Assembly (NCBI GenBank): GCA_947172415.1
Contig: OX359191.1
Coordinates: 7,115,130-7,179,129 of the forward strand
DNA: 64,000 nucleotides
Reading direction: 5' to 3'
Origin: Chondrosia reniformis
Lineage: Eukaryota; Porifera; Demospongiae; Chondrillida; Chondrillidae
Shown here: positions 1 through 64,000 of the stretch, in pieces
Numbering within the stretch: the stretch's first letter is position 1
Layout: each line of letters begins with the position of its first letter
Notes under the pieces: model-generated
Database searches by the model: none
The model's input: only the letters and a program-made list of their open reading frames with translations
Told to the model about the DNA's origin: nothing
Program-made: the position numbers and the translations under genes

Positions 1-656
1 AGAGCTTTGGATGAGGATACAGGAGTCTTCTCTTCTTCCTTCTTTGTACCGCTGGGCCAGACAGCTCTTTCTGAGAATTCCACCTTTCACCACCAATGAC
101 CCTAGGATTCTTTGTCATTTCTTGATCTTTTATGAATCCTTGGCCATGCCAGTATGTATATATGTACATATAATGATAATAATAATAATTGCATATGTAT
201 GAAACATTTCTCTTGTTGTAGGAGACAAACCTCCAGAAAGAGTAAAGTCAAAACAACCAAACTACTTAACTCTTACTAAAGCTGCTGCTTCAAATTTAAA
301 GAGATATGTCACTAAATCCTCTAGATATTCAAAACGGTTTGTATCACAGTACGTATATATGTACAGTATTACTGTTGGTTGTCTTTAGGTATATGTATGT
401 AATTATAACTCATTAATATTATAACTCACTATATATAAGCCTTATATGTATGTAGTACATATAAGGTATACATATACACATACACATAACATACAATACA
501 TATGTAGTACAGTCAATATAGAATAATATCTGCATCATGATGATGCATTTCTTTAATAATGTACCTACTGTAGAGGTCACTTGGACAAAGAGAACTGTTA
601 CTCAATCTCATCTTCATTTTCAAGCAACAGAAGAACAGTTACAGGACATTGAATAG
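1..656 (+). pseudogene. K0: 3' end of a kinesin-8 (KIF18-like) gene copy
   Basis: Only the tail of this copy is in the window. A decayed version of tail exon H lies at about 1-85, exon I at 222-348 (reads GDKPPERVKSKQPNY) and the last exon at 574-656, ending in TAG at 654-656. An AATAAA signal lies at 693-698. Exon I has two extra codons compared with K2. The exon H donor seen in the inverted copy at 21434-21536 is lost here. Assignment to kinesin-8 rests on matching the same exons in K2 and K3, which follow recognisable KIF18-like motor and coiled-coil exons. The reading frame of the last exon is not settled, because two acceptors and more than one frame are possible. Confidence 0.6.
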
Positions 657-1338
657 GAGATGTTACATATATACATACAAAAATGAATTTTAAATAAATG
701 TATTATATATAGTCTTTAGATGATTGTTTATAATGCTTTCTTTTGTGTTGTACTATTGTTCTATCATGTATATATAATTAAAGAATTTGAGATATCAATG
801 TTTCGATGATTATATAGCTTGAAAACATGTACTGTAGCTACCCATTCAAGTATAGACAATTGCAAATTGACTAAAATACAAATGCAATTTATATGTAATT
901 GCAAAAGATCTACGTATATAGATATATACATACAGGATAAGTTACCATGCAATATTATTTATGAAATTAATGATTTATAAATTACTTCATGATTGATATC
1001 AGCATGAATAATTAATATCCCAATTTTCTTACATGTACATATATATACATCTATATACTTCAGAGTTTAAAAGGCCTATAGAGAACTAAACCTAGGCCTA
1101 TGAGAGCTTTGCAATTGGATGAGGATATATGCAAGAGGTTAACTTTTCTCTTTACATTTCTTCTTCTCCACTAGGCCAGACATGTACAGCTGTTTGTATG
1201 TGTCATGAAGATTGCAATACAACTTTACTGTTTAGAATAAACCATAATCTTGTTCATTATACAATGATACAACACTTGATACAATATATACATCATGATC
1301 ATACACTAATATATATAACCAAATTAAATGTTCCCTCT
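657..1338. other. Tail-to-tail spacer between K0 and A1
   Basis: This AT-rich spacer holds the K0 polyadenylation signal at 693-698 and TATATA/TACATA microsatellites. No open reading frame of note is present. The same spacer recurs after K1 (11219-11856), after K2 (32852-34089, with an insertion) and after K3 (62827-63485), which marks the array period. Confidence 0.7.
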
Positions 1339-4300
1339 TCATTCAAACCCTCCTTCAGAAATAAGGTACTTCACTATATCGTTGTGTCCTTCCCTCATAG
1401 CCACTGTCAAGCAGTCCTCTCCAAGTATATTAACATCAAACTTCCTTCTTCCAAATAAGGGCAATAAGTACTTGACAACGTGGAGATGGCCATTAAGACA
1501 GGCAATGTGTAGAGCACTGTTTCCATACTACAAGATAATCACAATTATGAATAAACATGAAAGCAAACATACGTATACAGTATGTTTTGGGTCGGTTGTC
1601 CAGACAGGACGTTACAATCGATAATCGGTAAAAAGGTTATCGCTGCATGATTATGTTGTTCTAGTGGGAAAGTTTGTTCAAATGGTAGTTGTGAGTGCTA
1701 ACCGATTACCGATTTCAATGTCAGGTTGGGACAACCGACCCAAAAAGTACTGTATAAGTATAGATATGGTACACTTGTAGTACTAATCATCCAAAATGGA
1801 GTGGAATTTACATGTTTACATAATATTGCTGATCATGTTTATCTACAGCCAATGGGATGTATCTGAGAAGGTCACATGACTGACACTTTTTTCTTAGTTA
1901 ATTCAGCCACAGAAGAGTTGGAACAAACAGGTGACCTTCCATCAAGTCAATAGTGGCACTGGTGCCTTTGAATCAGCACAAATGTTTAGGTTGGTAGACG
2001 TTATGCTCTACCACCTGTGGTCTAAATATTACATAATAATCACTACATACGAGTTCATGAGGTATTAAGTGTATATAGGAAATCATTTTAGCATATAAGT
2101 TACGAGATCTAACTTAGAGACAGTAGTCATAGAGACAAGCTAGTATTAGAAACTAGTGCTTAGTTGTAAAATTGTGTGACTGCAAGTTATGCAAGATTAT
2201 GTACAGTATTAAAAATAGTTATTTCAATTTTGCATTATCTCTCATCATGATGTATAAAGTTCAAATTTTGTTTCTCCACCAATTCTGCTATCAATGCAAA
2301 TGTGCCTCACAAACTGTAAACCAAACAAGCAATATTCCACCCCACACTAACAACAGATCTACTTCAGAGAAATGACAAATATTAATATTTTATGTGCTTT
2401 TGAAGCATCCAGCATAAAGAATAGCATGTGATGTATCCCATAGATTAAGAAAGTCCTTTGCAAAGTCCCATCAGGCTACACCCATCTGAACTAAATAAAT
2501 AAACTCATATATAGAATTAACAAAAACTACGTAAAAGATGCAGTAATTTTTTACTAAGTTCTACAAATGTCTGTTACCTAATCAAACTATAAAAAATTGA
2601 TTTTCTCTTATAAAAATCATCATATGTGACCTTCCACAGTTAACAGGGTAATACGTAATAAGTAATAAGTTATAAAATTATAAAGATACCTACTTTTGCA
2701 ATGTCAACACAATGTTCACAATTAATATCTACCAATACAAGTTGAATAGCTTAGCTCTTAACTTTATACTTAATGACTATGGTACGTATATGTACTATCC
2801 AACACTTGCTACAACAACACTTACTTTTTACACAGGATATCTTACCTTGTCCTTGTGGTAAACATTAGCTTTACGTTCCTCTGTCAGATGTTGTACTACT
2901 TGTAATTGACCTTTCTGACAGGCTAACAGTAGAGCTGTGCTACCATACTAAAGTAAAAAATATGTAAACTCATTGAAATCAGTTAAAACACTTCAATCAC
3001 TGTACTTCAGATAAGTGATACACAGATAGATACGTAGTTCACAATTATCATGTTGTTAAACTACGTACATATTAACATAAACTACATACATTTACATTTA
3101 ACAAAAATGTTAAACGTCTAACTACATTACATGATCAGCCATGGCATGACCATAATATCAACTTTGCTGTACTAACAGACTTATTGCTTATTATACGTAG
3201 CTTAAATTAATCAACATTTTACAACTATTACATATTAATACTCACATTGCTTTCCTCTTCTAATTTGACAAGATGTTTATCAATTAAGCAACTGATGATG
3301 GCTTGCTTACCAAACATAGCTGCTCTGATTAGAGGAGTCACACCATCCTGTGTACATAAGAAGGGAAATATTTTAGATTGGAAACTTCAGCATACAACAA
3401 GTTATAGTTAACATCATTTAATTCCAAAGCCAAACACACATTATTGGTACTATTACAATATACACTTTATCAATTAACATTGTTGCAGATCCTTATACAT
3501 ATCATTGTACTTCAATGTAATACAATTAGTACATACAACTAGCAGGTATGAGTTTCGTATTGTTACTATTACAAATACTTAATATGTAATCACACTATTT
3601 TAGTTCACCATTCCTTATACAATTACCCCAGTTACCTCACTATAGCAATATAAGAGACACTAACTCATTTCTTACCTTACTCCTTTCTTCAGGAGAGAAC
3701 TTCAGTTCTTCAACAATGTGGCTCACCATTGCAGGATTGTCTTGTTCATTTCTACTGGCATAGTGAATTAGACTGTCTCCATATACATCAACATCATGGA
3801 GTTTACCAGCTTCTATGAACTGTGGTAGTAGGAACTTCAGTAAATCCACATTGCCACTACAGGCAGACAAGTGTAAGGCATTTCCATCACCCTGGATTAG
3901 GAAGCATAAGACAGGAGCTGAAAGGTTTTTGACAAAGAAGTGATAAAGACATTCAGAAACATACACTATATACTATACACTTGCACTATATCAACTCCTA
4001 AACAGTATTTTTTATATGTAAATTAGTGAGACCGTTTGTGTCCAAACACTGGACACTAACAAATCTGGTATCTACCAACACAAGTTGTATCCCTTAACAC
4101 TTACCTACACTATATCTCTATACCCAATAAGTATATGTATACTATCCAAACACTTACACTACAACAATACTTACTTGTTATACAGAGAAGTGTCTTACCT
4201 TGTCCTTGTGGTACACATTAGCTTTACGTTCCTCTGTCAGATGTTGTACTACTTGTAACTGACCTTCCAGACAGGCTAGCAGTAGAGCTGTGTTACCATA

Positions 4301-7300
4301 CTAAAGTAAGACACAATGCAAATTAAATTAATCAAATTAATACAGTCAATTGTTAAGAACAAATGTAATAGAAATCATTAATAATGATACAATAATTAGT
4401 CACTAAACACTACAAATTGATTATCATTGTTAACAGCCATAGACAGCTGTTTCCTTATTAGGACTCATCAATATGGCATACAATGGAAGTTTGAGTGGCT
4501 AGTCTGCTAATAAGTACTCTCAAAAGCAAAAAAAAGCTTGTGGTTTCCTTATCAGCAGTTAAGGTGGCTAGGGGGATACTTTGGTTCCCATCAAGCGAAA
4601 TTTGCTCATTGCGCTCCTTAGGGGACATGAGTGGGTAGGAGTGATAATGATGCTTTAGGATCGATGTTAGATCTTAAAGTTCCCCTATTATTTTTCCCTA
4701 TGGTTCAATTGTTAGTGACTCCTGATCAGGTAAATGCTTTAAACTTGCAGTCTTTTCTCATTATATGCACTTTCAGTATATAATTCATTTTTTTAATCTA
4801 TACCATGTTAGAATTAATGAAGATATTTCAATTAATACAAATTATCTATAATCCATAGTGTTTACAAGTTTCAAATATTTTGACAAAACAACCTACGAGT
4901 TATTTATTGCACAATATATGGGTTAAACTGATACTTATATACCTATACAGCACAATATATATAGCTAAGGAGTAGAAATTAATATACGTAATATATTTTC
5001 CATGTGTATTTTACGTAGCACAATAACACTCACTGCATTTTCTTCTTCCACATTGTGCCCTGCATCCAACAAGAGCTTCAAGACCTCCAAATCTCCACTT
5101 ATACCAGCTTGAAGCAAAGACTATTAGTTTGGGATCAAGTAAGGAATGATATTCTATCTGAATTATGAATTGAATGTAGATTACACATAATATAAGTCTT
5201 ATATACAATATGTATGTATGCATGTACACAAATACAGTCATGGCTGTTTAGTATGACCTTTGATAATCCAGTTCCCTCGATATCAGGCTGACTTTTCAGG
5301 GAAACGGGTCTTAATAGTATAATTTTGTACATGTGAAACCAGCCCTTGGTTTACCTTTTGTATATCTACGTACGTATATGAAGTTGACAAGTTAATCTAA
5401 TGAATATTAGCTGACCTACTGCCAAACGATTTTGGTCTGCAAAGTATGTTGATTTAGTATGTGCACTGGAAATGTACCAGTCAGTGATAAAGTATTACTT
5501 TTAAATTAGTGTGTCTTTTGTATTAGGAAAGAGCGCTTTGTTAGTTTATTCATACAATAATCTTACAATCATGGTTATGTCATAGTGTCAGGGGTGACAT
5601 TATATAGACTTTCTTAATCCAGCAATGTTTGGAGAAACCAATGCAGTCAGATTGAACAGTCACGACTGTATACGTATAATCAATCAACCACACATGGTGA
5701 TCTGTATATGTACTTTGGGAATGGAATAGGAACTGTACATCTGCAAAACTTACTCCTTTCTTCTTCTTTCTGGACAGAGATCCTTCCTTCTTTGTAGCAT
5801 AGTCCCAAAGTTCCTTCAACTGTAAAAGTAGCTTTCCAAACTTGTTTAAGACAATTTCAGAGTTAACTGTCACAGCTTTAATCACAGCATCACAAGTATA
5901 TGTCTCCTTCAGTTCCTAGAAGAGGTGGAAAAGAAATTAAAATATTCTACTAGCAGGACATAAAGCCTAAATGTAAATGTACAGTTTAGAAATACATTTA
6001 TCATATGTTGGTACGTATGTATATGTTTGTACATGCATAAACACATTATTCCTATATAGACTACCTCAATACTGCCTTCTTCTGACTTCAGACTTTTCTT
6101 CAGATTTATCATCATTTTCAAATCTGCCAAACCTTCTGATTCACTCAAACTCTTCATTTTCTCTTCAACTTGAGATAAAATGGCTGCCTTGGGTTCAATT
6201 TGCAGCTGGTATTTGTAGAACTTGTCTTTTATCAAAGAAACCTTTCAAGTAAAGATATGTACATTAAGTAAATTTATACATTACAAATTTCGCATTCCAA
6301 ATATTACATAAATCATTTGGTTATTATTCACATAGGTAACAGAGGAGTGGCAGTGGTCACCATAGCAACTAGGTATAAGCTGTATATAATGTCTACATAC
6401 ACATGCAACACTATATAAATATGTATCAGGTTGTATATATACTATATCCACAGACCCAAATAATATAATTTGTACATTGTGTAGTCACTACTTACAACAT
6501 CCTGCTCTGATATAGTTTGCTTTTCTTCCTCTTTCTCACGACTAGATTTCTCTTCAAGTTGCCTCTTCAGTGATTCCATCTTCTCAACCAAGTCTACATC
6601 CACCAACTGCAAACAGACACAGACAGGTTAATACTTACATTGGTGAAGAATACAATCATTTAGAGTGAGTGTGCTACTGTCAATCTCACTTCTTCCAACT
6701 GCTTCACTTCTCCTATACATTTCAACAACTCTTCCCTTGTTCTCTTCAACTCGTTCTGTGACTGACTCAGTTCTTCTTCTTTGGCTCTCAGTTTAGTCTT
6801 TAGAGCATGAAGCTCCACCATTGTCATGTGGTGCATTCCCTCCATACTCTTCATCTCTGCCTTATGTTTCTCTCTGGACTGAGTTGGAGTTTTCTGAGAG
6901 TAGGAAATTACATACAACCTAACCATAAGACCAACAACTATGTAACTAAACCACAACTACTATGATAAGACCATAATTATAATAGTCAGTATTAAAATAT
7001 CAGGTTTATAATGCATGCGGTTGACAATCATGAAAAACTTCAAAATATATAAAAATAATAAGCCAAGAATATATATCATAGTTATCAAATACGTACACAT
7101 GGATTTAATACAATAATACAAAATGTATATACTGACAAAAGCAACAGACACAATTGCTATAACTAATAATTCCTTGTATACCATATACAGTGGACATCAC
7201 TGCTAAGACTATCACTGGGACAGAATCAAAGTGGTCCATACACTGATTTGGTGGGATAAACTACCCAATATAATATGCAAGTGGGAGGCAAGACATACAA

Positions 7301-8780
7301 ATATGGCACAGTCATTAATTAGCACAAATTGAATATAATGTTAATTGTCTTACACATGTAATGATGTACTCACTGAAGGAACATGTAGAGTTCCAAGTTG
7401 AACATCAATGGCAAAGTAGCCAAACACGATTGCCTTCTCAACTCCAAACTCTCTCAGCTGACACACATGTGACAGGAGGATTGGAGCAATCATCACCGCA
7501 GCCTCCTTCATCAGTCGGAACATCACCATGGTGCTGCCTACAGCAAATCCCTCAAAGAGAACTCGATCGATACCAAGGGTTTCTGTTAAGTAGAACTGCA
7601 AGCGAAACAGCTCAGCCAACATGTAGTCATCGGGATCCCGGTTGACCTTAATCCCCAAGTGGGCGTGGTTGTCATCAGCAGGAAGCACTGCTCTTTCCTT
7701 TGGAAGATTTCCAAGTAATTCTGTGGCAAACTTGACCACATCATGGTTGTGGTCAGAAATGAATTCCTTGAGGGCTTCTGTTTCTCCTATAGCTTCTGCA
7801 GCTTCAGCAATCAGTCGCACATCCAAGGGACTGCTCCATTCAAAAATGTAGTCGAGAATATCATATTCAGATAGTGGAATGTCTACTGGAATCTGCTTGC
7901 TGAAATGACCTTTAATTCCATAGTGGACTGCACGATGAAGACTTTTCAACTGCTTGTCAGATAGGTCTGACAGACACTTTCCCAATTTCCCATGTATTGA
8001 AGTGAACTTTTCTTTAAGCATAAATGCTCCTGGATATTTTAAGAGTTCTCTCCGATCCTCAAAGGCTTTAATGACAGGTTTCCAGGTGTCAATCTCTGAG
8101 ATGTTGGAAAGTGGAGGTGTTGACTGAGCTACTGTAGCTGATGGAGGTGTGACTGGCTTGGGAGGTGTGGCATCTGAAGGGAGAAAGCCACCCAGTATAT
8201 ATTATATATCATATTTGAGTGAGGCTTTAAGCAAACAAGTAAACTTTCGGCCTTATACTATGCACATGTCTACGTATACAGTTTCTAAAGTAGGCAAGTT
8301 GCCTTTTGTAGGCTTTTAATTGTCAATTACCGGCTGCCCTCTAAAACTTACTTGCTAAATATTTATCAATCATCTCCGCTAGTTCCAGATGATTACCGTG
8401 AGAAGAGTCTTCTTTGAGCTCAGCTGAGAGATTCCTCAGCTTCTTCTCGCTCGGGTCAGTAACCAAGATCAGGTACAGAGCGCTGTTAGCCACTCTTGCC
8501 TCCTGTGTCCGCGAACCTATTCGCTGCAGTTCGCTATCTGAGATAGCCCCACGGTGGTGGAGTGAGGTAGATATTCTACCCACATCGCTGTACTTTACCA
8601 ACTGATCGTGAATACTCTTAACAAAAGATCTAATTTGTTGGGGAAGCAACTGTCTAGGAGACAGATCTACACAAAACCATCAAATCAAAGGAAATTAGGA
8701 AAGTAGAAGGCGGAGTAAGGTAGATTACAAGTGTAGTGATTAAAATTACTGAATGAAACCATTAACTCACCTTCGGCCAT
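1339..8780 (-). CDS. A1: CARD-like / conserved module / coiled coil / ankyrin protein, one ankyrin module
   Basis: Exons on the minus strand are 8780-8771, 8666-8352, 8173-7374, 6893-6690, 6606-6496, 6241-6065, 5915-5754, 5120-5034, 4300-4199, 3891-3676, 3347-3246, 2947-2846 and 1527-1339. All have GT-AG junctions and sum to 2577 nt, predicting 858 residues with no stop. Exons 1-2 give a CARD-like death fold (residues ~10-105). Exon 3 gives a ~260-residue module I do not recognise, with the motif LAELFRLQFYL. Exons 4-7 are charged and helical, with a coiled coil starting KTPTQSREK. Exons 8-13 encode about eight ankyrin repeats. The start is ATGGCCGAAG, split by an intron after 10 nt. It is probably a cytoplasmic adaptor or sensor; the function is inferred from domains only. 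It diverges from K1. Confidence 0.85.
1585..1746. mobile_element. Hairpin MITE with GGGTCGGTTGTCC ends
   Basis: The inverted termini TTTTGGGTCGGTTGTCC and GGACAACCGACCCAAAA enclose about 130 bp of non-coding sequence. It lies in the intron before the last exon of A1. Copies at 12117-12282, 34325-34486 and 63729-63890 occupy the same intron of A2, A3 and A4, so they spread with the gene duplication and not by fresh transposition. Confidence 0.7.
4430..4730 (-). repeat. Intronic repeat with hammerhead-like motif (A1 copy)
   Basis: On the minus strand, 4477-4436 reads a UUGAUGA core, a short UCC/GGA stem, AAAC, AGCUGUC and flanking complementary arms ending GCCAT. It is related to the element at 33093-33621. 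Copies lie in the same intron of A2 (19676-20010, core CUGAUGA, arms GCCATA/TATGGC) and A3 (49531-49850). The G of the canonical GAAA is missing, so cleavage activity is doubtful. Confidence 0.45.
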
Positions 8781-9506
8781 CTCTTATATCTTAAGCGTGC
8801 TACTGCCGTTTAGGTATAATCTATGTAAACACCGAGAGATCTATATATAGAAGCTGGACATAAGTGGATATTATTGAATGTTTGTTTACTCGCTTTAGCC
8901 AGCTTTGAATGTCATCTCTTTTCTTTCTTCAGCAGGCACTGATCATGACAAAGTGTTGTGGAGCATGTGAGCATCAGCTGTACATTAACCAGTCATTGAA
9001 GATATCTTTTTACTGTGTACAGAGATTGTCAGAGATTGCTGCACTATACCCAATGGAAGCCTATATGGCAACTTCATAGAGCTGCCTGAAATAAACAATA
9101 TTCAGTGGTAAGTCACTTAGAATAGTGAAGTGTATATATACATTACAGACTTGCCTGTGATTCACTTAGAATTGTATGCACGCAGACACAATATTCAATG
9201 GTATTCAATCATTTCACTCAGTCTCTGACAAAGAGATTTCTAACTTGATAGACCTTTGTTCTGTGTACTATGGTTGCCATCTTTTTGGTGACATCTTTAG
9301 AGATAAAGAAAGCATATAGGATTCTTAACTAAAAGCTGAAAAGCATTAGTTACCTTAAATATGGATTATGCCAATTCTCTATAAGTGTAAATGCATGTAT
9401 TGTGTAAACAGAAAAAATAGCCTATAATTACATGTATGTAGTTTCAACTTGTAGAGTCGGATTTTACAATGAGCAGTTTCTCTTTTCTTTTCCCTACTCT
9501 GATCAG
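8781..9506. other. Divergent spacer between A1 and K1
   Basis: This is the head-to-head region between the A1 start codon and the first recognisable kinesin exon. It contains a degraded form of a segment conserved before K2 (about 28636-28705) and K3 (about 58105-58180). I found no P-loop exon and no clear TATA box on either strand. Confidence 0.6.
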
Positions 9507-11218
9507 GTGTACAATGAGACAATCAGAGATTTGCTGCTCCCATCAGGGCCCCTGAAAATGAGGGACGACAGAGGAACCTTGGTGGTCAATGGGCTCTCAT
9601 TACATAAGGTACACACTTATAGTAGTGACTGATTGCACACAGATACATATGTATGCTACCTCCTCTCCCCCTCCTCCACCCCCAGCCTCATGATGCTAAT
9701 GAGCTCCTGGGCATGCTGGAGCATGGCAATAAGAACAGGACACAGCACCCAACTGAAGCCAATGCAACCTCCTCCCGATCACATGCTGTGTTCCAAGTGC
9801 ATATCCACCAGAAGCCTCGTACAGCTGGTCTGAGCACTGAAGTGAGAACTGCAAAGCTGTCCCTGATTGATCTTGCTGGATCAGAGAGGGCTACGGTCAC
9901 ATCTAACAAGGGAGCTCGCATGAGAGAAGGAGCCAATATTAACAGATCTTTGCTGGCACTGGGAAATTGTATCAATGCACTGGCAAACAAAAAGGTGGGC
10001 ATTCTCAAGAATATATAATAGCAACATACGTACATACGTATGATGTAGCAATCATTTGAGTTGTATTTGTATTTAATTTCTATACAGAATAAAACTGGTT
10101 ATGTACCTTACAGAGAAAGTAAATTAACCAGACTCCTGAAGGATTCACTAGGAGGATCATGTCAAAATGTCATGATTGCCAATATTAGGTAATACATATG
10201 TACGTACACACTAATACGTATACACATGGATATACATATATATAGGTTACGTGTATATGAGAATTGATACATACTTAAATATGGCATTAATGTAAATACA
10301 ATTTAAGTCATATAAACATGTTTACATATTAAAATCCTTTATTATAATAATTAGGATTATAAATGTAAATCATTTATTGCACATTTAATCAGACATGAAT
10401 TGTTTTGTATATCAGTGTTGTTGCTTTGTTTGTGTTTAATGTAGTCCATCAGCACTGACATTTGATGATACTTATAATACTCTGAAATATACAGACAGAG
10501 CAAAACAGATCAAGTCACAAGTAGGAAATCTTAACTGTGTACATCAACACAACATTGTGCAAGTCAATATTTTACTTCCATGTTCTTCTACTCACCCTCC
10601 CTCTACCACACAGTTGGTTAGGAATGTGGTGAGTGTGGACTATCACCTGTCAAAGTACAAGGAGATCGTGGAGGACCTTCAGAAGGAGATCACTCATCTC
10701 AAATCAAAGCTGGCAAGTCATGGTCCCATCAAAGGAGCATTTGATAAAGTGGAGGCAGCCAGATTAAAGGCATTGATATCAGATGTGTATGGTTGCCCTG
10801 GCAATGTACACAAGGAGCTGGCAGAGGCAGAGTGTAGTGGTGAACGGTTAAATGCAAAAAAAAAGAGAAGAGAGATTCTGTATAGAAGATGTGAAGCATT
10901 TAATATATCACAGGAAAGAAGAGATAATGTACGTATGTGTATGTTTAAAGCTACATAAAACTTCTTTAGGTATATACGAATTACATACATATGTACATAT
11001 ATATGTATATAATTGTTTAAATTTACATTTAAGTATACATGTGGCATGTTTTACGTGTACATATAAGATGAAGTGTCGAGTGTCGAAATGCATGATTAAT
11101 ATATATGCATTTCTTTAATAATGTATATACCTACTGTAGAGGTCAATACGTATATATATATACTCAATCTCATCTTCATTTTCAAGCAACAGAAGAACAG
11201 TTGCAGGACATTGAATAG
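9507..11218 (+). pseudogene. K1: kinesin-8 (KIF18-like) motor fragment lacking P-loop and tail
   Basis: Exons are 9507-9608, 9686-9994, 10088-10188, 10445-10520 and 10614-10928. They join in frame for 301 codons. They show kinesin motor motifs: VYNE, switch I SSRSHA, switch II LAGSER, then [11 protein letters not shown] and [16 protein letters not shown], followed by the neck and coiled-coil start (KYKEIVEDLQKEI). The pattern fits the kinesin-8 family, which are plus-end microtubule depolymerases. No exon with a GxxGxGKT P-loop lies upstream. The next exon keeps only 11068-11079 before the sequence jumps to a damaged last exon ending at 11216-11218, so the coiled-coil and tail exons seen in K2 and K3 are deleted. 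The exons present are open, but the product could not be a complete motor. Confidence 0.75.
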
Positions 11219-11856
11219 ATGTTACATACATACAAAAATGAATTTTAAATACGTGTATGTAAAAATAGTCTTTAGACGATTGTTTATAATACATTCTTTA
11301 ATTTGTGTTGTATATACTACTATTCTATTGAGATATGTTTCGCTTGAAAACATGCTATCTATAGTTATACCCACTCAATTGCAAATACAAATGTAATTTA
11401 TATGTAATTGCAAAAGATCTATATATACATCTATATAGATCTAGATATACATACATATACATATATATAGTCTAAGGCCTTAGAGTAAGTTGCCATGCAA
11501 TTATTTATGAAATTAATGAATTATAATTACTTCATAATCAGCATGAATAATTATTAATACCCCAATTTTCTTACATTTATATATATACGTACTTTAGAGT
11601 ATATACGTATAAAAAGGCCCATAGAGAACTAATTTAAAACCTATGTTAGAGCTTTGGATGAGGATATATATGCAAGAGGTTAACGTTTCTCCTTACATTT
11701 CTTCTTCTCCACTGGGCCAGACAGCTGTTTGTATGAGTCATGAAGATTGCAATACAACTTCACTTTAAAATCAACTATAATCTTGTTCTTTTTACAATGA
11801 TACAACACTTGATACAATTTATACATAATGATCATACACTAATATGTATAACCAAA
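11219..11856. other. Tail-to-tail spacer between K1 and A2
   Basis: This AT-rich sequence is homologous to 657-1338. It holds TATATA and TACGTA microsatellites and no supported gene. Confidence 0.6.
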
Positions 11857-14800
11857 TTAAATGTTCCCTCTTCGTTTAAACCCTCCTTCAGAGATAAGGT
11901 ACTTCACTATATCGTTGCGTCCTTCCCTCCTAGCCACTGTCAAGCAGTCCTCACCAAATGTATTAGCGTCAAACTTCCTTCTTCCAAATAAGGGCAATAG
12001 GTACTTGACAACATGGAGATGGCCATTAAGACAGGCAATGTGTAGAGCACTGTTTCTATACTACAAGATAATCACAATTATGAATAAATTATAAACATGA
12101 CAACAAACATATACAGTATGTTTGGGTCGGTTGTCCAGACAGGACGTTGCAATTGATAATCAGTAAAAAGGTTATCGCTGCATGGTTATGTTGTTCTAGT
12201 GGGAAAGTTTGTTCAAATGTAGTAGTCGTGAGTGCTAACTAATTACCAATTTCAATGTCCGGTTGGGACAACCGACCCAAAAAGTACTGTATAAGTAGAG
12301 ATATGGACACTTGTAGTTAATATGTAAATCAGGACCAGTATATCTACTTCAAATTGTTCACTAGACTATGGGGACAGCATATACTGCTAATCATCAAAAA
12401 TGGAGTGGAATTTATATGTTTACATAATATTGCTGATCATGTGACCTCCAGCCAACTGGATCCATCTGAGAAGGTCACATCACTGACACTTTTTTTTAGT
12501 TAATTCAGCCAAAGAAGAGTTGGAATAAACAGGTGACCTTCCAATCAAGTCAATAGTGGTACTGGTGCCTTTGAATCAGCACAAATGTTAGACATTATGC
12601 TTTATCACTTGTGGTGTAAATATTACATAATAATCACTACATATGGGTGCATGAGATATTCAGTATCTATATATACTTATATCTATAGGAAATCATGTTA
12701 GCATATCATTGAGGAGACCTAACTAAAAGACAGTAGTCATAGAGACAAGCTAGTATTAGAAACTAATATTTAGTTTTAAAATTGTGTGACTGCAAGCTTT
12801 CCAAGATTATGTACAGTATTAAAAATATGTATTTCAATTTTGCATCATCTCTCATCATGACGATGTATATAGTTCAAATTTTGTTGCTCTACCGATTCTG
12901 GCCTAAATATTACATAATAATCAATACATTGCTATCAATGCAAATGTGCCACTCAAACTATAAACCAAACAAGCAATATTCCACCCCACACTAACAACAG
13001 ATCTACTTTAGAGAAATGACAAATATTAATATTTGAAGCATCCAACATAAAGAATAGCATCTGATGTATCCCATGATTATTATTGAAATTAAAGATTACA
13101 AAAGTCCTTTACAAAGTCCCATCAGGCTACATCCATCTGAACTAAATAAATAAACTCATATATAGAATTAACAAAAACTAAAAGATGCATTAATTTTTGA
13201 CTAAGTTCTACAAATGTCTGTTACCTAATCACACTACAATAAATTGATTCTCTCTTATAAATCATATGTGACCTTCCACAGAAAACAGGGTAATCCTGTA
13301 CGTTATATAATTATACAAAGATACTTTTACAGCGTCAATACAGTGTTCACAATTAATATCTACCAACACAAGTTGAATCGCTTAGCTCTTAACTTTATAC
13401 TCAATGACTATGATATATGTATACTATCCAAACACTTGCTACAACAATACTTACTTGTTATACAGAGAAGTGTCTTACCTTGGCTTTGTGGTACACATTA
13501 GCTTTACGTTCCTCTGTCAGATGTTGTACTACTTGTAACTGACCTACCTGACAGGCTACCAGTAGAGCTGTCTTACCATACTAAAGTAAGAAATATGTAA
13601 ACTCATTAAGATCAGTTATAACACTTCAATCATTGAAATTCATACAAGTGCTATACTGATATATAGTTCACAATATTATGCTGTTAAAACATAAAGTATT
13701 TAAATTTAAATATAAAAATGTTAAAAGTTACATTACATGATCAGCCATGGCCCTCGCTATCTTTCAAGTGCTACATACAAACTTGTATGTCATCACTAGT
13801 TGCTATTTCTATGATATGTTACACCAACTAACAGTGTCAACCAGATACTATATCAACTTCACATGTACTAGTAAGATTCAAAGGCAGTTATTTAATGTAT
13901 AGCTTTAATAAATACAACTATTACATATTAATACTTACATTGCTTTCCTCTTCTAATTTGACACGATGTCTATCAATTAAGCAACTGATGATGGCTTGCT
14001 TATCATACATAGCTGCTCTCATTAGAGGAGTTGTACCATCCTGTGTACATAAGAAGGGAATATTGGAGAATGGAAACTTCAACATACAACAAGTTATAGT
14101 TAACATCATTTAATTCCAAAGCCGAACACACATTCATTTATTGTTTACAATATACACTTTATTGATATAAACACTGTTACAGATCCTTATACACATCATT
14201 GTACTTCTAAAATTGTAACTAGTACATACAATTAGTACATACAAATAGTACATACAAATAGTACATACAACTATTACATACAAATAGTAGTTATGAGTTT
14301 CGTTGCATTAAGAGATGATTAGCATGTAAAGATTTAAAGGAACATTGAAATTTAAAATTCGTAATCTTTTACAGTATGTCTAACCCTCCCACCACCTTTA
14401 ACTCAACAAATATGAAGTGTCTAAGAATGATTTAACAATTATAGCTTCAAAATGTCAGGGACTGGAATAATGACCAATGAGAAATTAGAGGATCTCTTTG
14501 CCGACTTGGATGAAGACAAATCCACAATGGACAAGGACCAACATGCATGTAATTAACTTATCATTTGTTATGTCTCACTCTTCTTTCTTAGTTGTTTTTA
14601 TAATAAAATATTCTATCAGTGATTATCATCTAATACAGTAGCAATGATAACCTCAAATAAACCTACAAGTTCTAACAAAGTTAATAATAATACCTACACA
14701 TCCTACATAAGGATATATGTACAGTACAAGTTACAATATACTAAGGTAATCTAATATAAATAAATAAATAATATAATATAATATAAATAATTCATTTGAC

Positions 14801-17800
14801 TCCAGGAAAGGACCTAACAACAGAATGGGCATAGTATCATAAAGATTAGGGTATAAAACTCATTTTTATTAAGGGATTTTTTATTTAGGTCTCTGTTTGG
14901 TAGAAAACGGAGGACAAAATCTGCATATAAAATGCCATAGGACTATAGAAAAGATATAGAAAATTTATATTGAAAGCATGTGTTATGTTAGTAAAAATTT
15001 TCAATTTGTCAGATAACTGTGAAACCAACATATATCATGGTACATGTATATGACAAACGTCTGGCGAAGTTTTGCTTAATTAAATGAGCAAAATAATCAA
15101 GATATAATGAAGAATTCAAGGTTACGATTGTGCAATCTGGTGATGTATGGTGATGTTTCTCTGGTGCGTCACCAACACCTCTCATATGTCGCTCCGTACA
15201 CATTTAGTAAATCATGTGACGTTCCGAAAACATCACCGCCTCGTTGCTAAAGAAGATCATCCCTTTGTGAACGGCTATGACAAGTCGACATCACATAAGT
15301 ATATAAAGGCCTTGGCCTTTTATGTCCCTTGTGTACAAGTTACAAAATGGTCTCTAACCCTGTTGATTATGTGAATGCATGCGACCAACCGTCGGTGTTC
15401 TTAGCTCCCTCACAAGGCAAATCAAATCGGCTGTGGTTATTAGCTGAGACCCCTTTAATACTGGAGCCTTTGTTGATATATGGCATGCAGATGCATCATC
15501 TTCAGTCTATACTAAGGTATGAAAAGGTAATTGGTAGGCCATGTGTTCTACCTTGCAATTGGATGATCTGTATCAACTACTACTCTCTATGCAGTAGTTG
15601 AGGATTTCAAAGCCTGCAACAGACTAGTGTGACTAAAGTCTTGTACTGTTTAAAATACTGATTATCCTAGGGGTCACTTGGATCTCTTTAAATTTGTAAC
15701 TTGCACTGCATGTGTAGCTAGTACTTGATTGTAATTTTAATATTGTATAGTCACTTGGCCCTCTTAAATTTGTAAGTTATATATACGTATGTACTGGTGG
15801 ATATAGTAAATACTTAATATGTAATCTACTGTAGTTCACCATTCCTTATACAATTACCTCAGTTACCTCACTATAGCAATATAAGAGACACTAACTCATT
15901 TCTTACCTTATTCCTTTCTTCAGGAGAGAACTTCAGTTCTTCAACAATGTGATTTACCATTGCAGGATTGTCTTGTTCAATTCTACTGGCAAAGTGAATT
16001 ATACTGTCTCCATATACATCAACATCATGGAGTTTACCAGCTTCTATGAACTTTGGTAGTAGGAGCTTCAGTAAATCCACATTGCCACTAAAGGCAGACC
16101 AGTGTAAGGCATTTCCATCATACTGGATTAGGAAGCACAAGACAGGAGCTTAAAGGTTTTTGATAAAGAAGTGATATGTAGACATTCAGAAACATACTAT
16201 ATACTATATACATTTGCACTATATCAACTCCTAAACAGTATTTTTTACATGTAAATTTAGTGAGAATTTGTGTCCAAACACTGGATACTAATATACTCAA
16301 CATTACAGTAAATAATAATGTAAGTAGAGTGTGATACCAGTCCAATAGGGTGGCATAGATTCCTAGCATTGAGCCCTTTCCCCTATTGAGAGGGGCCTGC
16401 TCATGTTGGATATGACAGGACTCCAACAGGCAATGGGTCTGTGTGTGGGGGTGGGTATCTATCACTTTGGACAAGTCCATCTGGTGATGTGAGACGAACA
16501 CTTGTTCAGCAAGTGATGAGGCCAACACACCCCCATTCCTGAGTGCTCTCCGATGTTCTCCAAGGCGATGATCTAACATCCTGCCAGTCTGCCCAATGTA
16601 GGATTGTTGACACTCATTGCAAGTTATGCTGTAGATCACCCCATTCCTTTTCCCCTCTGGAACAGGGTCCTTCGGATTGACCAGCTCTTGCCTCAGAGTT
16701 CGGAAGGGACTGAAGATGAAGTTGTTGGCCATGCAGGGGGTCAGTATCTGCAAATGGACTGTGATAGCCCATGGATATAAAGGATGGTCACTGATGCCCG
16801 TGCTGTCTGTTCCTCAGCATGGCTGTTGTATTTCACGTGACCTATCACTATCTGTTTGCTTTTTGTACTTATACAGTAGATGAAGGCAGCCGTAGGTTGT
16901 CGAAACATCTAAGAGAACCATTTTCATGTCGGCTAGCGTTTACAAGTAAATCGAATTCAGAAAGATACTTTTGTAGTGTCAACACAGTTCACAATTAATA
17001 TCTACTAACATAAGTTGAATAGCTAAACTCTTATACCTACACTATCTCTTTACACCTTATGACTATATATGGTATATGTACTATCCAACACTTACTTGTT
17101 ATACAGAGAAGTGTCTTACCTTGTTCTTGTGGTACATATTAGCTTTACGTTCCACTGTCAGATGTTGTACTACTTGTAACTGACCTTCCCCACAGGCTAC
17201 CAGTAGAGCTGTGTTACCATCCTAAAGTAAGAAATATGTAAACTCATTGAAATCAGTATTAACACTTCAATCATTGAAATTCATACAAGTGCTATACTGA
17301 TATATAGTTCACAATATTATGTTGTTAAAACATAAAGTACTTAAATTTATATATAAAAATGTTAAAATCACCAGTAACTACATTACGTGATCAGCCATGG
17401 CCCTCGCTATCTTTCAAGTGCTACATACAAACCTATATATTGCTAGCTGCTATTTCTATGATATGTTACACCAACTAACAGAGGGTATATCAACTTCACA
17501 TGTACTAGTAAGATTCAAGGGCAGTTATTTAATGCATATAGCTTTAATAAATACAACTATTACATATTAATACTCACATTGCTTTCCTCTTCTAATTTGA
17601 CACGATGTGTATCAATTAAGCAACTGATGATGGCTTGCTTACCATATATAGCTGCCTTCATTAGAGGAGTCACACCATTCTGTGTACATAAGAAGGGAAA
17701 TATTTGAGATTGGAAACTTCAACATACAACAAGTTATAGCCAACATTATTTAATTCCAAAGCCGAATACACATTCATTTATTGTTTACAATATACACTTT

Positions 17801-20800
17801 ATTGATATAAACATTGTTACAGATCCTTACTTGTACTTCTAAATACAATTAGTACATACAAATAGTATAGTAATGAGTTTCGTTGCACTAAGAGATGATT
17901 GGCATGTGAAGATTTAAAGGAACATTGAAATTTAAAAGTCATAATCTTTTACAGTATGTTTAACTCCTACACTTGAAATAACCCCCCACCTTTAACTCAA
18001 AATAATGAAGCGTCTAAGTATGATTTAACAATTATAGCTTCGAAATGTCAGGGACTGCAATAATGACCAATGAGAAATTTGAGGATCCCTTTGTCGACTT
18101 GGATGAAGACAAATCCACAATGGATAAGGACCAACATGCATGTAATTAACTTAGTTATCATTTGTTGTGTCTCACTCTTCTTTCTTAGTTGTTTTAAATA
18201 AAATATTCTATGTACGTATCAGTGATTATCGTCTAATACAGTAGCAATGATAACCTCAAATAAACCTACAAGTTCTAACAAAGTCAATATTAATAATATC
18301 CACACATACTATGAGTATATTAATTTGTCCTATTTTATAGAAATATGTTATACATACGTATGTACTGGTGGATATAGCAAATACTTAATATGTAATCACA
18401 CTATTGTAGTTCACCATTCCTTATACAATTACCCCAGTTACCTCACTATAGCAATATAAGAGACACTAACTCATTTCTTACCTTATTCCTTTCTTCAGGA
18501 GAGAACTTCAGTTCTTCAACAATGTGGCTCACCATTGCAGGATTGTCTTGTTTATTTCTACTGGCATAGTGAATTATACTGTCTCCATATACATCAACAT
18601 CATGGAGTCTACCAGCTTCTATGAACTTTGGTAGTAGGAACTTCAGTAAATCCACATTGCCACTACAGGCAGACCAGTGTAAGGCATTTCCATCATCCTG
18701 GATTAGGAAGCATAAGACAGAAGCTTAAAGGTTTTTGACAAAGAAGTGATATAGACATTCAGAAGCACACTTTACCATACACTTGCACTTGAACTGTATG
18801 TTGTATTTATGTGCATGCAACATTGAGAGCATACACTGGATACATATATACTCAACATTAGAAGGATATCATGCATTATTTCATGACTATATTTTCCACT
18901 GAGTAACACTGTGTTAGTTACTCAAAAATTACTTGAACTATAAATATATACAGTTACATGCACTAACACTCATCATGAGAAGGATTACAGATAGAGAGTT
19001 AATTACACAACTCCAAATGCTAAGCGACCAAAGTCTTATCTTTGTCGGGAGACTGAAGTTAAATATCATTGAAAGACAACAAATGACTATTAGACAAGTC
19101 TATTTTAACGTAGCAGTCACTTTACTGGTACTCTACTGGTAAGGAAACCTCAATTGTTTAACTGCAATAGTAAATATTGGCAGGTTTGCTGCTCAAAATC
19201 CATTACATGCTGTACTGATGAGCAAAAGAGAATATAGTCTGCATGCATTTGACTTAGTTGTGTGGCTTCTCCCTAAGTAACAAATCTGGTATCTACCAAC
19301 ACAAGTTGTATCCCTTAACACTTACCTACACTATATCTCTATACCCAATAAGTATATGTATACTATCCAAACACTTACAGTACAACAATACTTACTAGTT
19401 ATACAGAGAAGTGACTTACCTTGTTCTTGTGGTACACATTAGCTTTACGTTCCTCTGTTAGATATTGTACTACTTGTAACTGACCTTCCAGACAGGCTAC
19501 CAGTAGAGCTGTGCTACCATTCTAAAGTAAGACACAATGCAAATTAAATTAATCAAATTAATACAGTCAATTGTTAAGAACTGTATATGTACATAGATAC
19601 AAATGTAATAGAAATCATTAATAATGATACAATAATTAGTCACTAAACACTACAAATTGATTATCATTGTTAATAGCCATAGACAGCTGTTTCCTTATTA
19701 GGACTCATCAGTATGGCATACAATGGAAGTCTGAGTGGCTAGTCTGCTAATAAGTACTCCCAAAAGCAAAAAAAGCTTGTGGTTTCCTTATCAGCAGATA
19801 AGGTGGCTAGGGGGAGACTCTGGTTCCCATCAAGCGAACTTTGGTTCCACCCATTTGCTCATTGCACTCCTCAGGGGACATGAGTGGGCAGGGGTAATAT
19901 CCAGAGTTCAATGATGATACTGATGCTTTAGGATCTGCGTTAGATCTTAAAGTTCCCCTATTATTTTTCCCTAGGGTTTAATTGTTAGTGACTTCTGATC
20001 AGGTAAATGCTTTAAACTTGCAGTCTTTTCTCATTATATGCACTTTCAGTATATAATTCATTTTATAATCTATACCCTGTTAGAATTAATGAAGATATTT
20101 CAATTAATAATATATTCAAATTATCTATAATCCATAGTGTTTACAAGTTTCAAATATTATCACAAAACAACCTATGAGTTATTTATTGTACTATATTGGT
20201 TAAACTTATATACGTACATATGTAGTACAATAAATATACCTACGTATATAGGTAACTAAAGAGTAGAAATTAATATATTTTCCATGTGTTCTTAACGTAG
20301 CACAATACACTCACTGCATTTTCTTCTTCCACATTATGCCCTGCATCCAACAAGAGCTTCAAGACCTCCAAATCTCCACTTCTACCAGCTTGTAGCAAAG
20401 ACTAGTTTGGGATCAAGTAAAGAATGATATTTTATTTGAATCATGAATTGAATGTAGATTATACATAATATAAGTCTTATATACAATATGTATGTATGCA
20501 TATGAATGTACACAAATACAGTCATGGCTGTTTAGTATGGCCTTTGATAATCCAGTTCCCTCAATATCAGGCTGACTTTTCAGGGAAATGGGTCTTTAAT
20601 AGTATAATTTTGTACGTGAGAAACCAGCCCTTGATTTACCTTTTGTATATCTACGTATACGAAATTGACAAGTTAATCTAATGAATGTTAGCCGACCTAC
20701 TGCCAAACGATTTCGGTCTGCAAAGTATGTTGATTTAGTATGTGCACTGGAAATGTACCAGTCAGTGATAAGTATTACTTTTAAATTAGTACATGTTTTG

Positions 20801-23800
20801 TACTAGGAATGAGCGCTTTGTTAGTTTATTTATACAACAATCTTACAATCATGGTTATGTCATAGTGTCAGGGGTGACATTATATAGACTTTCTTAATCC
20901 AGCAGCCTCCTTAATCCAGCAATGTTTGGAGAAACCAATGCAATCGGCTTGAAAAGTCATGACTGTATTACATATAATCAATCAATCACACACCTGGTGA
21001 ACTATATATATACTATAACAAATGTACACTTTCAATTCCTTATATGGTCAATCTTTATTGTAATGGATGGGAATGGAATAAGAACTGTACATCTGCAAAA
21101 CCTACTCCTTTCTTCTTCTTTCTGGACAGAGATCCTTCCTTCTTAGTAGCATAGTCCCAAAGTTCCTTCGACTGTAAAAGTAGCTTTCCAAACTTGTTTG
21201 AGACAATTTCATAGTTAACTGTCACAACTTTAATCACAGCATCACAAGTATATGTCTCCTTCAGTTCCTAGAAGAGGTGGAAAAGAAATTAAAATATTCT
21301 GTTAGCTGAAAATAAAGCCTAAATGTACAGTTTTAGAAATGCATTTGTCACATGTTGGTATGTGTGTATGTATGCCAAGGATTCACAGAAGATCAAGATA
21401 AAGAAAAAGACAAAGACTCCCAGGATCACTGACGAAGGGTGGAATTACCAGAAACGGCTGTCTGACCCAGTGGAGAAGAAGACGAAAGAAGGGAAAAGAA
21501 GGAAGAAAAGACTCCTGTATCTTCATCCAAAGTTCTCTTCAGGTTTAGTTCCCCTATAGGCTCTTTTACAGAATAGGCATAGCATGTAAGAAAATGGTAT
21601 CTTAGATTTTTCATGCATAAACACATTATTTCTACTACCTCAATACTGCCTTCTTCTGACTTAAGACTTTTCTTCAGATTAACCAAATCAGCCAAATCTG
21701 CTAAATCTTCCGATTCACTCAAACTTTTCATTTTCTCTTCCACTTCAGATAAAATGGCTGCCTTTGGTTCAATTTGCAGCTGGTATTTGTAGAACTTGTC
21801 TTTTATCAGAGAAACCTTTCAAGTAAAGATATGTACGTTAAGTAAATTCATAAATTACAAATTAGCATTCCAAATATTACGTAAATCATTCAGTTATTAT
21901 TCACATAGGTAACATAGGAGTGGCAGTGGTCACCATAGCAACTAGGTATAAGCTATATAATGTCTACATACACATACAACACTATATAAATAAGTATCAG
22001 GTTGTATATACTATATCCACAGACCCAAATAATATAATTTGTACATTGTGTAGTCACTACTTACAACATCCTCCTCTGATATGGTTTGCTTTTCTTCCTC
22101 TTTCTCACGACTGGATTTCTCTTCAAGTTGCCTCTTCATTGACTCCACCTTCTCAACCAAGTCTACATCCACCAGCTGCAAACAGACACAGATAGGTTAA
22201 TACTTACATTGGTGAAGAATACAATCATTTAGCAACTAGGTATAAGCTATATAATGTCTACATGAATATGCAAAACTATATAAATAAGTATCAGGTTGTA
22301 TATATACTATATCCACAGACCCAAGGGATACAATTTGTACATTGTGTAGTCACTACTTACCATGGTGCAGCCTTCAGCAAATCCCTCAAAGAGAACTCGA
22401 TCGATACCAAGGATTTCTATCAAGTAGAACTGCAAGCGAAACAGCTCAGCCAACATATACTGACCTGGTTCTTGATTGACTTTCAATCCCAAGTGGACAT
22501 GGTTGTCACCTGCAGGAAGTTTAGCTCTCTCACTCTGAAACTTTCCAAGTGCTTCTGTGGCAAACTTGATAACATCAAAGTTGAGGTTAGAAATGGATTC
22601 CTTGAGAGCTTCTGTTTCTCCTATAGCCTTTGCAGCATCAGCAATAAGTCGCACATCCAAGGGACTGCTCCACGAGCAGATGTAGTCGAGGATATCATCT
22701 TCTGATAATGGAATGTCTACTGGAATCTGGCTGCTGAAATAACCTTTAATTCCAGTGCGGACTGCACGGTGAAGGCTTTTCAACTGCTTGTCAGATAGGT
22801 CTGACAGACACCTTCCCAATTTCCCATGTATTGAAGTGAACTTTTCTTTAAGCGTAAATGCTCCTGGATATTTTAAGAGTTCCCTTCGATCCTCAAAGGC
22901 TTTAATGACAGGTTTCCAGGTGTCAATCTCTGAGATGTCAGAAAGTGGAGGTGTTGGCTGGGCTAGTGTAGCTGATGGAGGCAGGACTGGCTTGGGAGGT
23001 GTGGCATCTGAGGGGAGAAAGGCACTAATACAACACATACAATATACAGTCAAACCTTGATAACGAGTACACCAGGGGACCATTGAAATTTGTACTTGTT
23101 ATCAAGAGTACTTGTTAAGCAAAATTGACCTTTCGACCTCCATACTAAGTGTGAAGTACAATGTACTGTATAAACAAAATTACGTAAACGTTACATTATG
23201 CCACACCGAAATTTGAAGCAGTCTAACCAGCCTGTACTGCACTAGAAACTGGAATGCCCGAACTTCTTGGCTAAGGAATCGGCCTTTTCCAGAATGAATG
23301 TCCTAGAAAGTGGCATATTCAGACTCCTTGTTTGAGCTATCCACTTAATGAGCGCTTCTTCTAGATCTTCGTACGTTGCTGTCCTGAAACACTTTCGCTC
23401 AGGCTCGAACTTAGACTGTTCAAATGCCTCCTTAATCTTGTCCTTGTTCTTCAAGATGGTCGATAAGGTAGTCTTGGCAATACCGAACGGCTAGAAGTGT
23501 ACGTATTAACGGTTCCTAAATATATGTGAAAAAGGTTGGCGAGGAATGCAGACTTGTACGTACTAACCGAGATTTCGTGTTAACTGTGTTTGTCCTAAGC
23601 GGACTTTATTTATACACATTTATAAGGTAATAAAGCTGGGGACTGAACATATGTTTGCCTTAACCGGTCTTACACGTTAACCGTGTTCGCATTATCGAGG
23701 TTTGACTGTATATATATATATTTGCAAGAATGTTGAGTAGTGGCACTATATAGAATATATAGTTAGGTACTGAAACAAGCCCAAATGACTGACCAGTTTC

Positions 23801-24455
23801 GTGTCAACGTATATGAACCTATTCCAATATAATACCATGCAATGGTCCATATCATAACAATTACATAGATTATTTCATGTATATATCCTCCTGGTAAATA
23901 ACTTACTTGCTAAATATTTATCAATTAGTTCCGCTACTTCTTTATGGTTACCACGAGAAGTGTCCTCCTTAAGTGCAGTAGACAGAAGTTTTAACTTCTT
24001 CTCATTCGGATCAACAACCAAAATCTCATAGAGAGCTCTGTTAGCTGTTCCTAATTCTGGTACCAGTGAACCAACTCGCTCCAGTTCGCTAGTAGTGATA
24101 GCACCGAGTTGATGAAGACTAGTTGACACTCTACGAAGATCACAGTTGTTTACCAACTGATCGTGTATTTGCTGGATGAAAGAGCGAATTTGGTCTGTAA
24201 GTAGCTGCGACAATTGCTCTACATATGTACAAAAAATGTAAGTTTCAAAAGTTGAGCATACAACTGCTGTTAAAAAAATTAAAAATTACGTACATATACG
24301 TAATTAGGATATATAAGAATTGCTTGTACGTACTAGCACATCTGGAAAGGTACAATTACATTATTTAGGGATATCATAATCAGTTACGTATGACTCCAAA
24401 ATTCAATGATACAGAGACATGATGACCTCTAGACTCACTACCTACCTTCAGACAT
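11857..24455 (-). CDS. A2: CARD-like / ankyrin protein with two ankyrin modules and a shortened middle
   Basis: Exons are 24455-24446, 24218-23907, 23007-22361, 22175-22065, 21815-21639, 21267-21106, 20401-20315, 19521-19420, 18697-18482, 17679-17578, 17221-17120, 16122-15907, 14040-13939, 13580-13479 and 12060-11857. The total is 2652 nt, 883 residues, open throughout. Compared with A1, the coiled-coil exon starting KTPTQSREK is absent and exon 3 is cut after ...GCTM. The cut end is followed directly by a donor (GTAAGT) that belongs to another intron in the sister genes, and the join stays in frame. It has one extra 420-nt ankyrin module. The usual stop codon is changed, adding five residues before TAA at 11857-11859. 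The introns hold pogo, Penelope-like and other insertions. Confidence 0.8.
12117..12282. mobile_element. Hairpin MITE, A2 copy
   Basis: This is the homologue of 1585-1746, with the same inverted ends, in the intron before the last A2 exon. Confidence 0.65.
14215..14290. repeat. Minisatellite, about 13 bp unit
   Basis: Tandem units of the type AGTACATACAAAT are repeated about five times in an A2 intron. The homologous array in A3 is at 41686-41755. Confidence 0.7.
14375..14548 (+). other. Exon-like cassette antisense to A2, copy 1
   Basis: An exon-like block on the plus strand is bounded by a TTTTACAG acceptor and a GTAATT donor. It encodes MSGTGIMTNEK followed by an acidic stretch ending STMDKDQH. 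Other copies lie at 17955-18141, 41862-42046 and 47982-48169, each in the intron between ankyrin exons of 102 and 216 nt. In copy 3 the block is open and contains EDPFVDLDED. I do not recognise the family. It could be a captured exon of another gene. Confidence 0.5.
14720..15790 (+). other. Insertion unique to A2, with TATA box and short ORF
   Basis: The homologous introns elsewhere lack this ~1.07-kb block. A TATATAAAGG motif at about 15300-15309 precedes an ATG at 15346. From there the frame stays open to TAG at 15599-15601 (84 codons, starting MVSNPVDYVNACDQPS). A possible donor, AAG-GTAATT, lies within it. I do not recognise the product. It could be the 5' end of a captured gene or of a mobile element. 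Confidence 0.35.
16310..16960 (-). mobile_element. Penelope-like element fragment with GIY-YIG endonuclease, copy 1
   Basis: The minus-strand frame has GIY-YIG nuclease motifs (IYSITC, then SYIGQTGR, then LGEHRRAL) and a conserved Cys/His tail, typical of the C-terminal endonuclease of Penelope-like retroelements. No reverse transcriptase is present, so it is a fragment. The segment toward 16960 forms a hairpin (arms GGCAGCC and GGTTGTC). It sits in the A2 intron between a 102-nt and a 216-nt ankyrin exon. Confidence 0.75.
17955..18141 (+). other. Exon-like cassette antisense to A2, copy 2
   Basis: This is the second copy of the cassette described at 14375-14548, with the same acceptor and donor. 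The C-run is one base shorter than in copy 3, so the upstream part is out of frame with the MSGTG part. Confidence 0.5.
19676..20010 (-). repeat. Intronic repeat with hammerhead-like motif (A2 copy)
   Basis: Minus strand 19717-19676 reads GCCATA, CUGAUGA, a short stem, AAAC, AGCUGUC and UAUGGC. The flanking arms are perfectly complementary over 6 bp. This is the best conserved of the three intronic copies. Confidence 0.5.
21375..21611 (-). pseudogene. Inverted kinesin-8 tail exon inserted in an A2 intron
   Basis: This 237-bp block is absent from the same intron of A1 and A3. On the minus strand it matches the kinesin tail region. It holds exon H (21536-21434, 103 nt, begins RTLDEDTGVFSSFF) with an AG acceptor and a GTCAGT donor. 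Its phase matches the flanking kinesin exons G and I. The plus-strand copies K0, K2 and K3 have lost this donor, so the insert looks closer to the ancestral exon. Confidence 0.65.
23047..23708 (-). mobile_element. pogo/Tigger-like non-autonomous element, 662 bp
   Basis: It has inverted ends CAGTCAAACCTTGATAA and CAGTCAAACCTCGATAA and a TA target duplication. The minus strand encodes a DNA-binding segment of pogo/Tigger transposases: a helix-turn-helix (IAKTTLSTILKNKDKI) and a CENP-B-like second domain (LEEALIKWIAQTRS, LSRTFILEKA). The catalytic DDE domain is absent. It lies in intron 2 of A2. Confidence 0.85.
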
Positions 24456-24776
24456 TTTGTCAACCACGGCCACACCCTTAAAAATACCAAAAGTCATCTA
24501 TTGCTCTACCATGGATGTAGTATGATTAGCTATAGGGATAGCTACCCAATTAAATGTCTTATATGTATATCAGTAAGTTAACCCACCTACTCACATAGAT
24601 ATAAAACACAAGTTATTGTGGGAATGGCAATGCTTGCTATAAGTGACTAGTACATCTGGAAAATGTACTATTACATTATTCAGGGACATCATAATCAGTT
24701 GTGATGCAATCATGTCTATTTACCTTATAGGTAGCAGACATGCAGTAAATCAAATGTGTACAAAGAATAATATTGT
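24456..24776. other. Spacer between A2 start and A2b end
   Basis: This is upstream sequence of A2, repeated before A2b (27903-28250) and before A3 (57393-57720). It contains the repeated block beginning ACATCTGGAAAA. No gene is seen and no clear core promoter motif. Confidence 0.5.
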
Positions 24777-27700
24777 CTATTCTACTAGACAAACATCTGC
24801 CAAACCTTCTGATTCACTCAAACTCTTCGTTTTCTCTTCCACTTGAGATAAAATGGTTGCCTTGGGTTCAATTTGCAGCTGGTATTTGTCTTTCATCAAA
24901 GAAACCTTTCAAGTAAAGATACGTATGTGCATTAAGTGATTCATAAATTACAAATTAACATTCTATTACATAAATCATTATTCATATAGGTAACAGAGGA
25001 GTGGCAATGGTCACCATAGCAACTAGGTATAAGCTATATAATGTCTACATGAATATGCAATACTATATAAATAAGTATCAGGTTGTATATATACTATATC
25101 CACAGACCCAAAGAATACAATTTGTACATTGTGTAGTCACTACTTACAACATCCTGCTCTGATATGGTTTGCTTTTCTTCCTCTTTCTCACGACTGGATT
25201 TCTCTTCAAGTTGCTTCTTCAGTGACTCCACCTTCTCAACCAAGTCTACATCCACCAGCTGCAAACAGACACAGATAGGTTAATACTTACATTGGTGAAG
25301 AATACAATCATTTAGAGTGAGTGTGCTACTGTCAATCTCACTTCTTCCAACTGTTTCACTTCTCCTCTACATTTCAACAATTCTTCCCTTGTTCTCTTCA
25401 ACTCATTCTGTGACTGACTCAGTTCTTCTTCTTTGGCTCTCAGTTTAGTCTTTAGAGCATGAAGCTCCACCATTGTCCTGTGGTGCATTCCCTCCATACT
25501 CTTCATCTCTGCCTTATGTTTCTCTCTGGACTGAGTTGGAGTTTTCTGAGTAAAGGAAATCACATACAACATAACCATACGACCAACAGCTATGCAACTG
25601 AACCACAACTACTATGATAAGACCTTAATTAAGAATAGTCAGTATTATACAATATCAGGTTTACAATGCATGCAGTTGACAAGTATAAAAATAATATTAA
25701 ATAAGCCAGGAATATAGAATATATATACATAGTTATGACATACACATGGATTGAATACATTAATACAAAATGTACCGGCAAAAGCAACACACTAAATTGC
25801 TATAACTAATAATTCCTTGTATACCATATACAGTGAACATCACTGCTAAAGCTATCACTGGGACAGAATCAAAGTGGTCCATACACTGATTTGGTGGGAT
25901 AAACTACCCAATATAATATGCAAGTGGGAGGTAAGAGATACAAATACGGCACAGTCATTAATTGGCACAAATTTAATATGATGTTAATTACCTTACACAC
26001 ATGAATAATCGATGTGATAAACCACAAGTAATAATCAATGAAACATCATAAAGAGGGAAAAACACGAAAGAAGCAATTGCTGGGAATTGAACCCAGGACA
26101 GCTGGTTATGACCACCAGTTGCTCTGCCACTGAGCTACAACTGCCACAGCAATGCCTCTCCCATGTTCTCCCTCTTAAACTAACTACAACAAATAATCAG
26201 TGTACATTCTTAATTAGTGGTGATTCACTTCATCAGACAAGCTGATAATCAAGACCCAGCCCATTTCCAGTGGGAGGGGCCATCTTAACCAATGGGTCGC
26301 TGGCCACCATCATCCACAGGAGAGCTGGGTAAATCTATGAATAATCGATGTGATAATCAAACCACAAGTAATAATCAACGAAACATCATGTAATCATGTA
26401 CTCACTGAAGGAACATGTAGAGTTCCAAGTTGAACATCAATAGCAAAGTAGCCAAACACAATTGCCTTCTCAACTCCAAACTCTCTCAGCTGACACACAT
26501 GTGACAGGAGGATTGGAGCAATCATCACCGCAGCCTCCTTCATCAGTCGGAACATCACCATGGTGCAGCCTTCAGCAAATCCCTCAAAGAGAACTCGATC
26601 GATACCAAGGATTTCTATCAAGTAGAACTGCAAGCGAAACAGCTCAGCCAACATATACTGACCTGGTTCCTGGTTGACTTTCAATCCCAAGTGGACATGG
26701 TTGTCATCGGCAGGAAGCTCTGCTCTCTCACTCTGAAACTTTCTAAGTGCTTCTGTGGCAAACTTGATAACATCAAAGTTGTGGTCAGAAATGGATTCTT
26801 TGAGAGCTTCTGTTACTCCTATAGCCTTTGCAGCCTCATCAATAAGTCGCACATCCAAGGGACTGCTCCACAAGTAGATGTAGTCGAGGATATCATCTTC
26901 TGATAATGGAATGTCTACTGGAATCTGGCTGCTGAAATGACCTTTAATTCCAGTGCGGACTGCACGACGAAGTTTTTTCAACTGCTTGTCAGATAGGTCT
27001 GAGAGATAGTTTCCCAACTTTTCATTTATTGAAGTGTACTTTTCTTTAAGTGTAAATGCTCCTGGATATTTTAAGAGTTCCCTTCGATCCTCAAAGGCTT
27101 TAATGACAGGTTTCCAGGTGTCAATCTCTGAGATGTTGGAAAGTGGAGGTGTTGACTGAGCTACTGTAGCTGGTGGGGGTGGGACTGGCTTGGGAGGTGT
27201 GGCATCTGAAGGGAGAAGGGCACTATTATAAAGCATACAATGTATACAAAGATATATTTGCAAGAATGTTGAGTTGGGTCCATATCATAACAATTACGTA
27301 ACTTTGAGATTATTTAATGTATATATCCTCCTGGTAAATAACTCACTTGCTAAATATTTATCAATAAGTTCCGCTAGTTCTTTATGGTTACCACGAGAAG
27401 TGTCCTCCATAAGTGCAGTAGACAGATGTTTTAACTTCTTCTCATTCGGATCAACAACTAAAATCTCATAGAGAGCTCTGTTAGCTGTTCCTAATTCTGG
27501 TACCAGAGAACCGACTCGCCCCAGCTCGCCAGTAGTGATAGCACCGAGTTGATGAAGACGAGTTGACACTCTACGAACATCGCAGTTGTTTACCAACTGA
27601 TCGTGAATTTGCTGGATGAAAGAGCGAATTTGGTCTGTAAGTAGCTGCGACGATTGCTCTACATATGTACAAAAAGTGTAAGTTCAAAAGTTGAGCGAAT

Positions 27701-27902
27701 GCACCCATACAACTGCTGTAAACTAAAAATTACGTACGTATACGTAATTAGGATATATAGACTATATGGTTGAATTACTTGTACGTACTAGCACATCTGG
27801 AAAAGGTACAATTACATTATTCAGGGATATCATAATCAGTTACGTACGGTCTCTAAAATTGAGACATGATGACCTCTAGACTCACTACCTACCTGCAGAC
27901 AT
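24777..27902 (-). CDS. A2b: head-only duplicate, CARD-like / module / coiled coil without ankyrins
   Basis: Exons are 27902-27893, 27658-27347, 27205-26406, 25545-25342, 25258-25148 and 24905-24777. They sum to 1566 nt, 521 residues, ending at TAG 24779-24777. The head matches A1 and A3, with exon 3 and the KTPTQSREK coiled-coil exon complete. The last exon breaks off inside the homologue of A1 exon 6: the frame leaves ...SEGLAD and ends after VCLVE. The breakpoint joins it to upstream sequence of A2, so it arose by tandem duplication of the 5' half. The frame is open, so a short ankyrin-less protein is possible. It may equally be a decaying partial copy. Confidence 0.65.
26001..26389 (-). 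mobile_element. tRNA-derived SINE-like insertion with 50-bp flanking repeats
   Basis: This block is absent from the same intron of A1 and A3. About 50 bp starting ATGAATAATCGATGTGATAA are repeated at 26001-26049 and 26337-26389. A tRNA-like head lies inside on the minus strand (26144-26073), so pol III transcription is plausible. Confidence 0.65.
26073..26144 (-). repeat. tRNA-like cloverleaf (SINE head)
   Basis: The 72-nt minus-strand sequence has a 7-bp acceptor stem (GCAGTTG/CAATTGC), a D-stem GCTC/GAGC, an anticodon stem CTGGT/ACCAG, A box TAGCTCAGTGGC and B box GGTTCAATTCC. The 7-base loop GGTCATA lacks the normal T33 arrangement, so I read it as tRNA-derived and not a working tRNA. Confidence 0.65.
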
Positions 27903-28250
27903 TTTGTCAGCCATTGCGCGACCACACCTTAAAAATACCGGAAGTCATCTATTGCACAATGTATAGGGATATATAGCTACTTATATCAATATAAGATAAT
28001 CCTCCTACCCACATAGATATACTACACTATGATCAAATATAATTTTAAAAAGTTACTATGGGAATGGCAATGCTTGTGACTAGCACATCTGGGAAATGTA
28101 CTATTACATTATTCAAGGACATCATATTCAGTTGTGATACAGTCATGTCAATTTACCTTATAAGTAGCAGACAGTAAAATCAAGTGTACAAAGAATAATA
28201 TTATGTTGTCTAATCTACTAGACAAAAAGATAATTAATGATGTAAGTTTA

Positions 28251-28382
28251 TCATTCTTTCCGTTTCAATACTGTTAAAAACGTGTCTTAAGGAAGTTCAA
28301 TTTTTCCCAGTTGCTTCACTCTCTTTTTGCCTTCTTTTTGTTTTTCAAGGAGCTTACGTTTCCTTGTAATATCACCTCCGTA
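28251..28382 (-). pseudogene. Relic last exon of a GUF1/LepA-like translation factor, K2 side
   Basis: The minus-strand block after an AG acceptor reads [18 protein letters not shown]..., ending in TLKRKE-like sequence and TGA. It matches the conserved C-terminus of mitochondrial GUF1/EF4. The block is 132 nt, as in the copy at 57724-57855, but codon 32 is a stop (TAA). No other GUF1 exon is nearby. Confidence 0.7.
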
Positions 28383-29632
28383 CTATGGATACAGAGTAAT
28401 AATATTGAGACTGAAAGATGGCCACTCCTACACACTCACACTCTCACACACCACCCACTCTCCCTCACACATTTCATTCGCACACACAAACTAGATAGCA
28501 ACCTTACATATTTAGCTGTTACATCTTTCCTGAGTGGTTTCACACTATGTAAGAGAAGGCGGCAGCCATTACATGTCAATAAGATCAGTATAACATGATA
28601 ATTACAACAGGGTGTTCACATTTCCCTAGCAATGACCCTTCCACCAATGGAAGCCTGTATTGTAACTTCATAGAGCTGCCTGAAAGAGCACAGTATTCAG
28701 TGGTAAGAATAGAGTGGTGTACGCATTAGAGACTTGCCTGTGAATCACTTCACTAATGTCTTTGACAAAGAGATTTTCCAATTTGATAGGCCTTTGATCT
28801 GTATACTATGGTTGCCATGACATCAACAGGTACTCCATTCAGCAGTATGTCCATCTTTTTATAGAGATAAAGAAAGCATATAGGATTCTTAATTAAAAGC
28901 TGAAAAGCATTAGTTACCTTAAATATGTACTATGCCTATTCTCTATAAGTGTAAATGCATGTTTTTAGGACATGAATTGTTTTGTACTGTTTATCAATGT
29001 TGCTTTATTTGTGTTTAATGTAGTCCATCAGCACTGACCTTTGATGATACTTATAATACTCTGAAATATGCAGACAGAGCAAAACAGATCAAGTCACAAG
29101 TAAGAAATATACGTAACTGTACATCAACACAACATTGTGCACCTCAATATTTTTCCTTCCATGTTCTTCTACTCTTCCTCCCTCTACCTCTCAGTTGGTT
29201 AGGAATGTGGTGAGTGTGGACTATCACCTGTCAAAGTACAAGGAGAGCGTGGATGACCTTCAGAAGGAGATCATTCTTCTCAAATCAAAGCTGGCAAGTC
29301 ATGGTCCCACTAAAGGAGTGTTTAATAAAGTAGAGGCAGCCAGATTAAAGGCATTGATATCAGATGTGTATGGTTGCCATGGCAATGTACGCAAGGAGCT
29401 GGCAGAGGCAGAGTGTAGTGGTGAACTGTTGAATGCAAAAAGAAAGAGAAGAGAGATTCTGTATAGAAGATGTGAAGCATTTAATATATCTCAGGAAAGA
29501 AGAGATAATGTACGTACGTATGTGTATTATATATGTGGATATTCATATTTCTTGGTGTTATGTACGTACGTATATACGTATTATGTTTAATTCTTTAGCT
29601 ACAAACTACATACATATGTACATATATACATA

Positions 29633-30181
29633 CAGTGGGCTCTCATTTATCCGACGACATTTGTTCCCAGCAAAATGTGCTGGATAAATGGGATGTCGGA
29701 TAACAAATATAGACATACAGTTACCTTTATCATGGAAGAAAGACAGAAAGACAGTGCTATATAGTACAAGCTCTTCAAAAGGAATAGGTGAAATGGACAA
29801 ACTTTGAGAGCGAATATTGCCGAACCAAATCCAAAGAGCCTCCTCTAGCTGCGCAAAACGTCCCTGACAGTGCTTGGTCGAGCTGGAGTCCTCAACGCTG
29901 GCCCACTTGTCTGCATCACGAAGGATATCACTAATCGTTGTTCGCCCGATATCAACAGAATCTTCTTTAAAAATACTTCAAAGTCGGACGGATAAGTGTG
30001 AAATGTATGGAGAATCAGCGCGTGGTTCCCACGCTGCAGTGCCGGATACGGATATCCCAGTTTCGGATAACTCAGTATAATTTCCTATACTTTTGTATGG
30101 CAAAATTTTTGTCCCTAAGTTCAAACACCGGATATATGAGATTTCCGGATAAATCAGGTCCGGATAAATGAGAGCCCACTG
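29633..30181 (-). mobile_element. pogo/Tigger-like non-autonomous element, 549 bp
   Basis: It has ends CAGTGGGCTCTCATTTATCC in inverted orientation, a TA target duplication, and an unoccupied homologous site in K1. The minus strand keeps a helix-turn-helix (IGRTTISDILRDADKW) and a CENP-B-like piece (LEEALWIWFGNIRSQSL). There is no catalytic domain. It lies in a K2 intron and is a different subfamily from 23047-23708. Confidence 0.8.
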
Positions 30182-31816
30182 TATATAATTGTTTAAATTT
30201 ACATTTAAGTATACATTTGGCATGTTTTACTTGTACATATGTATATAGATGAAGTGTCGAATAGTTGATCTAGAGGAAAAGATAAGAGCCATTGCTGCAC
30301 AGAAGGAGGATCTTAGTAAACATCTCCATGACAACCAGGATGAAATTTATAAGATGCAAAATGAGGTTAAAGCAAGTCTGGCTAAGCGATCTTATTCCTT
30401 TGTACTGAGTGAGTATGTATCCATGGTAACTGAAGCTGAGAAACATCGCGTGGAAGGAGCTCACAGTAGAGTTCAAGTGAGATCTCTGAGAAAACTGGTG
30501 AAGCAGCTGCAGCAAGATATGGACAGGAGCAACAGGTTAGCTTGGAGATACAGTATATACTAACCTTACTCTATGTATGTACGTACATACCAGTATGTGT
30601 GTAGGTGCACACAGTATATACAGCTAAATAGTGTGCAGTGATGTTTCCATTTCTCTTGCAGATTGCTAGCTTGCACAATTGGGTTTATCCAGGATGTGGA
30701 ACCATGCTTCAGTCAGAACACCATTCTCCTCAACAAGTATCGAGCTCTGGTGAGGCAGCTTCAAAGTGAGAAGGGAGTAGCATGGGCAGATGAGGACCAG
30801 GAGGCCCATGAGAACACGTTTAGATCATCAGTCCAGTTGGATTCCCCTCCTGCACTCTCAAAGACCACATCCCCCACATCACCTGCAGCTGGTGACTCAA
30901 AGACCACTCCCCCTACATCACCCAGTAATTCAGAGGGTTCTCCCCTTTCTTTACCTAATTTACATTTGAAGAGTACATCTGTAAGAAGCAATACCACTCC
31001 ATATCCACTGGCTTCAAAGCAGGCTGTACCTCCTGGTGAAATGTCAACCATGCCTCCTCCTAGCTCAGTGTCAAGTCTACCACAACCTCCTACTAGCATT
31101 ATGCCACCTCCCTCCAGCAGTGTCCTCTGTACACCAGTAAGGGTGACAGCACTCACCTCTTTCAGCTCCTTCACGCCCTCTCCAGCTGTTGCACGCCTCC
31201 TCAGCTCAATGAAGACCATGGGCCACTCCTCCTTACGTAAGAAGGTCCCTGAAGCAGTTAGACCTGTCATCCAACCATTTGAGGAGAAGCAGAGAAGAGA
31301 TGGCATCACACCAATTGGAAGCAGAAGTAACACTCAAAGGAAGACCGCATTACGCAACAGTGAACACTCTTTGAAGTCAAACACAGTCTCCAGTCCTGAT
31401 GATCTACCAAATAGTAGAATGGACCTTAGAAGCATGCCCATCCCAAAGCTGGCATTTGAGGACAACTTTTGCTCTCCAGATCCTCCTCCTTGTAAGTCAG
31501 GGGACCCACTGAATGAGACATTTACTGTGAATGAACACAACAGTGGAGTTCTAAAGAGGTCACATGACACTTATTCAGCTAGAAGGACACCCAAGAATCA
31601 CCAAAAACTTTTAAAGGTCTTAGGTATGGATTATTTAATTGTCATCTTAATGTTGTCAGTACCTTTTTCACCAGAGCTTCGATCAGAAAATGTTGAAACC
31701 TGTTTAGTATCTGCTGCATTTATACGTAATAAATTATATGTAGTTACCAATACATTAGATATATATGTAGATAATATGTAATATGATACTATTATATGCA
31801 TATGTACAAGTAGTAG

Positions 31817-31912
31817 TTATACCACACTCAAGTGTGAAGCTAAGTGATATCCGCCCTCGACCTTCGGTCTCGGACTGATATCACTTATGCATCACACTTG
31901 TGTGCGGTATAA
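31817..31912. mobile_element. Hairpin MITE in K2, 96 bp
   Basis: Imperfect inverted arms of ~38 bp start TTATACCACACTCAAGTGTG and end in GGTATAA. It forms part of a ~260-bp block (to about 32073) absent from the same place in K3. Confidence 0.55.
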
Positions 31913-32851
31913 ATAATATATATCATGTATGACTTGAATCAATTGTAAAGGTGATGATAAGTAAACACCAGTAGGCCTACTGGTGATATAACATTTATCA
32001 CTAGTTCAAGCGTGAAATATAAGGTTTGTAACACCCCAGATATCACCCGGTTGCCCTGGTAACGTGATATATATATAATCTAATACACCACTTTCCTACA
32101 TTTTATGCCTATTCTTAAAAATAAATTAAAAAGCCTATAGCGAACTAAACCTGGTGAGAGCTTTGGATGAGGATACAGGAGACTTCTCTTCCTTCTTTTG
32201 TACCGCTGGGCCAGACAGCTGTTTCTGAGATTTCCACCCTTCACCAATGACCCTGGGATTCTTTGTCATTTCTTGATCTTTTGTGAACCTTGACCATGCT
32301 AGTATGTATATATGTATGTACGTACGTATAATAATAATAATTGCATATACGTATATGTATGATACATTTCTCTTGTTGTAGGAGACAAACCTCCAGAAAG
32401 AGTAAAGTCAAAACAACCAAACTACTTAACTCTAACTAAAGCTGCTGCTTCAAAGAGATATGTCACTAAATCCTCTAGATATTCAAAACGGTTTGTATCA
32501 CAGTATATATGTATGTATATGTAACTCATTATTGTTCTACGTATATATCAGCCGTTATATGTACAGTATTACTGTTGGTTGTCTTTAGGTATATGTATGT
32601 AATTATAACTCATTAATATTATAACTCACTATATATAAGCCTTATATGTATGTAGTACATATAAGGTATACATATACACATACACATACAATACATATGT
32701 AGTACAGTCAATATAGAATAATATCTGCATGATGATGATGCATTTCTTTAATAATGTACCTACTATAGAGGTCACTTGGACAAAGAGAACTGTTACTCAA
32801 TCTCATCTTCATTTTCAAGCAACAGAAGAACAGTTACAGGACATTGAATAA

Positions 32852-33092
32852 GAGATGTTACATATATACATACAAAAATGAATTTTAAATAAATGTATTA
32901 TATATAGTCTTTAGATGATTGTTTATAATGCTTTCTTTTGTGTTGTACTATTGTTCTATTGTGTATAATTAAAGAATTTGAGATATCACTGATTAGATGA
33001 TTAGCTTGAAAACATGTACTGTAGCTATAGTGCGTACGTACGTATATATATATATTATACCCATTCAAGTATAGAGAAACTGACTGCAATTT
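32852..33092. other. Start of K2-A3 spacer
   Basis: This is homologous to 657-1338. It carries the K2 polyadenylation signal at 32888-32893 and ends at the 12-bp target duplication (33081-33092) of the next element. Confidence 0.6.
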
Positions 33093-33621
33093 GATCAGAA
33101 ATAATCACTGGAACGTATTACGCCATACCAGCCAAGTGACCAAAGTCTGATCTTGGCTGGGGGACCGAAGTCCTATTAAGTTGGCAACCAGTGATCGCCT
33201 CCCAGTCATCCAAAGATGGAAAAAAATTCATCAAAGAACCACAGACAGCTGTTTTGCCCTCATTTGGGCTCATCAGTGTGGTACACTTCAATGATGGTAA
33301 ATTGGATGACTGCCCTCACTTATAAATCCACCACAAGTGAAACACTTGTGGTTTCATTTTAAGTGAGGATGGAGGCTACAGTCTAAGTGAGACTGAGCAC
33401 TCACAATGACAAAGGGAGTTAATTGCACTAAGCCTGTGCAAAGGCTAAAATGATCAGAAATAATCACTGGAACGTATTACGCCATACCAGCCAAGTGACC
33501 GAAGTCTGATCTTGGCTGGGGGACCGAAGTCCTATTAAGTTGGCAACCAGTGATCGCCTCCCAGTGATTATTTCTGATCATTTTAGCCTTTGCACAGGCT
33601 TAGTGCAATTAACTCCCTTTG
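33093..33621 (-). mobile_element. Tandem/foldback retroelement with hammerhead-like motif
   Basis: It is flanked by a 12-bp direct repeat TGACTGCAATTT (33081-33092, 33622-33633). A 359-bp unit starts GATCAGAAATAATCACTGG at 33093, and a second partial unit starts at 33452. The right end folds back: the last ~60 bp are the reverse complement of the unit junction at about 33409-33470. Minus strand 33282-33238 reads ACCACA, CUGAUGA, GCCC stem, AAAAC, AGCUGUC, UGUGGU, the layout of a type I hammerhead ribozyme with a minimal stem III. The family is probably a Penelope-related terminal repeat or retrozyme-like unit. No protein is encoded. Confidence 0.6.
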
Positions 33622-34089
33622 TGACTGCAATTTATACATAATTGCAAAAGATCTATGTACGTAGATAAACTATTATCTTTTGTGTACCTACGTATATACA
33701 TAATACATGAAATGCCATGTAATTATATATTAAATGATTTATAAACTAATTCAGTTAATACACCAATTTTCTTATACATACACATCTACATATATATTTT
33801 AGAATCTAGAGTAAAAAGCCTATATAGAGAACTAAACTGAGAACTTTGGATGAGGAGACAATTGCAAGAGGTTACTCCTTTACATTTCTTCTTCTTTAAT
33901 GGGCCATCCGTTTACTATTCTTCTATATATTATACACTGGGCCTGATAGCAATTTGTAAAGTGTTGCATGTGAAGATTGCAATACAACTTCCACTGTTTA
34001 GAATCAACCATAATCTTGTACAACACTTGATACAATTTATACATAATGATCATACACTAATATGTATAACCAAATTAAATGTTCCCTCT

Positions 34090-37000
34090 TCATTCAAACC
34101 CTCCTTCAGAAATAAGGTACTTCACTACATCTTTGTGTCTTTCCCACCTAGCCACTGTCAAGCAGTCCTTTCTACTTGTATTAACATCAAACTTCCTTCT
34201 TCCAAATAAGGGCAATAAGTACTTGACAACGTAGAGATGGCCCTTAAGACAGGCCAAGTGTAGAGCACTGTTTCCATACTACAAGATAATCACAATTATG
34301 AATAAACATGAAAACCAACATATATGTTTTGGGTCGGTTGTCCAGACAGGACTTGCAATCGATAATCGGTAAAAAGGTTATCGCTGCATGGTTATGTCAT
34401 TCTAGTGGTAAAGTTTGTTCAAATGATAGTCGTGAGTGCTACCTAATTACCTATTTCAATGTCCGGTTTGGAAAACCGACCCAAAAAGTACTGTATAAGT
34501 ATAGATATGGTACACTTGTAGTTAATATGTAAATCAGGACTAGTATGTATATCTACTTCAAATTGTTCACTAGACTATGGGGACAGCATATATCACTAAT
34601 CATCGAAAATGGAGTGGAATTTACATGTTTACATAATATTGCTGATCATGTGACCTCCAGCCAATGGGATCCATCTGAGAAGGTCACATGACTGACACAT
34701 GTTTACATAATATTGCTGATCATGTGACCTTCCATCAAGTCAATAGTGGCACTGGTGCCTTTGAATCAGCACAAGTGTTTAGGTTGGTAGACGTTGTGCT
34801 CTACCACCTGTGGTCTAAATATTACATAATAATCAATACATTGCTATCAATGCAAATGTGCCATTCAAACTGTAAATCAAACAATCAATATTCCACCCCA
34901 GACTAACAACAGATCTACTTCAGAGAAATGACAAATATTGTGCTTTTGAAAGCATCCAGTAAAGCAGAGCATTTGAAATTAAAGATTAAGAAAGTCCTTT
35001 GCAAAGTCCCATCAGGCTACACCCTTCTGAAATAAATAAATAAACTCATATATAGAATTAACAAAAACTAAAAGATGCAGTAATTTTTGACTAAGTTATA
35101 CAAATGTCTGTTACCTAATCAAACTATAATAAATTGATTCTCTCTTATAAATCATGTGTGACCTTCCACAGTTAAAAGGGTAATAATAAGTAATAAGTTA
35201 TAAAATTATAAAGATACTTTTGCAGCGTCAACACAGTGTTCACAATTAATATCTACCAACACAAGTTGAATCGCTTAGCTCTTAACTTTATACTTAATGA
35301 CTATGGTACGTATATGTACTATCCAACACTTGCTACAACACTTACTTTTTACACAGGATATCTTACCTTGTCTTTGTGGTACACATTAGCTTTACGTTCC
35401 TCTGTCAGATGTTGTACTACTTGTAACTGACCTTTCCAACAGGCTACCAGTAGAGCTGTCTTACCATTCTTAAGTAAGAAATATGTAAATTCTTTGAAAT
35501 CAATTATAACACTTCAATCACTTCAGACAAGTGATACACAGATAGATAGTTCACAATTATCATGTTGTTAAACTTCGTACATATTAACATAAACTACATA
35601 CATTTACATTTAACAAAAATTTTAAACGTCTAACTACATTACATGATCAGCCATGGCTTAACCATCATATCAACTTTGCATGTACTAACAGACTTATTGC
35701 TTATTATACGTAGCTTAAATTAATCAACATTTTACAACTATTACATATTAATACTCACATTGCTTTCCTCTTCTAATTTGACATGATGTGTATCAATTAA
35801 GCAACTGATGATGGCTTGTTTACCATACTTAGCTGCTCTGATTAGAGGAGTTACACCTTCCTGTGTACATAAGAAGGGAAATATTTGAGATTGGAAACTT
35901 CAGCATACAACAAGTTATAGTTAACATCATTTAATTCCAAAGCTGAACACACATTATTGGTACTATTACAATATACACTTTATCAATTAACATTGTTGCA
36001 GATCCTTATACACATCATTGTACTTCAATGTAATACAATTAGTACATACAACTAGTAGGTATGAGTTTCGTATTGTTACTATTACAAATACTTAATATGT
36101 AATCACACTATTTCCATTTCACCATTCCTTATACAATTACCCCAGTTACCTCACTACAGCAATATAAGAGACACTAACTCATTTCTTACCTTATTCCTTT
36201 CTTCAGGAGAGAACTTCAGTTCTTCAACAATGTGGCTCACCATTGCAGGATTGTCTTGTTTATTTCTACTGGCATAGTGAATTAGACTGTCTCCATATAC
36301 ATCAACATCATGGAGTTTACCAGCTTCTATGAACTTTGGTAGTAGGAACTCCAGCAAATCCACATTGCCACCAAAGGCAGACAAGTGTAAGGCATTTCCA
36401 TCACCCTGGATTAAGAAGCATAAGACAGAAGCCTAAAGGTTTTTGAAAAAGAAGTGATATAGACATTCAGAAACACACTATACCATACACTTGCACTTGT
36501 ACTGTATGTTGTATTTATGCATGTGAGAACACCATACACTGGATACATATATACTCAACATTCAGAAACATACTATATACTATACACTTGCACTATATCA
36601 ACTCCTAAACAGTATTTTTTACATGTAAATTTAGTGAGAATTTGTGTCCAAACACTGGACACTAATATACTCAACATTACAGGGATATCATGGATACTTG
36701 ATTAACAATGGCCCTTATGACAGGCAAAGTGTAGAGCACTGTTTCCATACTACAAGATACATATACGTAATTGGGGATTTCAACATGAAAACAAACATAC
36801 AAGTGTAGCAATGGTACACTTGTAGTTAATATGTAAATCAGGACCAGTATCTACTTTAAATTGTTCACTAGACTATGGGGACGTATATGACGACTATGAG
36901 TAGAGTGTGATACCAGTCCAATAGGGTAGCATAGATTCCTGGCATTGAGCCCCTTCCCCTATTGAGAGGGGCCTGCTCATGTTGGATATGACAGGACCCC

Positions 37001-40000
37001 AACAAGCAATGGGTCTGTGTGTGTGGGTGGGCATCTATCACTTTGGACAAGTCCATCTGGTGATGTGAGACCAACACTTGTTCAGCAAGTGATGAGGCCA
37101 ACACATCCCCCCCATTCCTGAGTGTTCTCCGATGTTCTCCAAGGCGATGATCTAATGACATGCCAGTCTGCCCAATGTAGGATTGTTGACACTCATTGCA
37201 AGTTATGCTGTAGATCACCCCTTTCCTTTTCCCTCTGGAACAGGGTCCTTCGGATTGACCAGCTCTTGCCTCAGAGTTCGGAAGGGACTAAAGGTGACGT
37301 TGATGGCCAGGGTGTCAGTATCTGCGAATGGACTGTGATAGCCCATGGATATAAGGGATGGTCACTGATGCCCGTGCTGTCTGTTCCTCAGCATGGCTGT
37401 TGTATCTCACATGACCTATCACTATCTGTTTGCCTTTTGTACTTATACAGTAGATGAAGGCAGCCGTACGTTGTCGAAATGTCTAAGAGAACCATTTTCA
37501 TGTTGGCTGCCGTTTACAAGTAAATCGAATTCAGAAAGATACTTTTGCAGCGTCAACATAGTTCACAATTAATATCTACTAACATAAGTTGAATAGCTAA
37601 ACTCTTACCTACACTATCTCTTTACACCTTATGACTATATATGGTATACGTACTGTACTGATTGAAAGTAATGTGAGAGTCCCCGCGAGGGTCTCCCACC
37701 CACTCGAGAGGCCTCGAGAGGCCTCGCGAGCGCTCGCAGCACGTTATCACCTCGCAGGGTGTATAAACGCCTTAAATCGTTCGCTACTACGTGTTAAAAT
37801 AGGCATTTAGTCGTTATTTGTTATTCTGAAACGTTATGACAGCGAAAAATTTAATCTCCGTGGAGTGGCTCGAGTCGCGCGACCAAGGAAACATCAATAA
37901 AGTCAATATAAAACACGTAGTAGAGCCTGGTGTGGAAGATATTTCAGTGGGGGCAATCGTCAAAGTGAAATTTGGCAACAAAATTTACAGCGCCAAAGTT
38001 TTAGACTTGCTTTCGTGGAAGCCTGGCAAGAGGAAAAGTAGGAAGAGGCCTGCAAAAGAGAATGTAAGTTTTCTTGAAATTAAAATAAGGGGTAAGCCAC
38101 TTACGAATTTGATTATGCTGCACTTAATATCCATATCGTAGGTCATTAAAAAGGCAAAAGTAACGCGCAAATCTAAGCAAGTGAGTCATACACCCTACGT
38201 GCATCTAGAGTAACCAATCAATAATCGGCCACTCGTATGGTTATTATTCTTTTGTGTGTGCTTAATTCCCACTGTAGATCACTAAAAAGGCAGATACTGC
38301 GACTCGAAAATCTAAGCAAGTGAGTCAATCAAAAATACATGCATCTATCAATTCATCAAATTTATAAATGATTATTGTTTTGTTTTCACAGAAATGGCTG
38401 GGAGTAGGGAGTCCAGTGAGAGCCCCATTAGGGACAATCAGCAACACCAGTCAGCCTTCTACTACAGTGGCTCTGACCAATCTGTCCCCTGTTCGCTGCT
38501 CTTCCTCACACTCATCCTCACTACTCTCTGCTTCCTCCATCTCAGTTTCGCCCATCACCCCAACATATTCACCCACTACACACCCTGCCCTTTCCTCCAC
38601 ATTAGTCTCTCCTCGCATCCCAACACAGTCACTTTCGGCAACCCCAAGACGTTCATTAACCTACAGACTGTCTTCCTCCACCATCTCACCACCACTCCTT
38701 ACTACACCACATTCATCGACCTACCATCCCCCAACAGCTCCACTTTCACCAATATATCAACCCATAATTCATCCTTCACACTACACTGATCCCTCCCAAG
38801 CCCCACTAACCCATCAGTGCCATTACAATTATCCTCACTACACTCATCTTCCTGTGCCCACTCCACCCCCTATGCATCCAGCCCTCTCACCAATGTTAAC
38901 ATACCCACCATATCAAGTCATCTACCCTCCTACCCCTACTTGTGCTTGCACTCCACGCCCTACTTGTGCTTGCACTCCACGCCCTACTTGTGCTTGCACT
39001 CCACGCCCTATAGCTACTTGTGCTTGCACTCCACACCGTTCTGCTCCTGATGTGGATGAAGAGGAGTCATTTATAAAATTTGATGAGGTTTTTGAAAATT
39101 ATACTAGTGGTGAAAACCTTAAATTTCAGCAGGCAATAATAGACAATACCTATCAAAAGGCCTCATCAAAAGGAAACCTGGCTGTCCTGCTAAGTAGAAA
39201 GGCCTTTACAAGAAGAGAACGGAGGAGAGCTAACTGTGATGGAGATGCAAGATATAAAAAGGAAGCCTTATCTCCAAGCCGGCTGGATGCTATTAAAAGA
39301 GCAATTGGGTCGATCTACCCTAGGCGATATGGAGAAGAAGAAAAGGATTGGTGGAGACCATTTAAGCAGGCAATAAATGAGAGTTGCCGCAGATTAAATA
39401 GAAATAAAAAGTTCTGCTAATTATAAACTAAATCTACTACTATATAGTAAATTTCTTGTTAAGAACATTTATGAGCCAAAATACTCCGTGAATCCAACCA
39501 TCATCAATGAATGCATGTGAATATACCGAAAAATAGTAATATAGTAATATAAAAATAGTAATATAGTAATATAAAAATAGTAATATAGTAATATAAAAAT
39601 AGTAATATAAAAATAGTAAAAGAAAAATAGTAATATAATAGTCCACAATAATAAATAATATCACTCTCCAGTTATTCCACCTTCCTTGGCCACAATTAAT
39701 GGTAACACTGAATGCGTGTGTGAGATATATTTAATACATTTAGTTATGGACATTTTTAGCCTCCAAAATTGCTGAATTCCTTGCACCAATTCTTCTTTTG
39801 ATAAAGGTTTCACCTGGCGTGCCAGGTAATGTTTTAATTCTTTCCAAACCCTTTCAATAGGGTTCAGATCAGCACTGCTGGCAGGTGTCTTCCACCAATT
39901 AATTTTCTCATCAATGTAGAACTGCTTTGCCTTCTTGCTAGTGTGTTTTGGATCGTTGTCCTGCATAAACTTGTAACCATCTGCAAATGTGTCCTTTAGA

Positions 40001-43000
40001 AATGGCAGGAGATGATCTTTCAAAATTTCAATGTAAAGATCTGCATCCATTATTGAATCAAATATACAAATTTTTGTAGCCCCCCGTTTCGAAATACCGG
40101 CCCAAACATTTACTTTCAAGGCATGTTTTGCTTGTGGCTTCAGCATCCTTTCCTTCCCAACTTGTACCCGCATATAATCAGCATGTCTTCTCAACTGCAC
40201 TGAACTCTCATCAGTCCAAATCACGTCATTAAATTCATCTTTGCTCTGCAGACACTTTAGTGCAAATGCTTTTCTGTTAATTTTATTTGTTTCACTGATC
40301 ATGGGCCCAAAACGAGTTCGTACAACTTTCCACTTGAGATTTTGCCTTAAGTGAGCTCTAATCGCCGATGAAGAAATTATTATGCTGTACTCTTTGTTGA
40401 GAAGGTAAGCAAGTTCCCTTGAAGAGAGCTCATCGTCTTCTTTCAAGCGATTGTTTAAGAAGACTCCCATTTCTGCCGTTATTTTGGGACGTCTTCCAGA
40501 TCGTCTGAAGTCTTGCAATCCTTCACCAGTCTCCCAGCGCTGAATCCACCTTCGAACAGTTTGTGCGGTTGTTGGAAAGCCTTCTTCGCTTAATATTCCA
40601 ACGATTTCTCCTACCGTCTTTCCATCCGTTTTTAAAAAAACGATTCTCTGTCGAACGTATGGATTTAAACGACGAGGCATTCTTCGAGAACAAACAGAGA
40701 GATTATTTTTTAGATCACACTAACGAAAACCAATAATATTTCACGCCTTATCGGTAAAGAAGTGTGCTAACGAGATGCCTTATCGTTATATAAACGTGCT
40801 AACGAGATGCGAGCGTTTGCGAGGCCTCTCGAGGCCTCTCAAGGCCTCGAGTGTGCTTGCGAGGGACACGCTTATTACTTTCAATCAGCACTGTATGTAC
40901 TATCCAACACTGACTTGTTATACAGAGAGGTATCTTACCTTGTCTTTGTGGTACACATTAGCTTTACGTTCCTCTGTAAGATGTTGTACTACTTGTAACT
41001 GACCTTCATAACAGGCTAGCAGTAGAGCTGTGTTACCATCCTATAATAAGAAATATGTAAACTCATTGAAATCAGTTACAATACTTCAATTATTGAAATT
41101 CATACAAGTGCTATACTGCTATATAGTTCACAATATTATGTTGTTAAAACATAAAGTACTTAAATTTATATATAAAAATGGTAAAATCACAAGTAACTAC
41201 ATTACATGATCAGCCATGGCCCTTGCTATCTTTCAAGTGCTACATACAAACTTATATATTACTAGCGGCTATTTCTATGATATGTTACACCAACTAACAG
41301 AGTCAACCGTATGGTATATCAACTTCACATGTACTAGTAAGATTCATTGGCAGTTATTTAATGTATATAGCTTTAATAAATACAACTATTACATATTAAT
41401 ACTCACATTGCTTTCCTCTTCTAATTTGACATGATGTGTATCAATTAAGCAACTGATGATTGCTTGCCTACCATTCATAGCTGCCTTCATTAGAGGAGTT
41501 ACACCTTCCTGTGTACATAAGAAGGGAAATATTTGAGATTGGAAACTTCAACATACAACAAGTTATAGTTAACATCATTTAATTCCAAAGCCGAATACAC
41601 ATTCATTTATTGTTTACAATATGATATAAACATTGTTACAGATCCTTACTTGTATATACGTACTTCTAAATACAATTAGTACATACAACTAGTACATACA
41701 ACTAGTACATACAATTAGTACATACAACTAGTACATACAACTAGTACATACAAATACGTAGTAGTTATGAGTTTCGTTACGGTTAGGAATTGCATTAAGA
41801 GATGATTGGCATGTGAAGATTTAAAGGAATATTGAAATATAAAACTCGTAATCTTTTACAGTATGTCTAACTCCTACACTTGAAATAACCCCCCCACCTT
41901 TAACTCAAAGTAATGAAGTGTCTAAGAATGATTTAACAATTATAACTTCAGAAATGTCAGGGACTGGAATAATGACCAATGAGAAATTTGAGGATCCCTT
42001 TGTCGACTTGGATGAAGACAAATCCACAATGGACAAGGACCAACATGTAATTAACTCAGTTATCATTTGTTATGTCTCACTCTTCTTTCTTAGTTGTTTT
42101 TAAATAAAATATTCAATCAGTGATTATCATCTAATACAGTAGCAATGATAACCTCAAATAAACCTACAAGTTCTAACAAAGTCAATATTAATAATACCCA
42201 CACGTTCTATATAAGGATATATGTTATACATACGTATGTACTAGTGGAATTAGCAAATATGTAATCACATTATTTTAGTTCACCATTCCTTATACAATTA
42301 CCTTAGTTACCTCACTATAGCAATATAAGAGACACTAACTCATTTCTTACCTTATTCCTTTCTTCAGGAGAGAACTTCAGTTCTTCAACAATGTGGCTCA
42401 CCATTGCAGGATTGTCTTGTTCATTTCTACTGGCATAGTGAATTATACTGTCTCCATAAACATCAACATCATGGAGTTTACCAGCTTCTATGAACTTTGG
42501 TAGTAGGAACTTCAGTAAATCCACATTGCCACTACAGGCAGACCAGTGTAAGGCATTTCCATCATACTGGATTAGGAAGCATAAGACAGGAGCTTAAAGG
42601 TTTATGACAAAGAAGTGATAAAGACATTCAGAAACATACTATATACCATACACTTGCACTATATCAACTCCTAAACAGTATGTTTTATATGTAAATTAGT
42701 GAGAATTTGTGTCCAAACACTGGACACTAATATACTCAACATTACAGGGATATCATGGATACTTGATTAACAATGGCCCTTATGACAGGTAAAGTGTAGA
42801 GCACTGTTTCCATACTACAAGATACACATACGTAATTATGGATTTCAACATGAAAAAAACATACAAGTGTAGCAATGGTACACTTGTAGTTAATATGTAA
42901 ATCAGGACCAGTATATCTACTTCAAATTGTTCACTAGACTATGGGGACAGCATATACTGCTAATCATCCAAATGAAGTGGAATTTATATGTTTACATAAT

Positions 43001-46000
43001 ATTGCTGATCATGTGACCTTCCAATCAAGTCAATAGTGGCACTGGTGCCTTTGAATTAGTACAAATGTTTAGGTTGGTAGACATTGTGCTCTACCAATTG
43101 TGGTCTAAATATTACATAATAATCAATACATTGCTATCAATGCAAATGTGTCACTCAAACTGTAAACCAATCAATCAATATTCCACCCCACACTAACAAC
43201 AAATCTACTTCAGAGAAATGACATATTGTGCTTTTGAAGCATCCAGTAAAGCAGAGCATTTGAAATTAAAGATTAAGAAAGTCCTTTGCAAAGTCCCATC
43301 AGGCTACACCCTTCTGAACTAAATAAATAAACTCATATATAGAAGATGCATTAATTTTTGACTAAGTTCTACAAATGTGTTACCTAATCAAATTATAAAA
43401 AACTGATTCTCTCTTTTGAATCTCTTTTGAAAAAATTAATTTTCTCTTATAAATCATCATATGTGACCTTCCACAGTAAACAGGGTTATCCTGTAAGTTA
43501 TATAATACAAAGATACTTTACTATAATGTCCTGAGTGGCTAGGAAGGCTCATGCTGAATTTGATTTACTTGTAAATGCTAGCTGACATGAAAATGGTTCT
43601 CTTAAGGATACAAGCACTACTGTATAAGTACAAAAAGCAGACAGATAGTGATAGGTCACGTGAGATACAATAAAGCATGAACAAGGAGAAAAACAGGAAG
43701 CACAAGTCAACAATACACTGTACCTTAATCTGTAAAGTGACAAGTTGGTAAAATCAAATAATAGTAAGTTAAGTGTGATACCAGTCCAATAGGGTAGCAT
43801 ATACCGTTTTCAGATGGGCATCGAAAGTGGGTCGAAACCGAGTTAAATCGTTCACAAGAAACCGCAAAAGCGGGTCGAACCCGGGTTAGCGAAGCGAGTT
43901 CGACCCATGTACGAAGCAGGGTCGAACCCAGTTTAGCTTATTACGAAAGCGAGTTAAAGATGGCGGAGCGAGGACGAACTTGGACGGACGACGAAGTGAC
44001 TGCGTTATTGAGCATTTGGAGAAGACCTACAAATCGGCCATTGATAGGCTTCGAACTAGTGGTATTGGTGTCGAATCAGATGATGACCTTGAAGATCACA
44101 ACATTTATGTGAACTTCAAGTGGTTTTGGGAGCTTCACTTTGTAATGAGGAGGAGAGCAGTAGAGAGCATTGCTAGATACCTTCCAATTTTCCAGCCAGC
44201 TGTCACCAGGGGGAAGTTCATTTGATGGAACAGAGGACACAACCATATTGCAGACTCCAGCAGCCAGTCCCATAGCCACTCAGCAGCCTGAATCATCAAT
44301 GCAACCGGGGCCATCCACGCAAACGGGGCCATCCACGCAACCGGGGCCATCCACGCAAACGGGGCCATCCACGCAACCGGGGCCATCCACGCAAACGGGG
44401 CCATCCACGCAAACAGGGCCATCCACGCAAACGGGGCCATCCACGCAACCGGGGCCATCCACGCAAACGGGGCCATCCACGCAACCGGGGCCATCCACGC
44501 AATCGGGGCCATCCACGCAACCGGGACCATCCACGCAACAAAGACCATCCAAGAAACGCAAGCTTACAAAGTTAGACAGGGTGGAGAAGTCTAACAAAGT
44601 TATGATGGAGACATTTGTTGCTGCACAAGAAAGAAGCCGGTAGGAAATGATGAAGTTGGAGCAAGACAGGATGAAATGGGAACAAGAGCAAGCTAAGAAA
44701 GCAGAAGAGAAGGAAGAAAGGTTCATGAGCTTAATGAAGGACATGCTAACAATGCTAATGCCAGCACCCCCACCAGTTATGCCACATTTGCCAGTGCCAC
44801 ATCCAGTGCCTGGTGTGCCCTGGCAGCTGCAGGATTATCCACCAGGTCCTATGATGGGTTATCCGGCCGTTAATGATCATGCAGATGATGGTGAAGATGA
44901 AGAGTAGTTGTAATGTTAGCATTGTGACTAGACTAGTTTAATTTACAATACTTTGCCTTATATTCGTTTATATTAATCATTACTAAACAGTGTCAAAGTA
45001 GTCACAAAGGGCTTCCCTAATGTTCTGCCCAGTTGTACTGACTGTCGCAGCAGAAGATGTTGATACATGCGTTATTTCTTCTCTTTCTATATTAGATATC
45101 CTCTGTATCCACTCTTCTTCACATGTATCACCTTGTATTTCACACAGATTGTGCAATACACAACATGCAGTCACTAGAGTAGGTACTGACTTAATGTCAT
45201 TATCATTTTGTTTCATGAGTGACCTCCATCTCCCCTTCAGTCGCCCAAAAGCATTTTCTACTACCACACGTGAACGACTTAATTGGTAGTTAAATTTTCT
45301 CTCCTTTCTTGTTAAACCTGTATCAGAGAAAGGTTTAAGAAGCCAACTTTTAAGTGGGTAGGCAGGGTCACCCAAAATAACCAAAGGAATGGGTGTGCCA
45401 CATAATGTTCTTGTCCAGTTAGGTAAATTTTGCTTTCACATTTTCTGTAAAGTCTAGAGTTAGCCAACACCCTGGCATCATGCACACTACCTGGCCAACC
45501 AACATAAACATCCAAAAATCTGTAATCATGGGATACTAAAGCTTGAAGTATTGTAGAATGATACCCTTTCCGGTTATAATAATCCAATGGATTTTCCTTT
45601 GGAGCAATGATTGGTATATGACTTCCGTCTATGGCACCAATGCATTGTGGAAATCCCCATTTACTGAAGAAACCATCAACTATATTTCTCAACCCTTCCC
45701 CTGTTGGGATATCAATATACATTGGTGCCATATGTTGAACGATAACACCACATACATCATGTACAACACGACATCCTGTTGAAATGCCAACTCCAAATAA
45801 GTGGCTAATGGTACGATATTCTATATTGGTTCCTAGTCTCCATAAGCAAATGGCAAGCCTTTGTTCAACAGTAAGGGGTTTCCTAACAACATGTTGTCTT
45901 TGGAGGTAAGGTTTAAGTTGTTGGCAAAGGAATTGAAACGTACTCCTAGATATTCGAAAATTTTGCTTCCATTCTTTGTCACTCCAGTTTCCAGCAATGT

Positions 46001-49000
46001 TCTCCAAAAAAGATTGATTCCTTCTTTTACTCCAATGCATTCTTCTGCTCACGCATGCAGACGAAACACGATGCAGTATAAATCGATAAAAATTTCCTCT
46101 CTCTTCTTCTTGAACAGCATTAAAACATAGAATACGTGTTCTTCTAGCGATATTCCTTGCCATCAGTGAACGTTTACGTTCCATACGTCTTCTTCGTAGC
46201 CACAACAGAACGAATACAACGATAAAAGCAAGCCGAAAATTTTCGTACGCCATCTTGATCTGATACGCTACGCGAATAAATACTACTAACAAAATCGTCT
46301 TGTGAACGGAAACCGAGTTCAACCCGGATTAAGCTAACCCGGGTTCGACCCACTTTCGATGCCCATGTGAAAACGGTAATAGATTCCTGGCATTGAGCCC
46401 CTTCCCCTATTGAGAGGGGCCTGCTCATGTTGGATATGACAGGACCCCAACAAGCAATGGTTCTGTGTGTGGGGGTGGGCATCTATCACTTTGGACAAGT
46501 CCATCTGGTGATGTGAGACGAATACATGTTCAACAAGTGATGAGGCCAACACACCCTCATTCCTGAGTGCTCTCCGATGTTCTCCAAGGCGATGATCTAA
46601 TGACCTGCCAGTCTGCCCAATGTAGGATTGCTGACACTCATTGCAAGGTATGCTGTAGATCACCTCTTTCCTTTTTCCCTCTGGAACAGGGTCCTTCGGA
46701 TTGACCAGCTCTTGCCTCAGAGTTCAGAAGGGACGGAAGGTGACATTGATGGCTAGGGGGTCAGTTTCTGCGAATGGACTGTGATAGCCCATGGATATAA
46801 GGGATGGTCACTGATGCCCGTGCTGTCTGTTCCTCAGCATGGCTGTTGTATTTCACGTGACCTATCACTATCTGTTTGCTTTTTGTACTTATACAGTAGA
46901 TGAAAACAGCCGTAGGTTGTCGAAATGTCTAAGAGAACCATTTTCATGTCGGCTAGCGTTTACAAGTAAATCGAATTCAGAAAGATACTTTTGCAGCATC
47001 AACACAGTTCACAAATAATATCTACTAACATAAGTTGAATAGCTAAACTCTTACCTACACTATCTCTTTATACCTTTGACTATATATGGTATATGTACTA
47101 TCCAACACTGACTTGTTATACAGAGAAGTGTCTTACCTTGTTCTTGTGGTACACATTAGCTTTACGTTCCTCTGTAAGATATTGTACTACTTGTAACTGA
47201 CCTTCATAACAGGCTAGTAGTAGAGCTGTGTTACCATCCTAAAGTAAGAAATATGTAAACTCATTGAAATCAGTTTTAACACTTCAATCATTGAAATTCA
47301 TACAAGTGCTATACTGATATATAGTTCACAATATTATGTTGTTAAAACATAAAGTACTTAAATTTATATATAAAAATGTTAAAATCACAAGTAACTACAT
47401 TACATGATCAGCCATGGCCCTTGCTATCTTTCAAGTGCTACATACAAACCTATATATTGCTAGCTGCTATTTCTATGATATGTTACACCAACTAACAGAG
47501 TCAACCATATGATATATCAACTTCACATGTATTAGTAAGATTCATTGGCAGTTATTTAATGTATATAGCTTTAATAAATACAACTATTACATATTAATAC
47601 TCACATTGCTTTCCTCTTCTAATTTGACATGATGTGTATCAATTAAGCAACTGATGATGGCTTGCTTACCATACCTAGCTGCTCTCATTAGAGAAGTTTC
47701 ACCTTCCTGTGTACATAAGAAGGGAAATATTTGAGATTGGAAACTTCAACATACAACAAGTTATAGCCAACATTATTTAATTCCAAAGCCGAATACACAT
47801 TCATTTATTGTTTACAATATACACTTTATTGATATAAACATTGTTACAGATCCTTACTTGTACTTCTAAATACAATTAGTACATACAAATAGTATAGTAA
47901 TGAGTTTCGTTGCACTAAGAGATGATTGGCATGTGAAGATTTAAAGGAACATTGAAAATTAAAAGTCTTAATCTTTTACAGTATGTTTAACTCCTACACT
48001 TGAAATAACCCCCCCACCTTTAACTCAAAATAATGAAGCGTCTAAGTATGATTTAACAATTATAGCTTCGAAATGTCAGGGACTGCAATAATGACCAATG
48101 AGAAATTTGAGGATCCCTTTGTCGACTTGGATGAGGACAAATCCACAATGGACAAGGACCAACATGCATGTAATTAACTCAGTTATCATTTGTTATGTCT
48201 CACTCTTCTTTCTTAGTTGTTTTATAATAAAATATTCTATCAGTGATTATCGTCTAATACAGTAGCAATGATAACCTCAAATAAACCTACAAGTTCTAAC
48301 AAAGTCAATATTAATAATACCCGCACGTTCTATATAAGGATATATGTTATACATACGTATGTACTAGTGCAAATACTTAACATGTAATCACACCATTCTA
48401 GTTCACCATTCCTTATACAATTACCCCAGTTACCTCACTATAGCAATATAAGAGACACTAACTCATTTCTTACCTTATTCCTTTCTTCAGGAGTGAACTT
48501 CAGTTCTTCAACAATGTGGCTCACCATTGCAGGATTGTCTTGTTCATTTCTACTGGCAAAGTGAATTAGACTGTCTCCATATACATCAACATCATGGAGT
48601 TTACCAGCTTCTATGAACTGTGGTAGCAGGAACTTCAGTAAATCCACATTGCCACTAAAGGCAGACAAGTGTAAGGCATTTCCATCATCCTGGATTAGGA
48701 AGCATAAGACAGGAGCTTAAAGGTTTTTGATAAAGAAGTGATATAGACATTCAGAAACACACTATACCATACACTTGCACTGGTACTGTATGTTGTATTT
48801 ATGCATGTGAGAACACCATACACTGGATACATATATATTCAACATTAGAAGGATTATTTCATGACTATATATATATATATGTATATATATATTTTTTTTT
48901 TCCACTGAGTGACACTGCATTAGTTACCCAAAATTACTTGAACTATAAATATATACAGTTACATGCACTAACACTCATCATGAGAAGGATTACAGATAGA

Positions 49001-52000
49001 GAGTTAATTACACAACTCCAAATGCTAAGTGACCAAAGTCTTATCTTTGTCGGGAGACTGAAGTTAAATATCATTGAAAGACAACAAATGACTATTAGAC
49101 AAGTCTCCCTAAGTAACAAATCTGGTATCTACCAACACAAGTTGTATCCCTTAACACTTACCTACACTATATCTCTATACCCAATAAGTATATGTATATT
49201 ATCCAACACTTACAGTACAACAATACTTACTTGTTATACAGAGAAGTGTCTTACCTTGTTCTTGTGGTACACATTAGCTTTACGTTCCTCTGTCAGATGT
49301 TGTACTACTTGTAACTGACCTTCCAGACAGGCTAGCAGTAGAGCTGTGTTACCATACTAAAGTAAGACACAATGCAAATTAAATTAATCAAATTAATACA
49401 GTCAATTGTTAAGAACTGTATATGTACGTACATAGATACAAATGTAATAGAAATCATTAATAATGATAATATTAATAATATTAATAATTAATAGTCACTA
49501 AACACTACAAATTGATTATCATTGTTAATAGCCATAGACAGCTGTTTCCTTATTAGGACTCATCAATATGGCATACAATGGAAGTTTGAGTGGTTAGTCT
49601 GCTAATAAGTACTCTCAAAAGCAAAAAAAGCTTGTGGTTTCCTTATCAGCAGATAAGGTGGCTAGGGGGAGACTCTGGTTCCCATCAAGCGAACTTCGGT
49701 TCCACCCATTTGCTCATTGCGCTCCTCAGTGGGCAGGGTAATATCCAGAGTTCAATGATGATACTGATGCTTTAGGATCTGCGTTAGATCTTAAAGTTCC
49801 CCTATTATTTTTCCTTAGGGTTTAACTGTTAGTGACTCCTGATCACAGGTAAACGCTTTAAACTTGCAGTCTTTTCTCATTATATGCACTTTCAGTATAT
49901 AATTCATTTTATAATCTATACCATGTTAGAATTAATGAAGATATTTCAATTAATAATATATTCAAATTATCTATAATCCATAGTGTTTACAAGTTTCAAA
50001 TATTATCACAAAACAACCTATGAGTTATTTATTGTACTATATTGGTTAAACTTATATACGTACATATGTAGTAAAATAAATATACGTATATAGGTAACTA
50101 AAGAGTTGTGTACTTTACGTAGCACAGTACACTCACTACATTTTCTTCTTCCACATTGTGCCCTGCTTCCAACAAGAGCTTCAAGACCTCCAAATCTCCA
50201 CTTCTACCAGCTTGTAGCAAAGACTATTAGTTTGGGATCAAGTAAGGAATCTGAATCATGAATTGAATGTAGATTATACATAATATAAGTCTTATATACA
50301 ATATGTATGTACGGTACAGGTCAAAAGAAACTTGGCGATTTCCGCAAGGGTTTGTATGGGAATCCGCAAATTTTCTGCGTACTGCTGTACAGCCATTTGC
50401 GGTTTGCCATATCAGCATCTGCGGTTATCGTCAGCGATGTTTGTAAACAAACGAACAATACGTACGTACGTAAGGTGTCGATAGGGAAGCCATGCAATCT
50501 ACGAAGAAAATTTATACGTTACGTATGTCGAGCATTTCGATCTGTACCTATGTATAAGTATCGTCAAAATAAATAATACGAAAGTATGTAGTCAACAATA
50601 AAATAATTAATACAATGTATACAAACGTACGTACGTATAATAAAGAAACTGAGTCTAAAAGTGTATGTAAATTCCTATTAATGCCCCGAAGGTTCCCCGT
50701 TTACCTCTACCACAATCGGTAGAACTTTCTCAAGGTGATCTATGTACCTTGAGCAAACTTCAGGTGTCATCTTTTTCCAATAAAGTTTGATGCCTTCTTT
50801 TAGCTCAGCAAGATTCTTCGGCTTATGACGATCACGGAGAAAGGTCTTCATTGAACCCCAAACTTTCTCTATGGGATTTAGATCCGGACTCTCTGCTGGA
50901 CTTTTCCACCATCTTACTCTGTTATCCATGAAATAAGTTTGAATATAACGGCTTGTATGTTTTGGGTCATTATCCTGATAGAGGCGATGACTTTGAGGAT
51001 ACTTCTCCCTAATAAAGGGTAGCAGTGAGGCTGTAAGGATGTCTCCATATCTTGTGGCTGTCATCGTCCCGTCAAATATAACAATAGAAGTAGCTCCTCT
51101 CCTTGATATACCAGCCCATACATGCACTTTAGGGGGATGCTTGTGTTTGTATTTTAGCTTCCTGGGAGCTCCTCGTTTCCTAAAGCATTTCCTCCTGTGC
51201 CTGTCAAGTTGAAAGGTTGACTCATCGGTGAAGATGACATCATTGAACTGCTCCTGCTCTGCTAGTCTTTCCTTGCACCATTCCAATCGTTTTTCTTTGT
51301 TGGCATCTCTAATTGCTTGGCAATATCGTGCAGTCGTGAAGGTCCATCCGAGGTCTAGTCTAGCCCTTGCTATGGTTCTAACAGAGTACGCTATAGATGT
51401 CTCACCAAATTTTCTTTGCAATAGGTCCATCAAATCGGAGGCTGTCAGTTCATCATTGACTACCATCTTATCATCTATATACTTATAATGCGCCTTGGGT
51501 ATTTTCGTCACACGACCACTTTTAGGTCGATCTTCACAGCTTCCAGTTTCCTTCCATCGGGCAAGAGTATTCAAAACAGTTTGCTTTGTTGTATAGATTC
51601 TTTCAATTGCTAAAAGTTTTAAAATATTGGATGCTGACCCTTTACTTTGGAGATGGAGAGACACAATTCTTTCTCTTTGATACTTAGTTAATGGCATAGT
51701 TTATTACTGGAAACTCATACGTATTATTCATTATCATTATTCATATTATTTATAGAATATTACAGGATACTCATATTATTTAATTCGCCAATCAAAACTC
51801 TACGATTAAACACTGAGGTCCGCCGAAAGAATCTGTGAAAATCCTCGGAATTCGTATAGATTCGCAGATTAACACCTATATTCTGAGGATTTTCACAGAT
51901 TCCTTCGGCGGACCTCAGTGTTATTTAATTCGCCAATCAAAACTCTACGATAAAACACTGAGGTCCGCCGAAAGAATCTGTGAAAATCCTCGGAATTCGT

Positions 52001-55000
52001 ATAGATTCGCAGATTAACACCTATATTCTGAGGATTTTCACAGATTCCTTCGGCGGACCTCAGTGTTTTATCGTAGAGTTTTGATTGGCGAATTAAATAA
52101 CATGAGTATCCTGTAATATTCTATAAATATTCGTACATGCATTTGGTAATCATTGCGATTAGAAGAAGCAATTAAGAGCGAGATGGCAAGCAAAATTATG
52201 GTAGAATGGATCGAAGGAAGGGCAGCTGGCAAAAGATCGTATGTAACAAGAAACAGTATCAAAGAAGGAACTGTAGCTCCTGGAAAAACTGTTAGCATGA
52301 TTTGGGGAAAGTCAAGAAGAGTTTATGATGCGATTATAGTGGAAGATATGCTGACATCTCCCGAAATCCCAGTTCAGTCTACCTCATCAAGAGCCAAAGA
52401 CACAGCTGAGGATGATTTCCTCTTTGAAATGGGTAGCCCAATTGCAACCTCTGAGCCCAAAGAAAGGCAACATAACTGTACTCAGTCTGAAGCTATTATT
52501 CAGAAGCTAATTGATATGGTATCGGATTTAAAAGACACAGCATCTGATTTAAGAGATACTACAGAAAGACATTATTCCAGATTACTTGCTCGTATGGATG
52601 CTTTTGAGAGATCTATGGAGGAAGTCAAAGAAAAGATTGTGGCGCAAGGTCTAAATAGCAACAGCTGCATACCTGAACCAGCAAATAGCACCTCCTTCTT
52701 CGATGGATTTTCTTCATCTCCTTATTATGAACCACTAGCTGTTGTTAACCCTCCACTGCAGGTACCAAACAGCCACCAATACATGTTTCCACTGCAGGAT
52801 ATGACCAACAAGCACCCAAGGACTGAGGACTCAGGGCAAAATGTAATTCCAGAAGAGGTAATTATGCAGGCAATGCAGTGCTGCAAGTCCAGAAGAAATT
52901 TGGCTGGGAGATTGTGTAACAAAATATTTCCTGAAGCAGTAAGGCAAGCAAGTAATTGTAGAGGAGTTCTAGGGAAGAGACCTCTCAATCCAGCGACAGT
53001 AAAGGCAATTTATACAGTTTGCTTAAAAAAATTTCCCTTAGACAGATTTGAGACGAATCTGCAGGCTGAAAAGGAGATGAGGAATGCTATTGATGAAGCA
53101 TGCAGGAAGACAAAGAAAACATTCCAAGAAGCAAACAATGAATTTTAGTTTTTTTTTACGTTATATGTACATCTATGTGGCATATTTAATCGATTATCGA
53201 TTCAATTTCTATTGTCCTTGAGTAATGATCGACTGGCATTTCGTACGTAGTTGAAGGATTACGATTACGAGGATGACGATTATAGACTACGAATTGTATT
53301 CGTCATTTATAAATTCGTTACGGACGTATATATACCATGTACGCATACGGACAAGGAACATTAGAAGTCTACGTGTCTAAAAAACGCATATACGTATATA
53401 CGTACGTACGTATGTACGTATTCGCAAATTTCCGCACTTGCAGCTTTCCTCAGTTGCTCTCCCAAAATCCCTCAGACAGCTGCGTGGCCAACTGCAGACG
53501 GTGGCGTTGTCCAACAGCGGAAAAATGCAAAAATCGCCAAGTTTCTTTTGACCTGTACCGTATGCATGTACACAAATACAGTCATGGCTGTTTAGTATGG
53601 CCTTTGATAATCCAGTTCCCTCGATATCAGGCTGACTTTTCAGGGAAACGAGTCTTAATAGTATAATTTTGTACATGTGAAACCAGCCCTTGGTTTACCT
53701 TTTGTATATCTACATATACGAAATTGACAAGTTAATCTAATGAATATTAGCCGACCTACTGCCAAACGATTTTGGTCTGCAAAGTATGCTGATTTAGTAT
53801 GTGCACTGGAAATGTACCAGTCAGTGATAAAGTATTACTTTTAAAGTAGTGTGTGTTTTGTACTAAGAAAGAGCGCTTTGTTAGTTTATTCATACAATAA
53901 TCTTACAATCATGGTTATGTCATGGTGTCAGGGTGACATTTTATAGACTTTCTTAATCCAGCAATGTTTGGAGAAACCAATGCAGTCGGATTGAACAGTC
54001 ATGACTGTATTACATATAATCAATCAATCACACACATGGTGATCTGTATACGTATATACTATAACAAATGTACACTTTCAATTCCTTATATGGTCAATAT
54101 TTATTGTAATGGATGGGAATGGAATAAGAACTGTATACATCTGCAAAACCTACTCCTTTCTTCTTCTTTCTGGACAGAGATCCTTCCTTCTTAGTAGCAT
54201 AGTCCCAAAGTTCCTTCAACTGTAAAAGTAGCTTTCCAAACTTGTTTGAGACAATTTCATAGTAAACTGTAACAGCTTTAATCACAGCATCACAAGTATA
54301 TGTCTCTTTCAGTTCCTAGAAGAGGTGGAAAAGAAATTAAAATATTCTGCTAGCTGAACATAAAGCCTAATTGTACAGTTTTAGAATTGCATTTGTCACA
54401 TGTTGGTATGTACGTATGTACGTACATGCATAAACACATTATTTCTATATAGACTACCTCAATACTGCCTTCTTCTGACTTAAGACTTTTCTTCAGATTA
54501 ACTATCATTTTAAAATCTGCCAAATCTTCTGATTCACTTAAACTCTTCATTTTCTCTTCTACTTGAGATAAAATGGCTGCCTTTGGTTCAATTTGCAGCT
54601 GGTATTTGTAGAACTTGTCTTTTATCAAAGAAACCTTTCAAGTAAAGATATGTATGTTAAATAAATTCATAAATTACAAATTAGCATTCCAAATATTATG
54701 TAAATCATTTGGTTATTATTCACATAGGTAACAGAGGAGTGGCAGTGGTCACCATAGCAACTAGGTATAAGCTATATATATAATGTCTACATGCACATAC
54801 AACAATATATAAATAAGTATCAGGTTGTATATATACTATATCCACAGACCCAAAGAATACAATTTGTACATTGTGTAGTCACTACTTACAACATCCTCCT
54901 CTGATATGGTTTGCTTTTCTTCCTCTTTCTCACGACTGGATTTCTCTTCAAGTTGCTTCTTCATTGACTCCACCTTCTCAACCAAGTCTACATCCACCAG

Positions 55001-57392
55001 CTGCAAACAGACACAGACAGGTTAATACTTACATTGGTGAAGAATACAATCATTTAGAGTGAGTGTGCTACTGTCAATCTCACTTCTTCCAACTGCTTCA
55101 CTTCTCCTCTACATTTCAACAACTCTTCCCTTGTTCTCTTCAACTCATTCTGTGACTGACTCAGTTCTTCTTCTTTGGCTCTCAGTTTAGTCTTTAGAGC
55201 ATGAAGCTCCACCATTGTCATGTGGTGCATTCCCTCCATACTCTTCATCTCTGCCTTATGTTTCTCTCTGGACTGAGTTGGAGTTTTCTGAGTAAAGGCA
55301 ATCACATACGACCTAACCATACGACCAACAGCTATGCAACTGAACCACAACTACTATGATAAGACCTTAATTAGAATACAGTGGAACCCCTATAATCCGG
55401 ACACTTTGGGACATTCCTAAACTGTTGAATACAAACCACAGACTATATTGCTATAACTAATAATTCCTTGTATACCATATACAGTGGACATCACTGCTAA
55501 GACTATCACTGGGACAGAATCAAAGTGGTCCATATACTGATTTGGTGGGATAAACTAATATGCAAGTGGGAGGCAAGAGATACAAATATGGCACAGTCAT
55601 TAATTAGCACAAATTTAATATTATGTTAATTGTCTTACACACTGTAACGATGTACTCACTGAAGGAACATGCAGAGTTCCAAGTTGAACATCAATGGCAA
55701 AGTAGCCAAACACGATTGCCTTCTCAACTCCAAACTCTCTCAACTGACACACATGTGACAGGAGGATTGGAGCAATCATCACCCCAGCCTCCTTCATCAG
55801 TCGGAACATCACCATGGTGCAGCCTTCAACAAATCCCTCAAAGAGAACTCGATCGATACCAAGGATTTCTATCAAGTAGAACTGCAAGCGAAACAGCTCA
55901 GCCAACATATACTGACCTGGTTCCTGATTGACTTTCAATCCCAAGTGGGCATGGTTGCCATCAGCAGGAAGCTCTGCTCTTTCCCTTTGAAACTTTCCAA
56001 GTGCTTCTGTGGCAAACTTGATAACATCAAAGTTGTGGTCAGAAATGGATTCCTTGAGAGCTTCTGTTTCTCCTATAGCCTTTGCAGCATCAGCAATAAG
56101 GCGCACATCCAAGGGACTGCTCCACAAGTAGATGTAGTCGAGGATATCATCTTCTTCCAATGGAATGTCTACTGGAATCTGGCTGCTGAAATGACCTTTA
56201 ATTCCAATGCGGACTTCACGACGAAGGCTTTTCAACTGCTTGTCAGATAGGTCTGAGAGACACCTTCCCAATTTCCCATGTATTGAAGTGTAGTTTTCTT
56301 TAAGCGTAAATGCTCCTGGATATTTTAAGAGTTCCCTTCGATCCTCAAAGGCTTTAATGACGGGTTTCCAGGTGTCAATCTCTGAGATGTCGGAAAGTGG
56401 AGGTGTTGACTGAGCTACCGTAGCTGATGGAGGCGTTACTGGCTTGGGAGGTGTGGCATCTGAATTGAATTGATTGAATTGAATTGAAATAATTTTATCC
56501 CAAAAAGGAATGGATTACATAAAAGGCAAATGCCTATAAAAAACATGCTCCCCGGCAAAAGAAATATATATAGGAATCTAAGGATGAGTCAAGCACATAC
56601 AATGCATACAATGATATATTTATATATATTTGCAAGAATATTGAGTAGTGGCATTAGAATAGTTAGGTACTGAAAGAAGCCCAAATGACTGACCAGTTTC
56701 ATGCCAATGTATATGAACCTATTCCAATAGAATACCATGCAATGGTCCATATCATAACAATCACATAACTTTGACATTATTTAATGTATATATCCTCCTG
56801 GTAAATAACTTACTTGCTAAATATTTATTAATTAGTTCCGCTAGCTCTTTATGGTTACCACGAGAAGTGTCCTCCTTAAGTGCAGTAGACAGATGTTTTA
56901 ACTTCTTCTCATCCGGATCAACAACTAAAATCTCATAGAGAGCTTTGTTGGCTTTTCCTAATTCCGGTACCTGCGAACCGACTCGCTCCAGTTCGCCAGT
57001 AGTGATAGCACCGAGTTGATGAAGACGAGTTGACACTCTACGAACATCACAGTTGTTTACCAACTGATCGTGTATTTGCTGGATGAAAGAGCGAATTTGG
57101 TCTGTAAGTAGCTGCGACGATTGCTCTACATATGTATGTACAAACAGGAAAAGTGTAAGTTTCGAGCGAATGCAACTGCTGTAAAACTTATGAAACTTAA
57201 AACTTAAACTAAAACTTAAAAATTACGTACGTATACGTATATAGACTATGGTTGAATTACTTGTACGTACTAGCACATCTGGAAAAGGTACAATTACATT
57301 ATTCAGGGATATCATAATCAGTTGTACGGACTCTAAAATTCAATGATACAGAGACATGATGATCTCTAGACACACTACCTACCTGCAGACAT
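34090..57392 (-). CDS. A3: CARD-like / conserved module / coiled coil / ankyrin protein, three ankyrin modules
   Basis: Exons are 57392-57383, 57125-56814, 56459-55660, 55287-55084, 55000-54890, 54634-54458, 54315-54154, 50223-50137, 49356-49255, 48689-48474, 47706-47605, 47238-47137, 42566-42351, 41508-41407, 41040-40939, 36405-36190, 35860-35759, 35468-35367 and 34278-34090. They total 3414 nt, 1137 residues, with no stop despite introns holding two Tc1 elements, a Harbinger and Penelope pieces. Domains run CARD-like (~10-105), unrecognised module (~115-370), coiled coil (~375-560), then about 16 ankyrin repeats. The exon 3 acceptor lies in a LINE-like tail. It diverges from K3. It is probably a cytoplasmic signalling protein; the ligand is unknown. 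Confidence 0.85.
34325..34486. mobile_element. Hairpin MITE, A3 copy
   Basis: This is the homologue of 1585-1746 in the intron before the last A3 exon. The right end is slightly diverged (GGAAAACCGACCC). Confidence 0.6.
36700..36890 (-). pseudogene. Relic of the terminal ankyrin exon inside A3
   Basis: The minus strand keeps an AG acceptor and the start of the terminal exon (YGNSALHFACHKGH) and then breaks off. A second relic lies at about 42755-42830. They mark where the duplicated ankyrin block ended, next to each Penelope fragment. Confidence 0.6.
36890..37534 (-). mobile_element. Penelope-like GIY-YIG fragment, copy 2
   Basis: It has the same motifs (IYSITC, SYIGQTG, LGEHRR) and the same end hairpin as 16310-16960. 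It sits in the equivalent A3 intron, so it was carried by module duplication. It is a fragment only. Confidence 0.75.
37836..39420 (+). CDS. BEN-domain accessory protein of Tc1 element 1
   Basis: Exons are 37836-38063, 38142-38180, 38278-38319 and 38392-39420, all GT-AG and in phase, giving 445 residues. The N-terminal ~55 residues (VEWLESR ... YSAKVLDL) match the start of the element 2 protein and look like a small beta-rich domain. A Lys-rich linker, a long Pro/Ser/Thr-rich region and three to four PTCACTPR repeats (38934-39023) follow. The C-terminal ~95 residues fit a BEN domain (NLAVLLSRKAF, ALSPSRLDAIKRAI, FKQAINESCRRL). BEN domains bind DNA or chromatin proteins. A role in element regulation or targeting is an inference. 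Exons 2 and 3 are duplicates of one another. Confidence 0.75.
38934..39023 (+). repeat. 24-bp coding tandem repeat
   Basis: The unit CCTACTTGTGCTTGCACTCC plus four bases is repeated about four times and encodes PTCACTPR. Confidence 0.8.
39520..39640. repeat. AT-rich 22-bp tandem repeat
   Basis: Units built from TAGTAATATAAAAA are repeated about five times between the convergent stop codons of element 1. The long hydrophobic minus-strand frame over it is low complexity and not a gene. Confidence 0.75.
39661..40680 (-). CDS. Tc1/mariner transposase of element 1, 339 aa
   Basis: Full-length DDE transposase that would cut and paste the element at TA sites. N-terminal paired-type helix-turn-helix (RQRIVFLKTDGKTVGEI, then TVRRWIQRW). 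Catalytic residues are D in WTDES, D in QDNDPKHTS and E in LNPIERVW, with 34 residues between the last two (DD34E). The length is normal for the family (about 340). The start ATG is at 40680 and the stop TGA at 39663-39661. No frame damage is seen. It converges with the BEN gene. Confidence 0.95.
   Translation of the reverse strand: MPRRLNPYVRQRIVFLKTDGKTVGEIVGILSEEGFPTTAQTVRRWIQRWETGEGLQDFRRSGRRPKITAEMGVFLNNRLKEDDELSSRELAYLLNKEYSIIISSSAIRAHLRQNLKWKVVRTRFGPMISETNKINRKAFALKCLQSKDEFNDVIWTDESSVQLRRHADYMRVQVGKERMLKPQAKHALKVNVWAGISKRGATKICIFDSIMDADLYIEILKDHLLPFLKDTFADGYKFMQDNDPKHTSKKAKQFYIDEKINWWKTPASSADLNPIERVWKELKHYLARQVKPLSKEELVQGIQQFWRLKMSITKCIKYISHTHSVLPLIVAKEGGITGE
41686..41755. repeat. 13-bp minisatellite in A3
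   Basis: About five to six units of AGTACATACAACT. It is homologous to the array at 14215-14290. Confidence 0.75.
41862..42046 (+). other. Exon-like cassette antisense to A3, copy 3
   Basis: This is the best preserved copy. From the TTTTACAG acceptor to the GTAATT donor the frame is open (TPTLEITPPPLTQ ... EDPFVDLDED ... DKDQH). It contains a DPF tripeptide, a motif known in clathrin-adaptor ligands, but that is weak evidence. The family is not recognised. Confidence 0.5.
43961..44907 (+). pseudogene. Harbinger Myb/SANT-like accessory gene, broken
   Basis: It starts at ATG 43961-43963 with a Myb-like helix (RTWTDDEVTALLSIW). The frame shifts near 44012 into EHLEKTYKSAIDRL ... NFKWFWELHFVM, and again near 44170-44220. 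A TAG at 44641-44643 separates the 18-bp repeat region and KKRKL basic stretch from a coiled-coil/Pro-rich C-terminus ending DDGEDEE. Harbinger Myb-like proteins escort the transposase to DNA, so loss of frame implies a non-autonomous copy. Confidence 0.8.
44299..44546 (+). repeat. 18-bp coding minisatellite (PSTQTG/PSTQPG)
   Basis: About 13 tandem units of CCATCCACGCAAACGGGG lie inside the Harbinger Myb-like gene. Long minus-strand frames across it are artefacts of the repeat length being a multiple of three. Confidence 0.9.
44983..46253 (-). pseudogene. PIF/Harbinger transposase, one frameshift
   Basis: The start is MAYENF at 46253. The nuclease motifs are visible: GAIDGSHI (first D), GWPGSVHDARV, LGDPAYP (second D) and VVENAFGRLKGRW (E). 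The frame changes by one base near 45430, between YRKCES and WTRTLCGTP. After that the second frame runs to TAG at 44985-44983. Otherwise the length is near full (~420 residues). Confidence 0.85.
47982..48169 (+). other. Exon-like cassette antisense to A3, copy 4
   Basis: This is the fourth copy of the block at 14375-14548, with the same splice-like borders, between A3 ankyrin exons. Confidence 0.5.
49531..49850 (-). repeat. Intronic repeat with hammerhead-like motif (A3 copy)
   Basis: Minus strand 49572-49531 reads GCCATA, UUGAUGA, short stem, AAAC, AGCUGUC, UAUGGC. It is homologous to the A1 and A2 intronic copies. Confidence 0.45.
50678..51697 (-). CDS. Tc1/mariner transposase of element 2, 339 aa
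   Basis: Full-length DD34E transposase. N-terminal helix-turn-helix region (MPLTKYQRERIVSLHLQSKG), GRVTKIP linker, catalytic D in FTDESTFQLDRH, D in QDNDPKHTSR and E in LNPIEKVW, with 34 residues between the last two. The start ATG is at 51697. It has the same length as the element 1 enzyme but is clearly diverged. It diverges from the BEN gene across the palindromic spacer. Confidence 0.95.
   Translation of the reverse strand: MPLTKYQRERIVSLHLQSKGSASNILKLLAIERIYTTKQTVLNTLARWKETGSCEDRPKSGRVTKIPKAHYKYIDDKMVVNDELTASDLMDLLQRKFGETSIAYSVRTIARARLDLGWTFTTARYCQAIRDANKEKRLEWCKERLAEQEQFNDVIFTDESTFQLDRHRRKCFRKRGAPRKLKYKHKHPPKVHVWAGISRRGATSIVIFDGTMTATRYGDILTASLLPFIREKYPQSHRLYQDNDPKHTSRYIQTYFMDNRVRWWKSPAESPDLNPIEKVWGSMKTFLRDRHKPKNLAELKEGIKLYWKKMTPEVCSRYIDHLEKVLPIVVEVNGEPSGH
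51739..52137. promoter_or_regulatory. Palindromic hub between the divergent genes of element 2
   Basis: Two tandem units (about 51800-51922 and 51940-52067) each fold as a hairpin with arms ACTGAGGTCCGCCGAAAG and its complement. A wider inverted repeat (ATTCGCCAATCAAAACTCTA and complement, then CAGGATACTCAT) brackets both. It sits exactly between the two start codons, so a shared promoter or binding-site cluster is likely. A nested MITE is the alternative. Confidence 0.65.
52183..53148 (+). CDS. BEN-domain accessory protein of Tc1 element 2, 321 aa
   Basis: Single exon from ATG 52183 (MASKIMVEWIEGR) to TAG 53146-53148. An earlier in-frame TTG at 52153 is not needed. The N-terminal ~60 residues match the element 1 protein (VEWxExR ... 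YDAIIVEDM). A coiled coil follows (~residues 105-160, DLKDTASDLRDTTERHYSRL). The C-terminal BEN domain spans ~220-310 (NLAGRLCNKIFPEAVRQ, PLNPATVKAIYTVCLKKFP, MRNAIDEACRK). The shared N-terminal and BEN layout suggests common descent of the two accessory genes, despite different gene order. Confidence 0.8.
   Translation: MASKIMVEWIEGRAAGKRSYVTRNSIKEGTVAPGKTVSMIWGKSRRVYDAIIVEDMLTSPEIPVQSTSSRAKDTAEDDFLFEMGSPIATSEPKERQHNCTQSEAIIQKLIDMVSDLKDTASDLRDTTERHYSRLLARMDAFERSMEEVKEKIVAQGLNSNSCIPEPANSTSFFDGFSSSPYYEPLAVVNPPLQVPNSHQYMFPLQDMTNKHPRTEDSGQNVIPEEVIMQAMQCCKSRRNLAGRLCNKIFPEAVRQASNCRGVLGKRPLNPATVKAIYTVCLKKFPLDRFETNLQAEKEMRNAIDEACRKTKKTFQEANNEF
55379..55415. mobile_element. Solo terminal fragment of a pogo-like element
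   Basis: CAGTGGAACCCCTATAATCC at 55379 resembles a pogo/Tigger terminus and is found only in the A3 intron. No partner end is seen. Confidence 0.4.
56460..56595 (-). mobile_element. LINE-like 3' tail at the A3 exon 3 acceptor
   Basis: On the minus strand the block ends GGGATAAAATTATTTCAATT and then repeats of CAATT, the style of CR1/L2-type tails. It is absent from A1, A2 and A2b. It abuts exon 3 (56459), so the TTCAATTCAG at its end now serves as the splice acceptor. Confidence 0.55.
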
Positions 57393-57723
57393 TTTGTCAG
57401 CCGCGGCCACACCCATAAAAATACTATTATATGATTAGCTATAGGGATAGCTACTCAATTTAACGTCTTATATGTATATCAGTAAGTTAACCCTCCTACT
57501 CACATAGATATACCACACTATAGTTAAATATAAAACACAAGTTACTGTGGGAATGGCAGTGCTTGTTATAAGTGACTAGCACATCTGGAAAATGTACTAT
57601 TACATTATTCAGGGACATCATAATCAGTTGTGATGCAATCATGTCTATTTACCTTATAAGTAGCAGATAGTAAAATCATTGTCTATTCTACTAGACAAAA
57701 AGATAATTAATGATGTAACTTTA
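57393..57723. other. Upstream region of A3
   Basis: Homologous to 24456-24776 and 27903-28250. It carries the repeated ACATCTGGAAAA...ATTCAGGGA block twice and no clear promoter motif. Confidence 0.5.
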
Positions 57724-57855
57724 TCATTCTTTCCGTTTCAATACTGTTAAAAAGGCATCTTTAGGAAGTTCAATTTTTCCCAGTTGCTTCATTCTCTTTT
57801 TGCCTTCTTTTTGTTATTCAAGTAGCTTACGTTTCCTTGTAATATCACCTCCGTA
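57724..57855 (-). pseudogene. Relic last exon of a GUF1/LepA-like gene, K3 side
   Basis: This 132-nt block after an AG acceptor on the minus strand encodes [13 protein letters not shown], then a stop at codon 14, then [20 protein letters not shown] and FLTVLKRKE with TGA. Length is identical to 28251-28382, but the two copies carry different nonsense changes, so they decayed independently. Confidence 0.75.
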
Positions 57856-58556
57856 CTATGGGTACAGAGTAATAATATTGAGACTGAAAGATGGCCACTC
57901 CCACACACACACACTCTCACACTCCACCCACTCTCCCTTACACATTTCATTTGTACATACAAACTAGATAGCAACCTTACACATTTAGCTGTTACATCTT
58001 TCCTGAGTGGTTTCACACTATGTAAGAGAAGGTGGCAGCCATTACATGTCAATAAGATCAATATAACATAATAATTACAACAGAGCGCTCACGTTTCCCT
58101 AGCAATGACCCTTCCACCAATGGAAGCCTGTATTGCAACTTCATAGAGCTGCCTGAAAGAACACAGTATTCAGTGGTAAGAATAAAGAAGTGTATGCATT
58201 AGAGACTTGCCTGTGAATCACTTCACTCAGTCTCTGACAAAGAGATTTTCCAACTTAATAGTCCTTTGATCTGTGTACTATGGTTGCCATGACATCAACA
58301 GGTACTCCATTCAGTAGTATGTTCATCTTTTTGATGATATCTTTAGAGATAAGAAAGCATATAGGCTTCTGAACTAAAAGCTGAAAAAACGTTAGTTACC
58401 TTGAATATAAATTATGCCAATTCTCTATAAGTGTATATAAATGCATGTTTTGTGTAAACAGAAAAAATAGCCTAGACTTAAATGTATGTAGTTTCAACTT
58501 GTGGAGCTGGATTTTACAATGAGCAGTTCCTGTTCCCTTTTCCCTACTCTGATCAG

Positions 58557-61500
58557 GTGTACAATGAGACAATCAGAGATTTGTTGCTCCCATCAGGACC
58601 CCTGAAAATGAGGGACGACAGAGGAACCTTGGTAGTCAATGGGCTCTCATTACATAAGGTACACACTTATAGTAGTGATCGATTACACACAGATACATAC
58701 GTACGTATGTATGCTACCTCCATCCGCTCCCCCTCCTCCACCCCCAGCCTCACAATGCTAATGAGCTCCTGGTCATGCTGGAGCATGGCAATAAGAACAG
58801 GACACAACACCCAACTGAAGCCAATGCTACCTCATCCTGATCACATGCTGTGTTCCAAGTGCATATCCACCAGAAGCCTCGTACAGCTGGTCTGAGCACT
58901 GAAGTGAGAACTGCAAGGCTGTCCCTGATTGATCTTGCTGGATCAGAGAGGGCTACAGTCACATCTAACAAGGGAGCTCACATGAGAGAAGGAGCCAATA
59001 TTAACAGATCTTTGCTGGCACTGGGAAATTGTATCAATGCACTGGCAAACAAAAAGGTGGGCATTCTCAAGAAGATGTAGCAATTATTTGAGTGATATTT
59101 GTATTTAATTTCTTTGCAGAAAAAACTGGTTATGTACCTTACAGAGAAAGTAAATTAACCAGACTCCTGAAGGATTCACTAGGAGGATCATGTCAAATTG
59201 CCAATATTAGGTATGTAATCGTACGTACGTGCTAATACATACACAGGTACGTTGGTATTTGAGAATTCAAACGTACATAATATGACATGCACTTTTAAAT
59301 TATATTATATTTCAACTATTGCACATTTAATCAGACATGAATTGTTTTGTACTGTTTATCAATGTTGCTTTATTTGTGTTTAATGTAGTCCGTCAGCACT
59401 GACCTTTGATGATACTTATAATACTCTGAAATATGCAGACAGAGCAAAACAGATCAAGTCACAAGTAAGAAATCTTAACTGTGTACATCAACACAACATT
59501 GTGCATGTCAATATTTCTCCTTCCATGTTCTTCTACTCTACCTCCCTCTACCTCTCAATTGGTTAGGAATGTGGTGAGCTTGGACTATCACCTGTCAAAG
59601 TACAAGGAGATTGTGGAGGACCTTCAGAAGGAGATCATTCTTCTCAAATCAAAGCTGGCAAGTCAAAGTGGAGGCAGCCAGATTAAAGGCATTGATATCA
59701 GATATGTATGGTTGCCATGGCAATGTACGCAAGGAGCTGGCAGAGGCAGAGTGTAGTGGTGAACTGTTGAATGCAAAAAGAAAGAGAAGAGAGATTCTGT
59801 ATAGAAGATGTGAAGCATTTAATACATCACAGGAAAGAAGAGATAATGTACGTATGTATATGTTTAAAGCTACATAAAATGTACGTACGTACCTACGTAT
59901 GTATGTGTATATCCTGTGTATATACATACATATTTCGTTACATTGAAAGCTATATAATTTTTTTAGCTATATACAAACTATCAACTGTTAGCTATGAACT
60001 ACATATGTACATATATACGTATATAATTGTTTAAATTTACATTTAAGTATACATGTGACATGTTTTTCTTGTACATACGTATATAGATGAAGTGTCGAAT
60101 AGTTGATCTAGAGGAAAAGATAAGAGCCATTGCTGCGCAGAAGGAAGATCTTAGTAAACATCTCCATGACAACCAGGATGAAATTTATAAGATGCAAAAT
60201 GAAATTAAAGCAAGTCTGGATAAGCGATTTGATTCCTTTGCACTGAGTGTGTATGTATCCATGGTAACTGAAGCTGAGAAACATCACGTGGAAGGAGCTC
60301 ACAGTAGAGTTCAAGTGAGATCTCTGAGAAAACTGGTGAAGCAGCTGCAGCAAGATATGGACAGGAGCAACAGGTTAGCTTAGAGATACAGTATATACTA
60401 ACCTTACTATATGTACGTATGTATATACGTACCAGTATGTGTGTAGGTGCACACAGTACAGCTAAATAATGTGATGTTTCCATTTCTCTTGCAGATTGCT
60501 AGCTTGCACAATTGGGTTTATCCAGGATGTGGAACTGTGCTTCAGTCGGAACACCATTCTCCTCAACAAGTATCGAGCTCTGGTGAGGCAGCTTCAAAGT
60601 GAGAAGGGAGTAGCATGGGCGGATGAGGACCAGGAGGCCCATGAGAGCACGTTTAGATCATCAGTCCAGTTGGATTCCCCTCCTGTACACTCAAAGACCA
60701 CATCTCCCACATCACCTGCAACTGGTGACTCAAAGACCACTTCCCCTACAACACCCAGTAATTCAGAGGGTTCTCCCCTTTCTTCACCTAATTTACATTT
60801 GAAGAGTACATCTGTAAGAAGCAATACCACTCCATATCCACTGGCTTCAAAGCAGGCTGTACCTCCTAGTGAAATGTCAACCATGCCTCCTCCTAGCTCA
60901 ATGTCAAATCTACCACAACCTCCTGCTAGCATTATGCCACCTCCCTCCAGCAGTGTCCTCTGTACACCAGTAAGGGTGACAGCGCTCACCTCTTTCAGCT
61001 CCTTCACGCCCTCTCCAGCTGTGGTACGCCTTCTCAGCTCAATGAAGACTATGCGCCACTCCTCCTTAGGTAAGAAGGTCCCTAAAGCAGTTAGACCTGT
61101 GATCCAACCATTTGAGGAGAAGAAGAGAAGAGATGGCATCACACCGGTACCAATTGGAAGCAGAAGTAACACTCAAAGGAAGACAACATTATGCAACAGT
61201 GAACACTCTTTGAAGTCAAACACAGTCTCCAGTCCTGATGATCTACCAAATAGTAGAATGGACCTTAGAAGCATGCCCATCCCAAAGCTGGCATTTGAGG
61301 ACAACCTTTGCTCTCCAGATCCTCCTCCTTGTAAGTCAGGTGAGCGGCTGAATGAGACATTTACTGTGAATGAACACAAAAGTGGAGTTCCAAAGAGGTC
61401 ACATGACACTTATTCAGCTAGAAGGACACCCAAGAATCACCAAAAACTTTTAAAGGTCTTAGGTATGGATTATTTAATTGTCATTTTAATGTTGTCAGTA

Positions 61501-62826
61501 CCTTTTTCACCAGAGCTTCGATCAGAAAATGTTGAAACCTATTTAACATCTGCTGCATTTATACGTAATAAATTATACATACATAGTTACCAATACATCA
61601 GATATGTAAATATAATATATATTGCTGTTATATGTATATGTAAAAATAATCTAATGCACCACTTTCCTACATGTTATGCCTATTCTTAAAAATAAATTAA
61701 AAATCTCATAGGAACTAAGCCTGTTAGAGCTTTGGATGAGCTCGAGCATACAGGAGACTTTGCTTCGTTTCTCAGAATTCCACCCTTCACCAGTGATCCT
61801 ACGTCTGGGTTAGTCTCCAGGACTGGTAGATCTGGAAGTAAATCACGTGAAGGAGCGTAGTGGTTGTTGCTACCTTCAGCCATGTTAGCTGGTCTCCGTT
61901 CATTGTCAGTTTCCTGTGAAAGTGGTATCCTGCTTTCAACTTCATTGTCAAGGTTGCAAGGATTCCCTACTCTTTGTCATTTTTTGAATCCTTGGTCATG
62001 CCAGTATGTATATATGTATGTACATACATATAATAATGATAATTGCATATATCTGTACATACATGCACGATACTCTTTCTCTTGGCTTGTTTTATGTACG
62101 TACATACATACAATATCATATGTATGATATGTTTCTCTTGTTGTAGGAGACAAACCTCCAGAAAGAGTAAAAAGTCAAAGCAACCAAACTACTTAACTCT
62201 AACTAAAGCTGCTGCTTCAAAGAGATATGTCACTAAATCCTCTAGATATTCAAAACGGTTTGTATCACAGTATATATGTATATGTATATGATAGGTTACT
62301 GTTGGCTGTCTTTAGGTATATACATATACGTACGTACGTATGTACATAGTATAGTCCATAAGTATATAATTAATAAAACACTACAATATTTCCTGTAATA
62401 TACCTATAGTATGTCCTGTAATGTACGTACAGTAGATATGTATGGTTGACATCAGAATAAACAATAAAAGAACAAAAATAGTTCTCCTATATATTATTAT
62501 TCTTACTCTTATTATTATTAAAGTGCCCATGCATGTACATACATTAATTATAAGGTGTAGATAGATGCCAACCAGTTCTGGTTAAGGGGCACAGGGTTAT
62601 ACCTGGACACGTATAAACCATTGCCACTTAAGGCTACCAGGCCGTCCGCCCAGGTACATAGCCCGACTGCCTTATTTTATATTAGCCGAAAAACCTGGAT
62701 TAGGATATTTCATATTCTTTCTTTAATAATGTACCTACTGTAGAGGTCACTTTGACAAAGAGAACTGTTACTCAATCTCATCTTCATTTTCAAGCAACAG
62801 AAGAACAGTTACAGGACATTGAATAG
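58557..62826 (+). pseudogene. K3: kinesin-8 (KIF18-like) copy with motor and tail exons, disabled
   Basis: Exons are 58557-58658, 58748-59056, 59120-59210, 59389-59464, 59559-59847, 60087-60373, 60495-61455, 62147-~62270 and 62744-62826. Motor motifs match K1, but switch I reads SS-stop-SHA (TGA 58838-58840, a CGA to TGA change). Exon 59120-59210 is one base short of phase and lacks three codons. The next acceptor is AA in place of AG at 59557-59558. A 26-bp deletion lies near 59665, and exon I gains two bases near 62165. The P-loop exon is absent. The 961-nt tail exon stays open, with the VAWADED element and a Ser/Pro-rich region. This is a pseudogene of a mitotic-type motor. Confidence 0.85.
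62350..62715. repeat. Insertion in last K3 intron, possible SINE
   Basis: It is absent from K0 and K2. It contains a GC-richer ~130-bp block (GGTTAAGGGGCACAGGGTTA ... CCAGGCCGTCCGCCCAGG) next to AT-rich sequence. I saw no convincing tRNA or pol III boxes. Confidence 0.3.
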
Positions 62827-63485
62827 GAGATGTTACATATATACATACAAAAATGAATTTTAAATAAATGTATTATATATAGTCTTTATATGATTGTTTA
62901 TAATGCTTTCTTTTGTATTGTACTACTGTTCTATTGTGTATAATTAAAGAATTTGAGATATCAATGTTTCGATGATTAGCGTGAAAACATGTACTATAGC
63001 TACCCATTCAAGTAGAGACAATTGCAAATTGACTAAAATACAAATGCAATTTATATGTAATTGCAAAAGATCTAGATATACATACAGGGTAAGTTGCCAT
63101 GCAATATTATTTATGAAATTAATGATTTATAAATTACTTCATGATTGATATCAGCATGAATAATTAATACCCCAATTTTCTTACATGTACATATATATAC
63201 ATCTACTTTAGAGTTTAAAAGGCCTATAGAGAACTAAACCTAGGCCTATGAGAGCTTTGCAATTGGATGAGGATATATGCAAGAGGTTAATGTTTCTCCT
63301 ATTTCTACTTCTCCACTAGGCTAGACATGTACAGCTGTTTGTATGTGTTGTGAAGATTGCAATACAACTTCATTGTTTATAGAATCAACCATAATCTTGA
63401 TCATTATACAATGATACAACACTTGATACAATTTATACATCATGATCATACACTAATATATATAGTTAAATTAAATGCTCCCTCT
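62827..63485. other. Tail-to-tail spacer between K3 and A4
   Basis: Homologous to 657-1338, including the AATAAA-type signal after K3 and TATATA tracts. No gene is supported. Confidence 0.6.
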
Positions 63486-63674
63486 TCATTCAAACCCTCC
63501 TTCAGAAATAAGGTACTTCACTACATCTTTGTGTCCTTTCCTCCTAGCCAGTGTCAAGCAGTCCTCTCCATATGTATTAACATTAAACTTCCTTCTTCCA
63601 AATAAGGGCAATAGGTACTTGACAACTTGGAGATGGCCCTTAAGACAGGCAAAGTGTAGAGCACTGTTTCCATA
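63486..63674 (-). CDS. A4: terminal ankyrin exon of the next array gene (partial)
   Basis: This 189-nt exon begins after an AG acceptor and ends at TGA 63488-63486. It reads YGNSALHFACLKGHLQVVKY and has the same length as the A1 and A3 terminal exons. The rest of the gene lies beyond the window. The hairpin MITE at 63729-63890 is in the expected intron, so the array continues. Confidence 0.8.
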   Translation of the reverse strand, partial: YGNSALHFACLKGHLQVVKYLLPLFGRRKFNVNTYGEDCLTLARRKGHKDVVKYLISEGGFE

Positions 63675-63728
63675 CTACAAGATAATCACAATTATGAATA
63701 TAAACATGAAAACAAACATATACAGTAT

Positions 63729-63890
63729 GTTTTGGGTCAGTTGTCCAGACAGGACTTGCAATCAATAATCGGTAAAAAGGTTTATCGCTGTATGGTTATG
63801 TTGTTCTAGTGTGAAAGTTTGTTCAAATGGTAGTCATGAGTGCTAAACAATTACCAATTTCAATGTCCGGTAGGGACAACCGACCCAAAA
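63729..63890. mobile_element. Hairpin MITE, A4 copy
   Basis: This is the homologue of 1585-1746 in the A4 intron. Confidence 0.65.
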
Positions 63891-64000
63891 AGTACTGTAT
63901 AAGTATAGATATGGTGCACTTGCAGTTAATATGTAAATCAGGACCAGTATATCTACTTCAAATTGTTCACTAGACTATGGGGACGGCATATACTACTAAT

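What the first reader, a model, noticed from the sequence alone, without database searches (positions are those of the whole stretch)
50312..53560. Second, diverged Tc1/mariner plus BEN element of almost equal size (divergent layout)
Ends, transposase and BEN gene all differ from element 1. Yet the transposase is again 339 residues, the accessory protein shares the N-terminal domain and the BEN domain, and total length is 3249 against 3241 bp. Gene order is reversed relative to element 1. Two independent cases in one intron set argue for a real, old partnership, or for repeated recruitment.
Basis: partly seen in the sequence, partly recalled or inferred. Interest (0 to 1): 0.85.

Follow-up and report, generated by a model that had tools for sequence, protein, structure and literature searches.

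The report
Two-gene Tc1 transposon carrying BEN gene
This is a complete jumping gene that carries, besides its usual cutting enzyme, a second gene for a DNA-binding BEN-type protein that sits behind a mirror-image copy of the same apparent promoter, which suggests the two proteins work as a team.

Summary
Window 50312-53560 is a complete 3249-bp Tc1-like (DD34E) transposon with 35-bp inverted ends (33/35) and a TA target duplication. Two paralogous host copies in the window are empty at this site and hold a single TA, so the BEN gene is inside the mobile unit and is not a neighbouring host gene. Both ORFs are open. The transposase is 39% identical to element 1's. The second protein has an N-terminal domain shared with element 1 (6 of 5000 shuffles reach the score), a predicted long helix and a C-terminal BEN domain (two-element profile vs BEND3, E=1.1e-9). 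New here: the genes face away from a 105-bp inverted repeat (101/105), so each has the same CCAAT/TATA-like sequence 49-53 bp before its ATG. In element 1 the mirrored ends lie there instead. Element 2's non-coding parts are CpG-rich (o/e 1.6-1.9; host median 0.27) and its BEN ORF is CpG-poor (0.25). Best reading: a co-expressed accessory factor that binds the element's own DNA. Layouts differ and no eukaryotic genomes could be searched, so one old partnership versus repeated recruitment stays open. The near-equal lengths look coincidental.

The parts
50310..50311 (.). TA target-site duplication, left
   Evidence: paralogous empty sites carry a single TA here (5217-5218 and 20495-20496, positions derived)
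50312..50346 (+). left terminal inverted repeat
   Evidence: 33 of 35 identical to the right end
50312..50677 (.). left non-coding region, CpG o/e 1.91 (1.44 with TACG-type arrays masked)
50678..51697 (-). DD34E Tc1-like transposase, 339 aa, open frame
   Evidence: DDE_3 E=2.9e-22; Sleeping Beauty SB100X chain 5cr4_A E=8.2e-25; triad D158/D242/E277
51698..52182 (.). divergent intergenic region, apparent promoter region, CpG o/e 1.59 (1.56 masked)
51747..51851 (-). transposase-side arm of the central inverted repeat; TATAAATA at 51747-51754 (minus), CCAAT at 51788-51792 (plus)
   Evidence: 101 of 105 identical to the other arm (96%); box positions read from the sequence
52025..52129 (+). BEN-side arm; TATAAATA at 52122-52129, ATTGG (inverted CCAAT) at 52084-52088
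   Evidence: box positions read from the sequence
51776..52065 (.). 145-bp tandem duplication (51776-51920, 51921-52065, 99% identical)
52183..53148 (+). accessory BEN-domain gene, 321 aa, one open frame
52183..52362 (+). N-terminal domain, residues 1-60, similar to element 1 exon 1; Tudor-like fold is a weak lead only
   Evidence: 6 of 5000 shuffles; model of the element 1 copy, mean pLDDT 75.1; Foldseek top hit KDM4A double Tudor, E=0.18, not significant. In the low-confidence full BEN2 model this part has block pLDDT 34-43
52477..52644 (+). predicted long helix, possible coiled coil, residues 99-154
   Evidence: AlphaFold helix 99-154, block pLDDT 71-82 for residues 101-150
52831..53115 (+). 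BEN domain, residues 217-311
   Evidence: Pfam BEN 23.6 bits on the C-terminal 115 aa; two-element profile vs BEND3 7v9h E=1.1e-9 and BANP 7yuk E=5.8e-5
53149..53560 (.). right non-coding region, CpG o/e 1.90 (1.42 masked)
53526..53560 (-). right terminal inverted repeat
53561..53562 (.). TA target-site duplication, right

Best explanation
Shown: a complete two-gene Tc1-like transposon in which transposase and a BEN-domain protein are encoded in opposite directions from mirror-image copies of one upstream sequence, inside one pair of inverted ends. Inferred: the insertion is recent and the mirrored sequence is a shared promoter; the transposase does the cutting and joining. The BEN protein is a co-expressed accessory factor that binds the element's own CpG-rich DNA (central promoter and/or ends) through its BEN domain, multimerises through its long helix, and contacts chromatin or partner proteins through its N-terminal domain. 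Its most likely task is to keep the element's promoters and ends accessible and to control transposase expression (anti-silencing or autoregulation). Direct help in assembling the transposase-end complex is the next most likely task.
For: Single mobile unit: TIRs, TA duplication and two empty paralogous sites. Both ORFs open; catalytic triad present. BEN homology to BEND3 (E=1.1e-9) and BANP (5.8e-5); these two human proteins are described as binding CGCG-containing DNA and being repelled by its methylation, and BANP has a coiled coil and needs oligomerisation for that choice (PMC11472053, abstract and Introduction read). Mirrored upstream sequence: 178 alignment columns, score 126 (maximum 22 in 1000 shuffles), ending 49 and 53 bp before the two ATGs, each with TATAAATA. 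Non-coding parts CpG o/e 1.91, 1.59 and 1.90; of 1069 host windows of 366 bp none reaches 1.4 (top 1.32; with arrays masked the host top is 1.22 against 1.44, 1.56 and 1.42). A second element with both kinds of protein lies in the same window, and its genes also have mirrored upstream sequence (its ends; score 47 vs maximum 15 in 1000 shuffles). Its ends carry an AGGCCTCG-type array (0 of 300 shuffles reach its best 7-mer or 8-mer count, 1 of 300 for 6-mers), with one CTCGCGAG, the only one in the window (6 of 100 shuffles have one), which I recall as the core of a BANP motif.
Against: CpG-rich ends are not special to BEN elements: the PIF/Harbinger-like element in the window has ends at 1.60 and 1.72. 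For stretches as short as the ends of that element and of element 1 (125-213 bp) the signal is less striking: 9 of 1084 host windows of 200 bp reach 1.4, top 1.92. Element 2 has no significant subterminal repeats (67, 73 and 240 of 300 shuffles reach its best 6-, 7- and 8-mer) and no CTCGCGAG, so no binding site is identified for its own BEN protein. Element 1's end arrays lie partly within its mirrored ends, so part of the left-right sharing is TIR homology. The isolated BANP BEN domain is reported not to distinguish methylated DNA (PMC10206803 abstract). Transposases of this superfamily generally act without a partner (recalled). The BEN2 model is poor (mean pLDDT 54.7); its top three PDB matches are BANP BEN domains but at E 0.42-0.86. 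Expression, binding, methylation and mobility are untested.
Confidence: 0.6

Rival explanations
1. The BEN protein is a direct transposition cofactor (end binding, nuclear import or complex assembly), like the Myb-like protein of PIF/Harbinger elements, and not mainly a regulator.
For: Two-gene layout inside one pair of ends. A PIF/Harbinger-like element in the same window (43802-46378) has the convergent layout of element 1, with a transposase and a probable second coding region. Element 1's ends carry repeat arrays that a DNA-binding protein could use.
Against: The transposase keeps helix-turn-helix similarity of its own (HTH_32 E=1.9e-4, below Pfam's cut-off), and Tc1 relatives need no partner (recalled). 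Element 2 shows no subterminal repeat arrays.
Confidence: 0.25
2. The BEN gene is a passenger: host BEN-type genes were captured by chance, at least twice, and play no role for the element.
For: Different gene order and predicted exon structure in the two elements. Transposable elements do capture host sequence (recalled).
Against: Both accessory proteins share two domains, both reading frames are open, and in both elements the two genes have mirrored upstream sequence.
Confidence: 0.12
3. Nested insertion: a separate BEN-carrying element jumped into an ordinary Tc1 transposon.
For: The central inverted repeat with a 145-bp tandem copy could be a foldback insertion. One short inverted pair (16 nt, 88%) does enclose the BEN gene (52133-52148 / 53556-53571).
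Against: That pair's right arm runs across the element's end into host flank, so it cannot be the end of an element nested inside; it is short enough to be chance. The other enclosing pairs are TACG-type arrays or the element's own ends. Element 1 has the same two kinds of gene in another arrangement.
Confidence: 0.05

Closest known systems
Tc1/mariner superfamily, DD34E Tc1-like group (Sleeping Beauty type)
   Same: DDE_3 nuclease with DD34E spacing, TA duplication, inverted ends; the one PDB match at E<=1 is Sleeping Beauty SB100X (5cr4_A, E=8.2e-25)
   Different: Carries a second, BEN-domain gene and a divergent mirrored upstream region; about 3.2 kb, where a single-gene element is typically 1.3-2.4 kb (size range recalled)
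BEN-domain proteins BEND3 and BANP
   Same: C-terminal BEN domain (profile E=1.1e-9 and 5.8e-5); BANP also has a coiled coil (PMC11472053, Introduction)
   Different: One BEN domain at the C-terminus, a distinct N-terminal domain, and encoded inside a transposon
PIF/Harbinger two-gene transposons
   Same: Transposase plus a separate DNA-binding protein within one pair of ends (recalled); a probable example lies in this window at 43802-46378
   Different: Unrelated transposase family (DDE_Tnp_4) and Myb/SANT-like rather than BEN accessory (roles recalled)
En/Spm TnpA and the VANC-type anti-silencing proteins of plant Mutator-like elements (recalled)
   Same: Element-encoded DNA-binding protein proposed to counter silencing of its own element
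   Different: Different host kingdom, transposase and protein fold; anti-silencing is only inferred here
Ciliate Tec/TBE elements (PMC7325037, passages seen)
   Same: Tc1/mariner-related elements with a DD34E transposase and further ORFs
   Different: Three ORFs and TIRs of about 700 bp; the second ORF of Tec is a site-specific recombinase; no BEN protein named in the passages seen
DUF4806 proteins, described as a BEN subtype (PMC11075544 passage citing Pan et al. 2023)
   Same: BEN-related; a DUF4806 row stands in the same Hydra-genome table as DDE_3, HTH_Tnp_Tc3_2 and HTH_32 rows (PMC7642931 passage; column heads not seen)
   Different: No DUF4806 match for BEN2 in Pfam up to E=10 (HMMER's filters drop most matches above about 0.1)

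Membership tests
Tc1/mariner (DD34E) | DDE/D triad with 34 residues between the last two | tested here: met
   D158, D242, E277, spacing 34
Tc1/mariner (DD34E) | TA target duplication | tested here: met
   two empty paralogous sites with a single TA
Tc1/mariner (DD34E) | terminal inverted repeats | tested here: met
   33 of 35
Tc1/mariner (DD34E) | N-terminal paired helix-turn-helix DNA-binding region | tested here: inconclusive
   HTH_32 22.3 bits (cut-off 33.7) and HTH_Tnp_Tc3_2 16.6 bits (cut-off 31.5)
Tc1/mariner (DD34E) | transposase falls in the Tc1 clade of a tree | not tested
   no eukaryotic sequence collection; SB100X match only
BEN domain family | sequence match to the BEN profile | tested here: met
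   whole protein 21.1 bits vs cut-off 23.2, but C-terminal 115 aa 23.6; two-element profile vs BEND3 E=1.1e-9
BEN domain family | all-helical fold of the domain | tested here: inconclusive
   five helices predicted, block pLDDT 54-74 in the region; BANP BEN is top match at E=0.42
BEN domain family | binds DNA | not testable with these tools
   needs a binding assay
Two-gene transposon with DNA-binding accessory protein (Harbinger, En/Spm type) | second gene inside the same ends | tested here: met
Two-gene transposon with DNA-binding accessory protein (Harbinger, En/Spm type) | repeated subterminal binding sites | tested here: not met
   no enriched shared k-mer in element 2; element 1 has arrays at both ends
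Two-gene transposon with DNA-binding accessory protein (Harbinger, En/Spm type) | accessory protein needed for transposition | not testable with these tools
   needs an excision assay
DUF4806 (BEN subtype) | Pfam DUF4806 match | tested here: not met
   absent up to E=1 and E=10, within HMMER's filters

The most novel reading that the evidence does not exclude
A widespread, old class of Tc1-like transposons encodes a BEN accessory protein that shields or opens the element's CpG-rich promoters and ends in methylated animal genomes. Cast-off accessory genes of this class are a source of BEN and DUF4806 gene families in animals such as Hydra.
Probability: 0.25. Interest if true: 0.85.

Novelty: new variant of a known kind. 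Interest (0 to 1): 0.62.

Why it matters
Tc1/mariner elements are usually described as one-gene transposons (recalled). A BEN-domain partner, seen in two diverged elements and apparently sharing a mirrored promoter, would make this a two-protein system. It offers a testable origin for some BEN transcription factors and possibly a transposon's own answer to DNA methylation in animals. Four searches of the held library paired 'BEN domain' with 'transposon' plus 'sponge', 'mariner' plus 'transposase', 'DNA transposon', and 'domesticated' plus 'transposase'. They listed three different papers: passages of two were seen and do not describe such an element; the third, PMC4641500, a histone-modification review, was seen in the listing only. 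The library lacks most subscription papers, and Repbase was not available.

Tried and rejected
Relatives elsewhere: viral contigs with BEN2, transposase 2, a two-transposase profile, a BEN profile, transposase 1 and the BEN1 C-terminus gave no confirmed relative; genome contigs with the transposase profile gave none. These scans start from two to six short peptide patterns and can miss relatives. The TIR as an exact pattern gave 0 in viral contigs and 0 in genome contigs. tblastn of transposase 2 found 1 phage record and 15 plasmid records at 21-28% identity, 11 of the 15 plasmid places annotated IS630, which gives no placement. BEN2 found none in phages.

'Inside-out' idea: element 2's central inverted repeat could be the abutted ends of an ancestral convergent element, for example from a circle or tandem dimer. 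The geometry fits, but element 1's ends and element 2's central arm show no similarity (322, 461, 425 and 411 of 500 shuffles reach the score in the four comparisons). Not supported.

BEN-specific CpG-rich ends: rejected as specific, because the Harbinger-like element shows the same. Shared subterminal motif in element 2: not significant. sigma-70 and terminator scan: at chance and not meaningful for a eukaryote. Rfam on 49000-55000: 0 matches at gathering score. Near-equal element length: taken as coincidence.

Fold evidence is weak. The BEN2 model has mean pLDDT 54.7 and no Foldseek match at E<=0.001; the N-terminal model also has none. The Tudor-like reading of the N-terminal domain rests on a Foldseek E of 0.18 and a profile hit (KDM4C) at E=1.4, neither significant.

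Alignments A2 and A4 placed element 1's pieces wrongly against BEN2 and were not used; A5, A6 and A7 replaced them. Paper searches (two-ORF Tc1 elements, Amphimedon with Tc1, DUF4806, a broad one with 8,640 papers of which 30 were listed) gave no BEN-carrying Tc1 element in what I saw of them: listings, plus passages of PMC7325037, PMC4007536, PMC10027918, PMC7642931 and PMC11075544.
Full report
What is there. The stretch 50312-53560 (3249 bp) is bounded by inverted repeats that match at 33 of 35 positions and is flanked by TA on both sides. The window is built of many near-copies of one host sequence, and this gives a clean test. Joining the two flanks of the element with one TA yields a sequence found uninterrupted at 5047-5369 (95% identical) and 20328-20661 (91%) (longer matches). 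In the first copy the bases around the join are identical. In the second there is a 6-bp difference three bases beyond the TA. The CGG... ends are therefore the true ends, and the simplest reading is that the whole 3249 bp arrived as one unit. Element 1 (37653-40893, 3241 bp) nearly passes the same test against copies near 47 kb and 17 kb, with a 4-bp difference at the join; two further copies, near 35 kb and 13 kb, align poorly there. These are paralogous empty sites, not allelic ones.

Transposase. The minus-strand ORF 50678-51697 gives 339 aa with Pfam DDE_3 (E=2.9e-22) and triad D158, D242, E277, spacing 34. It matches Sleeping Beauty SB100X in the PDB (E=8.2e-25). It is 39% identical (132 of 341 columns) to the 339-aa transposase of element 1. 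The helix-turn-helix profiles are below Pfam's cut-offs for this copy.

Accessory protein. The plus-strand ORF 52183-53148 gives 321 aa. Its C-terminal 115 aa reach Pfam's BEN cut-off (23.6 vs 23.2 bits), although the whole protein does not (21.1). A two-row profile of the BEN regions of elements 1 and 2 finds BEND3 (E=1.1e-9) and BANP (5.8e-5) in the PDB. A long helix at residues 99-154 is predicted. The first 76 residues resemble exon 1 of element 1's BEN gene (6 of 5000 shuffles reach the score); the C-terminal 120 residues do so strongly (0 of 5000); the middle does not convincingly (87 of 5000). The exon-1 domain of element 1 is modelled as a small beta fold (mean pLDDT 75.1) whose top Foldseek match is the KDM4A double Tudor domain, at a non-significant E of 0.18.

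Promoter. The 485 bp between the divergent genes hold an inverted repeat with 105-bp arms, 101 of 105 matching, that end 49 bp before the transposase ATG and 53 bp before the BEN ATG. Read toward either gene, each arm gives ATTGG and, after 33 bp, TATAAATA (positions read from the sequence). A 145-bp stretch of arm and hairpin is duplicated in tandem. Upstream similarity between the two genes scores 126, against at most 22 in 1000 shuffles. In element 1, where the genes converge, the two upstream regions are the element's ends and are also mirrored (score 47, at most 15 in 1000 shuffles). So in both layouts the two genes have mirrored upstream sequence. I take this as the best evidence in the window that the two proteins are made together; expression itself was not tested.

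CpG pattern. In element 2 the left end, spacer and right end have CpG o/e of 1.91, 1.59 and 1.90 (1.44, 1.56 and 1.42 with TACG-type arrays masked), against 0.54 in the transposase ORF and 0.25 in the BEN ORF. The host median is 0.27 for 366-bp windows, with 0 of 1069 at or above 1.4 (top 1.32 raw, 1.22 masked) (windows overlapping the three elements were left out). Element 1 is similar (ends 1.41 and 1.45; BEN exon 1, 0.98; BEN exon 4, 0.29; transposase 0.72), and so is the Harbinger-like element (ends 1.60 and 1.72), so this is not a property of BEN elements alone. For stretches that short it is also less unusual: 9 of 1084 host windows of 200 bp reach 1.4. The pattern fits a methylating host in which element promoters escape methylation, an inference; no methylation data were available. 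BEND3 and BANP are described as binding CGCG-containing DNA and being repelled by its methylation, and BANP needs oligomerisation for that choice (PMC11472053: abstract, Introduction). PMC10206803 (outline view with abstract and opening text) gives AAATCTCG as the optimal BANP site and reports that the isolated BANP BEN domain binds methylated and unmethylated DNA alike; I did not test that motif here. Element 1's ends hold AGGCCTCG-type arrays (0 of 300 shuffles for 7- and 8-mers, 1 of 300 for 6-mers; the compared stretches include part of the mirrored ends). They include the only CTCGCGAG in the window (6 of 100 shuffles have one); that this is the core of a BANP motif is recalled. Element 2 has no comparable array.

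Mechanism. Shown: a complete mobile unit, two open reading frames, and mirrored upstream regions. Inferred: recent insertion, co-expression, BEN binding to the element's own DNA, oligomerisation, and a regulatory or anti-silencing task. I put the regulatory or anti-silencing task ahead of a direct transposition cofactor because Tc1-type transposases act alone elsewhere (recalled), and because the feature shared by the two elements is the mirrored upstream sequence rather than subterminal repeats.

Comparison and novelty. The element meets the tested criteria of Tc1/mariner (TA, TIRs, DD34E); the helix-turn-helix test is inconclusive and no tree was made. A second BEN gene is not part of that family as I know it. 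Tc1/mariner relatives with extra ORFs exist (Tec/TBE in ciliates, PMC7325037, passages seen). The four that pair BEN domain with transposon terms listed three different papers, none of which describes such an element in what I saw: passages of PMC5704228 (where 'BEN domain' was found once, in the reference list) and PMC11075544, and the listing only for PMC4641500. A lead worth following: DUF4806, called a BEN subtype in PMC11075544 (passage), has a row reading 69 and 54 against 6 or fewer in the other counts, in the same Hydra-genome table as DDE_3, HTH_Tnp_Tc3_2 and HTH_32 (PMC7642931, passage; column heads not seen). BEN2 itself does not match DUF4806.

Limits. No host genome is held. The host looks like an early-branching animal, perhaps a sponge, but that is my recollection of gene style and was not tested. 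With two elements, no tree test of co-inheritance is possible.

Noticed in passing
43802-46378: A third DNA transposon, PIF/Harbinger-like: 44-bp inverted ends 93% matching, DDE_Tnp_4 matches on the minus strand split over two overlapping frames, and on the plus strand a probable second coding region beginning with a Myb/SANT-like stretch (PF13837 E=0.083, below cut-off) followed by PSTQ-rich repeats. Same convergent layout as element 1.
   Followed up: partly
37653-40893: Element 1's BEN gene is best read as four exons (37836-38063, 38142-38180, 38278-38319, 38392-39420; 445 aa). Exons 2 and 3 look like a tandem duplicate of each other, each in frame.
   Followed up: partly
37699-37740 and 40812-40863: Arrays of a 10-bp AGGCCTCGAG-type unit at both ends of element 1, including the only CTCGCGAG of the window, recalled as the core of a BANP motif.
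   Followed up: partly
20495-20505: The paralogous empty site near 20.5 kb has 6 extra bases three bases after the TA. It does not look like a footprint of this element's ends and is unexplained.
   Followed up: no
1-64000: The window is a dense patchwork of near-copies (for example 16355-19101 vs 46379-49106, 93%; 30181-31806 vs 60019-61642, 94%), useful for spotting other insertions by empty-site comparison.
   Followed up: partly
16118-16732: ORF with a weak GIY-YIG match (E=3.9e-4, 21.1 bits against Pfam's cut-off of 22.6), possibly a retroelement remnant.
   Followed up: no
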